A stretch of 57,764 nt of DNA from Olivibacter sitiensis DSM 17696. GTDB taxonomy: Bacteria > Bacteroidota > Bacteroidia > Sphingobacteriales > Sphingobacteriaceae. The position numbers and the translations under genes are program-made. This document shows, piece by piece, positions 1-57,764 of this stretch. Below the pieces are notes generated by a model. That model was given only the letters and a program-made list of their open reading frames with translations, had not been told where the DNA came from and did no database searches. The stretch is taken from assembly GCF_000427965.1 (NCBI RefSeq), contig NZ_ATZA01000034.1:4962-62725 (forward strand), written 5' to 3'. Position 1 is the first letter of the stretch. Every line of letters starts with the position of its first letter.

Positions 1-271
1 GAGGGCCGGAAAGGACAGAGCGAGGGAAAAAGAGTTACGAGATATGAGATTAGAGCGTCATGCGGCGTTTGAAAGTCCTTCTGAAAGGGATAACATTCAT
101 AGCAGCAGGAATGCAGGTTAAGCGTTGATAGTACGAGCGGCCTTGGAAAGTTTGTGTCTCGGGGCTTGGTGGCCCGAGGATCAAGGGGATGGATGCAGCG
201 AAGCCTAGCGTCTATCTGGTATAGGCCACCAAAGCCCAGCAAATTTTCCACAGCCGCAAAAGCGTTCTTTG

Positions 272-304
272 TTTACTTTCTTTCGCGTTTGCAAAGAAAG
301 TAAA
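272..304. repeat. Inverted repeat in unit 1
   Basis: TTTACTTTCTTT (272-283) is mirrored perfectly by AAAGAAAGTAAA (293-304) around a 9-base loop. It lies near the end of the first repeat unit and probably forms a hairpin in RNA or single-stranded DNA. Confidence 0.7.
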
Positions 305-664
305 AGCCCTGGCCCGGCTTAAGGGCCGGAAAGGACAGAGCGAGGGAAAAAGAGTTGCGAGATATGAGACACCAGATATGAGATGTGAGATTAGACCATC
401 ATACGGCGCTTGCAAGGAGTTCTGAAAGGGATAACATTCATAGCAGCAAAAATAGGGTTGCACGTTGCGATGCAGGCCCTGCCCATTCCACAGCAATGAG
501 AAACAGGGCAAAGGGCTGCTCCACCGATCATGCAAGCAGTGCCGAGCCTCCTTTTTGCGGTGGTGTTGCGGAAAAGGTCTGTGCGGAGCAAAAAACAGCG
601 ACCCTCCTTTGCCCTGTAGGGATGGGCCGTGGGAGAGATTGCCTTGGAATGGGCTAGCGCTTTG

Positions 665-691
665 GTTACTTTGGGGCAATGCCAAAGTAAC
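665..691. repeat. Inverted repeat in unit 2
   Basis: GTTACTTTGG (665-674) is mirrored perfectly by CCAAAGTAAC (682-691) around a 7-base loop. It occupies the same place in unit 2 as the 272-304 palindrome does in unit 1, though the arm sequence differs, so the structure is kept while the bases change. Confidence 0.7.
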
Positions 692-847
692 GGAAAAGAA
701 GTAAAGCCCCGGCCCGACATGAGCGACGGAAAGGAAAGCGCGAGGGAAAAAGAGTTACGAGATATGAGACACCAGATATGAGACATGAGATTAGACCATC
801 ACTCCTTAAGGTAGCAACAATGGTAGCAGCGTTAATTTTATTTTTTT

Positions 848-880
848 TTTGATATTTATATCATTGTTATTGTACTTTTG
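848..880 (+). promoter_or_regulatory. Bacteroidota-type promoter of tRNA-Thr
   Basis: TACTTTTG at 873-880 fits the -7 consensus TAnnTTTG. TTTG at 848-851 could serve as the -33 element, with a 21-base spacer that is slightly long. The tRNA begins 12 bases further on. Confidence 0.5.
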
Positions 881-892
881 CAGCTCAATATT

Positions 893-965
893 GCCGATGT
901 AGCTCAGCTGGTAGAGCAACGCATTCGTAACGCGTAGGTCGCAGGTTCGAATCCCGTCGTCGGCT
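893..965 (+). tRNA. tRNA-Thr (anticodon CGT)
   Basis: A full cloverleaf can be drawn. The acceptor arms are 893-899 and 958-964, with discriminator T965. The D stem is GCTC/GAGC, the anticodon loop TTCGTAA carries CGT at 926-928, and the T loop is TTCGAAT. CGT reads ACG codons (Thr). Two stems carry an A.C mismatch: A923-C931, closing the anticodon loop, and A943-C955 in the T stem. CCA is not encoded. Confidence 0.9.
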
Positions 966-973
966 CACGGAAC

Positions 974-1007
974 CAAGGGCTCCTTCTGTTTCAGAGAGGA
1001 GCCCTTG
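974..1007. terminator. Hairpin after tRNA-Thr
   Basis: CAAGGGCTCC (974-983) pairs perfectly with GGAGCCCTTG (998-1007). It lies between the tRNA and a convergent lipoprotein gene. No long T run follows on either strand, so its use as an intrinsic terminator is likely but not certain. Confidence 0.55.
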
Positions 1008-1017
1008 CTGTTATGGC

Positions 1018-1377
1018 TTATCGGTCTATATGCCTGTTCCGCATACGATAGATGCGGTCCGATTCCATTGCCCAGTCCATGGGTTTGCCCCATTCCACCA
1101 GCCTGTCGTTGAAGTAATAGAGCCAATAGCTCTCGAGGCCACTCTTGCTTTCGCCAGCCCTTATTCCACTGATGGGGCCGCTGAACTGCAACACTTCCAA
1201 TATGCCATCTTCATATTCTTTTGCCCCAACCACATTGTCCGGCTTTTTCTTCAGTGCATCGACTGTTTCGGCTTTGCTCATGCCAATCTTTACATTGTAT
1301 AGATTGATCGATCTCATGGCGCTGCAGGCGCTCAGGATTACGCTAATGATGAAAAATAAAAAGAGTAGCTTTCTCAT
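1018..1377 (-). CDS. Small lipoprotein, function unknown
   Basis: This 119-residue protein has a lipoprotein signal with the lipobox LSAC, so Cys18 would be lipidated and the mature protein held in an envelope membrane. The segment IGMSKAETVDALKKKP resembles the start of SmpA/OmlA-like (BamE-like) modules, where a similar GMS/T-x-x-E-V helix follows the anchor. The resemblance is short and the assignment to that fold is inference. The gene stands alone, convergent with tRNA-Thr and separated from mnmD downstream of it by about 100 bases of its own upstream region. Confidence 0.7.
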   Translation of the reverse strand: MRKLLFLFFIISVILSACSAMRSINLYNVKIGMSKAETVDALKKKPDNVVGAKEYEDGILEVLQFSGPISGIRAGESKSGLESYWLYYFNDRLVEWGKPMDWAMESDRIYRMRNRHIDR

Positions 1378-1479
1378 AACTGATGTGTTTAAATATAATA
1401 GGATTTTTGTGGTTTGACCTGAATACTTACGGGCGAGTTTAAATAGCTATTGTAAAATAGTTGCGACAGCCAGCTGCCT

Positions 1480-2148
1480 TTATAGCTTAGTGGCCCTCAG
1501 CATCTCCCTTTTGCCGGGCGCGCCCGGGAGCTTCTCGATGGTAAATCCAAGTGCTTTGAGGCTGCGTTTCAGTTTTCCGGTGATGGCATAGGTCACAAAT
1601 AGCCCCTGTGGGCGAAGGAACTCGGCAACGTGGGCTAAGGCTTCGTCATTCCACATTTCGGGCTGATGAACGGCTGCGAAGGCGTCGAAGTAAACAACAT
1701 CGAAGCGTTTGGTACTGTGAAAATCGAGCAAGGTGCTGTGGGCGATTTCCCAGCTGAGCCGAGCTCCGGGCCAAGGGATTTCGCCATGCTGGGCCTGGCT
1801 ATAATGTGTCATGAAATGCTCCCACAGGGCGGGGCTGACGAGTGTATCATAGCCTGTCTGGCCAATGGTTTCTATGGGAAGGGGATAGGCCTCTATGCCC
1901 TTATATTGGAAAGAGATAGAGTGTTCAATGGTATATTGGGCGCTCAGCAAAAAGTTGAGTCCCGTGCCAAAACCCACCTCCAATACACTTAGCTCCTTGG
2001 CGCCCGATTGCTTTAGGAAGTCCTTGAGGCCAGCCTCCAGGAATACATGGCGGCTTTCCTGCACGGCACCGTGTCGCGAATGGTAATGCTCGCCTATCTC
2101 GGCATGGTACAGCGTCTTTGACCCGTCGCCCGTCACTACGAACTCCAT
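1480..2148 (-). CDS. mnmD: tRNA 5-methylaminomethyl-2-thiouridine methyltransferase MnmD
   Basis: This is a 222-residue MnmD/DUF752 protein, the stand-alone methyltransferase equivalent to the N-terminal half of MnmC. It would methylate the aminomethyl group at U34 of tRNAs with S-adenosylmethionine, finishing mnm5(s2)U. The SAM-binding motif VLEVGFGTGLN lies at about residues 55-65, and the family motif FDAFA followed by PEMW lies at about 154-166. The FAD oxidase half of MnmC is absent, as is usual for the split form. The start lies 3 bases after the stop of the MBL-rhodanese gene, so the two are probably cotranscribed. Confidence 0.92.
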   Translation of the reverse strand: MEFVVTGDGSKTLYHAEIGEHYHSRHGAVQESRHVFLEAGLKDFLKQSGAKELSVLEVGFGTGLNFLLSAQYTIEHSISFQYKGIEAYPLPIETIGQTGYDTLVSPALWEHFMTHYSQAQHGEIPWPGARLSWEIAHSTLLDFHSTKRFDVVYFDAFAAVHQPEMWNDEALAHVAEFLRPQGLFVTYAITGKLKRSLKALGFTIEKLPGAPGKREMLRATKL

Positions 2149-2151
2149 GGC

Positions 2152-3483
2152 TTATTGAAATTGGTTAACATGATGACTAAGATCGTAGACCGGCACCCCC
2201 TGCACCTGCTGGGCGATGATGCTGCTCCCTATGGCCGAGCGATAGCCACCCGCACAGTGCACCACAATGGCTTTGTCGGTAGGGATAAGGTGTACCGTCT
2301 CGCGCAACCGGGGCAAGGGAATAGCTATGGCATTTGCAAAGAGCTTGCCCTGTTTTACCTCGCTGTCATTGCGAATGTCGAGGATGGTGTAGTGCTCGGG
2401 ATGTTCTTTAAAATCCTGTAAGGGTAGAGGGCTGGATGCTTGTTTTCCGCTGCTGTGAAGCACCAAGCCCTTCACTTGCTTCTCGTATCCTATCTTGGCC
2501 AGCTTGCGCAGCAGTAGCCTGCCTTCTTGCTCGGTATCGGTCAGCAGGTAGAAAGACTCTCCGGGGTCGATGATGGAACCTGCCCAGGTTTCAAATTTTG
2601 GTCCATCGGGTAGATTGATGGCTTTGGGATGATGGCCTTGGGCAAAGTCTGCTGCCGTACGCCCGTCTACTAGGAGGCAATCTTCTTCCTCTGCGGCCTC
2701 CAAAGGGAATAAGACCACGGCGGCCAAGCTGCTTTCCAGCTCGTCGGCACCCGCCTTGTTGAGGGCCACATCATATGGGAAATATTTGGGCACAAAAGGC
2801 TGGTCGGCAGTGATCATGTCCACAAAGGCACTTTCGTCCATGTCTTGCAGGGCGTAGTTAGATTTCCTTTCTTGCCCAATGGTGCTGCTTCGTTCGCTGC
2901 TCATGTTCTTGCCGCATAGCGAGCCGGCGCCATGGGCAGGGTATACAACCACCTCATCGTCCAGTGTCAACAACTTCTCGTGCAGGCTATGGTAAAGCTG
3001 CACTGCCAGCTCTTCCGCTTTGGCACGCAGGCTACCTACGTTCTCCCGGAGGTCGGGCCTGCCCACATCGCCCACGAAGAGCGTATCGCCCGTAAATACG
3101 GCGATGTCCCTGCCGTCTCCATCATTCAACACGATGCAGATGCTGTCTGGCGAATGGCCGGGCGTAGGAAGGGCCCGAAGGCCGTATTCGCCTAGGCTTA
3201 TACCGTCCATCTGATCGATGGCCTCATGCGGGTATTCGGCTTCTATGAGGCTGCTGCAATAGATGGTAGCACCTGTCTGATGGTGAATTTCCAGGTGCGA
3301 ACTAACGAAATCGGCATGGGGGTGCGTTTCAATTACTCCCTTTATCTTGGCACCATGTTCGTCCGCAAAATCATAATAGGACTGTGGATCTCTGGCAGGG
3401 TCTACCAACCATACTTCTTTGTTCTCCAACAAAGCATAGGAGGCATGCGCCAATCCATCGTCATAAAACTGTTCTATATGCAT
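2152..3483 (-). CDS. MBL-fold hydrolase with two rhodanese domains
   Basis: This 443-residue protein has an N-terminal metallo-beta-lactamase domain of the persulfide dioxygenase/glyoxalase II type. It shows HxHxD (H54, H56, D58), H110 in PGHSPDS, D133 in TGDTLFVGD and a later YPAH. Two rhodanese domains follow at about 265-345 and 355-443. The second has the active-site loop HCAGGYRS (C410), while the first has a threonine/aspartate loop and no Cys, so it should be inactive. The likely role is oxidation or transfer of sulfane sulfur, which is inference from the family. I chose Met at 3483 because the residues upstream (open back to 3585) do not resemble the family. The mnmD gene follows after 3 bases. 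Confidence 0.87.
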   Translation of the reverse strand: MHIEQFYDDGLAHASYALLENKEVWLVDPARDPQSYYDFADEHGAKIKGVIETHPHADFVSSHLEIHHQTGATIYCSSLIEAEYPHEAIDQMDGISLGEYGLRALPTPGHSPDSICIVLNDGDGRDIAVFTGDTLFVGDVGRPDLRENVGSLRAKAEELAVQLYHSLHEKLLTLDDEVVVYPAHGAGSLCGKNMSSERSSTIGQERKSNYALQDMDESAFVDMITADQPFVPKYFPYDVALNKAGADELESSLAAVVLFPLEAAEEEDCLLVDGRTAADFAQGHHPKAINLPDGPKFETWAGSIIDPGESFYLLTDTEQEGRLLLRKLAKIGYEKQVKGLVLHSSGKQASSPLPLQDFKEHPEHYTILDIRNDSEVKQGKLFANAIAIPLPRLRETVHLIPTDKAIVVHCAGGYRSAIGSSIIAQQVQGVPVYDLSHHVNQFQ

Positions 3484-3608
3484 ACGCGAGAAAATCTTTA
3501 CAATAATAGCAAAAACTGCTTGTTTGGCTATCTTATTTTTGTCAAAAGTGGATTTTGTCGTGCCTAGGCTATAGGTCCTCCCCAATTGTTGCTACCTTAG
3601 CTAGCAAT

Positions 3609-4499
3609 ATGAACAATATGCCCCATTGCCGGAGATTACTTTTTGGTTTCATAGCGCTCACGCTTTTCTTGATGTCCTTTCAGGTATTGGATATTTATTT
3701 TGAGAAAGGGAGGAGGCTTGGGGAGCTGGTAGATGCCGAGCTGGAGGAGGTTTCGGGATTGCTGGCATCGAGAAGCAACGAGGGCTATTTCTGGGTGCAC
3801 AATGACAGTGGCGACGAGGCTCGTTTTTTTCTGTTGGATAGTACGGCACAAAAGAAAGCTACTTACTACTTGCAGGGGGTGAAGGCAGTGGATTGGGAGG
3901 ATATGGGCTACCTGACACTCGGCGATAAGCACTACCTGCTTTTGGGCGATATAGGCGACAATGGTGCCAGGCGTCCCTTTGTGCAGGTACACATGGTAGA
4001 AGAACCCGTGTACCGGGCAGGAAAAATGGTGGATACCATTGCTCCATCTGCCATAAAGACCTATTCATTGCGTTATCCCGATGGAGCTCGGGATGCCGAA
4101 TCACTTTTCTACGATCCCATAGATCAGCAATTGTATATCATTAGTAAGCGCGATTTGCAAGCGCAGGTTTATCGCACACCGCTGTTGCAAGCGCAGGACA
4201 CTTTGGTGTTGCAGCGTTGTGCCACTTTGCCTTATACTTTCCTTACCGGTGCGGATATTGCCCAGGATGGCTCTGAGGTGCTGGTGAAAGACCTGCTCCA
4301 CGTGTACTATTGGAAGCGTCAGGGCAAGGAGCCACTGCCCGCACTGTTTGCCAGAAAGGGGGAAGAACAACCCTATGAGCCGGAGACACAGGGCGAGGCG
4401 ATAGCCTTTGGTACACGGGGAGAAGGGTATTATACCCTAGGCGAAAGGCCCTTCGGCCTATCTGCGTATTTAATGGCTTATGCCAGGAGAGGGAACTAG
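3609..4499 (+). CDS. Membrane-anchored putative beta-propeller protein
   Basis: This 296-residue protein starts at the ATG at 3609, directly before one N-terminal hydrophobic segment (about residues 9-24). The rest is probably periplasmic or surface exposed. It contains the motifs VSGLLASRSNEGYFWVHNDS, then LLLGDIGDN and YPDGARDAESLFYD. These resemble propeller proteins that compare a recorded value with its status, but I recognise no enzyme family and no catalytic residues. It is divergent from the MBL-rhodanese gene and convergent with the aminotransferase gene. The role is unknown. Confidence 0.75.
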   Translation: MNNMPHCRRLLFGFIALTLFLMSFQVLDIYFEKGRRLGELVDAELEEVSGLLASRSNEGYFWVHNDSGDEARFFLLDSTAQKKATYYLQGVKAVDWEDMGYLTLGDKHYLLLGDIGDNGARRPFVQVHMVEEPVYRAGKMVDTIAPSAIKTYSLRYPDGARDAESLFYDPIDQQLYIISKRDLQAQVYRTPLLQAQDTLVLQRCATLPYTFLTGADIAQDGSEVLVKDLLHVYYWKRQGKEPLPALFARKGEEQPYEPETQGEAIAFGTRGEGYYTLGERPFGLSAYLMAYARRGN

Positions 4500-4529
4500 C
4501 CATAGGCCGTCTTTCAGGGCAGCCTATGG
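4500..4529. terminator. Hairpin between convergent genes
   Basis: CCATAGGC (4500-4507) pairs with GCCTATGG (4522-4529). It begins right after the stop codon of the upstream gene and sits between convergent genes. No clear T tract follows. Confidence 0.45.
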
Positions 4530-4540
4530 CAATGGGTATC

Positions 4541-5740
4541 TTACACGGTTTTCCCGGGATATTGTGCTAGTCCATCCGCTAGGCAGTCCAGTGCTTGGCG
4601 TAAGTCCTCTTGGTTGAGCACGTAAGCCAGTCGCACTTCATTCTTGCCGGCGCCGGGCGTGCTGTAGAATCCGGTTGCGGGAGCCATCATCACCGTCTTT
4701 TCGTCCTTGGAAAAGCTTTCCAGCATCCATTGGCAAAAGCGATCTGCATCATCTATGGGAAGCTTGGCCACTACGTAAAAGGCACCACCGGGCGTGCTGC
4801 AAAAGACGCCGGGGATGGCATTCAACCCTTCTACCAAGATGTTTCTACGTATGGTGTACTCTTCAAGCACCGTGTCAAAATAACTTTGAGGAGTGTCTAT
4901 GGCGGCTTCCCCTGCAATTTGCGCTACCGAAGGCGCACTGAGCCTGGCTTGGGCAAATTTGAGGGAAGTTTGCAGCACTTCTTTGTTCTTGGTAATGAGG
5001 CAGCCCAGGCGTGCCCCACACGCGCTGTAGCGCTTGGATACCGTATCGAACACCACCACGTGCTCTTCTATGCCGTCAAGGTGCATAGGGGAGACAAATT
5101 CATTGCCATCATAGCAAAATTCACGGTATGCCTCGTCGGAAAACAAGTATAAATCATGCTTAAGACAGAGTGCCTTCAAGGACTCCATCTCTTCTTTGGA
5201 ATAGAGGTAACCTGTCGGGTTATTGGGGCTGCAGATGGCGATCGCTTTTGTCTTGCTGTCAATGAGCTTTTCAAATTCGGCAATGCTGGGAAGGGCAAAT
5301 CCGTTCTCAATAGTAGAAAGGATGGGCCGGATCGTGACGTCTGCCATGCAGGCAAAGCCATTGTAATTGGCATAGAAGGGCTCCGGAATGATGATCTCGT
5401 CGCCTGGGTTGAGGCAGGCCAAGAAAGCAATGGTAATTGCTTCCGATCCGCCATTGGTCACCATTATTTGGCTGGCATCTACGCCATAGCCCAGTTTGTT
5501 GTAGTAGGTAGACAATTTTTCGCGGTAGGAGGCGGTGCCTTCGCTAGGAGTATAGGCCCATACCTTAAAGTCTATATGCTTGACGGCATCCAGCATAATT
5601 TCCGGTGTGGGGATATCGGGTTGCCCGATATTGAGGTGAAATACTGTCTTGCCATCTTTCTTTGCCTTATCGGCATAGGGCGTCAGCTTCCGTATAGGAG
5701 AGGCAGGCATGTCGATGCCTTTTTTTGCTATTTTGGGCAT
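4541..5740 (-). CDS. PLP-dependent class I aminotransferase
   Basis: This 399-residue protein belongs to the fold-type I aspartate aminotransferase superfamily. Visible landmarks are IGQPDIPTP near residue 38, NGGSEA at 96-101, the NNPTG segment at 173-177, SDEAY at 201-205 and the PLP-lysine motif SKRYS with K236. The substrate cannot be told from the sequence; aspartate, aromatic or branched-chain amino acids are all possible. The length is normal. It lies downstream of the DUF1573 gene on the same strand but is separated from it by a strong terminator, so it is probably transcribed alone. Confidence 0.88.
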   Translation of the reverse strand: MPKIAKKGIDMPASPIRKLTPYADKAKKDGKTVFHLNIGQPDIPTPEIMLDAVKHIDFKVWAYTPSEGTASYREKLSTYYNKLGYGVDASQIMVTNGGSEAITIAFLACLNPGDEIIIPEPFYANYNGFACMADVTIRPILSTIENGFALPSIAEFEKLIDSKTKAIAICSPNNPTGYLYSKEEMESLKALCLKHDLYLFSDEAYREFCYDGNEFVSPMHLDGIEEHVVVFDTVSKRYSACGARLGCLITKNKEVLQTSLKFAQARLSAPSVAQIAGEAAIDTPQSYFDTVLEEYTIRRNILVEGLNAIPGVFCSTPGGAFYVVAKLPIDDADRFCQWMLESFSKDEKTVMMAPATGFYSTPGAGKNEVRLAYVLNQEDLRQALDCLADGLAQYPGKTV

Positions 5741-5784
5741 TTTTTGTTTTGAAAATTTTTACAAAACTACTAATTCTCGGCGCA

Positions 5785-5818
5785 TAAAAAAGCCATCTTT
5801 TGCATGTGAAAAGATGGC
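5785..5818 (-). terminator. Intrinsic terminator of the DUF1573 gene
   Basis: GCCATCTTTT (5792-5801) pairs perfectly with AAAAGATGGC (5809-5818). Read on the minus strand, the hairpin is followed by a run of six T. It sits just after the DUF1573 stop codon. Confidence 0.85.
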
Positions 5819-5842
5819 CTTGTATACTTTGTGTGCTTCTGT

Positions 5843-6232
5843 TTATTTTGCCACTACCTCACCCTTGATAATCAGTGTTTTGCTGGGTGTTTTTGCATTG
5901 GATGCAATGGTGATCGGTTTCGAAAAAGGTTGGGCTGCTGCTGCATTGAAGGTCACCTTTATTTGGCCTTCTTCACCAGGTTTTACAGGTGTTTTTGAAT
6001 AGTCAGGAACGGTGCAGCCACAAGTAGACTGAATATTGCTGATAATGAGGGGAGCAGTACCCGTATTGGTGAATTTGAAAGTGTATGTGACGGGCGTGCC
6101 CTGCGGGATCTTCCCGAAGTCATGGGTTTCTTGTTCAAATTTGAATTCAGCTTTTTCCTGAGCCGAAGCAGTAATACCTGCAAACGCCAAAAAGGCGAAT
6201 ACAATGGTGCAAATCATGACGAATCTTTTCAT
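5843..6232 (-). CDS. Secreted DUF1573 protein
   Basis: This 129-residue protein has a Sec signal peptide (hydrophobic core about residues 5-22, then SAQE) and a single DUF1573 domain. The domain begins at HDFGKIPQG and carries the typical STCGCTVPDYSKTPVKPGE block, continuing with PITIASNA near the end. DUF1573 is an immunoglobulin-like fold very common in Bacteroidota exported proteins; its role is not established. The gene has its own promoter (6305-6335) and terminator, so it is a single-gene unit. Confidence 0.9.
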   Translation of the reverse strand: MKRFVMICTIVFAFLAFAGITASAQEKAEFKFEQETHDFGKIPQGTPVTYTFKFTNTGTAPLIISNIQSTCGCTVPDYSKTPVKPGEEGQIKVTFNAAAAQPFSKPITIASNAKTPSKTLIIKGEVVAK

Positions 6233-6304
6233 TTTTTCTATCTTTTCGATAATTAAATCAATTTACGTCTAGCTATAGACAATGATGTGGACTAAAAGTT
6301 TAAA

Positions 6305-6335
6305 CAAATATATTCTATTGTTTCATAGTAAGCAA
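6305..6335 (-). promoter_or_regulatory. Promoter of the DUF1573 gene
   Basis: On the minus strand TATATTTG (6305-6312) matches the Bacteroidota -7 box, and TTG (6333-6335) stands 20 bases upstream as the -33 element. The start codon is about 70 bases downstream. Confidence 0.65.
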
Positions 6336-6369
6336 GCATCGTGCCTTAAAAAAATCTATATATTTTTAC

Positions 6370-6377
6370 TACATTTG
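6370..6377 (+). promoter_or_regulatory. Promoter -7 box for the fused E1 gene
   Basis: TACATTTG fits TAnnTTTG and lies 25 bases before the ATG at 6403. No good -33 TTG is visible at the expected distance. Confidence 0.5.
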
Positions 6378-6402
6378 AACGCTTAGGATATAGCTAATAG
6401 AC

Positions 6403-8814
6403 ATGATTGCGACTTCATATACTGACCCTATAGATAACACCAAACTGAGTTTTGATGATTTTAAGGCGATGGTACTCAATGACTATCGCCTGGTATGCGA
6501 GAGCCGTCAGGCTAGTTTGCTCGGGCGCAAGGAAGTGCTCACGGGCAAGGCCAAGTTTGGTATTTTTGGCGATGGCAAGGAAGTGGCACAAGTCGCTATG
6601 GCCAAGGTGTTTCGCGAGGGCGATTGGCGTTCGGGTTATTACCGCGATCAGACCTTTGCCTTTGCCACCGGCATTTCTTCCGTCTATGAGTTCTTTTCGC
6701 AGATGTATGCCAATCCGGACATCCATGCCGAGCCTGCCTCGGGCGGACGTATGATGAACGGGCATTTTGCTACGCGCCTGCTGGACGAGAAAGGGGAGTG
6801 GAAAAGCCAAATGGAAATGAAAAATTCCTCTGCCGATATCTCCACTACCGGAGGCCAGATTCCACGACTGGTAGGCTTGGCGCAGGCGTCCAAAATATAT
6901 AGAAATAACGCCGATCTTCACTATCTGACCCATTTTTCGAATACGGGCAACGAGGTGGCATTTGGCACTATCGGCAATGCTTCTACCTCTGAGGGTGTGT
7001 TTTTCGAAGCGCTCAATGCGGCTGGCGTGATGCAGATTCCCATGGTGCTGTCCGTATGGGACGACGGCTATGGCATTAGCGTGCCTGCGGCCTATCAAAC
7101 GCTCAAGGAAGATATTTCCGAAATCTTGCGCGGCTTTCAGCGTGGGGAGGACGGATTGGGCTATGAAATATTCAAGGTGAAGGGATGGGATTATCCGGGA
7201 CTATGCGAGGTATATGAAAAGGCCTCCGACATCAGTCGTCGCGAGCATGTCCCCGTGCTGATCCACGTTATCGAAATGACCCAGCCTCAGGGACATTCTA
7301 CCTCGGGCTCGCACGAAAGGTACAAGTCCGGAGAACGGCTTGCCTGGGAGAAGGAATACGACTGCAACTTGCAGATGAGACGCTGGATCATATCTTCTGG
7401 CATTGCCGAAGAGGAAGTGCTTGTGGGGATTGAACAACAGGCGAAAGAATATGTGCGTGAGGAGCAGCGCCGCGCATGGAGCGACTATGGTAAGGCTTTT
7501 CACCAAGAGGCAACGGAGGCGATAGACCTTATCCGTGCCGTAGCTTCCGAGATAGCGGAGCGCGTGGCAGATGAGTTGAGCTCGGCGGTAGAGCCTACCC
7601 AAAAGCAGATATATGCTTCCGTCAGGAAAGTGCTGCGCACCACGGTAGGGGCAGAAACGGAAGCGCGCACGCGCCTGATGGATTGGTACAGAAGGCAGCA
7701 GGGGGTGATAGCCGATCGCTATCATTCCAAACTGTTTACCGATACGGACAATGCCGTCTCCAGGCTGCAACCCGTGGCGGCCATATATGGCGATAGCCCA
7801 AAAGTGGTGGACGGCAGGGAAGTGCTGAACGCCTGCTTTGCTGCCAATTTTGAGCGCGATGCCCGTCTTTTGGCATTTGGGGAAGATGTGGGCGTGATAG
7901 GCGACGTCAATCAGGGTTTTGCTGGCTTGCAAAAGCGTTTTGGTGAGCAGCGGATATTCGATACGGGCATTCGGGAGACGACCATCGTAGGCCAAGGAAT
8001 TGGCCTGGCCTTGCGTGGCCTGAAGCCCATAGCGGAAATTCAGTATTTGGATTACTTGCTGTATGGGCTTACGGCCCTGAGCGATGATTTGGCTTGCCTC
8101 AGCTACCGTACCAAGGGGGGGCAGAAGGCGCCGGTCATTATCCGGACAAGAGGGCACCGATTGGAAGGCATCTGGCACTCGGGATCGCCCATGAGCATGA
8201 TCTTGGGTTGCCTGAGGGGGCTGCACGTATGCGTGCCCCGCAATATGACCCAGGCGGCGGGCATGTACAATGCCCTGCTGCGGTCCGATGAACCTGCACT
8301 GGTGATCGAATGCCTGAACGGCTATCGCCTCAAGGAACGTATGCCGGATAATGTGGGCGATTTTATCGTGCCCTTAGGGCAGGCAGAGGTCTTGCGAGAA
8401 GGGAGCGATATCACCGTGGTCTCCTATGGCTCCACCTTACGTGTGGTGCAAGAGGCCACATCCGAACTGGAAAGACTCAATATCCAGGTGGAGATCGTAG
8501 ATCCGCAAACCTTGCAACCTTTTGATATACATCATACGTGCGTCGCATCCTTGCAGAAGACCAATAAGCTGTTGGTGGTGGATGAGGATGTGCCGGGAGG
8601 CGCTTCCGCCTTCATATTGCAACAGATACTAGAAGTGCAAAAGGGCTATTATTATTTAGATAGCAACCCCCGCACCCTAACTGCCAAGGCACATAGGCCA
8701 CCCTATGGGTCCGATGGCGATTATTTCTCCAAACCTTCGGTAGATGATGTCGTGGAGCTGGTATACGAGATGATGCACGAGTACAATCCAGCGAAGTATC
8801 CTGCAATTTTTTAG
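6403..8814 (+). CDS. Fused alpha-beta E1 component of a 2-oxoacid dehydrogenase
   Basis: This 803-residue protein joins the two E1 subunits that are separate in most bacteria. The alpha half (about 1-440) has the thiamine-diphosphate region, with GNASTSEGVFFEALNAAG followed by VWDDGYGISVP and the phosphorylation-loop-like STSGSHERY. The beta half (about 470-803) begins with FGEDVGVIGDVNQGFAGL and includes GIRETTIVGQGIGLALRG and the C-terminal transketolase segment SYGSTLRVV. It would decarboxylate branched-chain 2-oxoacids or pyruvate and pass the acyl group to an E2. Fused E1 proteins of this kind are common in Bacteroidota. No E2 or E3 gene is nearby, so the partner must lie elsewhere. Substrate choice is inference. 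Confidence 0.88.
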   Translation: MIATSYTDPIDNTKLSFDDFKAMVLNDYRLVCESRQASLLGRKEVLTGKAKFGIFGDGKEVAQVAMAKVFREGDWRSGYYRDQTFAFATGISSVYEFFSQMYANPDIHAEPASGGRMMNGHFATRLLDEKGEWKSQMEMKNSSADISTTGGQIPRLVGLAQASKIYRNNADLHYLTHFSNTGNEVAFGTIGNASTSEGVFFEALNAAGVMQIPMVLSVWDDGYGISVPAAYQTLKEDISEILRGFQRGEDGLGYEIFKVKGWDYPGLCEVYEKASDISRREHVPVLIHVIEMTQPQGHSTSGSHERYKSGERLAWEKEYDCNLQMRRWIISSGIAEEEVLVGIEQQAKEYVREEQRRAWSDYGKAFHQEATEAIDLIRAVASEIAERVADELSSAVEPTQKQIYASVRKVLRTTVGAETEARTRLMDWYRRQQGVIADRYHSKLFTDTDNAVSRLQPVAAIYGDSPKVVDGREVLNACFAANFERDARLLAFGEDVGVIGDVNQGFAGLQKRFGEQRIFDTGIRETTIVGQGIGLALRGLKPIAEIQYLDYLLYGLTALSDDLACLSYRTKGGQKAPVIIRTRGHRLEGIWHSGSPMSMILGCLRGLHVCVPRNMTQAAGMYNALLRSDEPALVIECLNGYRLKERMPDNVGDFIVPLGQAEVLREGSDITVVSYGSTLRVVQEATSELERLNIQVEIVDPQTLQPFDIHHTCVASLQKTNKLLVVDEDVPGGASAFILQQILEVQKGYYYLDSNPRTLTAKAHRPPYGSDGDYFSKPSVDDVVELVYEMMHEYNPAKYPAIF

Positions 8815-8819
8815 TAATA

Positions 8820-8903
8820 AGTTTTACGTTATAAGTTTTACGTTATAAGTTTTAAAAAGCCTAAGTCACCGCATTTAATACTTATTACTTATAACGTAAA
8901 ACT
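8820..8903. terminator. Bidirectional hairpin built from a tandem repeat
   Basis: A 17-base block beginning AGTTTTACG occurs twice, overlapping by 3 bases (8820-8836 and 8834-8850). Its exact reverse complement stands at 8887-8903. The hairpin sits between two convergent genes and could stop transcription from either side. Confidence 0.65.
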
Positions 8904-8916
8904 CAACAAGGTGCCG

Positions 8917-9627
8917 CTAAAAATTGGGCTTCAATAGGTACTTGTCGTAGAACCTAAATATATGTTCGGTGGCTTCCTCGGCAGTGTCTACTACGCGGTA
9001 GAGATTGAGGTCTTCCTCATTTATCTTTCCTTCGCCCAGCATCTTTTGCTCTATCCACTCAAACAGGCCGCTGAAAAAGCTTTTCCCCACAAATACAATG
9101 GGGAAGCGGGCGATCTTGCCGGTTTGTATCAGTGTAATGGCCTCAAATAGTTCGTCCATGGTGCCAAAGCCACCAGGCAATATGATATAGCCCTGTGAAT
9201 ATTTCATGAACATCACCTTGCGCACGAAAAAATAGTTGAACTCGATCAATTTGTCCCGATCGATGTATTTGTTGTGAAACTGTTCGAAAGGGAGGTCTAT
9301 ATTGAGGCCAACGGATTTTCCTCCTGCCTCATATGCCCCTTTGTTGGCAGCTTCCATGATGCCGGGGCCGCCACCGGAGATGACGCCATAACCACGTTCG
9401 GTAAGCAATTTGGCACATTGTTCGGCCATCTTGTAGTCGTGATGCTCCCTCGATGTCCTGGCAGAACCAAAGATCGAAACACAAGGGCCTATCCGGGCTA
9501 ACTTCTCAAATCCTTCAACAAACTCGGCCATGATCTTGAAGATCTGCCAAGAGTCTTTCACCTTTATTTCCTGCCAAGTTTTGTTTTCGAATGCCTTTCG
9601 TATTTTGTCTTCGTTCGTATTAATCAT
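8917..9627 (-). CDS. LOG family protein (TIGR00730)
   Basis: This Rossmann-fold protein of the lysine decarboxylase-like LOG family has about 236 residues from Met at 9627. The diagnostic motifs are SGGGPGIMEAANKGA and, about 70 residues later, PGGFGTMDEL. Family members hydrolyse cytokinin-type or other nucleoside 5'-monophosphates to release the base. The motifs GGGxGxME and PGGxGTxxE are both intact. The frame is open back to 9675, but the extra 16 residues do not look like the family, so the internal ATG is preferred. Confidence 0.85.
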   Translation of the reverse strand: MINTNEDKIRKAFENKTWQEIKVKDSWQIFKIMAEFVEGFEKLARIGPCVSIFGSARTSREHHDYKMAEQCAKLLTERGYGVISGGGPGIMEAANKGAYEAGGKSVGLNIDLPFEQFHNKYIDRDKLIEFNYFFVRKVMFMKYSQGYIILPGGFGTMDELFEAITLIQTGKIARFPIVFVGKSFFSGLFEWIEQKMLGEGKINEEDLNLYRVVDTAEEATEHIFRFYDKYLLKPNF

Positions 9628-9957
9628 ATGGTGCAAATTAGCTCTTTTTGATGTCCTATGGCTGGATATATCCATGATCTATCGCCGCTAATGTAATAAA
9701 ATATTGCAATATGAAAGGCAGTCTCCATCGATTGTTATTTGGCGTAAAAAACGAATGCAGATGCTGCCAAGCAATAAAAATGCGCTTTGTCATTGTGTTT
9801 ATTGTTGATAATGAATATATTTGGGTGTAATTCTTATTGCACCCTAATTCTGTCCCTAAGAAAAACATAGTCGGTTTAGAAGGCCCTCAGGCCTTATCTG
9901 GTATTGTGTGTCTGGATATCATGTTCTGCATTGTTTGATTAATTTAAATATGTCGTT

Positions 9958-11487
9958 ATGAAATCTTTACAAACTCTTTTTAGCTGCCTGTGCGGCTATT
10001 GCATCATTTCTTGCTTAGTAGGCTGTAAACGTGTAGACCCGGTCGGTTTATCCTTGGAGGAAGAGCATTTGGTGAGTTTTCGGCTCTCGGGCTTTCAGGC
10101 GGAGGTGACGCCACTTTCTGTAGCCCGTTCGGGTGCGATGGCGAAAGTGGCCAATGTGCCATCTGGGATGGGAATGATAGCGCTCAAGAATGTACAACCC
10201 AGCTTGGAACCCCAGCACCTGTATTACTGGTCGTTCAATGAGGAGAATTTGGTGCCCGATGTGGCTGTGAATGAGGATGGGGCAAAGATTGAGTTTGAGG
10301 CAAACAATATGAATACCAACTTTGCCGCCGGTTTTGCACTGGCGCCATACGAAGCGGGTTGGGCATTAAGTATCACAGGTGTGAGATGGATCGAAGTGAG
10401 TTTACCCATTAAGGACGTGACTTCGCTGACGAGCATTGCATTTGATGTGAGCAGTTCTGGTACAGGACCCAAGGACTTCTCCATTTCCTATTCTGTGGAC
10501 GATGGTTTAACATACGAAATGCTGAGCGCTACTAATCAGTTTGCGAATATGGGTGCACAGGCAAGAAACTCCTATAGCTTTGACCTGAGTACCCTTTCGC
10601 AGCTTATGGATCAGAAATTGCTGCGCATGAAGCTGGAGTTTTCGGCAGGGGATAGGGAAGGTGCAGGCGATTATAACGCAAACAGCGGCGTCATCCGACT
10701 GGACAACATTCGCCTTACGGGTGTGTACGATGGGGAGAGCGGCGGTGAAGACATCTCCGAACCCAGCATCTTGCAGTATTATGTTTTTTCGCAAGCAGAT
10801 GGAAGTATAGTGGAAGCACAGCAATTGCCACTGACCGAGCTGAGCGATGGGATACTGGCATTGAAATTGAAAAAGGGAAATTACAAGATCTTGCTGTTAG
10901 CCTATCATTCGCCAGTGGGCATCCTCCTGCCCAATGGCATAAGCAATGCCAATGAATTTTACTTTGGTCAGCATTTTGACGACCGCAGGGCGATCAGCTA
11001 TGCTCTGTTATTAGATGATTTTGCGGTGGGCGATACGGACAGGCAAGAGGCTGCAGTCTTGAGAAGGTGCTATAGTTTGGTGGAGTTTCAGTTTACCGAT
11101 CAGCCCGATGACTTGCTGGCCGTCAAGAAAATCATGCTCACGAGGATCCATGCCAATTATTTATATGTGCCTTTTGGTACACCTGGCACCTTGCCTGTTT
11201 CTGATGCGCAGTCCATTAGCTTTGGCAATTTTTCCGAATTGGCCGATTATCAGATTAAGCTGCATCAGTTTCTGGGCTTAGTGGGCGAGCCTCGGGATGT
11301 GAGCTACGAACTTTCGGCCTTTGCCGCAGATGGAAGTTTGCTGAATAGCGTGACGGTGGACAAAGAAATTCCAAACAATGTGCGTCTGCTCTTTACCGGT
11401 AGCCTGCTGGGCGATGTCGGTAGGACAAACGGTTTTGATATCGGGCTGGACAGCGACTGGGACGAAACGTTGGAAAGTGAATTTTGA
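9958..11487 (+). CDS. Large lipoprotein with putative jelly-roll domain
   Basis: This 509-residue protein has a lipoprotein signal, with a lipobox LVGC ending at Cys23. The middle part (about 95-260) reads like a carbohydrate-binding or choice-of-anchor beta-sandwich: YYWSFNEENLVPDV, then alternating hydrophobic strands such as SIAFDVSSSGTGPKDFSISY and the closing VIRLDNIRLTGV. The C-terminal part (about 270-509) has no motif I recognise, but its strand-rich pattern suggests another beta domain. Several Bacteroidota surface lipoproteins share this layout. The gene is alone, with 330 bases of upstream region, and is convergent with the next gene at a distance of only 18 bases. Confidence 0.75.
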   Translation: MKSLQTLFSCLCGYCIISCLVGCKRVDPVGLSLEEEHLVSFRLSGFQAEVTPLSVARSGAMAKVANVPSGMGMIALKNVQPSLEPQHLYYWSFNEENLVPDVAVNEDGAKIEFEANNMNTNFAAGFALAPYEAGWALSITGVRWIEVSLPIKDVTSLTSIAFDVSSSGTGPKDFSISYSVDDGLTYEMLSATNQFANMGAQARNSYSFDLSTLSQLMDQKLLRMKLEFSAGDREGAGDYNANSGVIRLDNIRLTGVYDGESGGEDISEPSILQYYVFSQADGSIVEAQQLPLTELSDGILALKLKKGNYKILLLAYHSPVGILLPNGISNANEFYFGQHFDDRRAISYALLLDDFAVGDTDRQEAAVLRRCYSLVEFQFTDQPDDLLAVKKIMLTRIHANYLYVPFGTPGTLPVSDAQSISFGNFSELADYQIKLHQFLGLVGEPRDVSYELSAFAADGSLLNSVTVDKEIPNNVRLLFTGSLLGDVGRTNGFDIGLDSDWDETLESEF

Positions 11488-11505
11488 TAGGTCGTCTTGC
11501 ACATT

Positions 11506-12138
11506 CTAATCTTCCAGCGACTGAAAGGGGATATAAGTGGCGCCAGTTTCCAGCTTAGGGTCATGTATGATGATGGCTTTGCATATGAGGTCGGCATTGA
11601 GCTCGAAACCTATTCCCTGATCCGTACCGTAAGTGACATAAGGTATGCCCTTGCGCTCAAAAGTATTCAGCTTTTGGGCCTGGGGATATACCTGCATAAC
11701 CTCTTCGAGATTCGCTCCCACATGGAGGCCCTCTTCCGTAGCAAAAGCCGGAGAGGTTACCCTGATTTGCTGTACGCGACTTGTTTCGTCATCGCCTCCC
11801 ATGTTTCTGCTGGCAAAGATGTTCAGTTGGTTTCGTTCGCCGCGATATTGCCCATACCAAGTGGAAAGGGATTTGCCCATGGCGGCATCGCCCGCGTCAG
11901 GCTTCCCCAGCGAGGCAAAGACTATGCTGTCTGCTTCTCCAATGGATATTTTTCCCGCAGAGCGACCAGGTATTAGCAGCCAGGCGCTGTCTTGCCGCGT
12001 GCTGTCTGCTTTTTGTGTTATTTCCTCTTTATCCCTTTGTTCATTCCTGTCCGATTTGCCCTGGCAAGATGCCCAGGCGAAAGCGATGAAAGCCATAAGT
12101 GCTATGATGCCATAGACGGACGATTTCCTGTTGTTCAT
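11506..12138 (-). CDS. Lipoprotein, function unknown
   Basis: This 210-residue protein has a hydrophobic leader and the lipobox WASC (Cys25). A charged, low-complexity linker (about 28-50) follows, then a folded region that starts LLIPGRSAGKISIGEADS. The pattern SIGEADSIVFASLGKPDAG and a second HVGANLEEVMQVYPQAQKL half look like two copies of a small module with a G-x-x-x-x-x-V-x-x-x-x-G/P pattern, similar to SmpA/OmlA-like repeats. The function is unknown. It follows tcdA on the same strand after 27 bases and could share its transcript. Confidence 0.72.
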   Translation of the reverse strand: MNNRKSSVYGIIALMAFIAFAWASCQGKSDRNEQRDKEEITQKADSTRQDSAWLLIPGRSAGKISIGEADSIVFASLGKPDAGDAAMGKSLSTWYGQYRGERNQLNIFASRNMGGDDETSRVQQIRVTSPAFATEEGLHVGANLEEVMQVYPQAQKLNTFERKGIPYVTYGTDQGIGFELNADLICKAIIIHDPKLETGATYIPFQSLED

Positions 12139-12165
12139 GTGAATGCCTATTCTTGTTCACATAGG

Positions 12166-12939
12166 TTACAGATCTGCGCCATGTTTTGTTTGGACCCAGC
12201 TTAGCTTGGTGGGGAGCGGCTGCTCTATTAAATCCCTGATGGCTACCGATGCTACCGTGGCCCCGAAAGTAGCCGGCATATAGGACATGGTGCCATAGGC
12301 AGATTTCTTGAAGTTGCTGCCATCGGTATAGATCAAGGAATTTTTGTCTGGCAGCTCGGTAGAAAAAACCGTCTTGATGCCCGTGTATATTTTATTCTTT
12401 TTCAGCTTTTTTCTTATATGCCGTGCCAATTTGCAGTTATATGTATTGGAGATATCGGCCACCTGCAGCTTGGTGGGATCCATCTTTCCGCCTGCCCCCA
12501 TAGAGCTTACAAAGGGAATTTTTCTTTCGAAGGCTTGCCTCATAAAGAACAGTTTGGGCGTCACGCTGTCGATGGCATCGATGGCGTAATGAGGACCATA
12601 ATCCAGTAGTTGCCCGATCTTGTCTGGTGTGATAAATTCTTGTACCACGGTCAGCTTAATCTCTGGGTTGATAGCCTTCAGGCGTTCGGCCATCCATAGG
12701 ACTTTGGACTGTCCGTGTGTGGTGGCCAGTGCCGGCAGCTGACGGTTGCGGTTGCTTGGATCCACCATGTCGCCATCGACGATAGTCATCTCTCCCACGC
12801 CATTACGACAGAGAAATTCGGCCGCAAAAGAGCCCACGCCCCCAAGGCCCAGCACCATTACGTGGCACTTGGCGAGTTTTTCCAGTTTTTCCCTTCCTAT
12901 GATTGCTTCCGTCCTCGAAAGCCAAGATAAGTCATTCAT
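12166..12939 (-). CDS. tcdA: tRNA threonylcarbamoyladenosine dehydratase (TcdA)
   Basis: This 257-residue ThiF/E1-like enzyme would cyclise t6A to ct6A at position 37 of ANN-reading tRNAs using ATP. The nucleotide-binding glycine motif is GLGGVGSFAAE (about residues 32-42), with DGDMVDPSNRNRQ following at about 55-67. The later segment MGAGGKMDPTKL and the C-terminal YGTMSYMPATFG match the TcdA (CsdL) branch rather than ThiF or MoeB. Zinc cysteine pairs typical of MoeB are absent. The TatD-type gene lies 31 bases upstream on the same strand, so these genes probably form one operon. Confidence 0.88.
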   Translation of the reverse strand: MNDLSWLSRTEAIIGREKLEKLAKCHVMVLGLGGVGSFAAEFLCRNGVGEMTIVDGDMVDPSNRNRQLPALATTHGQSKVLWMAERLKAINPEIKLTVVQEFITPDKIGQLLDYGPHYAIDAIDSVTPKLFFMRQAFERKIPFVSSMGAGGKMDPTKLQVADISNTYNCKLARHIRKKLKKNKIYTGIKTVFSTELPDKNSLIYTDGSNFKKSAYGTMSYMPATFGATVASVAIRDLIEQPLPTKLSWVQTKHGADL

Positions 12940-12970
12940 TGCTTTGGTACTTTTTTATTGAGTATATAGT

Positions 12971-13648
12971 TTAGTTGTTGAATAGCCGAGCGAAGTTTTC
13001 TTGTATAGTCTCCTGCGTAGTGATTAGCTTTTCTTTCCTGATGGCAGAGGCCGCTTGGTATATGTTGCGAATGTCGATTTCCTTATCGTCACTTTCTAGG
13101 AATAGCTGTGCGCTGGGAGTTTTCGACAGGGATTCGCTTTTGTTGGCATGGAGGATAGAGGTCCCGTAGGAAAGATAGTATCCTTTGTCCAAAATCTGCT
13201 TGGCGAGTTCCCATTTCTTATTGAAACCATGAAAAATGACCGACGTGGAGAAGGATTGCTCTTCTAAGATCTTCAATACCTCATGATGGGCTTTTACGCA
13301 ATGGATAATAAGTGGCTTCCCCAGCTTTTTTGCCAATTGTATCTGTCTGATGAATACCTCCTCCTGAAAGTGCCATTCCGTATCACATACCTTGTCCAGC
13401 CCGCATTCGCCTATGGCCAGTACCTCTTCTTGTTGAGCAGCCCGCCCCATGGCCTTGATGTCTTGTTCCCACAGGTCTGCCTGAACAAACCAAGGGTGGA
13501 TGCCCATGGAAAAGTAAAGGTGGCGCTGTTGGGCCAAAGGGTTGAGGTAGTTGCTTGCTACGTTATAGATGGCAATGAGATCTTCCGAGCTATTGGCACG
13601 GTGCGTGTGCACATCTATATAGAAAGGTTTTTCGCTGAACTCAAACAT
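12971..13648 (-). CDS. TatD family hydrolase
   Basis: This metal-dependent amidohydrolase-fold protein of the TatD family has about 225 residues. Metal ligand motifs are visible in order: DVHTHRA near the N terminus, GIHPWF, GECGLDK, HCVKAH, HGFNKK and a final ESDDKE. TatD proteins act as 3'-5' DNases or related phosphodiesterases. I prefer the ATG at 13648 (MFEFSEKPFYIDVHTH) over the longer one at 13666, because family members begin close to the DVHTH strand. The tcdA gene follows after 31 bases. Confidence 0.85.
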   Translation of the reverse strand: MFEFSEKPFYIDVHTHRANSSEDLIAIYNVASNYLNPLAQQRHLYFSMGIHPWFVQADLWEQDIKAMGRAAQQEEVLAIGECGLDKVCDTEWHFQEEVFIRQIQLAKKLGKPLIIHCVKAHHEVLKILEEQSFSTSVIFHGFNKKWELAKQILDKGYYLSYGTSILHANKSESLSKTPSAQLFLESDDKEIDIRNIYQAASAIRKEKLITTQETIQENFARLFNN

Positions 13649-13745
13649 TGGGATGCAAATCTCCAAAAAAAATGTGTTTCCCCGAAATGATGTTTTTTTG
13701 CATCAGGCTCACTAAGTATGTTCCTTAGATTGAGGGTATTGGAGC

Positions 13746-14033
13746 TTAACTTTTCTTGTCGGAGTGCCCCAAGGGCTTATCTGGACTGACGTGATCCCGC
13801 ACGGTTTGCTTCAATAGTTTCACTTCCGGAAATTGTCCGTCTCTTTTTCTGTCAAAAAGTAAGATGCTATCGTTGAGCGTGATGGTGTACCGGCCGCTTA
13901 CCAAACTGGGTTTCAGGCTCACTTCTTCCAGCTCATCGGTAAAGGTGGATAGCAGCTCTTGGGCCATATAGGCCGCTCGTAGCATCCAACCGCATTTGGG
14001 GCAGTATTCGATGGTTATCTTGTCTTTTTTCAC
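13746..14033 (-). CDS. SelT/SelW/SelH-like redox protein
   Basis: This 95-residue protein of the Rdx family has a thioredoxin-like fold and a CPKC redox motif at its first beta-strand turn. The family glycine-arginine segment SGRYTITLND follows. The cysteine that is selenocysteine in animal SelW is an ordinary Cys here, with no in-frame TGA. The start codon appears to be GTG at 14033; no better ATG lies upstream in frame. It is a single gene, with about 100 bases between its stop and the TatD-type gene. Confidence 0.85.
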   Translation of the reverse strand: MKKDKITIEYCPKCGWMLRAAYMAQELLSTFTDELEEVSLKPSLVSGRYTITLNDSILLFDRKRDGQFPEVKLLKQTVRDHVSPDKPLGHSDKKS

Positions 14034-14525
14034 GGTATATTTTTGGGTGCCCAGAATTTTATTGTCCTTGTTGTTTTATGTGTTCACAAAAATAGGGATT
14101 TATTTCGACCCTTTTTTATTTGCGATAACTGATGCGAGTTTCGGCGTAATAGCCTGGTGCAACGGGCTAACTCGTGCCTAACATAGATCCAAGCCTATAG
14201 CTTGGTAAAAGTGAATTGGATCAAGGATTGCTTTTTGTTGCCTTTGATCGTGTCTGGCAGGGGACAATCCAAATTGTCGCTATGCGTCGTTTCGGAAGCT
14301 GGAAGCTTCTTTTTATTGATTGGCCCAAGCTAGGCCATCGCTCTTTCCTGCCCCGAAGCTTGAGCCAGTATTCGTGCGCTAACTCGTGCCTAACATAGAT
14401 CCAAGCCTATAGCTTGGTAAAAGTGAATTTGGAATACGCCCGTCTGGTTCCATCACTTTTTGTATATTAGCGGCATGGTGCTGTGAGGGGAACGAACCCT
14501 CAATCAATTATGACTAAATTGCTAT
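14034..14525. repeat. Gene-free stretch with a pair of 52-bp direct repeats
   Basis: A 52-base block at 14166-14217 recurs without a mismatch at 14378-14429. It begins GCTAACTCGTGCC and ends AAAGTGAATT. Inside each copy CCAAGC and GCTTGG form a perfect 6-bp hairpin around CTATA. The 160 bases between the copies contain more GAAGCTT and CAAGCT pieces but no gene. Nothing here resembles an insertion sequence end. Confidence 0.75.
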
Positions 14526-15719
14526 ATGGGAACTCGCCCTTATATGTTCGTTTTATTGGTATTGACGGCATTCGTCGCAGTGGTGGTGCAGTGCAGCCAA
14601 CTGGAGAAGAAAAAGGACCCTCGGGGTACCGCCTACGCGGGCAGCACCGCATGTGTTTCCTGTCATCGGGACATAGCGCATTCCTTTGCGCACAATGCAC
14701 ATTTTAACACCTCCCGGCTATTGGAAACGGCTGCCTCCATAGACAGCCTCCATCTTCCCGAAGGGCAATTTATATTCAATGAGCATACCAAGGTAGGCAT
14801 AGAGCGGCGTGGAGATGGGCTATACCAAATAGCCTATGTCAATGGCAAAGAGGTGAAGGCAGAACGAATAGATGTCTCCTTCGGATCGGGAAAGGTGGCC
14901 TATACCTTTGCCTTTTGGTACGATCATAAACTAGTGCAGATGCCCCTGAACTATCATACGGGAGAGCAACAATGGGTGAACAGCCCCGGTTATCCAAGCG
15001 ATCAGATTTACTTTGGCAGGTATATCATTGCGCGCTGCCTGGAATGCCACGGTTCTTTTGCAGACAAAAGGCTGGTGAAAACCGAGCAGTTTACCGTGGA
15101 AGAGGAATTTGACAAAGCATCGCTCATTGCGGGGATAGATTGTGAGCGCTGCCATGGCCCAGCAGCGCAGCATGTGGCTTTTCATGAAGAAAATCCAAAA
15201 GAAAAACAGCCAAAATATATAGCTAGCTATCAAGCGCTGTCCGTCAACAGAAAAATGGATATGTGCGGCATATGTCATTCGGGTATTGAATTTCAGAGCC
15301 TGGATCCGATATTCTATTTTAAGCCTGGCGACACTTTGAGAAGCTTGCCGCAGTTCAGCGATTATATGGGCGAAGATCCGGACGTGCATGGCAAACAGGT
15401 ACAATTGCTCAAGGCAAGTAAATGCTATAAAATAGGCAAGCTGGATTGCACTTCCTGCCATGACATACATCAGGATAAAAAAAGCAGTTTGCAAGCCTAT
15501 ACCCAGCAATGTATCAGTTGCCACCAAGATTTCAACAGCCTGCATACAAACCTTTCTCCAAAAAATAAGGCCTCACTGGCCGATAACTGCATCGACTGCC
15601 ATATGCCTATCAAGGAATCCAGGGACATCGGGTTCCAGAAGAGCGGCACAAAGGAAAAGATACCTTACTGGCAGCATACGCACCGCATTGCGGTGTATAG
15701 GGAGCTGGTCGGTAATTAA
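14526..15719 (+). CDS. Seven-haem c-type cytochrome, envelope anchored
   Basis: This 397-residue protein has an N-terminal hydrophobic segment ending VVQC (Cys23), suggesting a lipoprotein or membrane anchor, and seven CxxCH haem c sites: CVSCH, CLECH, CERCH, CGICH, CTSCH, CISCH and CIDCH. The spacing, with a long gap after the first site (about 130 residues) and a cluster at the end, resembles the cytochrome c554/NrfA-like multihaem group. A periplasmic electron-transfer role is likely, but the partner is unknown. No reductase or cytochrome maturation gene is adjacent. It is convergent with the TonB-type receptor gene, with 5 bases between the stop codons. Confidence 0.85.
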   Translation: MGTRPYMFVLLVLTAFVAVVVQCSQLEKKKDPRGTAYAGSTACVSCHRDIAHSFAHNAHFNTSRLLETAASIDSLHLPEGQFIFNEHTKVGIERRGDGLYQIAYVNGKEVKAERIDVSFGSGKVAYTFAFWYDHKLVQMPLNYHTGEQQWVNSPGYPSDQIYFGRYIIARCLECHGSFADKRLVKTEQFTVEEEFDKASLIAGIDCERCHGPAAQHVAFHEENPKEKQPKYIASYQALSVNRKMDMCGICHSGIEFQSLDPIFYFKPGDTLRSLPQFSDYMGEDPDVHGKQVQLLKASKCYKIGKLDCTSCHDIHQDKKSSLQAYTQQCISCHQDFNSLHTNLSPKNKASLADNCIDCHMPIKESRDIGFQKSGTKEKIPYWQHTHRIAVYRELVGN

Positions 15720-15724
15720 TGTCC

Positions 15725-18400
15725 TTATAGTTTGTATCTGATCCCGAAGAGCATAATGCGGGGAAGTACATGGATAGTTCTTTCCGAAACTATTAGAGTG
15801 GAAACAGTATAATTGTATTTCGTTCGGTTGTTGAGCAGGTTGCTTACGGTGATGTCGAATGCCCAATCGCTGTTTTTCTTTAAAAGAAATTCTGCCCCGG
15901 CATTTAAAAGGTGAAATTTTTCGGCAATGGGCGCTAGTCCGCTTACATTGTCAAAGTATTCATAATCTGCTTTTATCAATAAAACGGGTGAGAATCTATA
16001 CTGGAGCTTGGACTTTAATATGTTCCGCTCAAAATCTGCCTCTGAATTTCCTGAAACTTGAGCGAACTCCCTGGTATATTCCAAGCTGACAAATGGCCAT
16101 TTTGTATCGATGGTTTTAAGACCAAAGGTCATGGACTGCCGGGCCTGTGAATTGTCCACAACCAGGTCATTTATCGGTTGGAGATAATGGAACCAACCAA
16201 GTCGGACAAGGATAGAAGGTTTGAACTTGAAGACATTTCTTTCGTACTTGGCCATGGCCTGTAGGTTTCTTTCCGAAATTCCGTCAAATAGCATCACGGG
16301 GGCGATAAATTGATTGATGCCCTCTATCATCAGCGCGTCACGTACCGCCTTGGTTTTCTGGCTATAGGATACATAGGAATGAAAACTGCTCATATGGCTT
16401 CCGCCAAAATGGAAGAACCGGGCCATCAGGCTATGCTGCCTGTCGTTCTCCAGCGAGGCATTGCCGCTGATTACCGCATTGTAATTGGATAGTATATAGC
16501 GATTGGCAAACCTTTCGGCCGTTGGGAAACCATTGGTGAGCGAGTAGGTGAAACTGGCTTTCTTCGTGTCGCTGAAATCGTAGTCCAGCTGGTATTTTGG
16601 CTCAATAAGGTCTTTATTCAGACGACTGATGCCGGACAGCTGCCGGGCGGAAAGGTGGTATTGGCGGGCAAACAAGGAGAACGTGTTGGTCAATTTTCCG
16701 GTGCTAAGAATGCCCTCCGCACCCAGGTACGTATGGTTGAGACGGTACTGCATGTCATTGCCGTAGCCAAAAGATGAAAAGTCATTGACGGTGGAGTCGC
16801 TCATTAGCTGCTTATCGGCACTTATCAGACCGGCGCTCGAGAAACTATGGCCAAAAGTCAGCGAGGTCCTGAAATGGCGGCTGAAGCGGTGATGGTAGTT
16901 GGCCTGTGCATCTAGGCTGTTGTTCCGTGTTTGGTAAAAGCTTTGCAGCGAATAGAATTCATCCGGCACTATCGGCAGGAGTGCCGAGAAGAAATCGTTT
17001 TCCGCTAGGTAAGATTTATGTTGTCGCCTGCTTTCAAAAAGGTGGTTGACTACCACGGATAGGGTGTTTTTCAGGCTGAAGAACTTGTGCCATTCCACAT
17101 AATGCTTGATGGACGGATTGTAATCTCTCCCCAAGGATTGAATGGCGTTCTCCTGTTCTCCCGTTGCGGATAGCAGGTCGCGTGTGGAGCGCGGCCTGTT
17201 CACTTGTACCTGTGCGTTATAGTCCCATCGTTCGTAGCGATTGGGATTGTAGCTTAGCTGTATGTTGGATAAGGACATGAGGTCTCTGTTGTCCTGTGCG
17301 ATCTGCCTGTTTTCCAATGCCCAATCCTGCTCGTTCAAGTAATTCAAGGCCTCATTGCTTTGAAACCTAATTTTTTGGTGGGACAAAATGGAAACCAATG
17401 ACAGTCTCCATTTCGCGGAAATATCAGATTCCAGATTGACAGCAGCAAAAGCCGAATTTGTCCTGCTGAAATCCTTTCCGTCTTGGGTAAGCTTGGTCAG
17501 GTCGACAAACGAAGGCTTCCTGTCCCTGGCCAAATACTTGCTTATGCCGCCCTGGAAATTGATGGCGTCCGATGTGGTGAACATAGCTCTCCCGTTGTTA
17601 TTGGCATCGCCTATAAAGCTGATGTTCTTTTTGGGCGTGAAATTGAACAAGTTGGTATGGGCTACGTAAAAGGCTTCCGGCCCCGTTTTGGCCTCGACCT
17701 CTCCAAACACCAGGTTTTTCTTGCCTTCTTTCAGCTTGATGTTCATGGCGAGGTCATCACCGCTGCTGACGTTTTTCATGAAATCGATCTCGCTGAAATG
17801 GCTGACCATTTCTACCTGGTCTACGGCATCGGCCGGAAGATTTTCTACCGCCAGTTTACTGCCGCCGCCGAAAAATTTCCTGTTCTCTACCATGGTGACG
17901 TTCACGACCTTGCCGTTGAAGGAGACCCTGCCATTTTCGTCTACCTCGAAGCCCGGAAGCTTCTCCAGGATGTCGCCCAATCGCCTTTCGTCTCCAGAGG
18001 TAAAATAGTCCGTTCGGAATACGATGGTGTCTTTTTTTATCTCTACGGGCTCGTATTTATAATCAATCCTAACCTCATCAAGGGTTTGACTGTTTTCCAT
18101 GAGCCGGAAATGAAGTTCCTTTGTGTCCTTGCCCAGTATTTTCGCCTGCTTTGCATAGCCCAGCATGGATGCCGTCACTTCATAACCTGGTAAGGAATCC
18201 AGTGTGAGGCGGTATTGGCCCCTGTCGTCCGTTTTGGTAAAGCTTACTTTGTCGGTTCCGGTTTCCTTTGCCATGACGGTGGCACGAGCCAGTGGGTTTC
18301 CCGCTGCATCAGACACAGAGCCACCGATGCTTCTGTGTTGTGCAAAGGCGACATGGGAAAACAGCAATAGAAAGAAAAAGTTTAAGATCCGCAATTCCAA
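15725..18400 (-). CDS. TonB-dependent receptor-like outer membrane protein
   Basis: This 891-residue protein starts with a signal peptide (cleavage near residue 20), then a carboxypeptidase-regulatory-like beta-sandwich (about 22-100), a plug-like domain (about 110-215, with LPGFEVDENGRVSFNGK) and a long beta-barrel region ending in a typical aromatic strand. This subtype has no clear TonB box and is found next to GLPGLI-family genes, as here. The start codon is TTG: no ATG or GTG lies upstream before an in-frame TAG that directly precedes the TTG. The substrate is unknown. The two GLPGLI genes lie upstream on the same strand, so all three may form one unit. Confidence 0.85.
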   Translation of the reverse strand: MELRILNFFFLLLFSHVAFAQHRSIGGSVSDAAGNPLARATVMAKETGTDKVSFTKTDDRGQYRLTLDSLPGYEVTASMLGYAKQAKILGKDTKELHFRLMENSQTLDEVRIDYKYEPVEIKKDTIVFRTDYFTSGDERRLGDILEKLPGFEVDENGRVSFNGKVVNVTMVENRKFFGGGSKLAVENLPADAVDQVEMVSHFSEIDFMKNVSSGDDLAMNIKLKEGKKNLVFGEVEAKTGPEAFYVAHTNLFNFTPKKNISFIGDANNNGRAMFTTSDAINFQGGISKYLARDRKPSFVDLTKLTQDGKDFSRTNSAFAAVNLESDISAKWRLSLVSILSHQKIRFQSNEALNYLNEQDWALENRQIAQDNRDLMSLSNIQLSYNPNRYERWDYNAQVQVNRPRSTRDLLSATGEQENAIQSLGRDYNPSIKHYVEWHKFFSLKNTLSVVVNHLFESRRQHKSYLAENDFFSALLPIVPDEFYSLQSFYQTRNNSLDAQANYHHRFSRHFRTSLTFGHSFSSAGLISADKQLMSDSTVNDFSSFGYGNDMQYRLNHTYLGAEGILSTGKLTNTFSLFARQYHLSARQLSGISRLNKDLIEPKYQLDYDFSDTKKASFTYSLTNGFPTAERFANRYILSNYNAVISGNASLENDRQHSLMARFFHFGGSHMSSFHSYVSYSQKTKAVRDALMIEGINQFIAPVMLFDGISERNLQAMAKYERNVFKFKPSILVRLGWFHYLQPINDLVVDNSQARQSMTFGLKTIDTKWPFVSLEYTREFAQVSGNSEADFERNILKSKLQYRFSPVLLIKADYEYFDNVSGLAPIAEKFHLLNAGAEFLLKKNSDWAFDITVSNLLNNRTKYNYTVSTLIVSERTIHVLPRIMLFGIRYKL

Positions 18401-18476
18401 CTAGCTAAATGATTTTTCCTGCAAAGTTTCACGCTATATCCCCTTCTTTCGGTAGGCCACAATTGGTACGATATGT

Positions 18477-19205
18477 TTATTTTGACAGCTTTCTAGCAGC
18501 TCTCTGCTCCCTAATGCGCTTCGATTGTTCGGCTTCAGTTACCACCTCGTAATTGGGCCTTTGCTTGATGTTTGGCGTGTTTGAAAAAGAGATGGATTTG
18601 AGACCGAATAGCGCGGTTTCCGTTTGTAGTTCTAGGATCAGGCCAGGCAGGCCACCGTATTTTAGCGGGCCGAAAGGGTAATCAAGGTCCGGGCAGAACC
18701 AGGCAATGGCATTTTTGATAAATTCCTTGCCCTCCTGATTGACGGTCTTAGTCTGGGTAGTAGCCTTGATGCAGGTAAATTCGCCAATCTGCTTGGATTC
18801 GTTCGTGATTTTCCAAGAATCGGCGCGGGGAATCTGCATCAGGAAAGGCTCTTTGGAAAAAATGCTTTTTGGGAAAGCTACATAGCCCCCCTTACTATCC
18901 TGCCATATTCCCTCATTACTGCCGTCACCAACCCAAAGGTTCAGATATCTCTTAAAAGATAACGAAGGGTTTCCATTGATCTGAAAATAAGATTTTTCGG
19001 CATTGGCATTCAGTGTATATATTTGGGTGTTTAGTTCGTCAAAGAATAGAGGATTCTGCTTTATTATCAATTCCTTGAAAGGTGAATCGTCTGGCCCCTC
19101 AAGCGACTTAACACTATAAATAGCGGATACGTATTTCCTGCTGATCTGAGCATTGACATGGCCGGTAGATAAAAGAATAATAATGTATAAAGCTATGTTT
19201 TTCAT
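18477..19205 (-). CDS. GLPGLI family protein, copy A
   Basis: This 242-residue secreted protein has a cleavable signal peptide (about residues 1-20) and contains the signature GGLPGLILEL near residue 190 that names the GLPGLI family, known only in Bacteroidota. The frame is open back to 19256, but the ATG at 19205 sits directly before the signal peptide. It is a tandem duplicate of the gene at 19605-20330, about 82 percent identical by my hand count. GLPGLI genes commonly neighbour an outer membrane receptor like the one downstream. The molecular function is unknown. Confidence 0.88.
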   Translation of the reverse strand: MKNIALYIIILLSTGHVNAQISRKYVSAIYSVKSLEGPDDSPFKELIIKQNPLFFDELNTQIYTLNANAEKSYFQINGNPSLSFKRYLNLWVGDGSNEGIWQDSKGGYVAFPKSIFSKEPFLMQIPRADSWKITNESKQIGEFTCIKATTQTKTVNQEGKEFIKNAIAWFCPDLDYPFGPLKYGGLPGLILELQTETALFGLKSISFSNTPNIKQRPNYEVVTEAEQSKRIREQRAARKLSK

Positions 19206-19604
19206 GTTTATGTATTGCGAAAATGGGAAGAGGGAGGCCCATTTAGGGATACTCATTTTGATTAAGTTTGAAGTTGACGATGATTGCTAAGACTGGGTGC
19301 ACAAAAATCCGTTTTGCCCGAGTTGCGGGCATAGCGTTCCTTTTTCAGGACGTCGATAACCGCAATGGTCGCAAAGAAAATAGGCGCAAAGGTCGCAAAG
19401 AAAGGCCATAGCGTACTTTGCGAAACCCCATTGCGTCTTTTCGGTACATAAAGAAACAGTCAATCACTGCAATTTGTCGTGCAACCGCTAAGACTTCGTA
19501 AAAATAGAAGAAAAAGGTATTTAATGCAAAAAGAAAATAGATAAAATAGTGAAGGACACATAGCGTTACGTGACACGCTTTTATCGTCCTGCCGCCTGGC
19601 TCCT

Positions 19605-20330
19605 TTATTTGGACAGCCCCCTAAAGCCCCCCTGCTCCCTAAAGCGTTTTCCAAACTCGGCTTCCTTCTCCACTTTGTAATCGGGTCTTTGCTTAATGTT
19701 TGGCGTATTTGAAAAGGAGATGGATTTGAGGCCGAAAAGAACCGTCTCGGTCTGCAGCTCCACGATGAGGCCGGGCAGGCCGCCGTATTTTAGCGGGCCG
19801 AAAGGGTAATCCAGGTCCGGGCAGAACCAGGCAATGGCGTTCTTGACGAACTCCTTGCCCTCCGGATTGACGGTCTTGGTCTGGGTGGTAGCCTTGATGC
19901 AGGTAAATTCGCCAATCTGCTTGGATTCATTGGTGATCTTCCAGGAATCGGCGCGTGGTACCTGCATTAGGAAAGGCTCCTTGAAAAACATGTTCTTGTG
20001 AAAGGGTACATAGCCTCCTTTGCTGTCCTGCCATATTCCATCGTGCACGCTCCCAACCCAAAGGTTTAAATGTTTTTTAAAATTTAAAGAAAGAGTTGCA
20101 TTTATCTGAAAATAGGATTCTTCGGCATTGGCGTTCAATGTGAATGTATGGGTGTTTAGCTCATCAAAGAATAGGGGATTTTCATTTACTATCAGTTCTT
20201 TGAAAGGTGAATCGTCTGGTCCCTCAAGCGACTTAACGCTATAAATGGCGGATACGTATTCCCTGCTCATCTGTGCATTGACATGGCCGGTAGATAAAAG
20301 AATAATAATGTACAAAGCTATGTTTTTCAT
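19605..20330 (-). CDS. GLPGLI family protein, copy B
   Basis: This 241-residue paralogue of copy A has the same signal peptide and the signature GGLPGLIVEL. Long stretches from EPFLMQ through the signature are nearly unchanged, while residues about 45-105 and the last 25 residues differ strongly. Start and upstream region are equivalent to copy A (ATG at 20330, frame open to 20381). Like copy A it should be periplasmic or surface associated, with unknown function. Confidence 0.87.
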   Translation of the reverse strand: MKNIALYIIILLSTGHVNAQMSREYVSAIYSVKSLEGPDDSPFKELIVNENPLFFDELNTHTFTLNANAEESYFQINATLSLNFKKHLNLWVGSVHDGIWQDSKGGYVPFHKNMFFKEPFLMQVPRADSWKITNESKQIGEFTCIKATTQTKTVNPEGKEFVKNAIAWFCPDLDYPFGPLKYGGLPGLIVELQTETVLFGLKSISFSNTPNIKQRPDYKVEKEAEFGKRFREQGGFRGLSK

Positions 20331-20694
20331 GTTAATGTATTGCGAAAATGGGAAGAGGGAGGCCCATTTAGGGATACTCATTTTGATTAAGTTTGAAGTT
20401 GACGATGCTTGCTAAGACTGGGCGCACAAAAATCCGTTTTGCCCGAGTTGCGGGCATAGCGTTCCTTTTTCAGGACGTCGATAACCGCAAAGGTCGCAAA
20501 GAAAGGCCATAGCGTACTTTGCGAAACCCCATTGCGTCTTTGCGGTACATAAAGAAACAGTCAATCACTGCAATTTGTCGTGCAACCGCTAAGACTTCGT
20601 AAAAATAGAAGAAAAAGGTATTTAATGCAAAAATATGTTCCCTATGGGAGCTGAGTAATCTGGGGCGCACGACAGATTTCCCACTTGTCGTTGT

Positions 20695-20796
20695 CGTCAT
20701 TGCGAGGAGGCACGACGAAGCCTGCCTGACGGCAGTAAGGCAATCTGACAAACAAAAAACGTAGATTGCCGCGTCACTTCGCTCCTCGCAATGACG
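20695..20796. repeat. Long dispersed palindrome (MITE- or BIME-like)
   Basis: The left end CGTCATTGCGAGGAGG and the right end CTCCTCGCAATGACG are reverse complements. Inner parts also pair (GAAG/CTTC, GGCAATCT/AGATTGCC), giving a roughly 100-base imperfect hairpin. Palindromes with these ends occur between genes in many unrelated bacteria. It carries no ORF. The rest of 20633-21013 shows no gene, only the promoter before 21014. Confidence 0.75.
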
Positions 20797-20970
20797 CGTT
20801 TTTTGTGAAAAGGGATTTTTGTCGTGCATCCAGTAATCTGGACAAAGCAACTTTCTAATTCGAAGCGTAGTAAAGTACCAATTTTGCCGGCGCTTTCTCC
20901 TTGCGCTCAAATTGGTAATTTACTAGCCCTATTCTATCGGAAGCATGTATAAATTCGCCCTGTTTTTATG

Positions 20971-20978
20971 TAAGTTTG
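20971..20978 (+). promoter_or_regulatory. Promoter -7 box of the ABC exporter operon
   Basis: TAAGTTTG matches TAnnTTTG and lies 35 bases before the ATG at 21014. A matching -33 box is not evident. Confidence 0.4.
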
Positions 20979-21013
20979 TGTAGGCTTTTGGACATTGGAA
21001 ACGTGCGCTGCAA

Positions 21014-23281
21014 ATGACGATACTATTTAGGGTAGCTCGGTTGGAGCTGGCCATACTGTTTTATTCCATCATAGGCTGGTTGGTGCTGCTCGTCTTTACG
21101 GTGCAATGTGGCATTACCATTGGCGATATGCTGTACAGTAAGGAGTCTAGTCAGCAATTGGGTTCTGAACTTGGTCCGCTCACGGCCGAGCTCTTTGCCG
21201 GTAGCTATGGTTTTTTCGCCTCCGTATTGCGGAATCTGTACCTATACATCCCTTTGCTCACCATGGGCGTCATGAGCCGCGAGCTGAGCAGTGGCACCAT
21301 CAAGTTGTTGCAGTCCTCTCCTGTGACCAATGCTCAGGTTGTTTGCGGCAAGTACCTGGCCCTTTTGTACTATGGGCTTTGTTTTGTAGCCGTGCTGATG
21401 GGCGTAGGTATTACGGCCGGTATGGCTGTGGAACATTTGGACTTTGGCCATATAGCTGTCGCCCTATTGGGCACTTACCTGCTTTGGTGTGCATATGCGG
21501 CCATTGGCCTCTTCATGTCTAGCCTTACTAAGTATCAGGTGGTGGCAGCGGTGAGCACCTTGGCTATCTTGGCCGGCCTGAACTATGTGGGCAAGGTGGG
21601 GCAAAACACGCTATGGATTCGTGAGTTCACCTATTGGCTCTCCCTGGCGGGACGCACCAACCATTTTGTGAGCGGCATGGTTAGCAGCGCGGATCTTTTC
21701 TATTTTCTTTTGGTTATTTTTCTGTTTATCTCCCTGACGATTATGCACATGGACGACGGGCGTGTATTGCGTTCCGATGTGGTACGTTCGTTTCGCTATG
21801 CAGGTCTCGTTGCCTTGGTGCTGCTATTGGGATATGCTACTTCCTTACCAAGGATGAGTAAATATGCAGATTTCACCCGTTTTGAGACCAATACATTGAC
21901 CGAGGCAAGTAGGCGCATTATCAAGCGGCTGGGCGACAAGCCTGTATCTATAGCCTCCTATGCCAATATCCTGCACCCACATGGACGATTGGGGACCTTG
22001 AAATGGCGCAAGTTCGACCAAAAGCAATTTGAACAATATACCCGTTTCATGCCCGGTATGGCTATGCCTTATACGCTGTATTACGATTATGTGCCGGACT
22101 ATGGCATGGATAGTACGGAGAACCTGCAGGAAAAAGCATACAAAAGCGCCTTGGCCCATGAAGTAGATATAGCCACCGTACTTGCTCCCGAAGAAATTGG
22201 GAAGATCATCGATCTGAAGCCGGAGCAGAACAGCTTTGTGCGCATGGTGCATTACAAGGGGGATAGCATTCCGCTAAGGATGTTTCAAGATATGTATGTG
22301 TACCCCCATGAGGCAGAGATAACGGCCGTACTGAAGCGTTTTCTGCAGAAGGCGTCCGTGGTCGCTTTTATAAGCGGTCATGGCGAGCGCAGTATTGCCA
22401 AGACGGGCGATAGGGCGTATAGCAAGATGACAACGGAAATTACCAGTAGGGAAGCCCTCGTGAACCAGGGCTTTGTGGTACGCGATATCCGTGCCGAACA
22501 ACTCGATGCCCTGGATCGTGAACTGGCCATAGCGGTGGTGGCCGATCCCTATGAGGCATACGCGCCCAGGGAAATTGCGGCCTTGCAAACTTATTTGGCA
22601 GCTGGCGGCAACTGCTTGCTGATGGCCGAACCAGGCAAACAGGAGATAATGAACAGCCTGCTGGCGAAAATACCTGCCAAATTTGACCGGGAGCAGGTGT
22701 ACGAGTGGAGTAAGGACTATAGCCTTGATCTCATTCAGGCCAAATTTACGGCACAGGCCGGTGTGTTTGAATTGCCGCAGAAACCTGATGCCATCGTGTG
22801 CTTGAATGGCGCAGTGCCCATTGTGCTGGATGAAGATATGGGAGACTTTGCGAGTGTGAATCTGTTGGTAAGCAATGGAATGATGGCTTGGAAAAGCGAC
22901 AAAAAAGTGGAATTGCGCAATGATGGTAAAATGCAGAAGGAGGAACCTACGGGCTCATGGCCATTGGCCGTGGCACTGACACGGCAGGTCAACAGCCGGC
23001 AACAACGGATTGCCTTGATAGGGGATGCCGACTTCATGAGCAATGCCGAGTTTGCGCGCTACGGCCCTATGACTGAAAACATCACTTTTGCTACCAAACT
23101 ATTTAAGTGGTTTGCCTATGGCGAATTTCCCGTAGATGTAAGCCGTCCGCAACCGACGGATAAGCGGATAAAGGCATCAAGGGCAAATATAGAAACCATG
23201 AAGTACGTGTGGGTAGGGCTGTTGCCCGCTTTAATGGCCCTCGCGGGAGGCTATACGCTTATCACTAGGAGAAGAAAATAA
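21014..23281 (+). CDS. GldF-GldG-type fusion permease, paralogue 1
   Basis: This 755-residue protein joins an ABC-2 permease domain (about residues 1-275, six or so membrane segments, with LTMGVMSRELSSGTIKLLQS) to a large extracytoplasmic GldG-like auxiliary domain (about 285-725). A last membrane helix near 730-750 is followed by RRRK. In flavobacterial gliding bacteria GldF and GldG are separate proteins working with GldA; here they are one chain. GldG-like marks are FISGHGERS and the AAGGNCLLMAEPGK strand-turn. The ATPase gene follows after 12 bases. The cargo is unknown. Confidence 0.87.
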   Translation: MTILFRVARLELAILFYSIIGWLVLLVFTVQCGITIGDMLYSKESSQQLGSELGPLTAELFAGSYGFFASVLRNLYLYIPLLTMGVMSRELSSGTIKLLQSSPVTNAQVVCGKYLALLYYGLCFVAVLMGVGITAGMAVEHLDFGHIAVALLGTYLLWCAYAAIGLFMSSLTKYQVVAAVSTLAILAGLNYVGKVGQNTLWIREFTYWLSLAGRTNHFVSGMVSSADLFYFLLVIFLFISLTIMHMDDGRVLRSDVVRSFRYAGLVALVLLLGYATSLPRMSKYADFTRFETNTLTEASRRIIKRLGDKPVSIASYANILHPHGRLGTLKWRKFDQKQFEQYTRFMPGMAMPYTLYYDYVPDYGMDSTENLQEKAYKSALAHEVDIATVLAPEEIGKIIDLKPEQNSFVRMVHYKGDSIPLRMFQDMYVYPHEAEITAVLKRFLQKASVVAFISGHGERSIAKTGDRAYSKMTTEITSREALVNQGFVVRDIRAEQLDALDRELAIAVVADPYEAYAPREIAALQTYLAAGGNCLLMAEPGKQEIMNSLLAKIPAKFDREQVYEWSKDYSLDLIQAKFTAQAGVFELPQKPDAIVCLNGAVPIVLDEDMGDFASVNLLVSNGMMAWKSDKKVELRNDGKMQKEEPTGSWPLAVALTRQVNSRQQRIALIGDADFMSNAEFARYGPMTENITFATKLFKWFAYGEFPVDVSRPQPTDKRIKASRANIETMKYVWVGLLPALMALAGGYTLITRRRK

Positions 23282-23293
23282 ATAAAAAGATTT

Positions 23294-24220
23294 ATGCCAA
23301 ACAGCATTGCCAAGATAGTGCATCTTTCTCATCGTTATGCCCGGGATTGGGCCATATGGGATATCAGTTTTGACATTACGGAGAAAGGCGTGATGGGCTT
23401 GCTGGGCGCAAATGGCGCGGGCAAGTCGACCACGATGAATATCTTGTGCGGGGTGATCAACCAAACCGAGGGAAATGTATTCATAGATGGTGTTGACATG
23501 CGTAAAAATCCCGTGGAGGCCAAGCGCCTAATAGGCTTTCTGCCACAAAAGGCACCCCTGCACCTGGAACTGACCGTGGATGAATACCTCACACATTGCG
23601 CCTATATGCGCTCCGTACCGAAGGGGGAGATTTACAAGGCAGTGGAAGAGGCAAAGGAAAAATGTGGCATCGGCCATTTCAGTAAGCGCCTATTGGTCAA
23701 TTTATCTGGAGGTTACCAGCAGCGCGTAGGTATTGCGCAGGCCATTATCCACCGGCCAAAGCTGGTGGTATTGGATGAACCCACCAATGGCTTAGATCCC
23801 AATCAGATCTTGGAGGTGCGCAAGTTGATTGGTGAAATAGCACGCGAACGATCTGTCATCCTCTCTACCCATATTCTTTCTGAAGTGCAGGCCACCTGCC
23901 ACGATATTGTCATGATGGCACATGGACGTGTGGTATTTGCCGATACCTTGCAGGCTTTCAATAACTACATAACGCCCAACTCTTTGGTCATGCACATGCT
24001 GGCGGCGCCCGACAGGGACGTATTGATGGCGCTTCCTTTTGTGCAGCAGGTAGAACAATTGGATGGGCAGCGATGGCGGCTTTTTTTCAATGATGACAAG
24101 GGCATCACCGAACGCCTGATACAGATGAGCGTGGAAAACGGGTGGCAATTGGTTGAAATCTATCTGGAAAAGAGCTCGCTAGATGGGGTTTTTGCACAAC
24201 TTTCAAAAAAACAATCCTGA
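23294..24220 (+). CDS. GldA-like ABC transporter ATP-binding protein
   Basis: This 308-residue ATPase of the ABC-2 exporter class has Walker A GANGAGKST at residues 38-46, signature LSGGYQQR and Walker B LVVLDEPTNGLDP. The C-terminal 70 residues are the extra domain typical of the GldA/CcmA-like subfamily. It would power the two fusion permeases that flank it (gaps of 12 and 6 bases), most simply as a heteromeric exporter. A link to gliding motility is not proven by the sequence. Confidence 0.9.
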   Translation: MPNSIAKIVHLSHRYARDWAIWDISFDITEKGVMGLLGANGAGKSTTMNILCGVINQTEGNVFIDGVDMRKNPVEAKRLIGFLPQKAPLHLELTVDEYLTHCAYMRSVPKGEIYKAVEEAKEKCGIGHFSKRLLVNLSGGYQQRVGIAQAIIHRPKLVVLDEPTNGLDPNQILEVRKLIGEIARERSVILSTHILSEVQATCHDIVMMAHGRVVFADTLQAFNNYITPNSLVMHMLAAPDRDVLMALPFVQQVEQLDGQRWRLFFNDDKGITERLIQMSVENGWQLVEIYLEKSSLDGVFAQLSKKQS

Positions 24221-24226
24221 AAGGCT

Positions 24227-26491
24227 ATGTCCAAAATCATCAGAATAGCTTGGTTGGAGTTGAAGGTGCTGTTTTATTCGCCTATTGCATGGCTTATACT
24301 CGCCATGGTGTTTCTTCAGTGCGGATTGGTCTATTGCGACCTCTTGTACAGCCAAGAAACCCAACAGCAGTTGGGGCGCCCCTTAAGAACACTGAGCAAG
24401 GTGCTCTTTGCCGGTGAAAACGGTGTGCTGAGCAGCTTGCAGGAATACGCGTATCTGTATATTCCGCTGCTGACTATGGGGCTGATTAGTCGGGAGCTGG
24501 CCAGTGGATCCATTAGGCTGCTCCAGTCATCGCCGGTGACGGCCTGGCAGGTGGTGCTGGGCAAGTACTTGTCCATGTTCGTTTATGCCTCGCTCATTGC
24601 CATCATGATGTTGATCTTTGTACTGTTTGCCTATTTTTCGGTGAGCGCGCTAGACCTACACTTTGTGCTTTTCGGTATCTTGGGAATATTTCTACTGATT
24701 TGCGCTTACGCCGCCATAGGTTTGTTTATATCACATCTTACTCCGTACCAAATAGTGGCGGCCATCGGCACCCTGGCCCTATTGGCTTTGCTTAGCTATG
24801 TAGGGCATATAGGGCAATCATACGATCTACTTCGCGATATCACCTATTGGATGGCCATAAGTGGCAGGTCTGAACAAATGGTGAATGGTCTTGTGAGCAG
24901 CAGGGATCTGATCTATTTTTTATTGGTGATAGGTCTCTTTTTGTTGTTGACCGTCATGTCGCTTGGTCATGCCAGAAGCAACTTGCCCTGGTGGAAAAAA
25001 ACCGTGCGCTATATGGGGATTGGGGCTTTGGTCGTTGCTGCTGGTTACGTCAGTTCTTTGCCGCGTTTCACCTATCATTATGACAGTACGCGCTTCAAGG
25101 ATCGTACGCTTACTGCCGGCGGACAGGCGATTGCCGGTAGGGTAGTGGATTCTATCCGCCTCACTACATATACCAATGTGATAGATTATAGAGCGCAGTA
25201 TGGTGCACCGAAAAACCGAATGGCGGACATCAAACATTTTGAGCAGTATGGAAGGTTTTTGCCAGGCTTCAAAATGGACTATATAGCCTATTATGATACG
25301 GTACCCGGATATAGGGATACGACTAAAAGCTTGTTGGAACAAGCACAAACTGCGGCCGATGCTATGGGATTTGACTTCGAAAAGTTGCGCAGCCCGCAGC
25401 AGATAGCCGCAAGTATGGACCTTCTGCCAGAGGAAAACCATCTGGTGCGCTATTTCCACTACCAGGGAAGGCATACGCCGCTCCGCATGTTTGACGACTT
25501 GTCTCAATATCCTTCTGAGGCCGAAATATCGGCCGCATTGAAACGGATGCTTGATGGTGCGAGCAAGGTAGCCATCTTGACGGGGCATGGTGAGCGCAAT
25601 CCTCAACTTTATGGCGAAGGGGATTATAGGGCAATTATGGATGGAAAGCATACAAGAGGCTCGATCATCAACCAAGGTTTTGACGTTCAAAAACTGCAAT
25701 TGGATTCCGTGGAGCATATTCCAAGCGATTTGACCGTATTGATCGTGGCAGATCCTACAGAGCCTTACCCCAAGCGAGAAATTGCGCTAGTTCAGAACTA
25801 CCTGCAGCGGGGAGGTAATCTGCTCCTGTTGGGCGAACCGGCACGTGCCAAATACCTGAACCCGATAGCGGCATTGCTGGGCCTGGCTTTTCAAGAAGGG
25901 ACGCTATTGCAAGAGAGCGCCAATTTTGAGCCGGATCTTTTGCAGCTGCATTTCCCCGAGCGGACAGCCCAGTTGGGTTTTAAATACCCGCTGGGGGCCA
26001 CGGTGGTAGCCAAAGGAGCTACGGGCATTAAAAAAGTAGCTGAAAAGGGATATGCTACCGTACCGTTCTTTGTTACCGATACGGCCAATACTTGGACGAA
26101 GAATGGTCCTTTTGATCTCAATAGGGAATCCGTCTCCTTTGATAATTTATTGGATAAACGAGAGCAGTCAGCGGTTGCCTGGATGCTGACCAAACAGGTG
26201 GCTGGCAAAGAGCAAAAGGTCTTTGTCATGGGCGATGCCGATTTTATGGGCAACGCGGAGATGAGCCGTTTTAATATCAATACAGTAAATGCTTCTTTTG
26301 CGCTCCATTTGTTCAAATGGTTCAGCGACGGCAAATTTCCCGTAGATACATCCAGACCCATCTCCATAGACAATGAAGTGACGGTGTCGCGGGCTGCTAT
26401 CAACAAGCAGAAGATTATTTTACTGGGCTTGTTCCCATTGGCATTGTTAGTCTCTGGTACATTGCTCCTGCGATATAGAAGAAACAAATAG
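24227..26491 (+). CDS. GldF-GldG-type fusion permease, paralogue 2
   Basis: This 754-residue protein has the same layout as the first fusion permease: ABC-2 membrane domain (about 1-275, with LTMGLISRELASGSIRLLQS), GldG-like domain (about 285-725, with ILTGHGERN and RGGNLLLLGEPAR) and a last helix before RYRRNK. It is clearly homologous to the 755-residue protein over its whole length, so one copy arose from the other. Retention of both suggests two distinct half-transporters rather than redundancy; that is inference. It is the last gene of the operon. Confidence 0.87.
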   Translation: MSKIIRIAWLELKVLFYSPIAWLILAMVFLQCGLVYCDLLYSQETQQQLGRPLRTLSKVLFAGENGVLSSLQEYAYLYIPLLTMGLISRELASGSIRLLQSSPVTAWQVVLGKYLSMFVYASLIAIMMLIFVLFAYFSVSALDLHFVLFGILGIFLLICAYAAIGLFISHLTPYQIVAAIGTLALLALLSYVGHIGQSYDLLRDITYWMAISGRSEQMVNGLVSSRDLIYFLLVIGLFLLLTVMSLGHARSNLPWWKKTVRYMGIGALVVAAGYVSSLPRFTYHYDSTRFKDRTLTAGGQAIAGRVVDSIRLTTYTNVIDYRAQYGAPKNRMADIKHFEQYGRFLPGFKMDYIAYYDTVPGYRDTTKSLLEQAQTAADAMGFDFEKLRSPQQIAASMDLLPEENHLVRYFHYQGRHTPLRMFDDLSQYPSEAEISAALKRMLDGASKVAILTGHGERNPQLYGEGDYRAIMDGKHTRGSIINQGFDVQKLQLDSVEHIPSDLTVLIVADPTEPYPKREIALVQNYLQRGGNLLLLGEPARAKYLNPIAALLGLAFQEGTLLQESANFEPDLLQLHFPERTAQLGFKYPLGATVVAKGATGIKKVAEKGYATVPFFVTDTANTWTKNGPFDLNRESVSFDNLLDKREQSAVAWMLTKQVAGKEQKVFVMGDADFMGNAEMSRFNINTVNASFALHLFKWFSDGKFPVDTSRPISIDNEVTVSRAAINKQKIILLGLFPLALLVSGTLLLRYRRNK

Positions 26492-26572
26492 AAATGCGTA
26501 ACAACGATGTGCTTGCAACGTCTATGAGTTAATATTGTTGTTGTTTGGACTTTAACTCATTTCGTCGCTTTG

Positions 26573-28099
26573 ATGACAAAGAAAAACCTAATCCTAGCGG
26601 GCTTTTTGTTAGCCAAGTTTGCATTGCAGTATTTGTTGGTAGATCCAATCTATGAACTACATCGCGATGAATTTTTGCATCTGGACCAAGCGCATCACTT
26701 GGCATGGGGCTATACTTCCGTACCGCCCGTTACCTCATGGGTTTCCAGCATCATTTACTTGTTGGGCAATTCGGTCTTTTGGGTTCGCTTTTTCCCTGCC
26801 CTTTTTGGCGCCCTCACCCTTTGGCTCGTATGGAAGACCATAGAAGCGCTCAAAGGCGATTTGTTTGCCCTCATATTGGGCGCCATGGCCGTGCTGTTTT
26901 CCATATTGCTGCGGCTGAATATATTGTATCAGCCTAATTCCTTGGATGTGCTCGCGTGGACCGGTTTTTATTTCATGCTCATTAAATATTTTCAAACGAA
27001 TCGTGCTAAGTGGTTGTATATGGCGGCGGGGGTATTTGCGATAGGCTTCCTCAATAAGTATAATATCTTGTTTTGCTTGCTGGGGCTTCTTCCTGCTCTG
27101 CTGTTGCTGCCGCAAAGAAAGGTCTTCGCAAAAAAGGAACTGTATTTGGCAGCCTTGGTAGCACTATTGCTCATTGCCCCCAATCTCTGGTGGCAATACC
27201 AACATGATTTTCCGGTTTTCCATCACCTAAAGGAGCTAAATGATACCCAGCTGGTGAACGTCCATAGATGGGACTTCCTGAAAGAGCAAGTACTGTTTTT
27301 TTATGGTTCGCTATTTGTCCTGTTGGCCGCATGCTACGCCTTGCTGTTTTATCCGCCTTTCGCTAAATACCGCTTCCTGTTCTGGTCTTTGGTTTTCACC
27401 TTGTTCATCTTTACTTATTTGCGGGCCAAGTCCTATTATGCCATAGGCCTATATCCCATCTATATGGCTTTTGGATCGGTTTATATTGCTCATTTGCTGC
27501 AAAGTGGATGGAGACGCGATCTGCGACCGGTGGCCATCTTGCTTCCTATACTACTGTTCATCCCCATGTACCAGGTTGGTTTTCCCAATAGGGATCCGGA
27601 ATATGTGATAAAGCATGCCGATAAGTACAAGCGGCTCGGCCTATTGCGTTGGGAAGATGGTAGGGACCATACTTTGCCACAGGACTTTGCCGATATGCTG
27701 GGCTGGAAGGAACTGGCCCAAAAGGTAGACTCGGTATATGCCTTATTTCCCAATAAGGAACAGACGCTCATCCTATGCGACAATTACGGGCAGGCGGGGG
27801 CTATCAATTATTATACGAAGAACAAGCGGCTGAGAGCCGTTTCTTTCAATGCCGACTATATTAATTGGTTTGACTTCAGTGTACGACATGTAAATCTAAT
27901 CCGCGTAAAAAATGCTATAGGTAAAGCTGAAGAATTGGCGGAAACGAGCCCTTATTTCGAGCATTCAGCCCTAGCCGCCGAGGTAAGTAATCCTTATGCA
28001 CGGGAATACGGTACGGCTATTTTCTCTTTCATTGGTGCCAGAATAGACATTCATAAACCCATAAGGCGGGATATACAGGAAGTGAAGGAACGGCAATAG
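26573..28099 (+). CDS. GT39 family membrane glycosyltransferase (ArnT/PMT-like)
   Basis: This 508-residue polytopic membrane protein has about ten to twelve hydrophobic segments and a first loop reading DPIYELHRDEFLHLDQ. That acidic DxxY-ELHRDE element is typical of glycosyltransferase family 39 enzymes that use polyprenyl-phosphate sugars. A soluble C-terminal part (about 365-508) follows. The acceptor could be lipid A, protein or another glycan. The ATG at 26573 is preferred over a TTG one codon earlier. It is a single gene, convergent with murI. Confidence 0.82.
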   Translation: MTKKNLILAGFLLAKFALQYLLVDPIYELHRDEFLHLDQAHHLAWGYTSVPPVTSWVSSIIYLLGNSVFWVRFFPALFGALTLWLVWKTIEALKGDLFALILGAMAVLFSILLRLNILYQPNSLDVLAWTGFYFMLIKYFQTNRAKWLYMAAGVFAIGFLNKYNILFCLLGLLPALLLLPQRKVFAKKELYLAALVALLLIAPNLWWQYQHDFPVFHHLKELNDTQLVNVHRWDFLKEQVLFFYGSLFVLLAACYALLFYPPFAKYRFLFWSLVFTLFIFTYLRAKSYYAIGLYPIYMAFGSVYIAHLLQSGWRRDLRPVAILLPILLFIPMYQVGFPNRDPEYVIKHADKYKRLGLLRWEDGRDHTLPQDFADMLGWKELAQKVDSVYALFPNKEQTLILCDNYGQAGAINYYTKNKRLRAVSFNADYINWFDFSVRHVNLIRVKNAIGKAEELAETSPYFEHSALAAEVSNPYAREYGTAIFSFIGARIDIHKPIRRDIQEVKERQ

Positions 28100-28158
28100 T
28101 TGATTGCCGCATTGTTCTAGTGCTGACGCAATGGACTTGATAAGCCTGAGAGGGCAAG

Positions 28159-29001
28159 TCAATGATCGGGTGAAATGGCGCAAAAAGGAAGTGGCAGCTG
28201 CTCGGCATGGACGGGCTTTCCGAAGAACAAAGCTGCCTTGCTGTTGAAATTGTCCGGAGTTTCGGTACTGTAGAATTGTTGTGTGCCGTTTTTGGAACAG
28301 AGTGGTTCAACCTCGGGATGCCTCACGAGGTAGTCTTTTAGGCTTTCTGCTACCAATTCACCTTGCGTGAGGATGTTGATGGCCGGAGGTGCCAGATCTC
28401 TGATAGTATCTTGTAAAAGTGGGTAATGAGTACAAGCAAGCACGAAGAGGTCGATGGCGGGGTTTTGTTGCAGTAGTGCATCAATGCTTTTCTGTACGAA
28501 ATACCTGGCTCCCGGATTATTCAATTCATTGTTCTCCACAAGAGGCACCCACATGGGGCATGCTTGTTGATATACCCGGATGTCGGGAAAGAATTTTTGG
28601 CATTCTATCACGTAGGAGTTGGAATGGACAGTGCCTGCCGTGGCTAGGATGCCCACCGCTTTGCTCTGGGTGAAATCGCCTATGCGCTCGGTAGTGGGGC
28701 GTATGACTCCAAGTACCTTGCGTAGTTCGCTATATTGAGGCAAATCTATTTGCTGTATAGTACGGAGAGCCTTGGCTGATGCCGTATTGCAGGCCAATAT
28801 GACCAACCTACAGCCTAGTCGGAAGAGCTCTTCGGTACATTCCTTGGTATATTGGTAGACGGTTTCAAAGGACCTTGTGCCATAAGGCACTCGGGCATTA
28901 TCGCCCAAGTATATGTAATCGTACTGCGGCAATGTGCGGGCAATTTCCCTGAAAACGGTGAGCCCGCCATAACCCGAGTCAAAAATACCGATTGGGCCCA
29001 T
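28159..29001 (-). CDS. murI: Glutamate racemase
   Basis: This 280-residue enzyme makes D-glutamate for peptidoglycan. It opens with GIFDSGYGGLTVFREI and has the two catalytic cysteines in ACNTAS (C71) and ACTHYPLL (C190). Motifs YLGDNARVPYG and the substrate-loop residues are intact, and the length is normal. It is transcribed divergently from aroQ, with about 97 bases between the starts. Confidence 0.95.
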   Translation of the reverse strand: MGPIGIFDSGYGGLTVFREIARTLPQYDYIYLGDNARVPYGTRSFETVYQYTKECTEELFRLGCRLVILACNTASAKALRTIQQIDLPQYSELRKVLGVIRPTTERIGDFTQSKAVGILATAGTVHSNSYVIECQKFFPDIRVYQQACPMWVPLVENNELNNPGARYFVQKSIDALLQQNPAIDLFVLACTHYPLLQDTIRDLAPPAINILTQGELVAESLKDYLVRHPEVEPLCSKNGTQQFYSTETPDNFNSKAALFFGKPVHAEQLPLPFCAISPDH

Positions 29002-29066
29002 AGTTTTTTAAGGCAAACTTAGGTAAAATGTTGAAATAGCCTCTATAGAATTGTGCTTTTTTTTGT

Positions 29067-29074
29067 TACGTTTG
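29067..29074 (+). promoter_or_regulatory. Promoter -7 box of aroQ
   Basis: TACGTTTG matches TAnnTTTG and lies 24 bases before the ATG at 29099. A TTG at 29051 is too close to be an ideal -33 element. Confidence 0.4.
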
Positions 29075-29098
29075 TGCCACTTGTGACACGATAATATC

Positions 29099-29524
29099 AT
29101 GGATATGCGTTTGATTATCATAAATGGGCCAAATCTGAACCTGTTGGGGAAGCGAGAACCCAATGTATATGGAAACGAGGGCTTTGAAAGTTACTTGGAG
29201 AAGTTGCGTGGGGCATATCCAGCGTTGGATATTGCCTGTTTCCAGAGCAATAGCGAGGGCGCTATCATAGATAAATTGCACGAAGTGGGCTTTTCAGTTG
29301 ATGGTGTGATACTCAATGCAGGAGCATACACACACACGTCCATAGCCATTGCTGATGCCATAGCTGCCATTACGTCGCCCGTAGTAGAGGTGCACATATC
29401 TAATGTGCATGCCAGGGAGCCATTTAGGCACCATTCGTATCTTTCCAAGAACTGCAAGGGAGTTCTCGTTGGTTTTGGTTTGGATGGTTATCGCTTGGCA
29501 ATAGAAAGTTTTGTGCACGCTTAA
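29099..29524 (+). CDS. aroQ: Type II 3-dehydroquinate dehydratase
   Basis: This 141-residue dodecameric type II dehydroquinase of the shikimate pathway converts 3-dehydroquinate to 3-dehydroshikimate. The family blocks are intact: NGPNLNLLGKREPNVYG at the N terminus (catalytic Tyr), FQSNSEGAIID, LNAGAYTHTS and EVHISNVHAREPFRHHS with the catalytic His, ending GFGLDGYRLA. The second possible start (Met3) would also suit the family; the first ATG is kept. Other aro genes are not nearby. Confidence 0.95.
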   Translation: MDMRLIIINGPNLNLLGKREPNVYGNEGFESYLEKLRGAYPALDIACFQSNSEGAIIDKLHEVGFSVDGVILNAGAYTHTSIAIADAIAAITSPVVEVHISNVHAREPFRHHSYLSKNCKGVLVGFGLDGYRLAIESFVHA

Positions 29525-29691
29525 CGCCCTTGACTTTTGCGTTTTTTGGGAAGAAAGTCATTTTGTCATGTTTTTGTTTCTTTTTTTGAGGAAAATATTT
29601 ATTTTTATTTATAGAAACTATTGGTCTGTTTTTTGCGTTTGCAGATTTTAGATAGAAGGAAATTAAAGTTTTTACTAAACCCTGAATTGAT

Positions 29692-29913
29692 ATGTATTGG
29701 ACATTAGAATTAGCTTCTCACTTGGAGGATGCACCTTGGCCAGCAACAAAGGAAGAATTGATCGATTACGCTATTCGATCTGGTGCTCCCGAAGGTGTGC
29801 TTGAAAATTTAAATGAAATGGAGGATGATGGGGAGGCTTATGAATCCATAGAGGAGGTATGGCCAGATTACCCTACGAAGGATGATTTCCTTTTCAACGA
29901 AGATGAATATTGA
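29692..29913 (+). CDS. DUF2795 protein
   Basis: This 73-residue, strongly acidic protein begins MYWTLELASHLEDAPWPATK and matches the DUF2795 pattern of a small helical domain in which a W-P-A-T-K-EEL-IDYA segment is followed by a gap and a tail rich in Asp and Glu. Its function is unknown, but it is widespread in Bacteroidota as a single-copy gene. It has its own strong terminator, so it is probably a monocistronic and well-expressed gene. Confidence 0.88.
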   Translation: MYWTLELASHLEDAPWPATKEELIDYAIRSGAPEGVLENLNEMEDDGEAYESIEEVWPDYPTKDDFLFNEDEY

Positions 29914-29918
29914 GTAAT

Positions 29919-29950
29919 AAGGCCAGTAAGTATGCTGGCCTTTATTTTTT
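29919..29950 (+). terminator. Intrinsic terminator of the DUF2795 gene
   Basis: AAGGCCAG pairs with CTGGCCTT around an 8-base loop, followed by TTATTTTTT. It begins 5 bases after the stop codon. Confidence 0.85.
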
Positions 29951-30087
29951 ATTGCCGATCTGCGCTACCTTATCGTGATACTGGAAAACGCAAGGGCTCT
30001 GTAATAATTTTGTCTTTTTTCCCATCCTGCTTGCTATGATGCCTTTGCTATGCGCAATTTTGCAGCTTCTTTAGCATACGTTGCATA

Positions 30088-31257
30088 ATGGATCTTTCAA
30101 ATCAGGTGTTGGCTTCCACAAGCCATCGTAGGCGGGTCAGATTGGCTGTTTCGCTGTTTTATTTCTGCCAGGGTTTTGCCTTTGCATCTTGGGCGAGTCG
30201 TATCCCCGATATCAAGTCGTCACTTCACCTTTCAGACGGTCAATTAGGAAGTATTTTGCTTGCTTTGCCTTTGGGCCAATTGCTCACCATGGCACTATCA
30301 GGACAACTGGTGGCACGATATGGCAGTAAGATGGTGTTGACACTTAGCGTGCCGCTCTATGGTCTGGCACTCACCAATTTGGGTTTGGCTACCCAAGCTT
30401 GGCATTTGGCACTTTGTTTACTCTTGTTTGGCGTAATAGGCAATATGTGCAATATCTCCTTAAATACGCAGGGAGTGGCGGCGGAGAAATTTTACGGAAG
30501 ACCTATCATGAGCTCTTTTCACGGCGCGTGGAGCATCGCTGGTTTCAGCGGTGCTTTGATGGGACTGCTCATGATGAACCTGCATTTCAAGCCTTACGCC
30601 CATTTTTGGGTTATTGCCGTTTTTGTTTTTATCAATACGGCGCTCAACTTCAGGTACCTGATCGCTGGTGTGGATCCGCAGCCCGCAGGGAAGAGAAAAT
30701 TTTTCTCTCGCCCGGAAGGTGTCTTGTTGCAGCTGGGTATCATCGGTTTTTGCAGCATGGCAGCCGAGGGAGCTATGTTCGACTGGAGCGGTGTCTATTT
30801 TAAGGATATAGTGAAGGCTCCCCGATCACTGGTGGTGCTGGGCTATGCTTCTTTTATGGTGATGATGGCTACCGGGCGTTTTCTGGGAGATGGCATGATA
30901 ACACGTTTCGGGAGAAAGCGGGTGCTGCAGATTTGTGGCTTGCTCATAAGCATAGGGATGTTTACTGCCGTGCTCTTGCCTTATCTGCCTACGGCTACCA
31001 TCGGTTTCATGATGGTGGGCTTGGGTGTCTCCTGTATGGTGCCATCGGTATATAGCTTGGCTGGCCAGAACAAGACGGTTTCTGCTGGTATTGCCCTGGC
31101 AATGGTCTCCAGTGTCAGCTACCTGGGCTTCTTGATAGGGCCGCCGCTCATTGGTTATATAGCCGAAATGGCCAATTTGCGCTATTCTTATGCGGTCATC
31201 GGAATGGCCGGAATGTTGGTAACATTGTTGGTTTCGCGGTTGAAATTGTTCTCCTAG
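30088..31257 (+). CDS. MFS transporter
   Basis: This 389-residue protein has twelve predicted membrane segments. The N-terminal half has FASWASRIPDIKSSLHLSDGQLGSILLALPLGQL, and the mid-protein loop carries GRFLGDGMITRFGRKRVLQ, the MFS loop motif. It resembles the YbjJ-like branch of major facilitators. The substrate is not predictable. It is convergent with the type IX cargo gene, with 10 bases between the stop codons. Confidence 0.86.
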   Translation: MDLSNQVLASTSHRRRVRLAVSLFYFCQGFAFASWASRIPDIKSSLHLSDGQLGSILLALPLGQLLTMALSGQLVARYGSKMVLTLSVPLYGLALTNLGLATQAWHLALCLLLFGVIGNMCNISLNTQGVAAEKFYGRPIMSSFHGAWSIAGFSGALMGLLMMNLHFKPYAHFWVIAVFVFINTALNFRYLIAGVDPQPAGKRKFFSRPEGVLLQLGIIGFCSMAAEGAMFDWSGVYFKDIVKAPRSLVVLGYASFMVMMATGRFLGDGMITRFGRKRVLQICGLLISIGMFTAVLLPYLPTATIGFMMVGLGVSCMVPSVYSLAGQNKTVSAGIALAMVSSVSYLGFLIGPPLIGYIAEMANLRYSYAVIGMAGMLVTLLVSRLKLFS

Positions 31258-31267
31258 CTTAATTTTA

Positions 31268-33340
31268 TTAGCGAATGAGGGTGAGGCTTCCTTTATATTG
31301 TTGGTTTCTTTGCGATGTTCTTTCAATAAGGTAGTAATAGGCGCCTTCTGGCGCCGCACTTCCGTTTATGGTGCCATCCCAAGCAGGGTTGGGCGTCGAG
31401 GTGTCGGTTATTAACTGACCTGTACGGGAAAATATTCTGATGCGAATGCCATCTTCACCTTCCAGACCGGATATGTTCCAAGTGTCATTGATGCCGTCCC
31501 CATTCGGTGAAAAAATATTGGGGATGAAAATATCGTCACAGTAGGCGCTGACGGAGAAGGTGTGCAATGCGGTGCAACCGTTGTGATCCGTAACCAGGAG
31601 CTCGTAATGCCCCTCTTGCGTGATTTCTATCCAATGCCGATTGCTTTCTTCGCCGTTCCACCGATAAGAAGCGAATCCTGAAGGCGCTTCTAAGCGTAAG
31701 ACCTCGTCGTTCAGATAACATATAATGGTATCGGGCAATGTAAAGGAAGGCATATCGGGAAATTGGTCTATGGTAATAGATGCCGATGTGCTGCAGCCTC
31801 TGCTATTGGTCACGGTGAGGGTATAGTCTCCCGGTTGGTTTACCATAATACCGGGCGTGGTGGCTCCTGTGGACCATTGGAAACGAATGCCGTCCAGATT
31901 GCCGGCGACGGCCGCAGTGATCTCTGTTTCCTGCCCCCTGCAAATGAGTCGTCGGATGCTTTCGTCAAAACTTACTTCAAGCGGTGGGTCATATTGCAGT
32001 AGGTAAGGCAGGGACATGGCTGTGCAGCCCAGGTAGCTGAGGCTGATGTTGTAGTAACCCGGCTCGGTGGCGTAGTAGGTAACCCCATTGGCACCGGGTA
32101 TCGGCTCGTCGTTCAGATACCATTGAATGGTTTCCCGTCCACTGTAATTGCTCAAGGTAAGTGATAAGGTGCTGCCAAGGCAAAAGGTTCCGCTTTCGGA
32201 ATTGCGTTCCGGGGCTTCTACTATTACCAGTTCCACGGTGACAATTTTGGAATGATAGACCGTACTGGGGCACAGGGCTACGCCCACATGGTAATCCCCG
32301 GCCTCTCGAGCAACATATCTCTGTCCTGTTGCCCCATCTATGGGCATGCCGTTTAAATACCATTGATAAAGATACGAGGTGTCTCCCTGTACTTCGAATA
32401 CCGTGCTGTCTCCGTTGCAGATCGCCATGTTGTCTGGGTAGTCAAAGGTAAAGGTAGGCTGTGATTCTTCTAAGGATGGCGCAAGAGTCACGGTTACCGG
32501 TACGGTAGATTGGCATCCCTCGGCATTGGTAGCGGTAAGTAAATAGGTCCCGTTTTCGTGAAATGAATTGGTAGCATCGTTTGGGCTGTCCCCTCCGTTC
32601 CAAGTGTAGCTTGCCGCTCCGGTAGCGGTGAATACTGCGGTATTGCAATTGACGGAAACGGCCTGAACGTCTATTTCAAAAGGGCGAGGTTTTAATCCCC
32701 AAGTGATATTCGTATAATACTCAGGTGTCGTAGAATTGACCGTCAGGCACGTGAACTCCCCGGGAAACATGATGAGGGCGTAGCCTTCCGTGCCGGTCAA
32801 GGAATAGCTATCGTGATATTCCATGTTGCCGCCATCGAATATGACGGTATATGGTTTGGAAAAGCTTAATGTGGCACTAGGGCCGCCCGTGCCACCAAGG
32901 GAAGCCAAAAGCAGTACCGGGTCTTCAACGGTCTCGTTAAAGCACATGGTGGTGGTGCCATTTGCCTCCGTGGCCCAGGTTGTCATGGGCACTCTGGTGT
33001 TGGGAGGTGCTCCCGGGTAAGAACGCAGCTTGTTTTCAAAGTCATAAATTGCGGGTGTGGAGCCGAACGTGTAATTGGCTGTCATGGTCACCTTCAACTG
33101 CGTACCGTTGTTGTTGATGGTGGCGGTAGCACTATCGCCATAAAAATTCTCCCATACGGCCCAATTGATTTGGTCACAATTTATCTCCTCACCATATAGG
33201 CCGGCTTTTTTTTCCGCATTGCCCGGGCCGGATTTGTCCGATAGGGCTATAATGGGCAAGGCACCGGTGCAGAGCAGCATGAATGAAATGAGGCCTATGG
33301 GTAAGGGCTTATGTCGGTATGTGAGGGGTGCGGGTTTCAC
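31268..33340 (-). CDS. Type IX secreted protein with type B (gliding motility-associated) C-terminal domain
   Basis: This 690-residue surface protein has a signal-like segment near residues 10-33 and an N-terminal region (about 50-210) of unknown fold. Several Ig-like or PKD-like repeats follow, each with a strand such as YTWNGGDSPN, FQWSTGATTPG or YRWNGEESN. The C terminus (about 605-690) opens with FIPNIFSPNGDGINDTW, the gliding motility-associated (type B) sorting domain recognised by the type IX secretion system. The start appears to be GTG at 33340. The PorP/SprF gene lies 18 bases upstream on the same strand and is the expected partner. The ligand is unknown. Confidence 0.9.
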   Translation of the reverse strand: MKPAPLTYRHKPLPIGLISFMLLCTGALPIIALSDKSGPGNAEKKAGLYGEEINCDQINWAVWENFYGDSATATINNNGTQLKVTMTANYTFGSTPAIYDFENKLRSYPGAPPNTRVPMTTWATEANGTTTMCFNETVEDPVLLLASLGGTGGPSATLSFSKPYTVIFDGGNMEYHDSYSLTGTEGYALIMFPGEFTCLTVNSTTPEYYTNITWGLKPRPFEIDVQAVSVNCNTAVFTATGAASYTWNGGDSPNDATNSFHENGTYLLTATNAEGCQSTVPVTVTLAPSLEESQPTFTFDYPDNMAICNGDSTVFEVQGDTSYLYQWYLNGMPIDGATGQRYVAREAGDYHVGVALCPSTVYHSKIVTVELVIVEAPERNSESGTFCLGSTLSLTLSNYSGRETIQWYLNDEPIPGANGVTYYATEPGYYNISLSYLGCTAMSLPYLLQYDPPLEVSFDESIRRLICRGQETEITAAVAGNLDGIRFQWSTGATTPGIMVNQPGDYTLTVTNSRGCSTSASITIDQFPDMPSFTLPDTIICYLNDEVLRLEAPSGFASYRWNGEESNRHWIEITQEGHYELLVTDHNGCTALHTFSVSAYCDDIFIPNIFSPNGDGINDTWNISGLEGEDGIRIRIFSRTGQLITDTSTPNPAWDGTINGSAAPEGAYYYLIERTSQRNQQYKGSLTLIR

Positions 33341-33358
33341 TGAAGCTGTTTTGGTAGT

Positions 33359-34369
33359 TTAAAAATAGCGTTGCGGATTAAAGGCTTTTGCCACATTGTC
33401 CAGCATCACGCCCAGGGCTATCTCATGGCTTCCACTGGAGAGGGTGCGTACCGCCCCCACATTGGAGTCATAGGAATAGCTGATATTGAGCAAGGAGCTG
33501 ATATTGATTCCGGCCAATGCAGACACAGACTCCTTATTGCGGTAGCCCACTCCGCACCAAAGCCTGTCATTGAAGGCCAGTTTCATGTTCACATCCCCGG
33601 TGAGGGGTATATTGCCTATGGATTTGAGCATGAAAGAGGGAATCAGCGCCATACCGTCTAGGAGGAACAACTTATAGCCAGCTGTAAAAAACAGGTTTGG
33701 CTTGGGTTTTCCTATGGCGGTGTTGGAGGAAAAGTTCATGGGGTTGCCCACTAGCTGTAAGGCCGAAAAACCAGCAAAAAGGCGTGGACCATATAGCCAT
33801 ATTCCGGCACCTAGATTGGGACTGAGTTTATTGGTGATCTGTCCAATAGCTGGATCATTTTCCTGTTCGGGTCTTGCACGCTGATGATTGAGCCCTGTCT
33901 GTGCGATGCCTCCTTGTACGCCAAAGGCCAGGTTATAGCGATAATGGATTTTCAGGTGATAAGCATAAGCTAACAAGGCATCTGTTCTTCTCAATAAAGC
34001 GGCTTGGTCATGTTGGATTTGTAGGCCCATCCCCGAGTGGCTGTCTGATGCGATATAGTGCTGTGCATATGCTCTCGCAAACGGATTGGTGCCTTCTGTA
34101 GGAAATGAAAGGGCATTCTCGGCCACATATGCTCTGCCAATGGGCATATGAGCGGTCAGGCTAGTTGTTTTTGGGTTGCCTTCTATGCCTGTCCATTGAT
34201 TGCGGTGAGCCAGTTTGATATCGATATACCTTTCAATGCCTGAAAGGGCGGGATTGAGCAGAAATTGATTGTTCAGATACTGCGTATAAGTAGGGGAGAT
34301 CTGCCCATATACAGAAATGGAGCATAGGAGAAATAAAACTACACAAGTACTGGTTTTATGTACTTTCAT
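33359..34369 (-). CDS. PorP/SprF family outer membrane protein of the type IX secretion system
   Basis: This 336-residue outer membrane barrel of the PorP/SprF family has a signal peptide of about 22 residues, then PTYTQYLNNQFLLNPALSG, the family hallmark. The rest alternates beta strands with a final aromatic residue (QRYF). SprF-type proteins help a specific type B sorting-domain protein reach the surface and are often encoded next to it, as here (18-base gap). It is therefore probably the dedicated partner of the 690-residue protein. Confidence 0.9.
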   Translation of the reverse strand: MKVHKTSTCVVLFLLCSISVYGQISPTYTQYLNNQFLLNPALSGIERYIDIKLAHRNQWTGIEGNPKTTSLTAHMPIGRAYVAENALSFPTEGTNPFARAYAQHYIASDSHSGMGLQIQHDQAALLRRTDALLAYAYHLKIHYRYNLAFGVQGGIAQTGLNHQRARPEQENDPAIGQITNKLSPNLGAGIWLYGPRLFAGFSALQLVGNPMNFSSNTAIGKPKPNLFFTAGYKLFLLDGMALIPSFMLKSIGNIPLTGDVNMKLAFNDRLWCGVGYRNKESVSALAGINISSLLNISYSYDSNVGAVRTLSSGSHEIALGVMLDNVAKAFNPQRYF

Positions 34370-34515
34370 TTTAGCGGGCCATGATTATCGTGGTCTAAAA
34401 TATGTAAATATTGCCAGAACACATAGGCCTTTGCTTTTTGGGTGCAAATATTGTCGGTTTTTATCCATATTATTGCCGATAGATTATTTGTCGTATCCGT
34501 AAAAGATGCTCATCC

Positions 34516-36102
34516 ATGAAAAAAGCCATTTCCCTGTCCGTTTTTTTGCTTATATTTTCGCTTTTGGCAGCACAGCAACCTTACTGGCAACAAAAGCTTA
34601 CTTACAATATTGACGTCAGTTTGGATGACAACAAACAGCTGCTGAGAGGTAGTGAGACAATACTTTATAAAAACAATTCTCCGGATACACTGGAATATGT
34701 CTGGTTTCACATATGGCCCAATGCGTACAAGGATACTACAACGGCTTTGTTTCAACAGATCCTAAACGACACTTCACGCAGGGAAAAATTAGATGATATA
34801 TCTTACGGCTACATGGATAAACTGAATTTCAAGGTCGACGGGGAAAAAACAAAAACGGAAGCACATCCGAACGCACAGTACATAGATGTCGTTAAACTAC
34901 TATTGCCTAAGCCGCTTAATAGCGGTGATTCCGTGATAATCAGTACTGATTTTGAAGTGCAATTGCCTTCCTATTTTTCCAGATCGGGTTATTCGGAAGG
35001 GCAGTATATGGTATGCCAGTGGTATCCAAAACCAGCGGTGTACGATAAGGATGGCTGGCATGAATTTCCCTATTTAGATATGGGCGAGTTTTACAGTGAA
35101 TATGCCGATTATACGGTGAATATAACCTTGCCCAAAGAATATGTAGTGGGTGCTACAGGTGTCCTGCAGAACCAAGATGAATTGCAGCAATATAAGGAAG
35201 TAGGGCTTTACAATGCGCAGAACAGGGACAATGCGCCTAAGAGGTATCAATATAAAGGGAAAGGAAATACCAAGACGCTCACCTACCATATGGACAATGT
35301 GCCAGATTTTGCTTGGTTTGCCGCAAAGGATTTGGTGGTTCAGTACGACACATTGCAGCTTGCTTCCAGTAAAATAGTTGATGCCTTTACCTACTATCAT
35401 TACTCAGATAGTACGTTATGGAACAAGAGTATAGACTATACGAAAGATGCGGTTAAGTACTATAGTGAAGTGGTGGGAGAATACGCTTACCCTACGGTAC
35501 AGGTAGTAGAGGGGCCGAAAAACAATGCAAGTGGAGGGATGGAGTATCCTACCATTACGCTCATCACCAGTCCGGATGCCAATGAAGAACGGCTAAGCGG
35601 TGTCATTGCCCATGAAGTGGGGCACAACTGGTTCATGAGCATGTTGGGGAGCAATGAACGTTTGCACACCTGGCAAGATGAGGGACTCAACTCGTATGTC
35701 CAGTTCAGGTATGAGGCTGAAAAATACAGGGCGAGCTCGATCTTTGGTGACGCTATACCCGAAGAGGTAAAGAAATTGCCTGCGGCTGATTTTCAAGGTG
35801 CCATATACAATGCGATCCTCCATATACCCATGGATTCTCCCATTGATATACCGGCCGATGAGTTTGCCAGCTCCGAAGAATATGGCCTTGTTTCTTATGT
35901 GAAAACGGCCTTATGGCTGTATATACTGGAAGCGAGCGTAGGGCAGGAGAAAGTAGATGAAGCTTTGCAGAATTATTTTCAGCTATGGAAGCACCGACAT
36001 CCACAACCGGAAGATCTTAAAGCATCTTTCGAACAAACATTAGGTGTCGATTTGGACGGCTATTTTGCTTTGTTGAAAAAGGAAGGCGGATTTGCACCAT
36101 AA
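34516..36102 (+). CDS. M1 family metallopeptidase, first copy
   Basis: This 528-residue secreted peptidase has a signal peptide (about 1-19), an N-terminal beta-sandwich (about 25-240) and a thermolysin-like catalytic domain. GGMEYP occurs near residue 340 and HEVGHNW at 366-372, with the third zinc ligand in the DEGLN segment 18-20 residues later. It lacks the C-terminal HEAT-like domain of full-length aminopeptidase N. It is divergent from the porP/sprF gene. A second, longer M1 peptidase lies at 45736-47703. Confidence 0.9.
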   Translation: MKKAISLSVFLLIFSLLAAQQPYWQQKLTYNIDVSLDDNKQLLRGSETILYKNNSPDTLEYVWFHIWPNAYKDTTTALFQQILNDTSRREKLDDISYGYMDKLNFKVDGEKTKTEAHPNAQYIDVVKLLLPKPLNSGDSVIISTDFEVQLPSYFSRSGYSEGQYMVCQWYPKPAVYDKDGWHEFPYLDMGEFYSEYADYTVNITLPKEYVVGATGVLQNQDELQQYKEVGLYNAQNRDNAPKRYQYKGKGNTKTLTYHMDNVPDFAWFAAKDLVVQYDTLQLASSKIVDAFTYYHYSDSTLWNKSIDYTKDAVKYYSEVVGEYAYPTVQVVEGPKNNASGGMEYPTITLITSPDANEERLSGVIAHEVGHNWFMSMLGSNERLHTWQDEGLNSYVQFRYEAEKYRASSIFGDAIPEEVKKLPAADFQGAIYNAILHIPMDSPIDIPADEFASSEEYGLVSYVKTALWLYILEASVGQEKVDEALQNYFQLWKHRHPQPEDLKASFEQTLGVDLDGYFALLKKEGGFAP

Positions 36103-36177
36103 CTATATGCTTGCCTGCAGTAGAATTAAAAATCTATAAAAATCATAGATATAATGTGTTATTTAATTAGCTTGCCT

Positions 36178-36185
36178 TATATTTG
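36178..36185 (+). promoter_or_regulatory. Promoter -7 box of the pst operon
   Basis: TATATTTG is a perfect TAnnTTTG match, 43 bases before the ATG at 36228. No clear -33 TTG is seen at 19-21 bases upstream, which would suit a promoter that needs an activator. Confidence 0.55.
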
Positions 36186-36227
36186 CCTGTTCAAAGCCAA
36201 GGAAATGGCTTAGTGAACGCGAATATA

Positions 36228-37184
36228 ATGAGGCAATCAAGCTATTTTATACTTTTCCTTTCTTTATTATGCACGCTAGCCTGTGGGGGCGGGCACGACT
36301 CAAAAAGGGGCGGTGGTCACGAAACCATCTCGGTTTCAGGGGCCTTTGCTCTTTATCCCATGATGATCCAATGGAGCCAAGATTTTAAGGAAAAGCATCC
36401 CAATGTCCGTTTCAATATTTCCGCAGGCGGAGCAGGGAAGGGAATAGCCGATGCGCTGTCGGGAATGGTAGATATTGCCATGGTATCGCGCGATATTCAT
36501 CCCGAGGAATACGAACAGGGGGCTTATTTGGTTAACGTAGCCAATGACGCGGTGGTAGCTACCATGAATGCCAACAATCCACTGGCGGCAAAAATGAGGG
36601 ATCGCGGGCTTACCAAGCAAGAGTTTATAGATATATTCTTGAATGGCCGTGTACACCGATGGGATCAGCTAAAGGGCATAGAGGGCAACTATGACATGCA
36701 TGTCTACGTTCGTTCGGACGCTGCAGGTGCTGCAGAAACCTGGGCAAAGTATCTAGGTGCTTCCCAAGAAGATCTGTTGGGTATAGGAGTCTTTGGAGAT
36801 CCTGGACAGGCACAGGCCATTATGCGCGATCCACTTTCCATCGGTTTCAGCAATCTCAATTATGTATATAGCTTGAAAACCAGAAAACCTCAACCAGAGG
36901 TACAGATCATTCCGATCGATCAAAACGGAAATGGAAGGGTGGATGATGATGAATATTTCTATCAGAACCTAGATAGCCTGAATCAGGCAATAGGGGATGG
37001 GCGATATCCATCACCCCCTGCACGCACATTGGGGCTTTTGTTCAAGGGTAAGCCAAGCAACAAGGTGCTAACGGAATTTTTGCGATACATCCTTTCTTCG
37101 GATGGACAAGCAAGATTGCCTGAAAATGGATATGTAAGCCTTAATGAAGAGGCGGTAAAACAAGAGTTAACGAAGATAAAATGA
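36228..37184 (+). CDS. pstS: Phosphate ABC transporter substrate-binding lipoprotein PstS
   Basis: This 318-residue phosphate-binding protein of the PstS-like family has a lipoprotein signal ending TLAC (Cys19) and a GGG-rich linker. The phosphate site pattern is ISVSGAFALYPM, then SAGGAGKGIADALSG and VRSDAAGAAETW, and the later GFSNLNYVYSL is also typical. Residues 231-242 form a perfect EF-hand calcium loop (DQNGNGRVDDDE) inserted near the end. The upstream in-frame ATG at 36183 would put the lipobox too far in, so 36228 is chosen. Its TGA overlaps the ATG of pstC. Confidence 0.9.
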   Translation: MRQSSYFILFLSLLCTLACGGGHDSKRGGGHETISVSGAFALYPMMIQWSQDFKEKHPNVRFNISAGGAGKGIADALSGMVDIAMVSRDIHPEEYEQGAYLVNVANDAVVATMNANNPLAAKMRDRGLTKQEFIDIFLNGRVHRWDQLKGIEGNYDMHVYVRSDAAGAAETWAKYLGASQEDLLGIGVFGDPGQAQAIMRDPLSIGFSNLNYVYSLKTRKPQPEVQIIPIDQNGNGRVDDDEYFYQNLDSLNQAIGDGRYPSPPARTLGLLFKGKPSNKVLTEFLRYILSSDGQARLPENGYVSLNEEAVKQELTKIK

Positions 37185-38071
37185 AGATACGCTTACTGAA
37201 AGATAAGGTGATAGGTACGGGTATGCTTGCTTTGTCCGTCCTTTCGGTATCCTTGGTCTTGTTGATAGGGATAGGGCTTTACTTGAGGTCTCTCCCCATA
37301 TTGCAGCAGTACTCCGTTTGGGAGCTGGTCACTTCCAGTTCCTGGCGTCCCATGAAGGGGGAGTTTGGTTTTTTTCCCTTCATCATGGGAACGCTTTGGG
37401 TGACGGGCATGTCTATATTGATTGCCGTGCCGTTATGTCTTTTTACCGCTATATACTTGTCCGAATACGCGCCAGCAAGTTTCAAGCGATTCTTCTTGCC
37501 CTTAGTAAATATGCTGGCAGGCATACCTCCTGTTATATACGGTGTATGGGGCGTGTTCTTTATCATTCCCATCGTGCAGCGATACATTGCCCCGCATTTC
37601 GTTGAGTTTTCTACCGGATATACTGTACTGGCGGGGGGAATTGTACTGGCGGTGATGATATTTCCACTTATCGTCAGTATCGTGGTAGAAGTACTGAGCA
37701 CCATACCAAAGGAATTGCGCGAAGCATCGCTTTCGTTGGGCGCCACGAAATGGGAGACCGTCAAAAAAGTGATTTTGAGGAAGGCATTTCCAGGGATCTT
37801 TGCGGCGATTGTTTTGGCCATTTCCAGGGCTTTTGGCGAGACCATTGCCGTATTGATGGTCTGTGGCAATGTGCCCATTGCCCCCCAATCTATTTTTGAC
37901 CCTGCCTATCCCTTGCCCGCGCTATTGGCCAATAATTTTGGCGAAATGATGTCCGTGCCACTATATGATTCTGCCCTGATGTTCTCTGCCTTTGCCTTGC
38001 TGATTATTATCTTGATATTTAATATCATTTCTAGGGCCATTCTTCAAAAGATAGAAATTCGAAATGCGTAG
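37181..38071 (+). CDS. pstC: Phosphate ABC transporter permease PstC
   Basis: This 296-residue inner membrane permease has about six membrane segments and the cytoplasmic coupling loop REASLSLGATKWETVKKVIL, the EAA-type motif of PstC. The N-terminal signal-like helix and the following GEFGFFPFIMGTLW segment match the family. It would form the channel with PstA. The start overlaps the pstS stop as ATGA, and the end overlaps pstA by 8 bases, so translation of the three genes is probably coupled. Confidence 0.92.
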   Translation: MKIRLLKDKVIGTGMLALSVLSVSLVLLIGIGLYLRSLPILQQYSVWELVTSSSWRPMKGEFGFFPFIMGTLWVTGMSILIAVPLCLFTAIYLSEYAPASFKRFFLPLVNMLAGIPPVIYGVWGVFFIIPIVQRYIAPHFVEFSTGYTVLAGGIVLAVMIFPLIVSIVVEVLSTIPKELREASLSLGATKWETVKKVILRKAFPGIFAAIVLAISRAFGETIAVLMVCGNVPIAPQSIFDPAYPLPALLANNFGEMMSVPLYDSALMFSAFALLIIILIFNIISRAILQKIEIRNA

Positions 38072-38900
38072 ACGGAAACTGGAAGAATGGATTGCCAAGG
38101 CTTTGATGCTGTTTTCTACGGCTTTCGTGGGTATTTGTCTTTTTTTGATCATAGGTACCGTGGTGGTGAAAGGCTTGCCCTATTTAGACTGGGATATGGT
38201 CACCAAAATCCCTGACGGCGGATACTATTTTGGCCGATCTGGTGGCATGTTGAATGCCATTATAGGTTCATTGTACGTAGCTGGCGGGGCCACGGTATTG
38301 GGCATGTGCATTAGTATTCCTGTAGCGCTCTACCTGAATGTCTATCTGAAAAAGAGCAATGCCTTTGCCCGATTTGCCAAATTGGCCTTTGATGTGCTTT
38401 TTGGTGTGCCTTCCATTGTGTATGGTGCCTTTGCTTTTAGCTTGATGGTCTATCTGGGAGTGAGAGCCTCCTTACTGGGGGGAATTATTGCCGTCACGTT
38501 ATTGGTCATTCCCATTATGGTAAGGACATTGGATGAAGTGATTACCAATGTGCCAAAAGACCTGAAGGAAGCGACGCTGGCTATGGGAGCTACGCGCTGG
38601 GAAATGGCCAAGGTGTACCTATTGCAAATAAAGACGGGCATACTCACCGCCGTGCTGTTGGCGTTCGGTAGGGGAGTGGGCGACGTGGCGGCGGTGATGT
38701 TCACCGCGGGTTTCAGTGACAATATCCCCGTTTCGCTGCACGAGCCTGCGGCCACTCTGCCTTTGGCTATCTTTTTCCAATTGGGCAGCCCCATTCCCGA
38801 AGTGCAGGGAAGGGCCTATGCCTCTGCCCTTATCCTCACCGTGTGTATCTTGATCATTGTATCCGTGAGTACAATTTTGACAAATAAAAAGAGAAAATAA
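38064..38900 (+). CDS. pstA: Phosphate ABC transporter permease PstA
   Basis: This 278-residue permease partner of PstC has about six membrane segments and its own coupling loop KEATLAMGATRWEMAKVYL. A GRGVGDVAAVMFTAG helix near the end corresponds to the conserved region of PstA/PstC. The start overlaps the end of pstC by 8 bases. The gene for the ATPase begins two bases after its stop. Confidence 0.92.
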   Translation: MRRRKLEEWIAKALMLFSTAFVGICLFLIIGTVVVKGLPYLDWDMVTKIPDGGYYFGRSGGMLNAIIGSLYVAGGATVLGMCISIPVALYLNVYLKKSNAFARFAKLAFDVLFGVPSIVYGAFAFSLMVYLGVRASLLGGIIAVTLLVIPIMVRTLDEVITNVPKDLKEATLAMGATRWEMAKVYLLQIKTGILTAVLLAFGRGVGDVAAVMFTAGFSDNIPVSLHEPAATLPLAIFFQLGSPIPEVQGRAYASALILTVCILIIVSVSTILTNKKRK

Positions 38901-38902
38901 GC

Positions 38903-39664
38903 ATGACGCAAACCCCACATATAGGTGTGAAAAATTTGAATGTCCGTATTGGAGATAGTCACCTGCTGAAAGACATCAACATCAATATACCCGACAAAAG
39001 CGTAACGTCCATCATTGGCCCATCGGGTTGTGGCAAGACGACCTTGCTCAAGAGCTTTAATCGGCTTCTGGACGATATACCGGGTGTCAATATCACGGGC
39101 AATGTTTTGGTAGATGGGGAAGATATATATGGGAAACATGCCGATGTAACCCAGATAAGAAAGAAAATGGGGCTACTGGCACAACGACCTTTTCCCTTGC
39201 CCATGTCTATCTACGATAATATTGCCTATGGGCCACGTATTCATGGAGCCCCTAGTAAGAAGGAACTGAATGCTTTGGTAGAACATTACCTGAAGGCGGT
39301 GGGGCTTTGGGAAGAAGTAAAGGGTAGGCTGCATGGCTCCGCCTCCTCGCTCTCCATAGGTCAGCAGCAAAGGCTCTGCTTGGCAAGGGGCTTGGCCGTA
39401 GAACCCGAAATTATCTTGGGAGACGAATCTACATCGGCCTTAGACCCAATATCGACCAAGATTATCGAAGATTTGATTATCCAATTGAAGGAGAAATATA
39501 CCATTGTCTTGGTCACGCATATCCTTAGGCAAGCGCGTCGGGTTTCGGATTATATTATTTTTGTGTATATGGGCGAAATCATAGAGTTTGGCCCTACGGA
39601 GGAAATATTGCTCAACCCGAAGGAAAAACTCACCAAAGAATACGTGAAAGGGTTTATTAGTTAG
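38903..39664 (+). CDS. pstB: Phosphate ABC transporter ATP-binding protein PstB
   Basis: This 253-residue ATPase completes the phosphate importer. Walker A is GPSGCGKTT near residue 34. The Q-loop and PstB motif LLAQRPFPLPMSIYDNIAYG are typical, the signature is LSIGQQQR, and Walker B is IILGDESTSALDP. The usual DEPT is DEST here, a variation seen in some PstB proteins. It is the last gene of the operon: the next gene is convergent, and no phoU follows. Confidence 0.92.
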   Translation: MTQTPHIGVKNLNVRIGDSHLLKDININIPDKSVTSIIGPSGCGKTTLLKSFNRLLDDIPGVNITGNVLVDGEDIYGKHADVTQIRKKMGLLAQRPFPLPMSIYDNIAYGPRIHGAPSKKELNALVEHYLKAVGLWEEVKGRLHGSASSLSIGQQQRLCLARGLAVEPEIILGDESTSALDPISTKIIEDLIIQLKEKYTIVLVTHILRQARRVSDYIIFVYMGEIIEFGPTEEILLNPKEKLTKEYVKGFIS

Positions 39665-39716
39665 GAGGTGTAGGGAATAGGACCTAAGCCTTATCTCCCT
39701 ACATCTTACCACCTTC

Positions 39717-42533
39717 TCAATCTACCAGATCAAATCCCCAATCAATACCTTTCAAGGTAGCTGGTATTCCTTTTTGCAACCATACCGGGGCAGGCTTTCC
39801 CTTCAGGAAGTGATCAAAGAACTGCTGCTCGCGGATTTGGATATCCTTTCTGTTTTGCCGTTTTACCAAATTGTGTTCCTCGCCATTGTAATTGAGCATC
39901 CATGCGGGCTTGCCCAACCTTCTCAGGGCAGTGAACATCTCTATTCCCTGGTACCATGGCACTGCACCGTCATTGTCATTGGCCATGATGACCACGGGAG
40001 TGTTCACATTCTTCAAATGGAAAAGAGGCGAGTTCTCCACATACAGGTCATAGCCATCCCACAGGTTCTGTCCTATGCGGCTCTGGGTTTTTTCGTATTG
40101 GAACTGGCGGTTCATGCCCGACTGCCAGCGTATACCACCATAGGCCGAGGTCATATTGACTACTGGGGCACCGGCCCATGCCGCTGCATACATATTGGTG
40201 CGCGTGATGAGATGAGCTACCTGATAGCCTCCCCAGCTCTGCCCTTGTATCCCCAGGTGCTTTTCATCTACCCAAGGTTGCTTGGAGAGCACCGCCATTC
40301 CCGAATTGATGTATTCTTCTGCCGACTGCCCTGGATGACCTATTTCATAGTGAATGTCGGGTGCGAAAACCAAATAGCCGTTGCTGACAAAATAACTGAT
40401 ATTAAGGCGCGATGGTGTAGGTGCAGGCGCTATATAGCTATATAGTCCATCCGATAGTGTTTCGTAAAAATAGGCAATGACAGGGTATTGCTTGTTGGCA
40501 TCAAAATCCTCTGGTTTGTACAGAATGCCCGTTGCTTGATACCCCTTGGGGGTAGTCCATTGTACCAGCTCGGCAGTCCCCCAGTTATAATTGGCCTGTT
40601 GCGGATTGGTATGGCTCAATTGGGTCTCAGACTTCAAGTCTTGGGAAACGAATAGGTCTGGGGATTCTACATAGCTTTCTTTGGAGTAGATATACCATTT
40701 AGCGCCATCGTTGGCCTTTATTTGCCGATAGCTATAAGGTCCCATAACGATTTCCTGTGGGTCTTTTTCCCTGTTCAGCTGGCCTTTGTACCAACCGCTG
40801 TATTTGTTTTTATTGTTGAAGGCACTTAGGAGTAGTTCTTTTCCTTCAATGACGGGCGACGAACGGAAAGCCCGCCTGCCACTTTCCTTATTGTCTACGT
40901 CTTGGTATCGAAAGGTTATCCCTTGTGCTCTTCCGGCACCGTTGGTGACGATTTTTCTATTTTTTCCTTTAGGATCAAAGCTCCAGATATCATAGCGGTC
41001 ATAGATAAATACCTGCTTATCGCCAGGCGTCCATCCTGCTATGCCATAAGGCCTAGCCTCGGCGGGCGTATCATTTTCCTCGTTGCCGAAGTTGACGGGC
41101 AAATCTTGGGTGAGTACTATATTGACACCACTCTTGATATCGTAACTATGCCATCTTTGGGTATTGAGGTCAAACCACATTACATAGTTGCCTTCGGGCG
41201 AAAGTAGGGCGTTTCCCTTTAAATTATCCACAATCTTACGCCTGCTACCGTCTATGGTGGAGACAAGGTAGACATCGTAAAAACTATTTGTGTCCCATTG
41301 AGTTGCTATTCTCCTACCTTCATTGCTGGACGCCAGCACAAATTCATTGTCAGCATCCTTCGTTACGTAAGTGTCGGGTACCTCTAAGTTGGCAAGGGGG
41401 ATAATGCGGCTGTTTTTGGCTGGATAGATGACGCTCAAATAGCTTCTACTTAAGTCTCTTTTGAGGTTTACCAATTGTTGGGGCTGCAAGTAATCGTCTT
41501 GATAGTGCCATACATCGACGTTTGCTACTTCAAAATCTACAATGGTGGTGTCCTTAACACGCGGTATGGGAGCAATGCCAAAGAACAACTTTTCACCATT
41601 CTTGCTGAATCTTAGGTCTCCATCCCCGCTCACGTTCCAATTATTGGGCATACCCGTACTACCGGCTTGACCGACAATAGTGGCCGTATCTGAGAGCGCA
41701 GTATAATAATAGAGGCTATATGGCTTCCACAAGGCTTTTTCTGGACTTTTCTCGGCGATAAAAGCAAATTGATCTCCTGCCTCGTCAAAGGTAAATTGTT
41801 TGTAGGTGCCCTTGCCCTTGCTTATTTGTTTCAGCTGTTTGTCATTTAGCTCGTATATATATAATCCAGCTTTGTCATCGAGGCTGTCTTTGCCAGTACG
41901 GCTAAAGGCGAGCCGCTTTCCTGTTTTGCTGAAATCGTAGTTGTCTACATCTTCGAATTTTTCCTCTTCTCCGCTTGCAAGGTACCTGAGGTATAAGGTG
42001 GCACCCTTTCCTTTTTTCGGTTTTGATGGTGCCTTTTTTGACGTGCTATCTTTTGTGCTGGTGTCTTTTTCCGGGGCTTCGTCTATCAGATAGGCTAGGT
42101 AGTCGCCATTTTCTTCTGGAAGTTTAAAGGATTTGGCATTTGCTTTTTTTAAGACCTCACCCGTAGCGAAGGAAATGATACCAAGGGAGTCTTTGGGCAT
42201 CTCTTCCGGCTTTTTCTTCTTTATCCTCGCCTCTCTTACTTCGGCATAAGGAGGCTTAATAAGAAAAGCGGAGTATGCCGAGTTGTAAGAAAAAGAAATG
42301 TTTTCCGCTCTCGGGATATTCCATAATTGCTCTCCTTGTGGGGTGACAATATACAATATGGCATCTCCTTGTTGGGGGGTGATGGCATAACCTATGTACT
42401 TGCCGTCCTTACTTATTTCTGGCGATTGAATGTTTTGCCAATTGTCATACACTTGATGGTCAAGTGGTTTCTTTTGTGCCGTGCTTAGGTTGTAAACGAA
42501 AAATAAGCTGGCTATAATGAAAAGTTTACGCAT
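39717..42533 (-). CDS. S9 family peptidase (prolyl oligopeptidase type)
   Basis: This 938-residue secreted serine peptidase has a signal peptide (about 1-18), then a long beta-propeller-like part (about 25-660) with WD-like pieces. A C-terminal alpha/beta-hydrolase domain carries GQSWGG with nucleophile S766, an acid in MANDNDGAVPW (about 853-855) and H887 in EEHNLVK. A low-complexity lysine and serine stretch at about 160-185 is probably a loop. The frame is open to 42623, but the ATG at 42533 directly precedes the signal peptide. Confidence 0.9.
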   Translation of the reverse strand: MRKLFIIASLFFVYNLSTAQKKPLDHQVYDNWQNIQSPEISKDGKYIGYAITPQQGDAILYIVTPQGEQLWNIPRAENISFSYNSAYSAFLIKPPYAEVREARIKKKKPEEMPKDSLGIISFATGEVLKKANAKSFKLPEENGDYLAYLIDEAPEKDTSTKDSTSKKAPSKPKKGKGATLYLRYLASGEEEKFEDVDNYDFSKTGKRLAFSRTGKDSLDDKAGLYIYELNDKQLKQISKGKGTYKQFTFDEAGDQFAFIAEKSPEKALWKPYSLYYYTALSDTATIVGQAGSTGMPNNWNVSGDGDLRFSKNGEKLFFGIAPIPRVKDTTIVDFEVANVDVWHYQDDYLQPQQLVNLKRDLSRSYLSVIYPAKNSRIIPLANLEVPDTYVTKDADNEFVLASSNEGRRIATQWDTNSFYDVYLVSTIDGSRRKIVDNLKGNALLSPEGNYVMWFDLNTQRWHSYDIKSGVNIVLTQDLPVNFGNEENDTPAEARPYGIAGWTPGDKQVFIYDRYDIWSFDPKGKNRKIVTNGAGRAQGITFRYQDVDNKESGRRAFRSSPVIEGKELLLSAFNNKNKYSGWYKGQLNREKDPQEIVMGPYSYRQIKANDGAKWYIYSKESYVESPDLFVSQDLKSETQLSHTNPQQANYNWGTAELVQWTTPKGYQATGILYKPEDFDANKQYPVIAYFYETLSDGLYSYIAPAPTPSRLNISYFVSNGYLVFAPDIHYEIGHPGQSAEEYINSGMAVLSKQPWVDEKHLGIQGQSWGGYQVAHLITRTNMYAAAWAGAPVVNMTSAYGGIRWQSGMNRQFQYEKTQSRIGQNLWDGYDLYVENSPLFHLKNVNTPVVIMANDNDGAVPWYQGIEMFTALRRLGKPAWMLNYNGEEHNLVKRQNRKDIQIREQQFFDHFLKGKPAPVWLQKGIPATLKGIDWGFDLVD

Positions 42534-42690
42534 AGTTTGTTGTTTGTTGGGTAAAAGTGCGAAAAAAACGGTAGCGACTTTGGATGTGAACGAAATTTTT
42601 ACAATTGCGGAAAGAAATCGCACTTGGTGAACAATTTATATGGAAGAAAGGTGTTGCCATCACGGTTGGCTTAAAAAAAGACAAAAAATA

Positions 42691-42722
42691 TTTTGCGCAT
42701 TTTAAATATCGCCTTATATTTG
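42691..42722 (+). promoter_or_regulatory. Promoter of tRNA-Gln and prs
   Basis: TTTG (42692-42695) and TATATTTG (42715-42722) are separated by 19 bases, an almost ideal Bacteroidota vegetative promoter. It lies 49 bases before the tRNA. Confidence 0.75.
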
Positions 42723-42770
42723 CACACCGTTTGAGAGAGATGTTTTCTCAACAAGAAAGAAGCAATAGAT

Positions 42771-42841
42771 TGCCCGATAGTATAATGGTAGTACAACTGA
42801 TTTTGGTTCAGTTTGTCTAGGTTCGAATCCTGGTCGGGCAA
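42771..42841 (+). tRNA. tRNA-Gln (anticodon TTG)
   Basis: The acceptor arms TGCCCGA (42771-42777) and TCGGGCA (42834-42840) pair completely, and the discriminator is A42841. The anticodon stem ACTGA/TCAGT closes the loop TTTTGGT with TTG, which reads CAA and CAG wobble codons. The T loop is TTCGAAT. CCA is not encoded. The prs start codon follows 22 bases later, so tRNA and prs may share a transcript. Confidence 0.95.
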
Positions 42842-42863
42842 CAAAAAATCCAAACCCGCATTC

Positions 42864-43820
42864 ATGCCACTTCAATTTAACACGGTTAAATTATTTGCTG
42901 GTTCTGGTTCTACAGAACTGGCCGAGAAAATCTCAAAATCTTATGGGAAAGAGCTTGGTGAAATGACCCTTTCACATTTTAGTGACGGTGAATTTCAGCC
43001 TTTCTACAATGAATCCATTCGAGGGAGCGATGTGTTCCTCATCCAATCTACTTATCAGCCTACGGACAATTTGTTTGAGCTGTTGCTGATGATAGATGCA
43101 GCTAGAAGAGCCTCCGCCCATTATATCACGGCTGTAATACCTTATTTTGGCTTCGCCCGTCAGGATAGGAAAGACAAACCAAGGGTGGCCATTGGTGCAA
43201 AGTTGATAGCCAATTTGCTTACGGCGGCGGGTGCTCACCGTGTCATGACGATGGATCTTCATGCGGCGCAGATTCAAGGTTTTTTTGATATTCCGGTAGA
43301 CCATTTGGACGGGGCGAGCATCTTTGTGCCGCACATCAAAGCGCTTAACTTGCCCAACCTTACCATCGCTTCGCCAGATATGGGTGGCTCGTACAGGGCA
43401 CGTACCTTTGCCAAATATTTCAATGCGGAGGTGGTGATATGCGATAAGCAGCGTAAGCGTGCCAACGAAATAGAATCGATGTCTATCATTGGTGATGTGA
43501 CCGGACAGGACATCGTACTGATAGATGATATCTGTGATACGGCAGGCACGCTATCCAAGGCTGCTTCCCTGATCATGGAAAATGGTGCATCCAGTGTACG
43601 TGCGGTATGTACGCACCCGGTGTTGTCCGGTAAAGCCTATGAGACTATAGAAAATTCGGCATTGCAAGAATTGATCGTGACAGACACGATCCCGCTAAAA
43701 AGAGAAAGCAGCAAAATCAAGGTGTTGTCTACCGCAAATTTGTTTGCCAGGGCCATCACAAATGTGAACGAGCATGGTTCTATTAGTGAGTTGTTCAAGA
43801 TATTGGGAACAAATAATTAG
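42864..43820 (+). CDS. prs: Ribose-phosphate pyrophosphokinase
   Basis: This 318-residue enzyme makes PRPP from ribose 5-phosphate and ATP for nucleotide, histidine and tryptophan synthesis. Family marks are LFAGSGSTELAEKI, GEMTLSHFSDGE, the ATP-region PYFGFARQDRKD and the PRPP motif DIVLIDDICDTAGTLSKA. The frame is open further upstream, but that part overlaps tRNA-Gln, so the ATG at 42864 is the true start. It is probably cotranscribed with the tRNA, and rplY has its own promoter after it. Confidence 0.95.
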   Translation: MPLQFNTVKLFAGSGSTELAEKISKSYGKELGEMTLSHFSDGEFQPFYNESIRGSDVFLIQSTYQPTDNLFELLLMIDAARRASAHYITAVIPYFGFARQDRKDKPRVAIGAKLIANLLTAAGAHRVMTMDLHAAQIQGFFDIPVDHLDGASIFVPHIKALNLPNLTIASPDMGGSYRARTFAKYFNAEVVICDKQRKRANEIESMSIIGDVTGQDIVLIDDICDTAGTLSKAASLIMENGASSVRAVCTHPVLSGKAYETIENSALQELIVTDTIPLKRESSKIKVLSTANLFARAITNVNEHGSISELFKILGTNN

Positions 43821-43850
43821 ACCCATTTCGATTACTGTCGATATTTTTTA

Positions 43851-43858
43851 TATCTTTG
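43851..43858 (+). promoter_or_regulatory. Promoter -7 box of rplY
   Basis: TATCTTTG is a perfect TAnnTTTG match 28 bases before the ATG at 43887. The -33 region (TTTCG near 43826) is only a weak match. Confidence 0.55.
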
Positions 43859-43886
43859 CACACTTTTAAAAAAAATCAAATAAAAA

Positions 43887-44474
43887 ATGGAATCAATTGC
43901 TATTAGCGGTTCTCCTAGAGAGAACGTAGGGAAAAGAGACGCTAAGGAACTGCGTTATCAAGGTCAAGTGCCTGCAGTTCTGTATGGTGGTGCGCAACAA
44001 TACCACTTTTCAGTGTCCGCAGCTGATTTGAAACCTGCTATTTACACGGCAGATGTTCATTTCATAGAGCTGGAACTAGAAGGAACTAAACATCAGGCTA
44101 TCGTTCAGGATGCTCAGTTTCATCCATTGACCGACCAAATCCTGCATGTGGACTTTTTGGCACTCAGCGATGACAAAGAGGTAGTGATGCAAATTCCTAT
44201 CCAACTTGTTGGAACTTCTCCTGGCGTGAAGATGGGGGGTAAATTGATCCAAAAGCTTCGTACGCTTCGCGTAAAGGCATTTCCTAAGAATTTGCCACAA
44301 GTTGTGGAGGTTTCTTTGGAATCTTTGGAAGTTGGCAAATCTGTACGTGTTAAGGAAATTTCCGTGGCTAATGCCAGTATTTTGAACAATAGCGACGATA
44401 CAGTCGTCTCCGTTGTAATGTCTCGTGCATTGAAACAAGCTGAGCAGGAAGCTGCAAAGGCAGGCAAGAAATAA
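43887..44474 (+). CDS. rplY: 50S ribosomal protein L25 (CTC type)
   Basis: This 195-residue protein has the two domains of the CTC/TL5 form: an N-terminal 5S rRNA-binding L25 domain (about 1-95, with GKRDAKELRYQGQVPAVLYG) and a C-terminal beta domain (about 96-180). The tail AEQEAAKAGKK is lysine-rich. A strong terminator follows, and pth comes next on the same strand, a pairing common in many bacteria. Confidence 0.93.
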   Translation: MESIAISGSPRENVGKRDAKELRYQGQVPAVLYGGAQQYHFSVSAADLKPAIYTADVHFIELELEGTKHQAIVQDAQFHPLTDQILHVDFLALSDDKEVVMQIPIQLVGTSPGVKMGGKLIQKLRTLRVKAFPKNLPQVVEVSLESLEVGKSVRVKEISVANASILNNSDDTVVSVVMSRALKQAEQEAAKAGKK

Positions 44475-44498
44475 TTAAATGTATTTTTTCAACAGTAG

Positions 44499-44520
44499 AG
44501 GCCCCAACCGGGGCCTTTAT
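44499..44520 (+). terminator. Intrinsic terminator of rplY
   Basis: AGGCCCC pairs with GGGGCCT around an AACC loop, followed by a short TTAT tract. It stands 25 bases after the stop codon. Confidence 0.8.
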
Positions 44521-44620
44521 TGTTTGTAGCCTCCTCCGTGGTTAACACTTGAAAGTCCTTAATTCGTGAGGCAATATTTTGTATTTTGACTTTTGATTTT
44601 TTACTTTTTACTTCGCAAGA

Positions 44621-45181
44621 ATGAAATACTTGATCGTCGGGCTTGGCAATATCGGGTCGGAATATGCAGATACACGGCACAATATCGGTTTTATGGTGGC
44701 AGATGCACTAGTGAAGGAAGCCGGTGCAAGTTTTTCTGTTTTGAAATTGGCCTATTACGCAGAGTTTAAGTATAAAGGGCGTACGATTGTAAGCATCAAA
44801 CCTACCACCTATATGAATCTGAGTGGCAAGGCGGTAAATTATTGGATGCAAGAGTTAAAAATTCCTCTCAGCAATGTGCTCGTTATCGTAGACGATTTGG
44901 CCATCCCTTTTGGTAGTATCAGAATTAAGCCAAAGGGAAGTGCCGCCGGTCATAATGGACTTAAAAGTATCGAAGCACTTTGTGGTGGGCAGGCCTACCC
45001 ACGGTTGCGCTTTGGTATTGGCGATAATTTTCCCAAGGGAAGACAGGTCGATTATGTCTTGGCGCCCTTTGATAGGGAAGAGCAGCCGGAGCTACCTAGC
45101 CTGATCGATCATAGCGTGAAAGCCATACAGAGCTTTGTGACGACCGGCATTGAATTGACCATGACAAATTTCAATAAATAG
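44621..45181 (+). CDS. pth: Peptidyl-tRNA hydrolase
   Basis: This 186-residue Pth1 enzyme frees peptidyl-tRNAs that drop off the ribosome. The opening VGLGNIGSEYADTRHNIGFM places catalytic H20 and N10. The asparagine-lysine motif of the active site is seen in KPTTYMNLSGKAV, and IVDDLAIPFGSIRIKPKGS with GHNGLKSIE carries the acid and substrate clamp. The length is normal. It follows rplY and precedes the ArsC-like gene, all on the same strand. Confidence 0.93.
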   Translation: MKYLIVGLGNIGSEYADTRHNIGFMVADALVKEAGASFSVLKLAYYAEFKYKGRTIVSIKPTTYMNLSGKAVNYWMQELKIPLSNVLVIVDDLAIPFGSIRIKPKGSAAGHNGLKSIEALCGGQAYPRLRFGIGDNFPKGRQVDYVLAPFDREEQPELPSLIDHSVKAIQSFVTTGIELTMTNFNK

Positions 45182-45222
45182 CTGTCGGCAATCAGTAGTA
45201 AGCTAATGCCTTGTGTCTTATG

Positions 45223-45249
45223 TCTCACATCTCACATCTGATGTCTCAC
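45223..45249. repeat. Dispersed intergenic repeat piece
   Basis: This 27-base stretch is the reverse complement of 364-390 with four mismatches (the TCTCACATCTCA-type track). It ties the spacer between pth and the ArsC-like gene to the repeat array at the left end. Confidence 0.6.
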
Positions 45250-45272
45250 GTCTTTTTTTTAATTTAGCATCC

Positions 45273-45617
45273 ATGAAAGTATATGGTATTAAAAACTGCA
45301 ATACGGTAAAGAAAGCCTTGCAGTGGTTGGACGGTCATGGCATTTCGTATGAATTTCATGATTTTAAAAAATTGGGCGTTTCCTTAGATAAATTGAAACA
45401 ATGGGAGGGGACCTATTCTTGGGAGGATCTTTTGAACAAGCGGGGCACCACCTGGCGTCAATTGCCCCAGGAGACGAAAGATGCCGTGACAGATGCCACG
45501 AGCGCCAACAAATTGCTGTTGGAGAAGACAAGTGCCATAAAAAGGCCGGTCATCGAGCAAGGAAATACTTTGTTGTTGGGTTTTGATGCGAGTGAGTACG
45601 AGCAAAAATTGAAATAA
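45273..45617 (+). CDS. ArsC/Spx/YffB family protein
   Basis: This 114-residue thioredoxin-fold protein of the arsenate reductase-like ArsC family opens MKVYGIKNCNTVKKALQWL. Only one cysteine is in the active loop (NCNTVKK), as in YffB/Spx-like members that are not classical arsenate reductases. The C-terminal segment IKRPVIEQGNTLLLGFD matches the family core. The frame is open upstream, but the ATG at 45273 fits the family start. The role is probably glutathione- or thiol-linked and is not settled. Confidence 0.87.
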   Translation: MKVYGIKNCNTVKKALQWLDGHGISYEFHDFKKLGVSLDKLKQWEGTYSWEDLLNKRGTTWRQLPQETKDAVTDATSANKLLLEKTSAIKRPVIEQGNTLLLGFDASEYEQKLK

Positions 45618-45638
45618 AAAGTTAATAAGGCTTTATTG

Positions 45639-45670
45639 TTTGTGTCCATTGTTGGCAAAGCTTATATTAG
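45639..45670 (+). promoter_or_regulatory. Possible promoter of the second M1 peptidase
   Basis: TTTG (45639-45642), a 20-base spacer and TATATTAG (45663-45670, one mismatch to TAnnTTTG) lie 65 bases before the start codon. Confidence 0.4.
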
Positions 45671-45735
45671 CATCATGAAACCGAGGAATTTTCTTTGGTG
45701 AAAAGTGAATCATTAATTTAAAAACAACAATATCC

Positions 45736-47703
45736 ATGTCTTTTAAGAGTACTTGTTTATCATTAAGCGTAGCCTTGGCATTGAGCGGAGGAGTATTTGC
45801 CCAGGAAGAGGTCAAGGTAGGTGTCGGGAGCAAATACAGCTATGAAGAAGCCTTTGCGCCTTTGTTTTACACCAAGAACGGGAATGAATACCGTTCGGCC
45901 AGTGGAAAGCCCGGACCGAAGTATTGGCAAAATGCCGTCAATTATAAGTTGAAAGCTAAATTAGACCCGGCTACGAAACATATCGAAGGAGTGGTAGAGC
46001 TGGACTATACCAACAATAGTCCGGACAATCTGGATTTTATGTGGCTTCAGCTGGATCAGAACATGTTCTCCAAAGAAGGAAGAGGCTCGCAGATCGTTCC
46101 TTTGACAAGGAGTCGTTACGGCGACCAGAGCAGTGCCTTTGACGGGGGCTATACGATCAAATCGGTAAAGCTTTCCGGAGGTAAGGATTTGGATCATGTG
46201 ATCAACGACACGCGCATGCAAGTGTTTCTTCCTCAGGAATTGAAAGCAAGCGGTGGTAATATCAAGATACAGATTGCCTACTCGTATACCGTGCCTGATT
46301 ACGGTGCTGATCGTACAGGCATCTTGTCTACGCAGAACGGTGATATCTTTGCGATAGCACAATGGTTCCCTCGGGTAGCTGTCTATGATGACGTGTTGGG
46401 ATGGAATGTACAACCTTATACAGGACCTGGAGAGTTTTATCTGGAATTTGGCAATTTCGATGTGGAGATTACTGCACCTGCCAATCAGATCGTGGTATGT
46501 GGTGGCGAACTGCTCAACCCGCAGGAAGTGTTTACGGCAGAGCAGTTCAACCGTTGGAAGACCGCTGCCAATAGTGATGAGACCGTGATGATCAGAACCG
46601 CTGAGGAGGTGACCGCAGGAAATTCGCGGCCTTCAAAAAACGAGCTGACCTGGAAGTATAGATTGCTACAGGCACATGATGTGGCTTGGGCGGCATCTAC
46701 CGCTTTTGTGATGGATGCAGCAAAGATCAATCTGCCGGAAGGCAAAAAGTCACTTGCCGTATCCGTATACCCGGTAGAAAGTATCGTGGAAAACGGTTGG
46801 CAAAGGTCTACAGAATTTACCAAATCATCCATTGAGTACTATTCGAAGCAATGGTATCCCTATCCCTATCCTGTTGCTGTCAATGTAGCATCCAATGTAG
46901 GTGGGATGGAATATCCCGCTATCGTGTTTTGCGGCAGCAAAGCTAAAGGACCGGGCCTTTGGGGCGTTACCGACCATGAGTTTGGCCATATTTGGTTCCC
47001 CATGATCGTGGGAAGCAACGAACGCTTGTTCGCTTGGATGGATGAGGGCTTTAATACCTTTATCAATGGCCTTTCGCAAAAGGAATTTAACAATGGTGAA
47101 TTCTACAGAGGGCCTCAAGATGGGCATAGAATGGCACCTTACCTGTTCAGGGATGGTATAGAACCTGTTTTGTCTACCCCACAGAACATGCAAGAGCGAA
47201 ATATCGGTGTTCTGGCTTATGCGAAGCCTGGTTTGGCGTTGGATCTTTTGCGCAATGAGGTGTTGGGACCTGAGCGCTTTGACTATGCTTTCCGTACCTA
47301 TATTAAGTATTGGGCTTATAAGCATCCAACGCCGGACGACTTTTTCCGTACTATTGAAAATGTAGGAGGCGAAAGCCTTAATTGGTTCTGGAGGTCATGG
47401 TTCCTAAACGCATGGAACCTGGATCAGGCCATTACCAACGTGACTTATACAGACGACGATCCGACAAAAGGAGCAATCGTAGAAATAGCCAACCTGGAAA
47501 AGATGGTGATGCCCGTGACGGTTGAATATACGACGGTAAGTGGCAAAAAAGACCGCAAAAAACTCCCTGTAGAGATATGGGAAAGAAATCAAGTGTTCTC
47601 TTTCAAATTGCCGACAACAGAGAAACTGCAGTCCGTGGTGATAGACCCGGATAAGGTATTGCCCGATATCAATGCGGATAATAATTCCTGGACAGGACAG
47701 TAA
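45736..47703 (+). CDS. M1 family metallopeptidase, second copy
   Basis: This 655-residue exported peptidase has a signal peptide (about 1-22), an N-terminal beta domain (to about 270) and a gluzincin catalytic domain. The domain carries GGMEYPA near 392, HEFGHIW at 414-420 and DEGFNTF about 18 residues on with the third zinc ligand. The C-terminal part includes a small beta domain (about 575-640). It is longer than the M1 peptidase at 34516 and diverged from it. A strong terminator follows, so it is a single-gene unit. Confidence 0.9.
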
Positions 47704-47727
47704 AAAGCTTTAGTGAATTTTGGGAAG

Positions 47728-47764
47728 AAGAGGTTGACCACTGTGGTCAACCTCTTTGTTTTTA
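47728..47764 (+). terminator. Intrinsic terminator of the second M1 peptidase
   Basis: A 13-bp perfect stem (AAGAGGTTGACCA with TGGTCAACCTCTT) closes a CTG loop and is followed by TGTTTTT. It is the strongest terminator in the window. Confidence 0.9.
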
Positions 47765-47798
47765 ACACTTTTTGACAGTTCTGTTTATGTAAGAGTGT

Positions 47799-47806
47799 TA
47801 AATTTG
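47799..47806 (+). promoter_or_regulatory. Promoter -7 box overlapping the start of a possibly leaderless gene
   Basis: TAAATTTG is a perfect -7 match only 5 bases before the ATG at 47812. TTTG at 47771 is a possible but distant -33 element. Confidence 0.5.
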
Positions 47807-47811
47807 TTCGG

Positions 47812-48504
47812 ATGAAAAGCTGCTATTGGTGTTTCTTTTTTCTTGTGTCTTCTTTTTGTAGCTATGGGCAAGATACACTTAGGGGAAAGACCTATGTCTT
47901 GGATACAAACACATTCTTAAGTGATGTAGAAATCACTAACCTGAGTACGGGACAGTTGGTATGGAGTTCCGCAAACGGTGATTTTGCTATCAGTGCAAAG
48001 ACAAACGACTTGCTTTCTTTTTCTTTTCCCGGATACCGTACGGATACCCTGCTGGTGACGGATTTTTCATATAAGCGTATATACCTGACCATAAAAGATG
48101 AAACACGCATTCTGAAGGAGGTGGAAGTGAAGGCGAAAATGGCAACTGTGCAAATGCTCGAAGAAGCAAGGCAAGAGGCAAAACTCGTGACCTACGGTAA
48201 GTATAAAGGGGGAATTAGTTTTTCTCCTAGCTATCTATTTAGCAAGCAACGGCGGAATGCCAGAAAGCGGGTGAAAATGCTGGAGCAGCAATTGGCATGG
48301 GAGGCGACTCAGGAGCGTTTCAGAAAGGAAAAAATTAAGGAATTGACTCCGCTGGAAGGAGAAAACTTGGATTTATTCATGGTAATATACAGGCCTACTA
48401 AGGTGATGAACGATAAACAGTTGGAACAGTATATCATGGACAGTTATTCTGGTTTTAAAGCTTTAAGCGATGAAGAGAAGAGGAGATGGAAACTAGGCTT
48501 ATGA
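47812..48504 (+). CDS. Exported carboxypeptidase-regulatory-like domain protein
   Basis: This 230-residue protein has a signal peptide (about 1-19) and a CarboxypepD_reg-like beta-sandwich (about 20-105), opening LRGKTYVLDTNTFLSDVEI. It ends the domain with ILKEVEVKAKM, as in the N termini of TonB-type receptors. A charged helical tail (about 110-230) follows with no barrel, so it is not a receptor itself. Related small proteins are frequent in Bacteroidota and their role is unknown. The start is fixed by the signal peptide and lies unusually close to the -7 box. Confidence 0.8.
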   Translation: MKSCYWCFFFLVSSFCSYGQDTLRGKTYVLDTNTFLSDVEITNLSTGQLVWSSANGDFAISAKTNDLLSFSFPGYRTDTLLVTDFSYKRIYLTIKDETRILKEVEVKAKMATVQMLEEARQEAKLVTYGKYKGGISFSPSYLFSKQRRNARKRVKMLEQQLAWEATQERFRKEKIKELTPLEGENLDLFMVIYRPTKVMNDKQLEQYIMDSYSGFKALSDEEKRRWKLGL

Positions 48505-48538
48505 TTTTTAGCCTAATAATCCGTATTTTCGTCCCCAT

Positions 48539-49534
48539 ATGGAAACTGTCGTCAGTGGTATCCGGAGTACCGGAAAATTACATTTAGGAAATTACTATGG
48601 AGCTATAAAGAACTTTATCCGTATGCAGGACGAGTTCAATTGTTATTTTTTTATTGCCGATCTTCATTCGCTGACCACCCACCCCACACCTGAAAACCTT
48701 CACGATACGGTAAGACAGGTCGTGGTAGAATACCTGGCCGCGGGCATAGATCCAGAAAAAGCGACTATCTACGTTCAGTCGCACGTGACAGAGGTCATAG
48801 AACTTTATCTTTATCTCAATATGAATGCCTATCTTGGGGAATTGGAACGCGCCACTTCTTTTAAGGATAAGGTGCGCGCCAATCCAGACAATGTGAATGC
48901 GGGATTGTTGACCTATCCGGTATTGATGGCGGCAGATATTCTATTGCACCGGGCTACGAAGGTTCCGGTAGGTAAGGATCAGGAGCAGCATTTGGAGATG
49001 ACACGTACTTTTGGCAACCGCTTCAATCGTATGTACAAGCACGATTATTTTCCTGAAGCCTTTGCATTCAGCTACAGCGATAAGCTGATAAAAATCCCTG
49101 GTCTGGATGGCAAGGGGAAAATGGGGAAATCGGAAGGGGATGCCAATTGTGTCTATTTGTCAGACTCACCCGAGGCCATTCGAAAGAAGGTGATGAAAGC
49201 CAAGACAGATAGCGGTCCTACTATTGAAAATCAACAGAAGCCACAGGAGATACAAAATCTGTTCGATTTGATGAAAGTGGTATCCACCCCCGATACGGTT
49301 GCGCATTTTGACGAGTTGTACAATAAGTGCGAGATACGCTATGGCGATTTCAAAAAGCAGCTTGCTGAAGATATGGTGTCGGCTACCGAGCCAATCCGAT
49401 CGAGGATTGAAGCCATTTCGGCTGATGATGCCTATGTGAGCAGGGTAGTGGCCATGGGCGCAGAGAAAGCACGGGAGAGCGCTAGGAAAACGATAAAAGA
49501 TGTAAGGGAAATTATCGGTTTTAGGAGTTTCTAA
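48539..49534 (+). CDS. trpS: Tryptophan-tRNA ligase
   Basis: This 331-residue class I synthetase charges tRNA-Trp. The HIGH-type motif is KLHLGNYYGA near residue 14 and the KMSKS-type motif is KMGKS near residue 198. ADLHSLTTHP and the VPVGKDQEQHLEMTR segment are typical of bacterial TrpRS. It is followed after 11 bases by a deoxynucleoside kinase gene on the same strand. Confidence 0.95.
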   Translation: METVVSGIRSTGKLHLGNYYGAIKNFIRMQDEFNCYFFIADLHSLTTHPTPENLHDTVRQVVVEYLAAGIDPEKATIYVQSHVTEVIELYLYLNMNAYLGELERATSFKDKVRANPDNVNAGLLTYPVLMAADILLHRATKVPVGKDQEQHLEMTRTFGNRFNRMYKHDYFPEAFAFSYSDKLIKIPGLDGKGKMGKSEGDANCVYLSDSPEAIRKKVMKAKTDSGPTIENQQKPQEIQNLFDLMKVVSTPDTVAHFDELYNKCEIRYGDFKKQLAEDMVSATEPIRSRIEAISADDAYVSRVVAMGAEKARESARKTIKDVREIIGFRSF

Positions 49535-49545
49535 TAAATTGAATT

Positions 49546-50160
49546 ATGCATATAGCGATCGTCGGCAATATAGGGGCCGGCAAAACCACCTTGACCAGCT
49601 TATTGGCCAAGCACCTGAAAATGGAACCACAGTTTGAGGCGGTAGAAAACAATCCCTACCTGGAAGATTTCTACAGCGATATGAAGCGCTGGTCGTTTAA
49701 CCTACAGATATTTTTTCTTAACAGTCGCTTTCGCCACATCGTGGATCTACAGGAACGCAAGATAGATATCATCCAAGACAGGACAATTTATGAGGACGCC
49801 TATATCTTTGCAGAAAACCTGCACGATATGGGCCTGATGACCACGAGGGACTTTGAAAATTATAGCAATATATTTGAGAGCATTATCTCATTCATCAAGG
49901 CTCCGGATTTGCTGATTTATTTAAAAGCCTCTGTTCCCACATTGGTGAACAATATACAGTTGCGGGGTAGGGAATATGAAGCAGGCATTCGGATAGATTA
50001 TTTGACGAAGCTGAACGAAAAATACCAGAAATGGATCGGAAACTATAAGGAAGGCAAATTGTTGATCTTGGACAAGGATAAGTTGGATTTTGCCAATAAG
50101 CCCGAAGATTTGGGTTTTGTAATAGAAGAAATTGAGAAGAACTTGCATGGGTTGTTTTAG
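49546..50160 (+). CDS. Deoxynucleoside kinase
   Basis: This 204-residue kinase of the dNK/dCK family phosphorylates deoxynucleosides for salvage. The P-loop is GNIGAGKTT (about residues 7-15), the DRT motif that clamps the substrate is in QDRTIYEDAY, and the LID arginines are in QLRGREYEAGIR. The preferred substrate cannot be told from the sequence. Its stop codon directly abuts the kdsB start, so the two are coupled. Confidence 0.9.
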   Translation: MHIAIVGNIGAGKTTLTSLLAKHLKMEPQFEAVENNPYLEDFYSDMKRWSFNLQIFFLNSRFRHIVDLQERKIDIIQDRTIYEDAYIFAENLHDMGLMTTRDFENYSNIFESIISFIKAPDLLIYLKASVPTLVNNIQLRGREYEAGIRIDYLTKLNEKYQKWIGNYKEGKLLILDKDKLDFANKPEDLGFVIEEIEKNLHGLF

Positions 50161-50907
50161 ATGAAAATAATAGGAATCATACCAGCTCGTTACGAGTCCA
50201 CACGTTATCCCGGAAAACCCTTGATCGATATTGGGGGCAAGACCATGATCCAGCGTGTATATGAGCGTGCGCTGTTGTCCAAGAAGCTCAGCATGGTCAT
50301 AGTCGCTACAGATGATGTCCGCATAGCCGATCATGTGTCTTCTTTTGGTGGGCATTTTGCCATGACCAGCGACGAGCACCAGAGCGGTACAGATAGGTGC
50401 GCCGAAGTGATCCAGCGTTTTCCCGACACCGATATTACCATCAATATACAAGGAGATGAACCTTTTATAGATCCTTCTCAGATCGATAGCCTAGCAGTTT
50501 GCTTTGAGAACAAAGATACCCAGATTGCCACTTTGGTGAAAAAAATCGAGACTTATGAGGAACTGGTGAACATCAATACACCTAAAGTATTGCGCAATGT
50601 ACACAAGCAGGCAATCTATTTTAGTCGCAGCCCAATACCATTCATTCGGGGTGTAGCACAGGAAAACTGGCTACAACATTTCGAGTATTATAAGCATATA
50701 GGGGTCTATGCCTATCGAAATGAAGTGCTAAAGGATATTACCAAGCTGAAACCATCTGCCCTGGAATTAGCTGAAGGCTTGGAACAGTTGAGATGGATAG
50801 AGCATGGATACAAGATCGCTACTTGCGAGACCGATATGGAAACGCTGGCCGTAGATACGCCGGAAGACCTACAGCGAATATTGAAAATCGCCAAACATAT
50901 GCTCTGA
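50161..50907 (+). CDS. kdsB: 3-deoxy-manno-octulosonate cytidylyltransferase
   Basis: This 248-residue enzyme makes CMP-Kdo for lipopolysaccharide. The nucleotide motif IPARYESTRYPGKPL opens the protein, VIVATDD follows, then NIQGDEPFIDP and the later RSPIPF. The start follows the dNK stop without a gap. The next 500 bases hold no intact gene. Confidence 0.93.
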   Translation: MKIIGIIPARYESTRYPGKPLIDIGGKTMIQRVYERALLSKKLSMVIVATDDVRIADHVSSFGGHFAMTSDEHQSGTDRCAEVIQRFPDTDITINIQGDEPFIDPSQIDSLAVCFENKDTQIATLVKKIETYEELVNINTPKVLRNVHKQAIYFSRSPIPFIRGVAQENWLQHFEYYKHIGVYAYRNEVLKDITKLKPSALELAEGLEQLRWIEHGYKIATCETDMETLAVDTPEDLQRILKIAKHML

Positions 50908-51433
50908 ACGGCTGACCGCGTGCCAGCATCTTGAAGGCTAATTAATGAGCTTATATTGAGCATGCCATTTGTGAAGCAGGAACAACTTCGAATGGCCTCT
51001 TTTCAAATTGTAAAATAGGTTAGCAGAAGAAGCAATACGCGCGTTCCTAAAAGAACATCGTGAATGAGCTATTAGATTTTTAAATGACATTATTGATGCA
51101 ATTTTGTGTTTCTTAATGCGCACTATTAATTCCTTTGGAGAGATCATGAATAATGGCTCTCCTTTGCCGGTGGACCTATTTCCACACGCCGTCCATGAGC
51201 ACATTACCATGAAACTGCCCAGTGCAAACAAAGCGATCCGCTCAAAGCGTGGAAATCTACTTGCCATAAAATCTATAAGAATACTGTCCAGCATTGTTCT
51301 TGTCTATGATGACACCAAAGGCAGACTACTCGAAGCCCAGGCCATACTCATAATCTCTGTCCAAATTGTTTTCCGCTTAGAGCAAGCAAGAATAAAAGAA
51401 AAAAACTGTCTCTCATGGCGTACATAACTGTGT
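50908..51433 (-). pseudogene. Degenerate region with remnants of a secreted protein gene
   Basis: No intact gene is seen. On the minus strand an ATG near 51437 opens a signal-peptide-like sequence (FFLLFLLALSGKQFGQ) that stops after about 29 codons. A frame just past that stop reads plausible coding text (DYEYGLGFE, then SAFGVIIDKNNAGQYSYRFY) broken by in-frame TAG, TAG and TGA. An open frame at 50938-51294 on the same strand is probably chance. I read the whole as a decayed gene of the accessory locus. Confidence 0.5.
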
Positions 51434-51589
51434 TCATGATGTTCCTTTCAGATCGCCCATATATTCTGCTGAAGGATATATCAGGTCGTCCTTGCTCACG
51501 TACCTACCGTCTTCCATCCTGAAGGAGGAATTTTCCAAATAGGCCTGACTACCTCCCAGACCATGGAATAATGCAAAGACATGTAGCAT
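51434..51589 (-). CDS. 51-residue ORF, possibly a displaced C-terminal tail
   Basis: This small frame starts 18 bases after the stop of the 185-residue secreted protein gene, on the same strand. Its text (FALFHGLGGSQAYLENSS, then MEDGRYVSKDDLIYPSAEY) looks coding, with no signal peptide. It resembles a protein tail more than a complete protein and may be the displaced end of a zincin-type module. The next frame (decayed, with a signal peptide) starts at its stop codon. Confidence 0.45.
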   Translation of the reverse strand: MLHVFALFHGLGGSQAYLENSSFRMEDGRYVSKDDLIYPSAEYMGDLKGTS

Positions 51590-51607
51590 AGCGATAACAT
51601 TCGACTC

Positions 51608-52165
51608 TTAATATGCAATTCGAATAGCTGAAAAAACAGGAGGCAAATAAATATAATCATTTACAGGAATGCTCATATTTACAGCATTAAACATTGGGTT
51701 GATCAGTCTATCAAAATCATAGAAAAATATACTTTTAGCAGACAATGTTTCCTCTTTTCTTTTCTTTGGCCCGTCAAACTTAATCAGGCAAGGCAGGATA
51801 ATCCGGGCGGATTTCCGATTGCCCAAGACGGAACAATAGTCAAACATCTTCAGGAAGGATACATCCTTGTTCTTGAACAGATCATACGCTACACTGTCAT
51901 TCAGGTGCACGGACCTAGCATTGCAACGGTACGGCGACACACGCTCCACGTCTATGACAAAGGCAAAAGTATATATCGTCACAGTATCGTTGTTAATGAT
52001 GTTTTCATTAGGCGCAAGGTAATCCCAGATGATGGCGTTTACTCTTTTTGACAGCCTTTGCGATGCAGAGGTATCCGCCTGCTTTTCCTGGCTCCAAGCA
52101 GCTGAAAGATCCAGAATAAGCGTAGCTATAAAAACAAAACAAAACTTCAATATATCCATTCGCAT
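51608..52165 (-). CDS. Secreted protein, function unknown, coupled to the orphan zincin
   Basis: This 185-residue protein (183 from the second ATG at 52159) has a signal peptide (hydrophobic core about residues 6-23, cleavage near AAWSQ). The rest has alternating strands and two single cysteines and matches no family I know. Either start overlaps the stop of the preceding orphan zincin gene (by 13 or 19 bases), so translation should be coupled. The pairing with a zincin module suggests an inhibitor or partner; this is inference. Confidence 0.65.
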   Translation of the reverse strand: MRMDILKFCFVFIATLILDLSAAWSQEKQADTSASQRLSKRVNAIIWDYLAPNENIINNDTVTIYTFAFVIDVERVSPYRCNARSVHLNDSVAYDLFKNKDVSFLKMFDYCSVLGNRKSARIILPCLIKFDGPKKRKEETLSAKSIFFYDFDRLINPMFNAVNMSIPVNDYIYLPPVFSAIRIAY

Positions 52166-52554
52166 TTATTTGCAAGATCGGGAGGTGTGTTGTACATCTG
52201 CACCAGTGCTCCGGCTATTGCCGGAAGATAAATGTTGGCCATCATTTCATGTTGAGTTTGATTTGCGGGCGAACCGGGATTAATGTTCTTAAAATATTGT
52301 AAGTAAGCGTGTACGCTTTCATGAAAAAATACAACAGTAGCAAGTTCCTTCGATGCGCCTGGCAGTACGTTACTATTAATTTCTATTTGTAGTCTTTCAT
52401 TTGTACTCGCTGCTACGTTGAAATAACCCAACTCGTGATCATACATATTGCTACCATCAACAAAATCAAACTCAACGCCTACTTCGGCCTCCATTTGATC
52501 CAATATACCTCTCATCCTATTGTTAAAATCCTTTGAATGGATTAGCGTGTCCAA
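52147..52554 (-). pseudogene. Orphan zincin module, 5' end missing or frameshifted
   Basis: The frame encodes a homologue of the C-terminal module of the 53627-54916 lipoprotein. The shared pattern is INSNVLPGASKEL, then FFHESVHAYL (HExxH) and QHEMMANIYL with a third His. Coding text runs upstream past the TTG at 52554 (NECLKNLLDTL matches the start of the lipoprotein module), but no ATG or GTG exists before a TGA at 52645, just after a run of 13 A (52651-52663). It is either a decayed orphan tip or reached by slippage in the A run. Confidence 0.6.
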
Positions 52555-52650
52555 GAGGTTTTTTAAACACTCATTCTGAAGGTCATTGTGTATTGGGCAG
52601 TAGCCGCTATAAATAGCAAAGATACTGTGGCAGTAAAAGTAGTCTCATCG

Positions 52651-52663
52651 TTTTTTTTTTTTT
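52651..52663 (-). repeat. 13-base homopolymer upstream of the orphan zincin
   Basis: The run is 13 A on the coding strand (13 T as given). An ATG stands 4 bases after it, opening a short hydrophobic frame that is not the zincin frame. Such runs slip readily in replication and transcription. Confidence 0.8.
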
Positions 52664-52683
52664 CGCAAGCTGGCAATTTGTAC

Positions 52684-53613
52684 TCAATATGATCGAGGCA
52701 CTTGGGAAGGAAGCATGACTTGTTCCTTAACATAGGCCTCGTAAAAAAAATTGTCAGAAAGCCACAGTTTTTTCTGCAATTGCAAAAAGTAGAAATCGAA
52801 TGATCCGCCAATAATCCCTTTACCCGGCACGTAAACAAACCGGTCTATTCCTCGATGCCGATTGGGTGCATCCTGTGTGCTCCAGTCACTGAACAGCCAA
52901 TAATGATATGCCGTATCCCTTCCCGTTGCCGTGCTATGCGACAGGAATAGGACGGGATATTCCAAAGGCCTGCGCAGTGAAGCGTACTCGTTACGTACAT
53001 CGTTGGGGGAACTTGTCTTCCTTGCCCGTGCGTATCGGTTCTCAAATTCTTTCGCTGTCAGGGTAGGGACGGCCGTGTTGATGAAGCACACCTTGTTATC
53101 GTTGGCAAACAGCAGTGGTGTATTGTCTATAATGGTGAAAAATTCCGTCAGGCAATAGGCGCTCTGAACATAGCCCGAATCGCTTTTATATACCAGTACG
53201 ATATCATCCTTCTTCAAATCCCGATAATCGTATCCGTCCCTCAGATATTTCGCCTGCCCATTTCGATGCATATCGCGTAATTGCTGCATTCCTATGCGCT
53301 CGTTTGGTTTCAATGTATCGATATCGATCCGTTTCCAGTTACTTGCCGTCCTTTTATCCCGTAGTTCGTTCAATTTGGGCAGTACCGAGAACAAGACCAA
53401 TTTGCCATCGTCATAGTCCAGGTTGAGCAAATGTACTGGGATATTGCCGCCATATAGTGTTTTTGACGACAGTTCGGTCTTGGACAGAAACCTATATTCC
53501 TTAGGTTCATTTTCTGCCAAGAGGAAGTATAGCTTCTTGTTTTGTGCTGTAAGCCAAAAGGCCTGGCACACTATAAGCAAAAATATCCCGATTACTGATT
53601 TGACGCTGCTCAT
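52684..53613 (-). CDS. Secreted protein, function unknown, downstream of the zincin lipoprotein
   Basis: This protein of about 309 residues has a signal peptide (about 1-24, cleavage near LTAQN). It contains YDYRDLKKDDIVLVYKSDSG and later SHSTATGRDTAYHYWLFSDW, but no motif that names a family. The frame is open to 53688, but the ATG at 53613 precedes the signal peptide. The gene begins 13 bases after the zincin lipoprotein stop and precedes the orphan zincin module, so it may be the partner of the lipoprotein. That pairing is inference. Confidence 0.7.
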   Translation of the reverse strand: MSSVKSVIGIFLLIVCQAFWLTAQNKKLYFLLAENEPKEYRFLSKTELSSKTLYGGNIPVHLLNLDYDDGKLVLFSVLPKLNELRDKRTASNWKRIDIDTLKPNERIGMQQLRDMHRNGQAKYLRDGYDYRDLKKDDIVLVYKSDSGYVQSAYCLTEFFTIIDNTPLLFANDNKVCFINTAVPTLTAKEFENRYARARKTSSPNDVRNEYASLRRPLEYPVLFLSHSTATGRDTAYHYWLFSDWSTQDAPNRHRGIDRFVYVPGKGIIGGSFDFYFLQLQKKLWLSDNFFYEAYVKEQVMLPSQVPRSY

Positions 53614-53626
53614 ATTATATCTTTTC

Positions 53627-54916
53627 CTAGGGAGTATTACATATGGTTCCTTGAGATTCACCTTTTCTCGTATCTCTTTCTTTCGCATTTAAATTTTTGT
53701 TCTCCGTGTCAGTTTCTATGATTCCAGTCATCGCCAATGCATTTGCTCTATCGGTCGGAAAATTTGGATTGAAACTTAAAATAGCTTCGGACAATTGATT
53801 TAAAAAATTTGTTGCCATTGTGCTATGTCCATTGACAAACATATACTTCCCGATGCTGCCTCCTGGAATATCTGCCATGTACTTTGTGATGTCGGGATAT
53901 TTACTAGCAAAATCTGACGGACTCAATTTATTGGATTCAACCGTTAAAAAAGCATGTAAAGCCTCGTGATACATAGTAACCAAAATATATTCCTTTGAAG
54001 CGTAATTTAACACATCTTCATTAATCTCAATGGTAGAATAAATTTGATAACCGTCACTATAATTATAGCCATTATTCAAGTTAATTCTCGAAGTATGCGT
54101 CCCATCTACCGTGTTACCTAAGGAACTTGAGGGCTTAAAAACCATATGGAAATCACAATCGCCCTGAAAGGTAGTTTTAATTTTTTCAGCAATATCATTT
54201 TTCAAATCGGGTAATTCTGCCAATATTGCCTGAGCACAAGGATAATTCTGAAGTGAATCGATAATGTCGTTGTTATTGTCATCGTTCCCTGGCGGCGCAC
54301 CCCCGCCCCCTCCTCCGACCGGTGGCGGATAGTAAGGCGGTGGGGGTGGGGTGTACGGCGGTGGACTCGGCGGTATATACGGAGGGAAAGGATTGGGCGG
54401 CGGCGGAACGGTCACCGGCGGGAGCTCCCCACCGTCTATGGTCTCGTCTCCCATGAGTACGATATTCCTGTTCTCAGCCAGGCCCGTCAGCGTATAGGTC
54501 TTGTCGCGGTCAAAGAACCCGACGTCGATAAGCCTGCCGTTTACCGTAAAACTCCCAACCACCAGCGAGTCGGGATTACCGAACTCGTATTGCCTTACCA
54601 CCCCATAGTAGGCGCCATCATACTTTACTACGTGAAGTTCCCTGTTTATCTGTTTGGTGGAGCGGATCAAGGTGGTAAACAGCGTGGAGTCTCCGTGTTT
54701 TTCTACCAGCGTACCGTTCCAGTCGGGAGTATTGAGGTTGGCAAATGCTGCCGAATCATCGGACGGGATCAACTGCCTCTGGTACCAGGCCGCCAGCCCT
54801 TGGATATCTTCCGGTTGATCTGTCTCGAGGATCAGATCAGGCTCCCTGGTACATGCCCAGAGCAATAATAGGAGCGAGGCCAATATGGTCAGGCCGGGTG
54901 TAAAATGTCTCTTCAT
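53627..54916 (-). CDS. Lipoprotein with proline-rich stalk and C-terminal zincin-like module
   Basis: This 429-residue protein has a lipobox LWAC (Cys22), an N-terminal beta-rich region (about 25-165), a proline and glycine stalk (about 169-210) and a C-terminal module (about 215-429). The module opens NDIIDSLQNYPCAQAIL, shows HEALH (H317-H321) with EINEDVLNYASKEY before it, and has a further His in NGHSTMA as likely third zinc ligand. The same pattern recurs in the orphan at 52147-52554. Base composition falls from about 60 to about 33 percent GC in sampled lines near the stalk/module junction. The likely activity is a metallopeptidase; the target is unknown. Confidence 0.75.
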   Translation of the reverse strand: MKRHFTPGLTILASLLLLLWACTREPDLILETDQPEDIQGLAAWYQRQLIPSDDSAAFANLNTPDWNGTLVEKHGDSTLFTTLIRSTKQINRELHVVKYDGAYYGVVRQYEFGNPDSLVVGSFTVNGRLIDVGFFDRDKTYTLTGLAENRNIVLMGDETIDGGELPPVTVPPPPNPFPPYIPPSPPPYTPPPPPYYPPPVGGGGGGAPPGNDDNNNDIIDSLQNYPCAQAILAELPDLKNDIAEKIKTTFQGDCDFHMVFKPSSSLGNTVDGTHTSRINLNNGYNYSDGYQIYSTIEINEDVLNYASKEYILVTMYHEALHAFLTVESNKLSPSDFASKYPDITKYMADIPGGSIGKYMFVNGHSTMATNFLNQLSEAILSFNPNFPTDRANALAMTGIIETDTENKNLNAKERDTRKGESQGTICNTP

Positions 54917-55102
54917 AACCGAGATTTTTCATTTACAATCGATCTAATTGATTAATCCTGAGGCTAATTAACGGAATTTGATTTTGTTCTGCAAGATTTT
55001 TTGTTAAAATTTGTTAAAAAAGGTAAATTAGCGTTAAATAGATCGGCATTTTGACCTGTTTTTCAGGATGTAGTTATATAATTATACATTAAATTCAAAT
55101 TG
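54917..55102. promoter_or_regulatory. Divergent intergenic region with repeated TTGTTAAAA
   Basis: This AT-rich region lies between divergent genes. TTGTTAAAA occurs twice in close succession near 55001-55017, read on the plus strand. No clean TAnnTTTG box is seen on either strand. Confidence 0.4.
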
Positions 55103-56911
55103 ATGCGGCCGTTATACACAATGAGGCAAAATGAAAGCATAAAGAACGTAATCTTTCCCCTTTTCCTGGTTTTCCTTATCGCCCTAACCTCGGGCCTGAA
55201 CTATTTCGGGCTGAAACGATCTTATTGGGGCACGGAACTTCCCCCGTTTATTTTCGGCGCATCCGTATCCTTATTGGGGGCAGGCCTGCTAGGTGCCACA
55301 AGGCTCCCGAATTTTCGGGTAGCGCAGATAGACATCGCGTTTGTGTTCTTCTATGCCTATATCTGCCTTCATTCCGTTTTAAACGCCTGGCCCTACCCTT
55401 CGACAGACCAACTGTACGTACCGGTGGGAATCCTGGTGTTCTACGTGCTGGTCAGGGTCGGAATGGGAGACCACCTGCCCAGGCTGTCAGGAGTACTTGC
55501 CCTGGGCATTATATCGATCGCCGGTTTTCAGGCTATCCTCGGGTTGGCGCAACATGGGGGTATGGTCCCTTATTTTCATCCGCTCTACAGAGCCGCAGGG
55601 TCTTTTGTCAATCCCGGCATTTACGGCTGTTTTCTCTCCCTGGGGCTCTGTACAGCCTTCGGTCGGGTGCTGGACGAAGGATACAGACGAAAGATCCCCC
55701 TGGTCGCCTTCGCCTTGCTGATAGCCGTGGCGCTGGTCCTTTCCGGATCGCGCACGGCATGGATCTCGACGGGCATCGGGATGTCGTTCGTCGTTATCTC
55801 ACGTTACCCGGGGCCGTTGGCCAATTTGAAGATCAGACGGGGCCTGCTGATCTGCGGAGCGTTCCTTTTTTTGGGCGGCACGTATCTTTTGCTCGAGATG
55901 AATCGGGCATCGGTTGGCGGCCGTATGCTCATCTGGAAGGTGGGTTGGCAGATGTTCCTGGAACAGCCTTTGTTCGGTCATGGTTACGGAGGCTTTTACA
56001 CCGGGTACGGAAATTACCAATCGGCGTATTTTTTGTCGGGAACCGCGGCCGTGGAAGAAATGCAGACGGCCGGCATGAATTATTATGCCTTCAACGAACC
56101 GCTGAAGATCATGGTGGAACAGGGAATGGTTGGATTGGTCCTGTTTGCCCTGGTTGTCGCGATCACGTTTGCGTTCGCCCTGAAGCGAATAGGCGCTGAG
56201 GGAAGAACGTCCCAAGGCCTGATAACCTTCGTTGCGATCGCGTTGGTCGTTCTGGTATTCGGATGCTTTTCATACCCTTTTCAGGATATTTCCATAGGGT
56301 TGCTCTTTGCGCTGTCGATGGCATACATTGCCGCACGCCAATCCGTTGAGGCGCCCATCCAAATAGCCCGGCTATCCGGGTTGTTCCGTATCCTGGCATT
56401 TGGGTGCCTGGTATTTTTCGGTTTCAGGTCTTTTGAAAAGATCCGCGCCATACTTGTCTGGAAACATGCGAAGGAGAACATCCTTGTCCAGGAAGGTGAC
56501 GCGCTGCGGGACTACGTGAAGGCCTATGCCGTACTACCGAACAACGGGGCTTTTTTGTTCAATTACGGAGCCGAGCTGGTCGATATGGGAAACTATGCAA
56601 AGGCCCTCGGAATACTGGAAAGGGCAGGGCGGTACGGAAACAGCATAGAGCTGCACTTGAAGACCGCCCGTGCCCACATCGGCCTGGGCCGGTATGACCG
56701 GGCAGAAGAGGAATATATCAGGGCGGCGCACATGAACCCCAAGCTATTTGTTCCTTTTTACGAACTGCTCCTCTTTTACGACCGGATCGGCCAGGTGGAG
56801 AAGGCAAGGGGAGTAGCGGCCATGATCCGCGATAAGCCGGTTAAGGTGCCATCGGAAACGATCGGCAGAATCAAGGAATTCAGTATCCAATATTTGAAGA
56901 AAAATGAATAG
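55103..56911 (+). CDS. O-antigen ligase/polymerase-like membrane protein with TPR tail
   Basis: This polytopic protein has 602 residues from the ATG at 55103 (or 596 from 55121) and about a dozen membrane segments. The periplasmic loop typical of the Wzy/WaaL superfamily (about 290-345) includes LFGHGYGGFYTGYGNYQ. The C-terminal part (about 480-600) contains tetratricopeptide repeats, with YAKALGILERAG and YDRAEEEYIRAAHM as helix pairs. Related proteins join glycans to lipids or to proteins. The JAMM lipoprotein gene overlaps its end by 8 bases. The substrate is unknown. Confidence 0.82.
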   Translation: MRPLYTMRQNESIKNVIFPLFLVFLIALTSGLNYFGLKRSYWGTELPPFIFGASVSLLGAGLLGATRLPNFRVAQIDIAFVFFYAYICLHSVLNAWPYPSTDQLYVPVGILVFYVLVRVGMGDHLPRLSGVLALGIISIAGFQAILGLAQHGGMVPYFHPLYRAAGSFVNPGIYGCFLSLGLCTAFGRVLDEGYRRKIPLVAFALLIAVALVLSGSRTAWISTGIGMSFVVISRYPGPLANLKIRRGLLICGAFLFLGGTYLLLEMNRASVGGRMLIWKVGWQMFLEQPLFGHGYGGFYTGYGNYQSAYFLSGTAAVEEMQTAGMNYYAFNEPLKIMVEQGMVGLVLFALVVAITFAFALKRIGAEGRTSQGLITFVAIALVVLVFGCFSYPFQDISIGLLFALSMAYIAARQSVEAPIQIARLSGLFRILAFGCLVFFGFRSFEKIRAILVWKHAKENILVQEGDALRDYVKAYAVLPNNGAFLFNYGAELVDMGNYAKALGILERAGRYGNSIELHLKTARAHIGLGRYDRAEEEYIRAAHMNPKLFVPFYELLLFYDRIGQVEKARGVAAMIRDKPVKVPSETIGRIKEFSIQYLKKNE

Positions 56912-57629
56912 TAGACGTATAGCGTTTGTACTCGCCCTCGCATTTTTTTTGCCGGCGTGCAGGAAAGACGAACCGGTCGAGCCGGAAGTAGAGGTATCCG
57001 ATATGTGCCAGCGAATAAACCTGCTGGAAAACGACGGTACGTTTGCGGAAAAGCTGAACGCTCTGCTTGCCGATGCGCGGACCGAAAACTATGAGAGCGG
57101 TTACCTGGTATACCCATCGGAGGCCAATGTCTTCCGCTACGAGCCGGTACGTGGCGAACCGGGCGAGGCTTCCATCGTGTTCGCCCCGCAGGGGCAGGTA
57201 GAGGGGCTCATGCATAGCCATTACGGGGATCTGTTCCCGACCTTTTCGGCGGCCGACGTCAAGGCGGTCTATGACACCTACAACGAAGAGCATATGCACG
57301 ACTACGGTACGTTCTTCTGTAGTGTGGTTTCCCCCAATGGAAATGCCTATTTGTTGAAAATCGAGGACATATACAGGTTCCTGTTCTTTTCCGGGCGGTA
57401 TTTCCTGCACCGGGAGGGATTTATGGCCTTTGAAATCAGTTACTATGAGAAACAGCAGGCCTATCTGCAAACAATGGGACCTGTCGGTTCATTCGAGATG
57501 GCACTCTGCGAGCTGCTGGAGGATTCCGGTCTGGTCCTTTTCAAGGCTACCGGGCCATTTCGTACATGGCTGAGATTGGAAAAGGACGAATATGGCAATT
57601 TGAGGGAAGTGGGATGCAACGTCGATTAA
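56904..57629 (+). CDS. Lipoprotein with JAMM/MPN-like metal motif
   Basis: This 241-residue protein has a lipobox LPAC (Cys19) and a domain with GLMHSHYGDLFPTFSAADV. Here H104, H106, S115 and D118 match the HxH...S..D metal site of JAMM/MPN peptidases, with the spacing one residue longer than usual. The flanking text (CQRINLLENDG at about 36, FFCSVVSPNGNAYLLKIED after the motif) resembles C-terminal modules seen in Bacteroidota secreted proteins. A metallopeptidase role is inferred. Its start overlaps the end of the ligase-like gene, so the two are coupled. Confidence 0.7.
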   Translation: MNSRRIAFVLALAFFLPACRKDEPVEPEVEVSDMCQRINLLENDGTFAEKLNALLADARTENYESGYLVYPSEANVFRYEPVRGEPGEASIVFAPQGQVEGLMHSHYGDLFPTFSAADVKAVYDTYNEEHMHDYGTFFCSVVSPNGNAYLLKIEDIYRFLFFSGRYFLHREGFMAFEISYYEKQQAYLQTMGPVGSFEMALCELLEDSGLVLFKATGPFRTWLRLEKDEYGNLREVGCNVD

Positions 57630-57723
57630 GGGCGCACTTTTATGTGCTGAGGATCACGGGGTTTTTAATCTGGAATCACTACCAAACGGATAAACTTAAA
57701 AACAGGCAATAAACTCACTTAAC

Positions 57724-57740
57724 TTACTGATTATCAGTAA
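57724..57740. promoter_or_regulatory. 17-base dyad near the window end
   Basis: TTACTGAT and ATCAGTAA face each other around a single T. It lies in a short AT-rich region after the JAMM lipoprotein gene and may be an operator for a gene beyond the window. Confidence 0.4.
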
Positions 57741-57764
57741 ATATTTTCATTAGATAAAAAAGCC

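Follow-up and report, generated by a model that had tools for sequence, protein, structure and literature searches.

The window, by which we mean the whole 57,764-nucleotide stretch of Olivibacter sitiensis DSM 17696 DNA analysed here, probably carries a polymorphic toxin locus whose toxin is anchored as a lipoprotein, alongside periplasmic immunity proteins and an orphan cassette that encodes a tip alone (Table 1). At the sequence level this reading draws on a lipoprotein signal, a zincin motif, tip exchange among relatives, a partner gene that follows the tip, orphan cassettes, secreted partners and curated toxin domains on related stalks, and it points to a class of weapon that has drawn little attention in these bacteria. 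An earlier note on this DNA had likened the layout to that of polymorphic toxins and Rhs orphans, with a lipoprotein as the carrier; tip exchange, the co-varying partner and the curated toxin domains on related stalks now support that likeness.

Table 1. Features of the proposed toxin locus, in window coordinates
Feature	Position	Strand	Remarks
P0001, 429-aa lipoprotein, proposed toxin	53627..54916	(-)	Cys22 signal, stalk, Pro/Gly hinge, zincin-like tip
P0001 signal peptide and stalk domain, residues 1-165	54422..54916	(-)	G+C 0.531; relatives with different tips
P0001 Pro/Gly-rich hinge, residues about 166-212	54281..54421	(-)	G+C 0.709
P0001 exchangeable zincin-like tip, residues 213-429	53630..54280	(-)	G+C 0.356; HEALH 317-321, His364
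P0003, secreted 309-aa partner, family I3, proposed periplasmic immunity protein	52684..53613	(-)	follows P0001; signal peptide
Orphan zincin tip, no stalk or signal peptide; proposed silent or decayed cassette	52147..52644	(-)	similarity to P0001 tip, kept motifs
P0002, secreted 185-aa partner of orphan tip, family I2	51608..52165	(-)	start overlaps the orphan's end

The coordinates and motifs previously given for the P0001 lipoprotein proved correct, including the HExxH tip and the later histidine, His364, which lies within HSTMA. Cys22 is of the lipobox type, a signal for lipid anchoring, and the G+C content of the gene drops from 0.57 to 0.36 at codon 211, the border between hinge and tip. 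SprT-like is the only Pfam family matched at an E-value of 1 (E 1.7e-4, under the family cut-off). At the same limit P0001 showed no Rhs or filamentous-haemagglutinin repeats, and membership of the Rhs/CDI systems was rejected on this result.

Against PF10263 the window tip scores 21.9-23.6 bits and so fails the gathering score of 25.6, which one relative (L218) passes with 32.2 bits. In an alignment of 16 tips, the orphan included, 13 columns remain invariant; they include HE..H, the later histidine, a glutamate ahead of HExxH and one cysteine at each end. The zinc-peptidase-like fold suggested for the tip is supported, but not proven, by the profile and a low-confidence model, both of which make it look SprT/minigluzincin-like; such a tip would be expected to bind zinc.

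The orphan repeats the order of the tip motifs on the minus strand (EINSNVLPGASKEL, HESVH, HEMMA) and keeps the HExxH, the later histidine and both conserved cysteines. It aligns with the P0001 tip at 28% over 100 aa (blastp, E 9e-7), and a profile iterated from that tip recovers it at 73-74 bits; the similarity is beyond chance. It had been described as a diverged copy at 52147-52554 lacking its 5' end. The motifs, the similarity and the missing stalk bear this out, but the boundary has to be moved: the module begins 5' of 52554, with a conserved cysteine (...LQNECLKNLL...), and the open frame begins at 52644, immediately past an in-frame TGA. Its earliest start codons are TTG at 52554 and ATG at 52515, and no signal peptide or stalk was seen in the sequence ahead of it. 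The orphan lacks a large portion of the helical C-terminal region seen in the long tips and may therefore be decayed. The neighbouring frame at 51434-51607 was assigned to no module; its sole match, in a search of a small local database, was an RpoB-like frame (40% over 45 aa, E 0.002).

Signal peptides open both P0003 and P0002, and neither protein has a Pfam match at E 1; their best NCBIfam matches reach E 0.62 and 0.11, respectively. Searching Pfam with 14 members of the P0003 family gave no convincing match either (best E 0.056), and no related solved structure was found by profile. The claim that each module is followed by a secreted protein of no known family holds in these searches. A same-strand gene that tracks the tip stands behind nearly every full-length tip gene, and among 60 related proteins of full length it is the tip, far more than the stalk, that the partner family goes with. 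Family I3, for example, lies behind 26 of the 38 P0001-like tips and none of the 22 other zincin tips. In 68 of 71 cases the partner of a zincin tip appears to be secreted, whereas the partners of two nuclease tips do not. The tip and partner statistics exclude the loci retrieved through P0003 hits (L116-L122, L130, L134, L135, L137-L139) and so cover 60 of the 62 proteins of full length; no locus shorter than 4.5 kb was counted, nor any frame identical to an earlier one. The earlier note had proposed looking for such co-variation; the partners would be immunity proteins that neutralise the tips.

Tip exchange, likewise anticipated, is real among the relatives. In one Sphingobacterium locus a pair of stalks with 93% DNA identity bears unrelated tips, each followed by an unrelated partner. 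Relatives of the window stalk bear other tips in Sphingobacterium sp. CZ-UAM, S. detergens and Pedobacter ginsenosidimutans. Related stalks also carry curated members of the known pool of toxin domains, Tox-HNH-HHH and Tox-MPTase3 (the window tip is SprT-like, below cut-off), and one such gene is followed by the curated immunity family Imm49. Stalkless HExxH cassettes lie near a full-length gene in the window and at three further loci (L035, L041, L042), with fragments at L034 and L037. Three marks of a polymorphic toxin system were found: toxin domains that are unrelated at the C-terminus yet share a conserved N-terminal part, a downstream gene that follows the tip and orphan cassettes close to a full-length gene. 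Profile comparison of the window and L041 stalk types, from two shallow alignments, gave no homology (probability 0.5%). Under loose single linkage, 48 of the 60 nevertheless fall into one cluster that includes the window stalk, so we say only that many stalk pairs are unlike, and not that all are unrelated.

Matches to P0001 occur in 84 of the 399 genomes of the window's family, its own genome included (E limit 1e-3); limits of 1e-8 and 1e-10 in some searches and 1e-3 in others hide weaker matches. Anti-phage defence was considered and rejected, five proteins scanned with PADLOC giving no match at E 0.1.

In the mechanism we propose, P0001 would be an envelope lipoprotein in which a stalk and a flexible Pro/Gly hinge connect the lipid anchor to a zincin peptidase tip at the C-terminus. 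This tip would be presented to related neighbouring cells, or passed on to them, and would cleave envelope proteins in their periplasm. P0003 would block the tip from within the periplasm of the producing cell and of its kin. The orphan would be a spare or decayed cassette that has kept an immunity gene of its own, P0002, possibly still protective. New toxins would form by recombination at the hinge, which joins a tip, often together with its partner gene, to a stalk.

An alternative view is that P0001 is a housekeeping or nutritional surface protease curbed by a dedicated secreted inhibitor, the variety of tips reflecting variety of substrates and not conflict. A protease-inhibitor pair would fit the lipoprotein anchor, the peptidase-like tips and the secreted partners too, but we consider it improbable: related stalks bear nuclease toxin tips with signal-less partners, Imm49 stands behind one gene with a nuclease toxin tip, stalkless tip cassettes with partners recur, and the tandem run of homologous partner genes at L037 resembles polyimmunity.

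Two further readings concern what the toxin would be used for or against. The locus could be cargo of a mobile element (a prophage or island conversion gene) whose main role is to protect or stabilise that element, the toxin hitting cells that have lost it; this rivals the main use we propose and not the toxin reading itself. Two IMG/VR contigs (L177, L178) carry a zincin lipoprotein and partner(s) beside genes judged by eye to be integrase and phage genes, phage-like genes adjoin L047 and an integrase-like gene lies near L105, and in four same-genus genomes the locus is absent at this place and kdsB has different neighbours. However, the L041 copy is flanked by nusG-like and ribosomal protein genes, no mobile-element genes were seen by eye at 46000-57764 of the window, and the tip found no match among 50,697 phage records, so that mobile cargo seems an unlikely explanation. 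Effectors directed against amoebae or other eukaryotic hosts are very improbable. Proteins with an anchored N-terminus and a variable C-terminus, the lipobox-anchored APD1/APD2, have been described in the Amoebophilus group (PMC3482391), and the M91 'Effector protein' family weakly matches six of the 16 tips, but the tip-tracking gene behind nearly every full-length tip gene, as a presumed immunity gene, argues for bacterial rather than eukaryotic targets.

What is known of the weapons that Bacteroidota use against other bacteria comes mainly from the T6SS and from a small number of secreted toxins. A lipoprotein class in which tips are clearly exchanged, present in the share of family genomes given above, offers a ready source of toxin-immunity pairs; it highlights two partner families without a Pfam model, those of P0003 and P0002, and raises the testable question of whether a lipid-anchored protein can be passed to a neighbour in non-myxobacteria. 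More tentatively, and with the balance somewhat against it, envelope lipoproteins could be a general toxin-delivery platform in Sphingobacteriaceae, perhaps in Bacteroidota at large, with many stalk families drawing on one pool of peptidase, JAB and nuclease tips, immunity proteins in the compartment where each tip acts, and contact- or vesicle-based lipoprotein transfer without T6SS or TraAB.

In layout the locus may work like SitA/SitI of myxobacteria, described as lipoprotein toxins whose nuclease tips act in the cytoplasm after delivery by TraAB outer membrane exchange (PMC5562445; PMC8546572); we do not claim membership, and SitA has no significant homologues outside Myxococcales according to its authors (PMC5562445). 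Both have a lipoprotein N-terminus, several N-terminal families (escort domains in SitA), a polymorphic C-terminus and an adjacent partner or immunity gene, but the window tip is zincin-like and its partner secreted. Amoebophilus APD1/APD2 and the Microscilla-N toxins (Zhang 2012, PMC3482391) are likewise Bacteroidota proteins with a conserved N-terminal domain and variable C-terminal effectors. That paper interprets the APD effectors as directed at the host and deployed in parallel; by description, it is the window system that adds partner genes and orphan cassettes. Tox-MPTase1-5 and the HopH1-M91 toxins likewise place an HExxH tip at the C-terminal end of polymorphic toxins, but Tox-MPTase1-5 typically sit on Rhs-repeat proteins (PMC3482391), whereas the window tip best matches SprT-like and sits on a lipoprotein stalk. 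The VgrG2b C-terminal domain offers a parallel for the proposed activity, as a zinc-metallopeptidase toxic in the bacterial periplasm with a cognate immunity protein (PMC6899460). VgrG2b is delivered by T6SS, a route rejected here as no VipB-family (PF05943) sheath gene was found in the genome, a weak test for Bacteroidota T6SS. No paper on this lipoprotein family was found in a literature search with thin coverage of subscription journals. Because lipoprotein polymorphic toxins (SitA; APD1/APD2) and metallopeptidase toxin tips are already described, it is only the combination and the host group that appear new.

The array in the window comprises four consecutive minus-strand genes: a lipoprotein (P0001), a secreted partner (P0003), a stalkless copy of the lipoprotein tip (the orphan) and a second secreted partner (P0002). 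P0001 is ordered as hydrophobic signal with Cys22, stalk, Pro/Gly-rich hinge and tip, the last with a zincin motif of HEALH at 317-321 and His364. The second, diverged copy of the tip module proposed in the earlier note is borne out: the orphan keeps HESVH and HEMMA and matches the P0001 tip at 28% over 100 aa (E 9e-7), a likeness that, judged from the alignment, is beyond chance. The orphan frame begins only past an in-frame TGA, a 13-A run lies immediately upstream, and its earliest start codon is a TTG at codon 31, inside the module. The orphan may have decayed, since the C-terminal helical region of the tip is incomplete in it. Its end is overlapped by the start of P0002. A further open frame at the array's edge shares 40% identity with an RpoB-like frame across 45 aa (E 0.002, in a small database) and is perhaps a decayed fragment or chance.

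Features of the array and its surroundings in the window
Feature	Position	Strand	Remark
Lipoprotein P0001, 429 residues	54916-53627	-	Cys22 after hydrophobic signal
P0003, secreted, 309 residues	53613-52684	-	
Stalkless tip frame (orphan)	52644-52147	-	
P0002, secreted, 185 residues	52165-51608	-	
Open frame	51434-51607	-	no good start
Wzy_C + TPR membrane protein	55100-56911	+	E 1.2e-16
241-aa lipoprotein	56904-57629	+	HSH...S..D JAB-like motif by eye; no Pfam match at E 1

With the orphan among its 16 rows, the tip alignment has thirteen invariant columns (I7, L11, C16, F49, D60, N88, L92, E98, H106, E107, H110, H153 and C215, in tip numbering). Among 62 full-length relatives, window included, HExxH is kept in 61, the sole exception being a truncated frame; an additional His motif lies at most 90 residues away in 56, and a Cys at most 13 residues from the C-terminus in 58.

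P0001 was matched in 84 of 399 family genomes, some matches covering the stalk only and some the tip only. The nearest stalks, in Sphingobacterium sp. CZ-UAM, S. detergens and Pedobacter ginsenosidimutans, carry tips that differ from the window's. One CZ-UAM locus (L033, which coincides with L143) holds three tandem stalk genes with three unrelated tips, then three unrelated small genes; two of these stalks share 92.8% DNA identity, which falls off from ~420 bp onward, toward the hinge. These tandem stalks uphold the tip exchange suggested previously, and the comparison indicates that tips move between stalks. A change-point analysis of G+C in the window gene places the best break at codon 211, with 0.573 ahead of it and 0.355 beyond it (gain 30.9; 300 codon shuffles reached no more than 10.6). 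Stalk, hinge and tip have G+C of 0.531, 0.709 and 0.356; the mean of 43 window ORFs is 0.476 (s.d. 0.035). This stalk/tip contrast is not general among the 62 relatives (means 0.370 for stalk and 0.351 for tip; stalk higher in 36, or in 50 at third positions). The G+C of P0003 (0.455) is unlike that of the tip, evidence against the two having simply arrived together.

The partner family tracks the tip, as shown with 60 full-length zincin proteins (1770 pairs) from loci found without use of P0003. Where stalks were unlike, partners were alike in 88/103 pairs at a relative tip score of at least 0.4, in 22/66 at 0.3-0.4, 124/467 at 0.2-0.3, 32/591 at 0.1-0.2 and 0/382 below 0.1, confirming the expected co-varying downstream secreted gene. 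Alike stalks with unlike tips (score <0.3) had alike partners in 12/87, 3/15 and 4/8 pairs with rising stalk score, and in a regression the tip came out at 0.73 (permutation P 0.0005) and the stalk at 0.14 (P 0.002). The P0003 family is found after 26 of the 38 P0001-like tips (those scoring at least 170 bits) and after none of the 22 other zincin tips; the counts are 8 and 1 for the P0002 family and 4 and 21 for the remaining families. P0003 relatives are present in 44 of the 399 genomes.

By a simple hydrophobicity rule, 68 of 71 distinct zincin-tip partner frames look secreted, compared with 184/553 other ORFs of the same loci; one failing frame is half of a split tip, and the remaining two have a secreted look on inspection. 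A second stalk group has 20 proteins and 19 partners (one protein lies at a contig end), and 14 of these partners pass. The five that fail belong to two Tox-HNH-HHH nuclease tips, an Imm49-paired tip, an unassigned tip and a JAB-like tip (L223), the start of this last partner nevertheless resembling a signal peptide. Two signal-less partners (L143, L144) follow unassigned tips on the window's stalk type. Since zincin partners look secreted and the partners of two nuclease tips fail the rule, immunity proteins may be placed in the compartment where the tip acts.

The toxin reading draws on related stalks. The stalk of L041, a relative's locus, bears a zincin tip, and homologous stalks carry curated toxin domains above cut-off: Tox-MPTase3 (L162, E 1.2e-7; L176, E 3.6e-16) and Tox-HNH-HHH (L209, E 8.8e-19; L216, E 7.1e-17). 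Direct matches to the L041 stalk come from L162, L176, L209 and L211, and L216 is linked through L163. Among the partners, Imm49 passes the cut-off (L211) and a SUKH-like protein falls short of it (L209). Seven homologous frames come after the JAB-like lipoprotein at L037 (6926-12672); they reach ~200 aa in length, one or more of them are broken, and the whole resembles a homogeneous polyimmunity locus. Orphan tips with HExxH share the strand of a full-length gene in the window, L035, L041 and L042, and fragmentary ones do so in L034 and L037; a split gene is the better reading of L044. Other stalked lipoproteins have C39-type peptidase-like tips below cut-off (L163, E 0.008; L174, E 0.04) or a CHAP-like tip by eye (L173), each with a secreted partner (L221, L217 and L213).

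The array looks like an insertion at the kdsB place, its right edge beyond the contig, because kdsB neighbours differ from the window's in 4/4 other genomes of the genus, and neither the neighbouring Wzy gene (E 1e-10) nor the P0001 stalk (E 1e-3) is matched in these four. The lipoprotein class does occur elsewhere in the genus: in G001 the contig of kdsB also bears a zincin lipoprotein with a secreted partner (L111, with L235), ~5.6 kb from kdsB on the side opposite to the window's array; G002 gives a weak match, and the match in G003 is JAB-like (L228). In S. detergens (L105) this stalk type bears another tip and occupies the equivalent divergent position next to a Wzy-type gene, and two IMG/VR contigs place a zincin lipoprotein and partner(s) next to integrase- and phage-like genes. 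A search with one Pfam family found no T6SS sheath gene in this genome.

Several neighbours recur. A Wzy_C/TPR-looking gene adjoins this stalk type in the window, L033, L105 and L128; L105 also has a weakly transglutaminase-like gene (E 0.034) in the vicinity, as L143 and L128 have a long secreted gene. The 241-aa lipoprotein is stalkless, yet reads like the tip of the stalked L228; in L033 and L105, relatives 44-46% identical are next to the Wzy gene. One genome has a zincin toxin-partner array (L041, ~4245-9618) flanked by nusG-like and ribosomal protein (L11, L1) genes, and in two others (L115, L048) ribosomal or RpoB-like genes are close by. The window's own genome has a second Wzy/TPR paralogue (33% identical; L236, 4869-8101) near a lipoprotein and a short peptide gene of NVEALA-like appearance.

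In the proposed mechanism, the tip of the lipid-anchored toxin would act in the periplasm of related neighbours, where the secreted immunity protein would block it. K-(D/E)2-type signals are described as directing Bacteroidetes lipoproteins to the surface (PMC5080379), making surface exposure plausible; relatives often read C-K/R-K-D/E, and the window's CTREPD fits only partially. By anatomy, the assignment of the locus to the polymorphic toxin kind is well supported. Its setting is new: in Sphingobacterium, Pedobacter and related genomes, zincin tips sit on an envelope-lipoprotein platform that comes with secreted partners and orphan cassettes. No earlier description of this lipoprotein-zincin class came up in the literature searched; the principle is already known. 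SitA is a precedent for lipoprotein polymorphic toxins (PMC5562445; PMC8546572), and VgrG2b with its immunity protein as one for a zinc-metallopeptidase toxin in the periplasm (PMC6899460).
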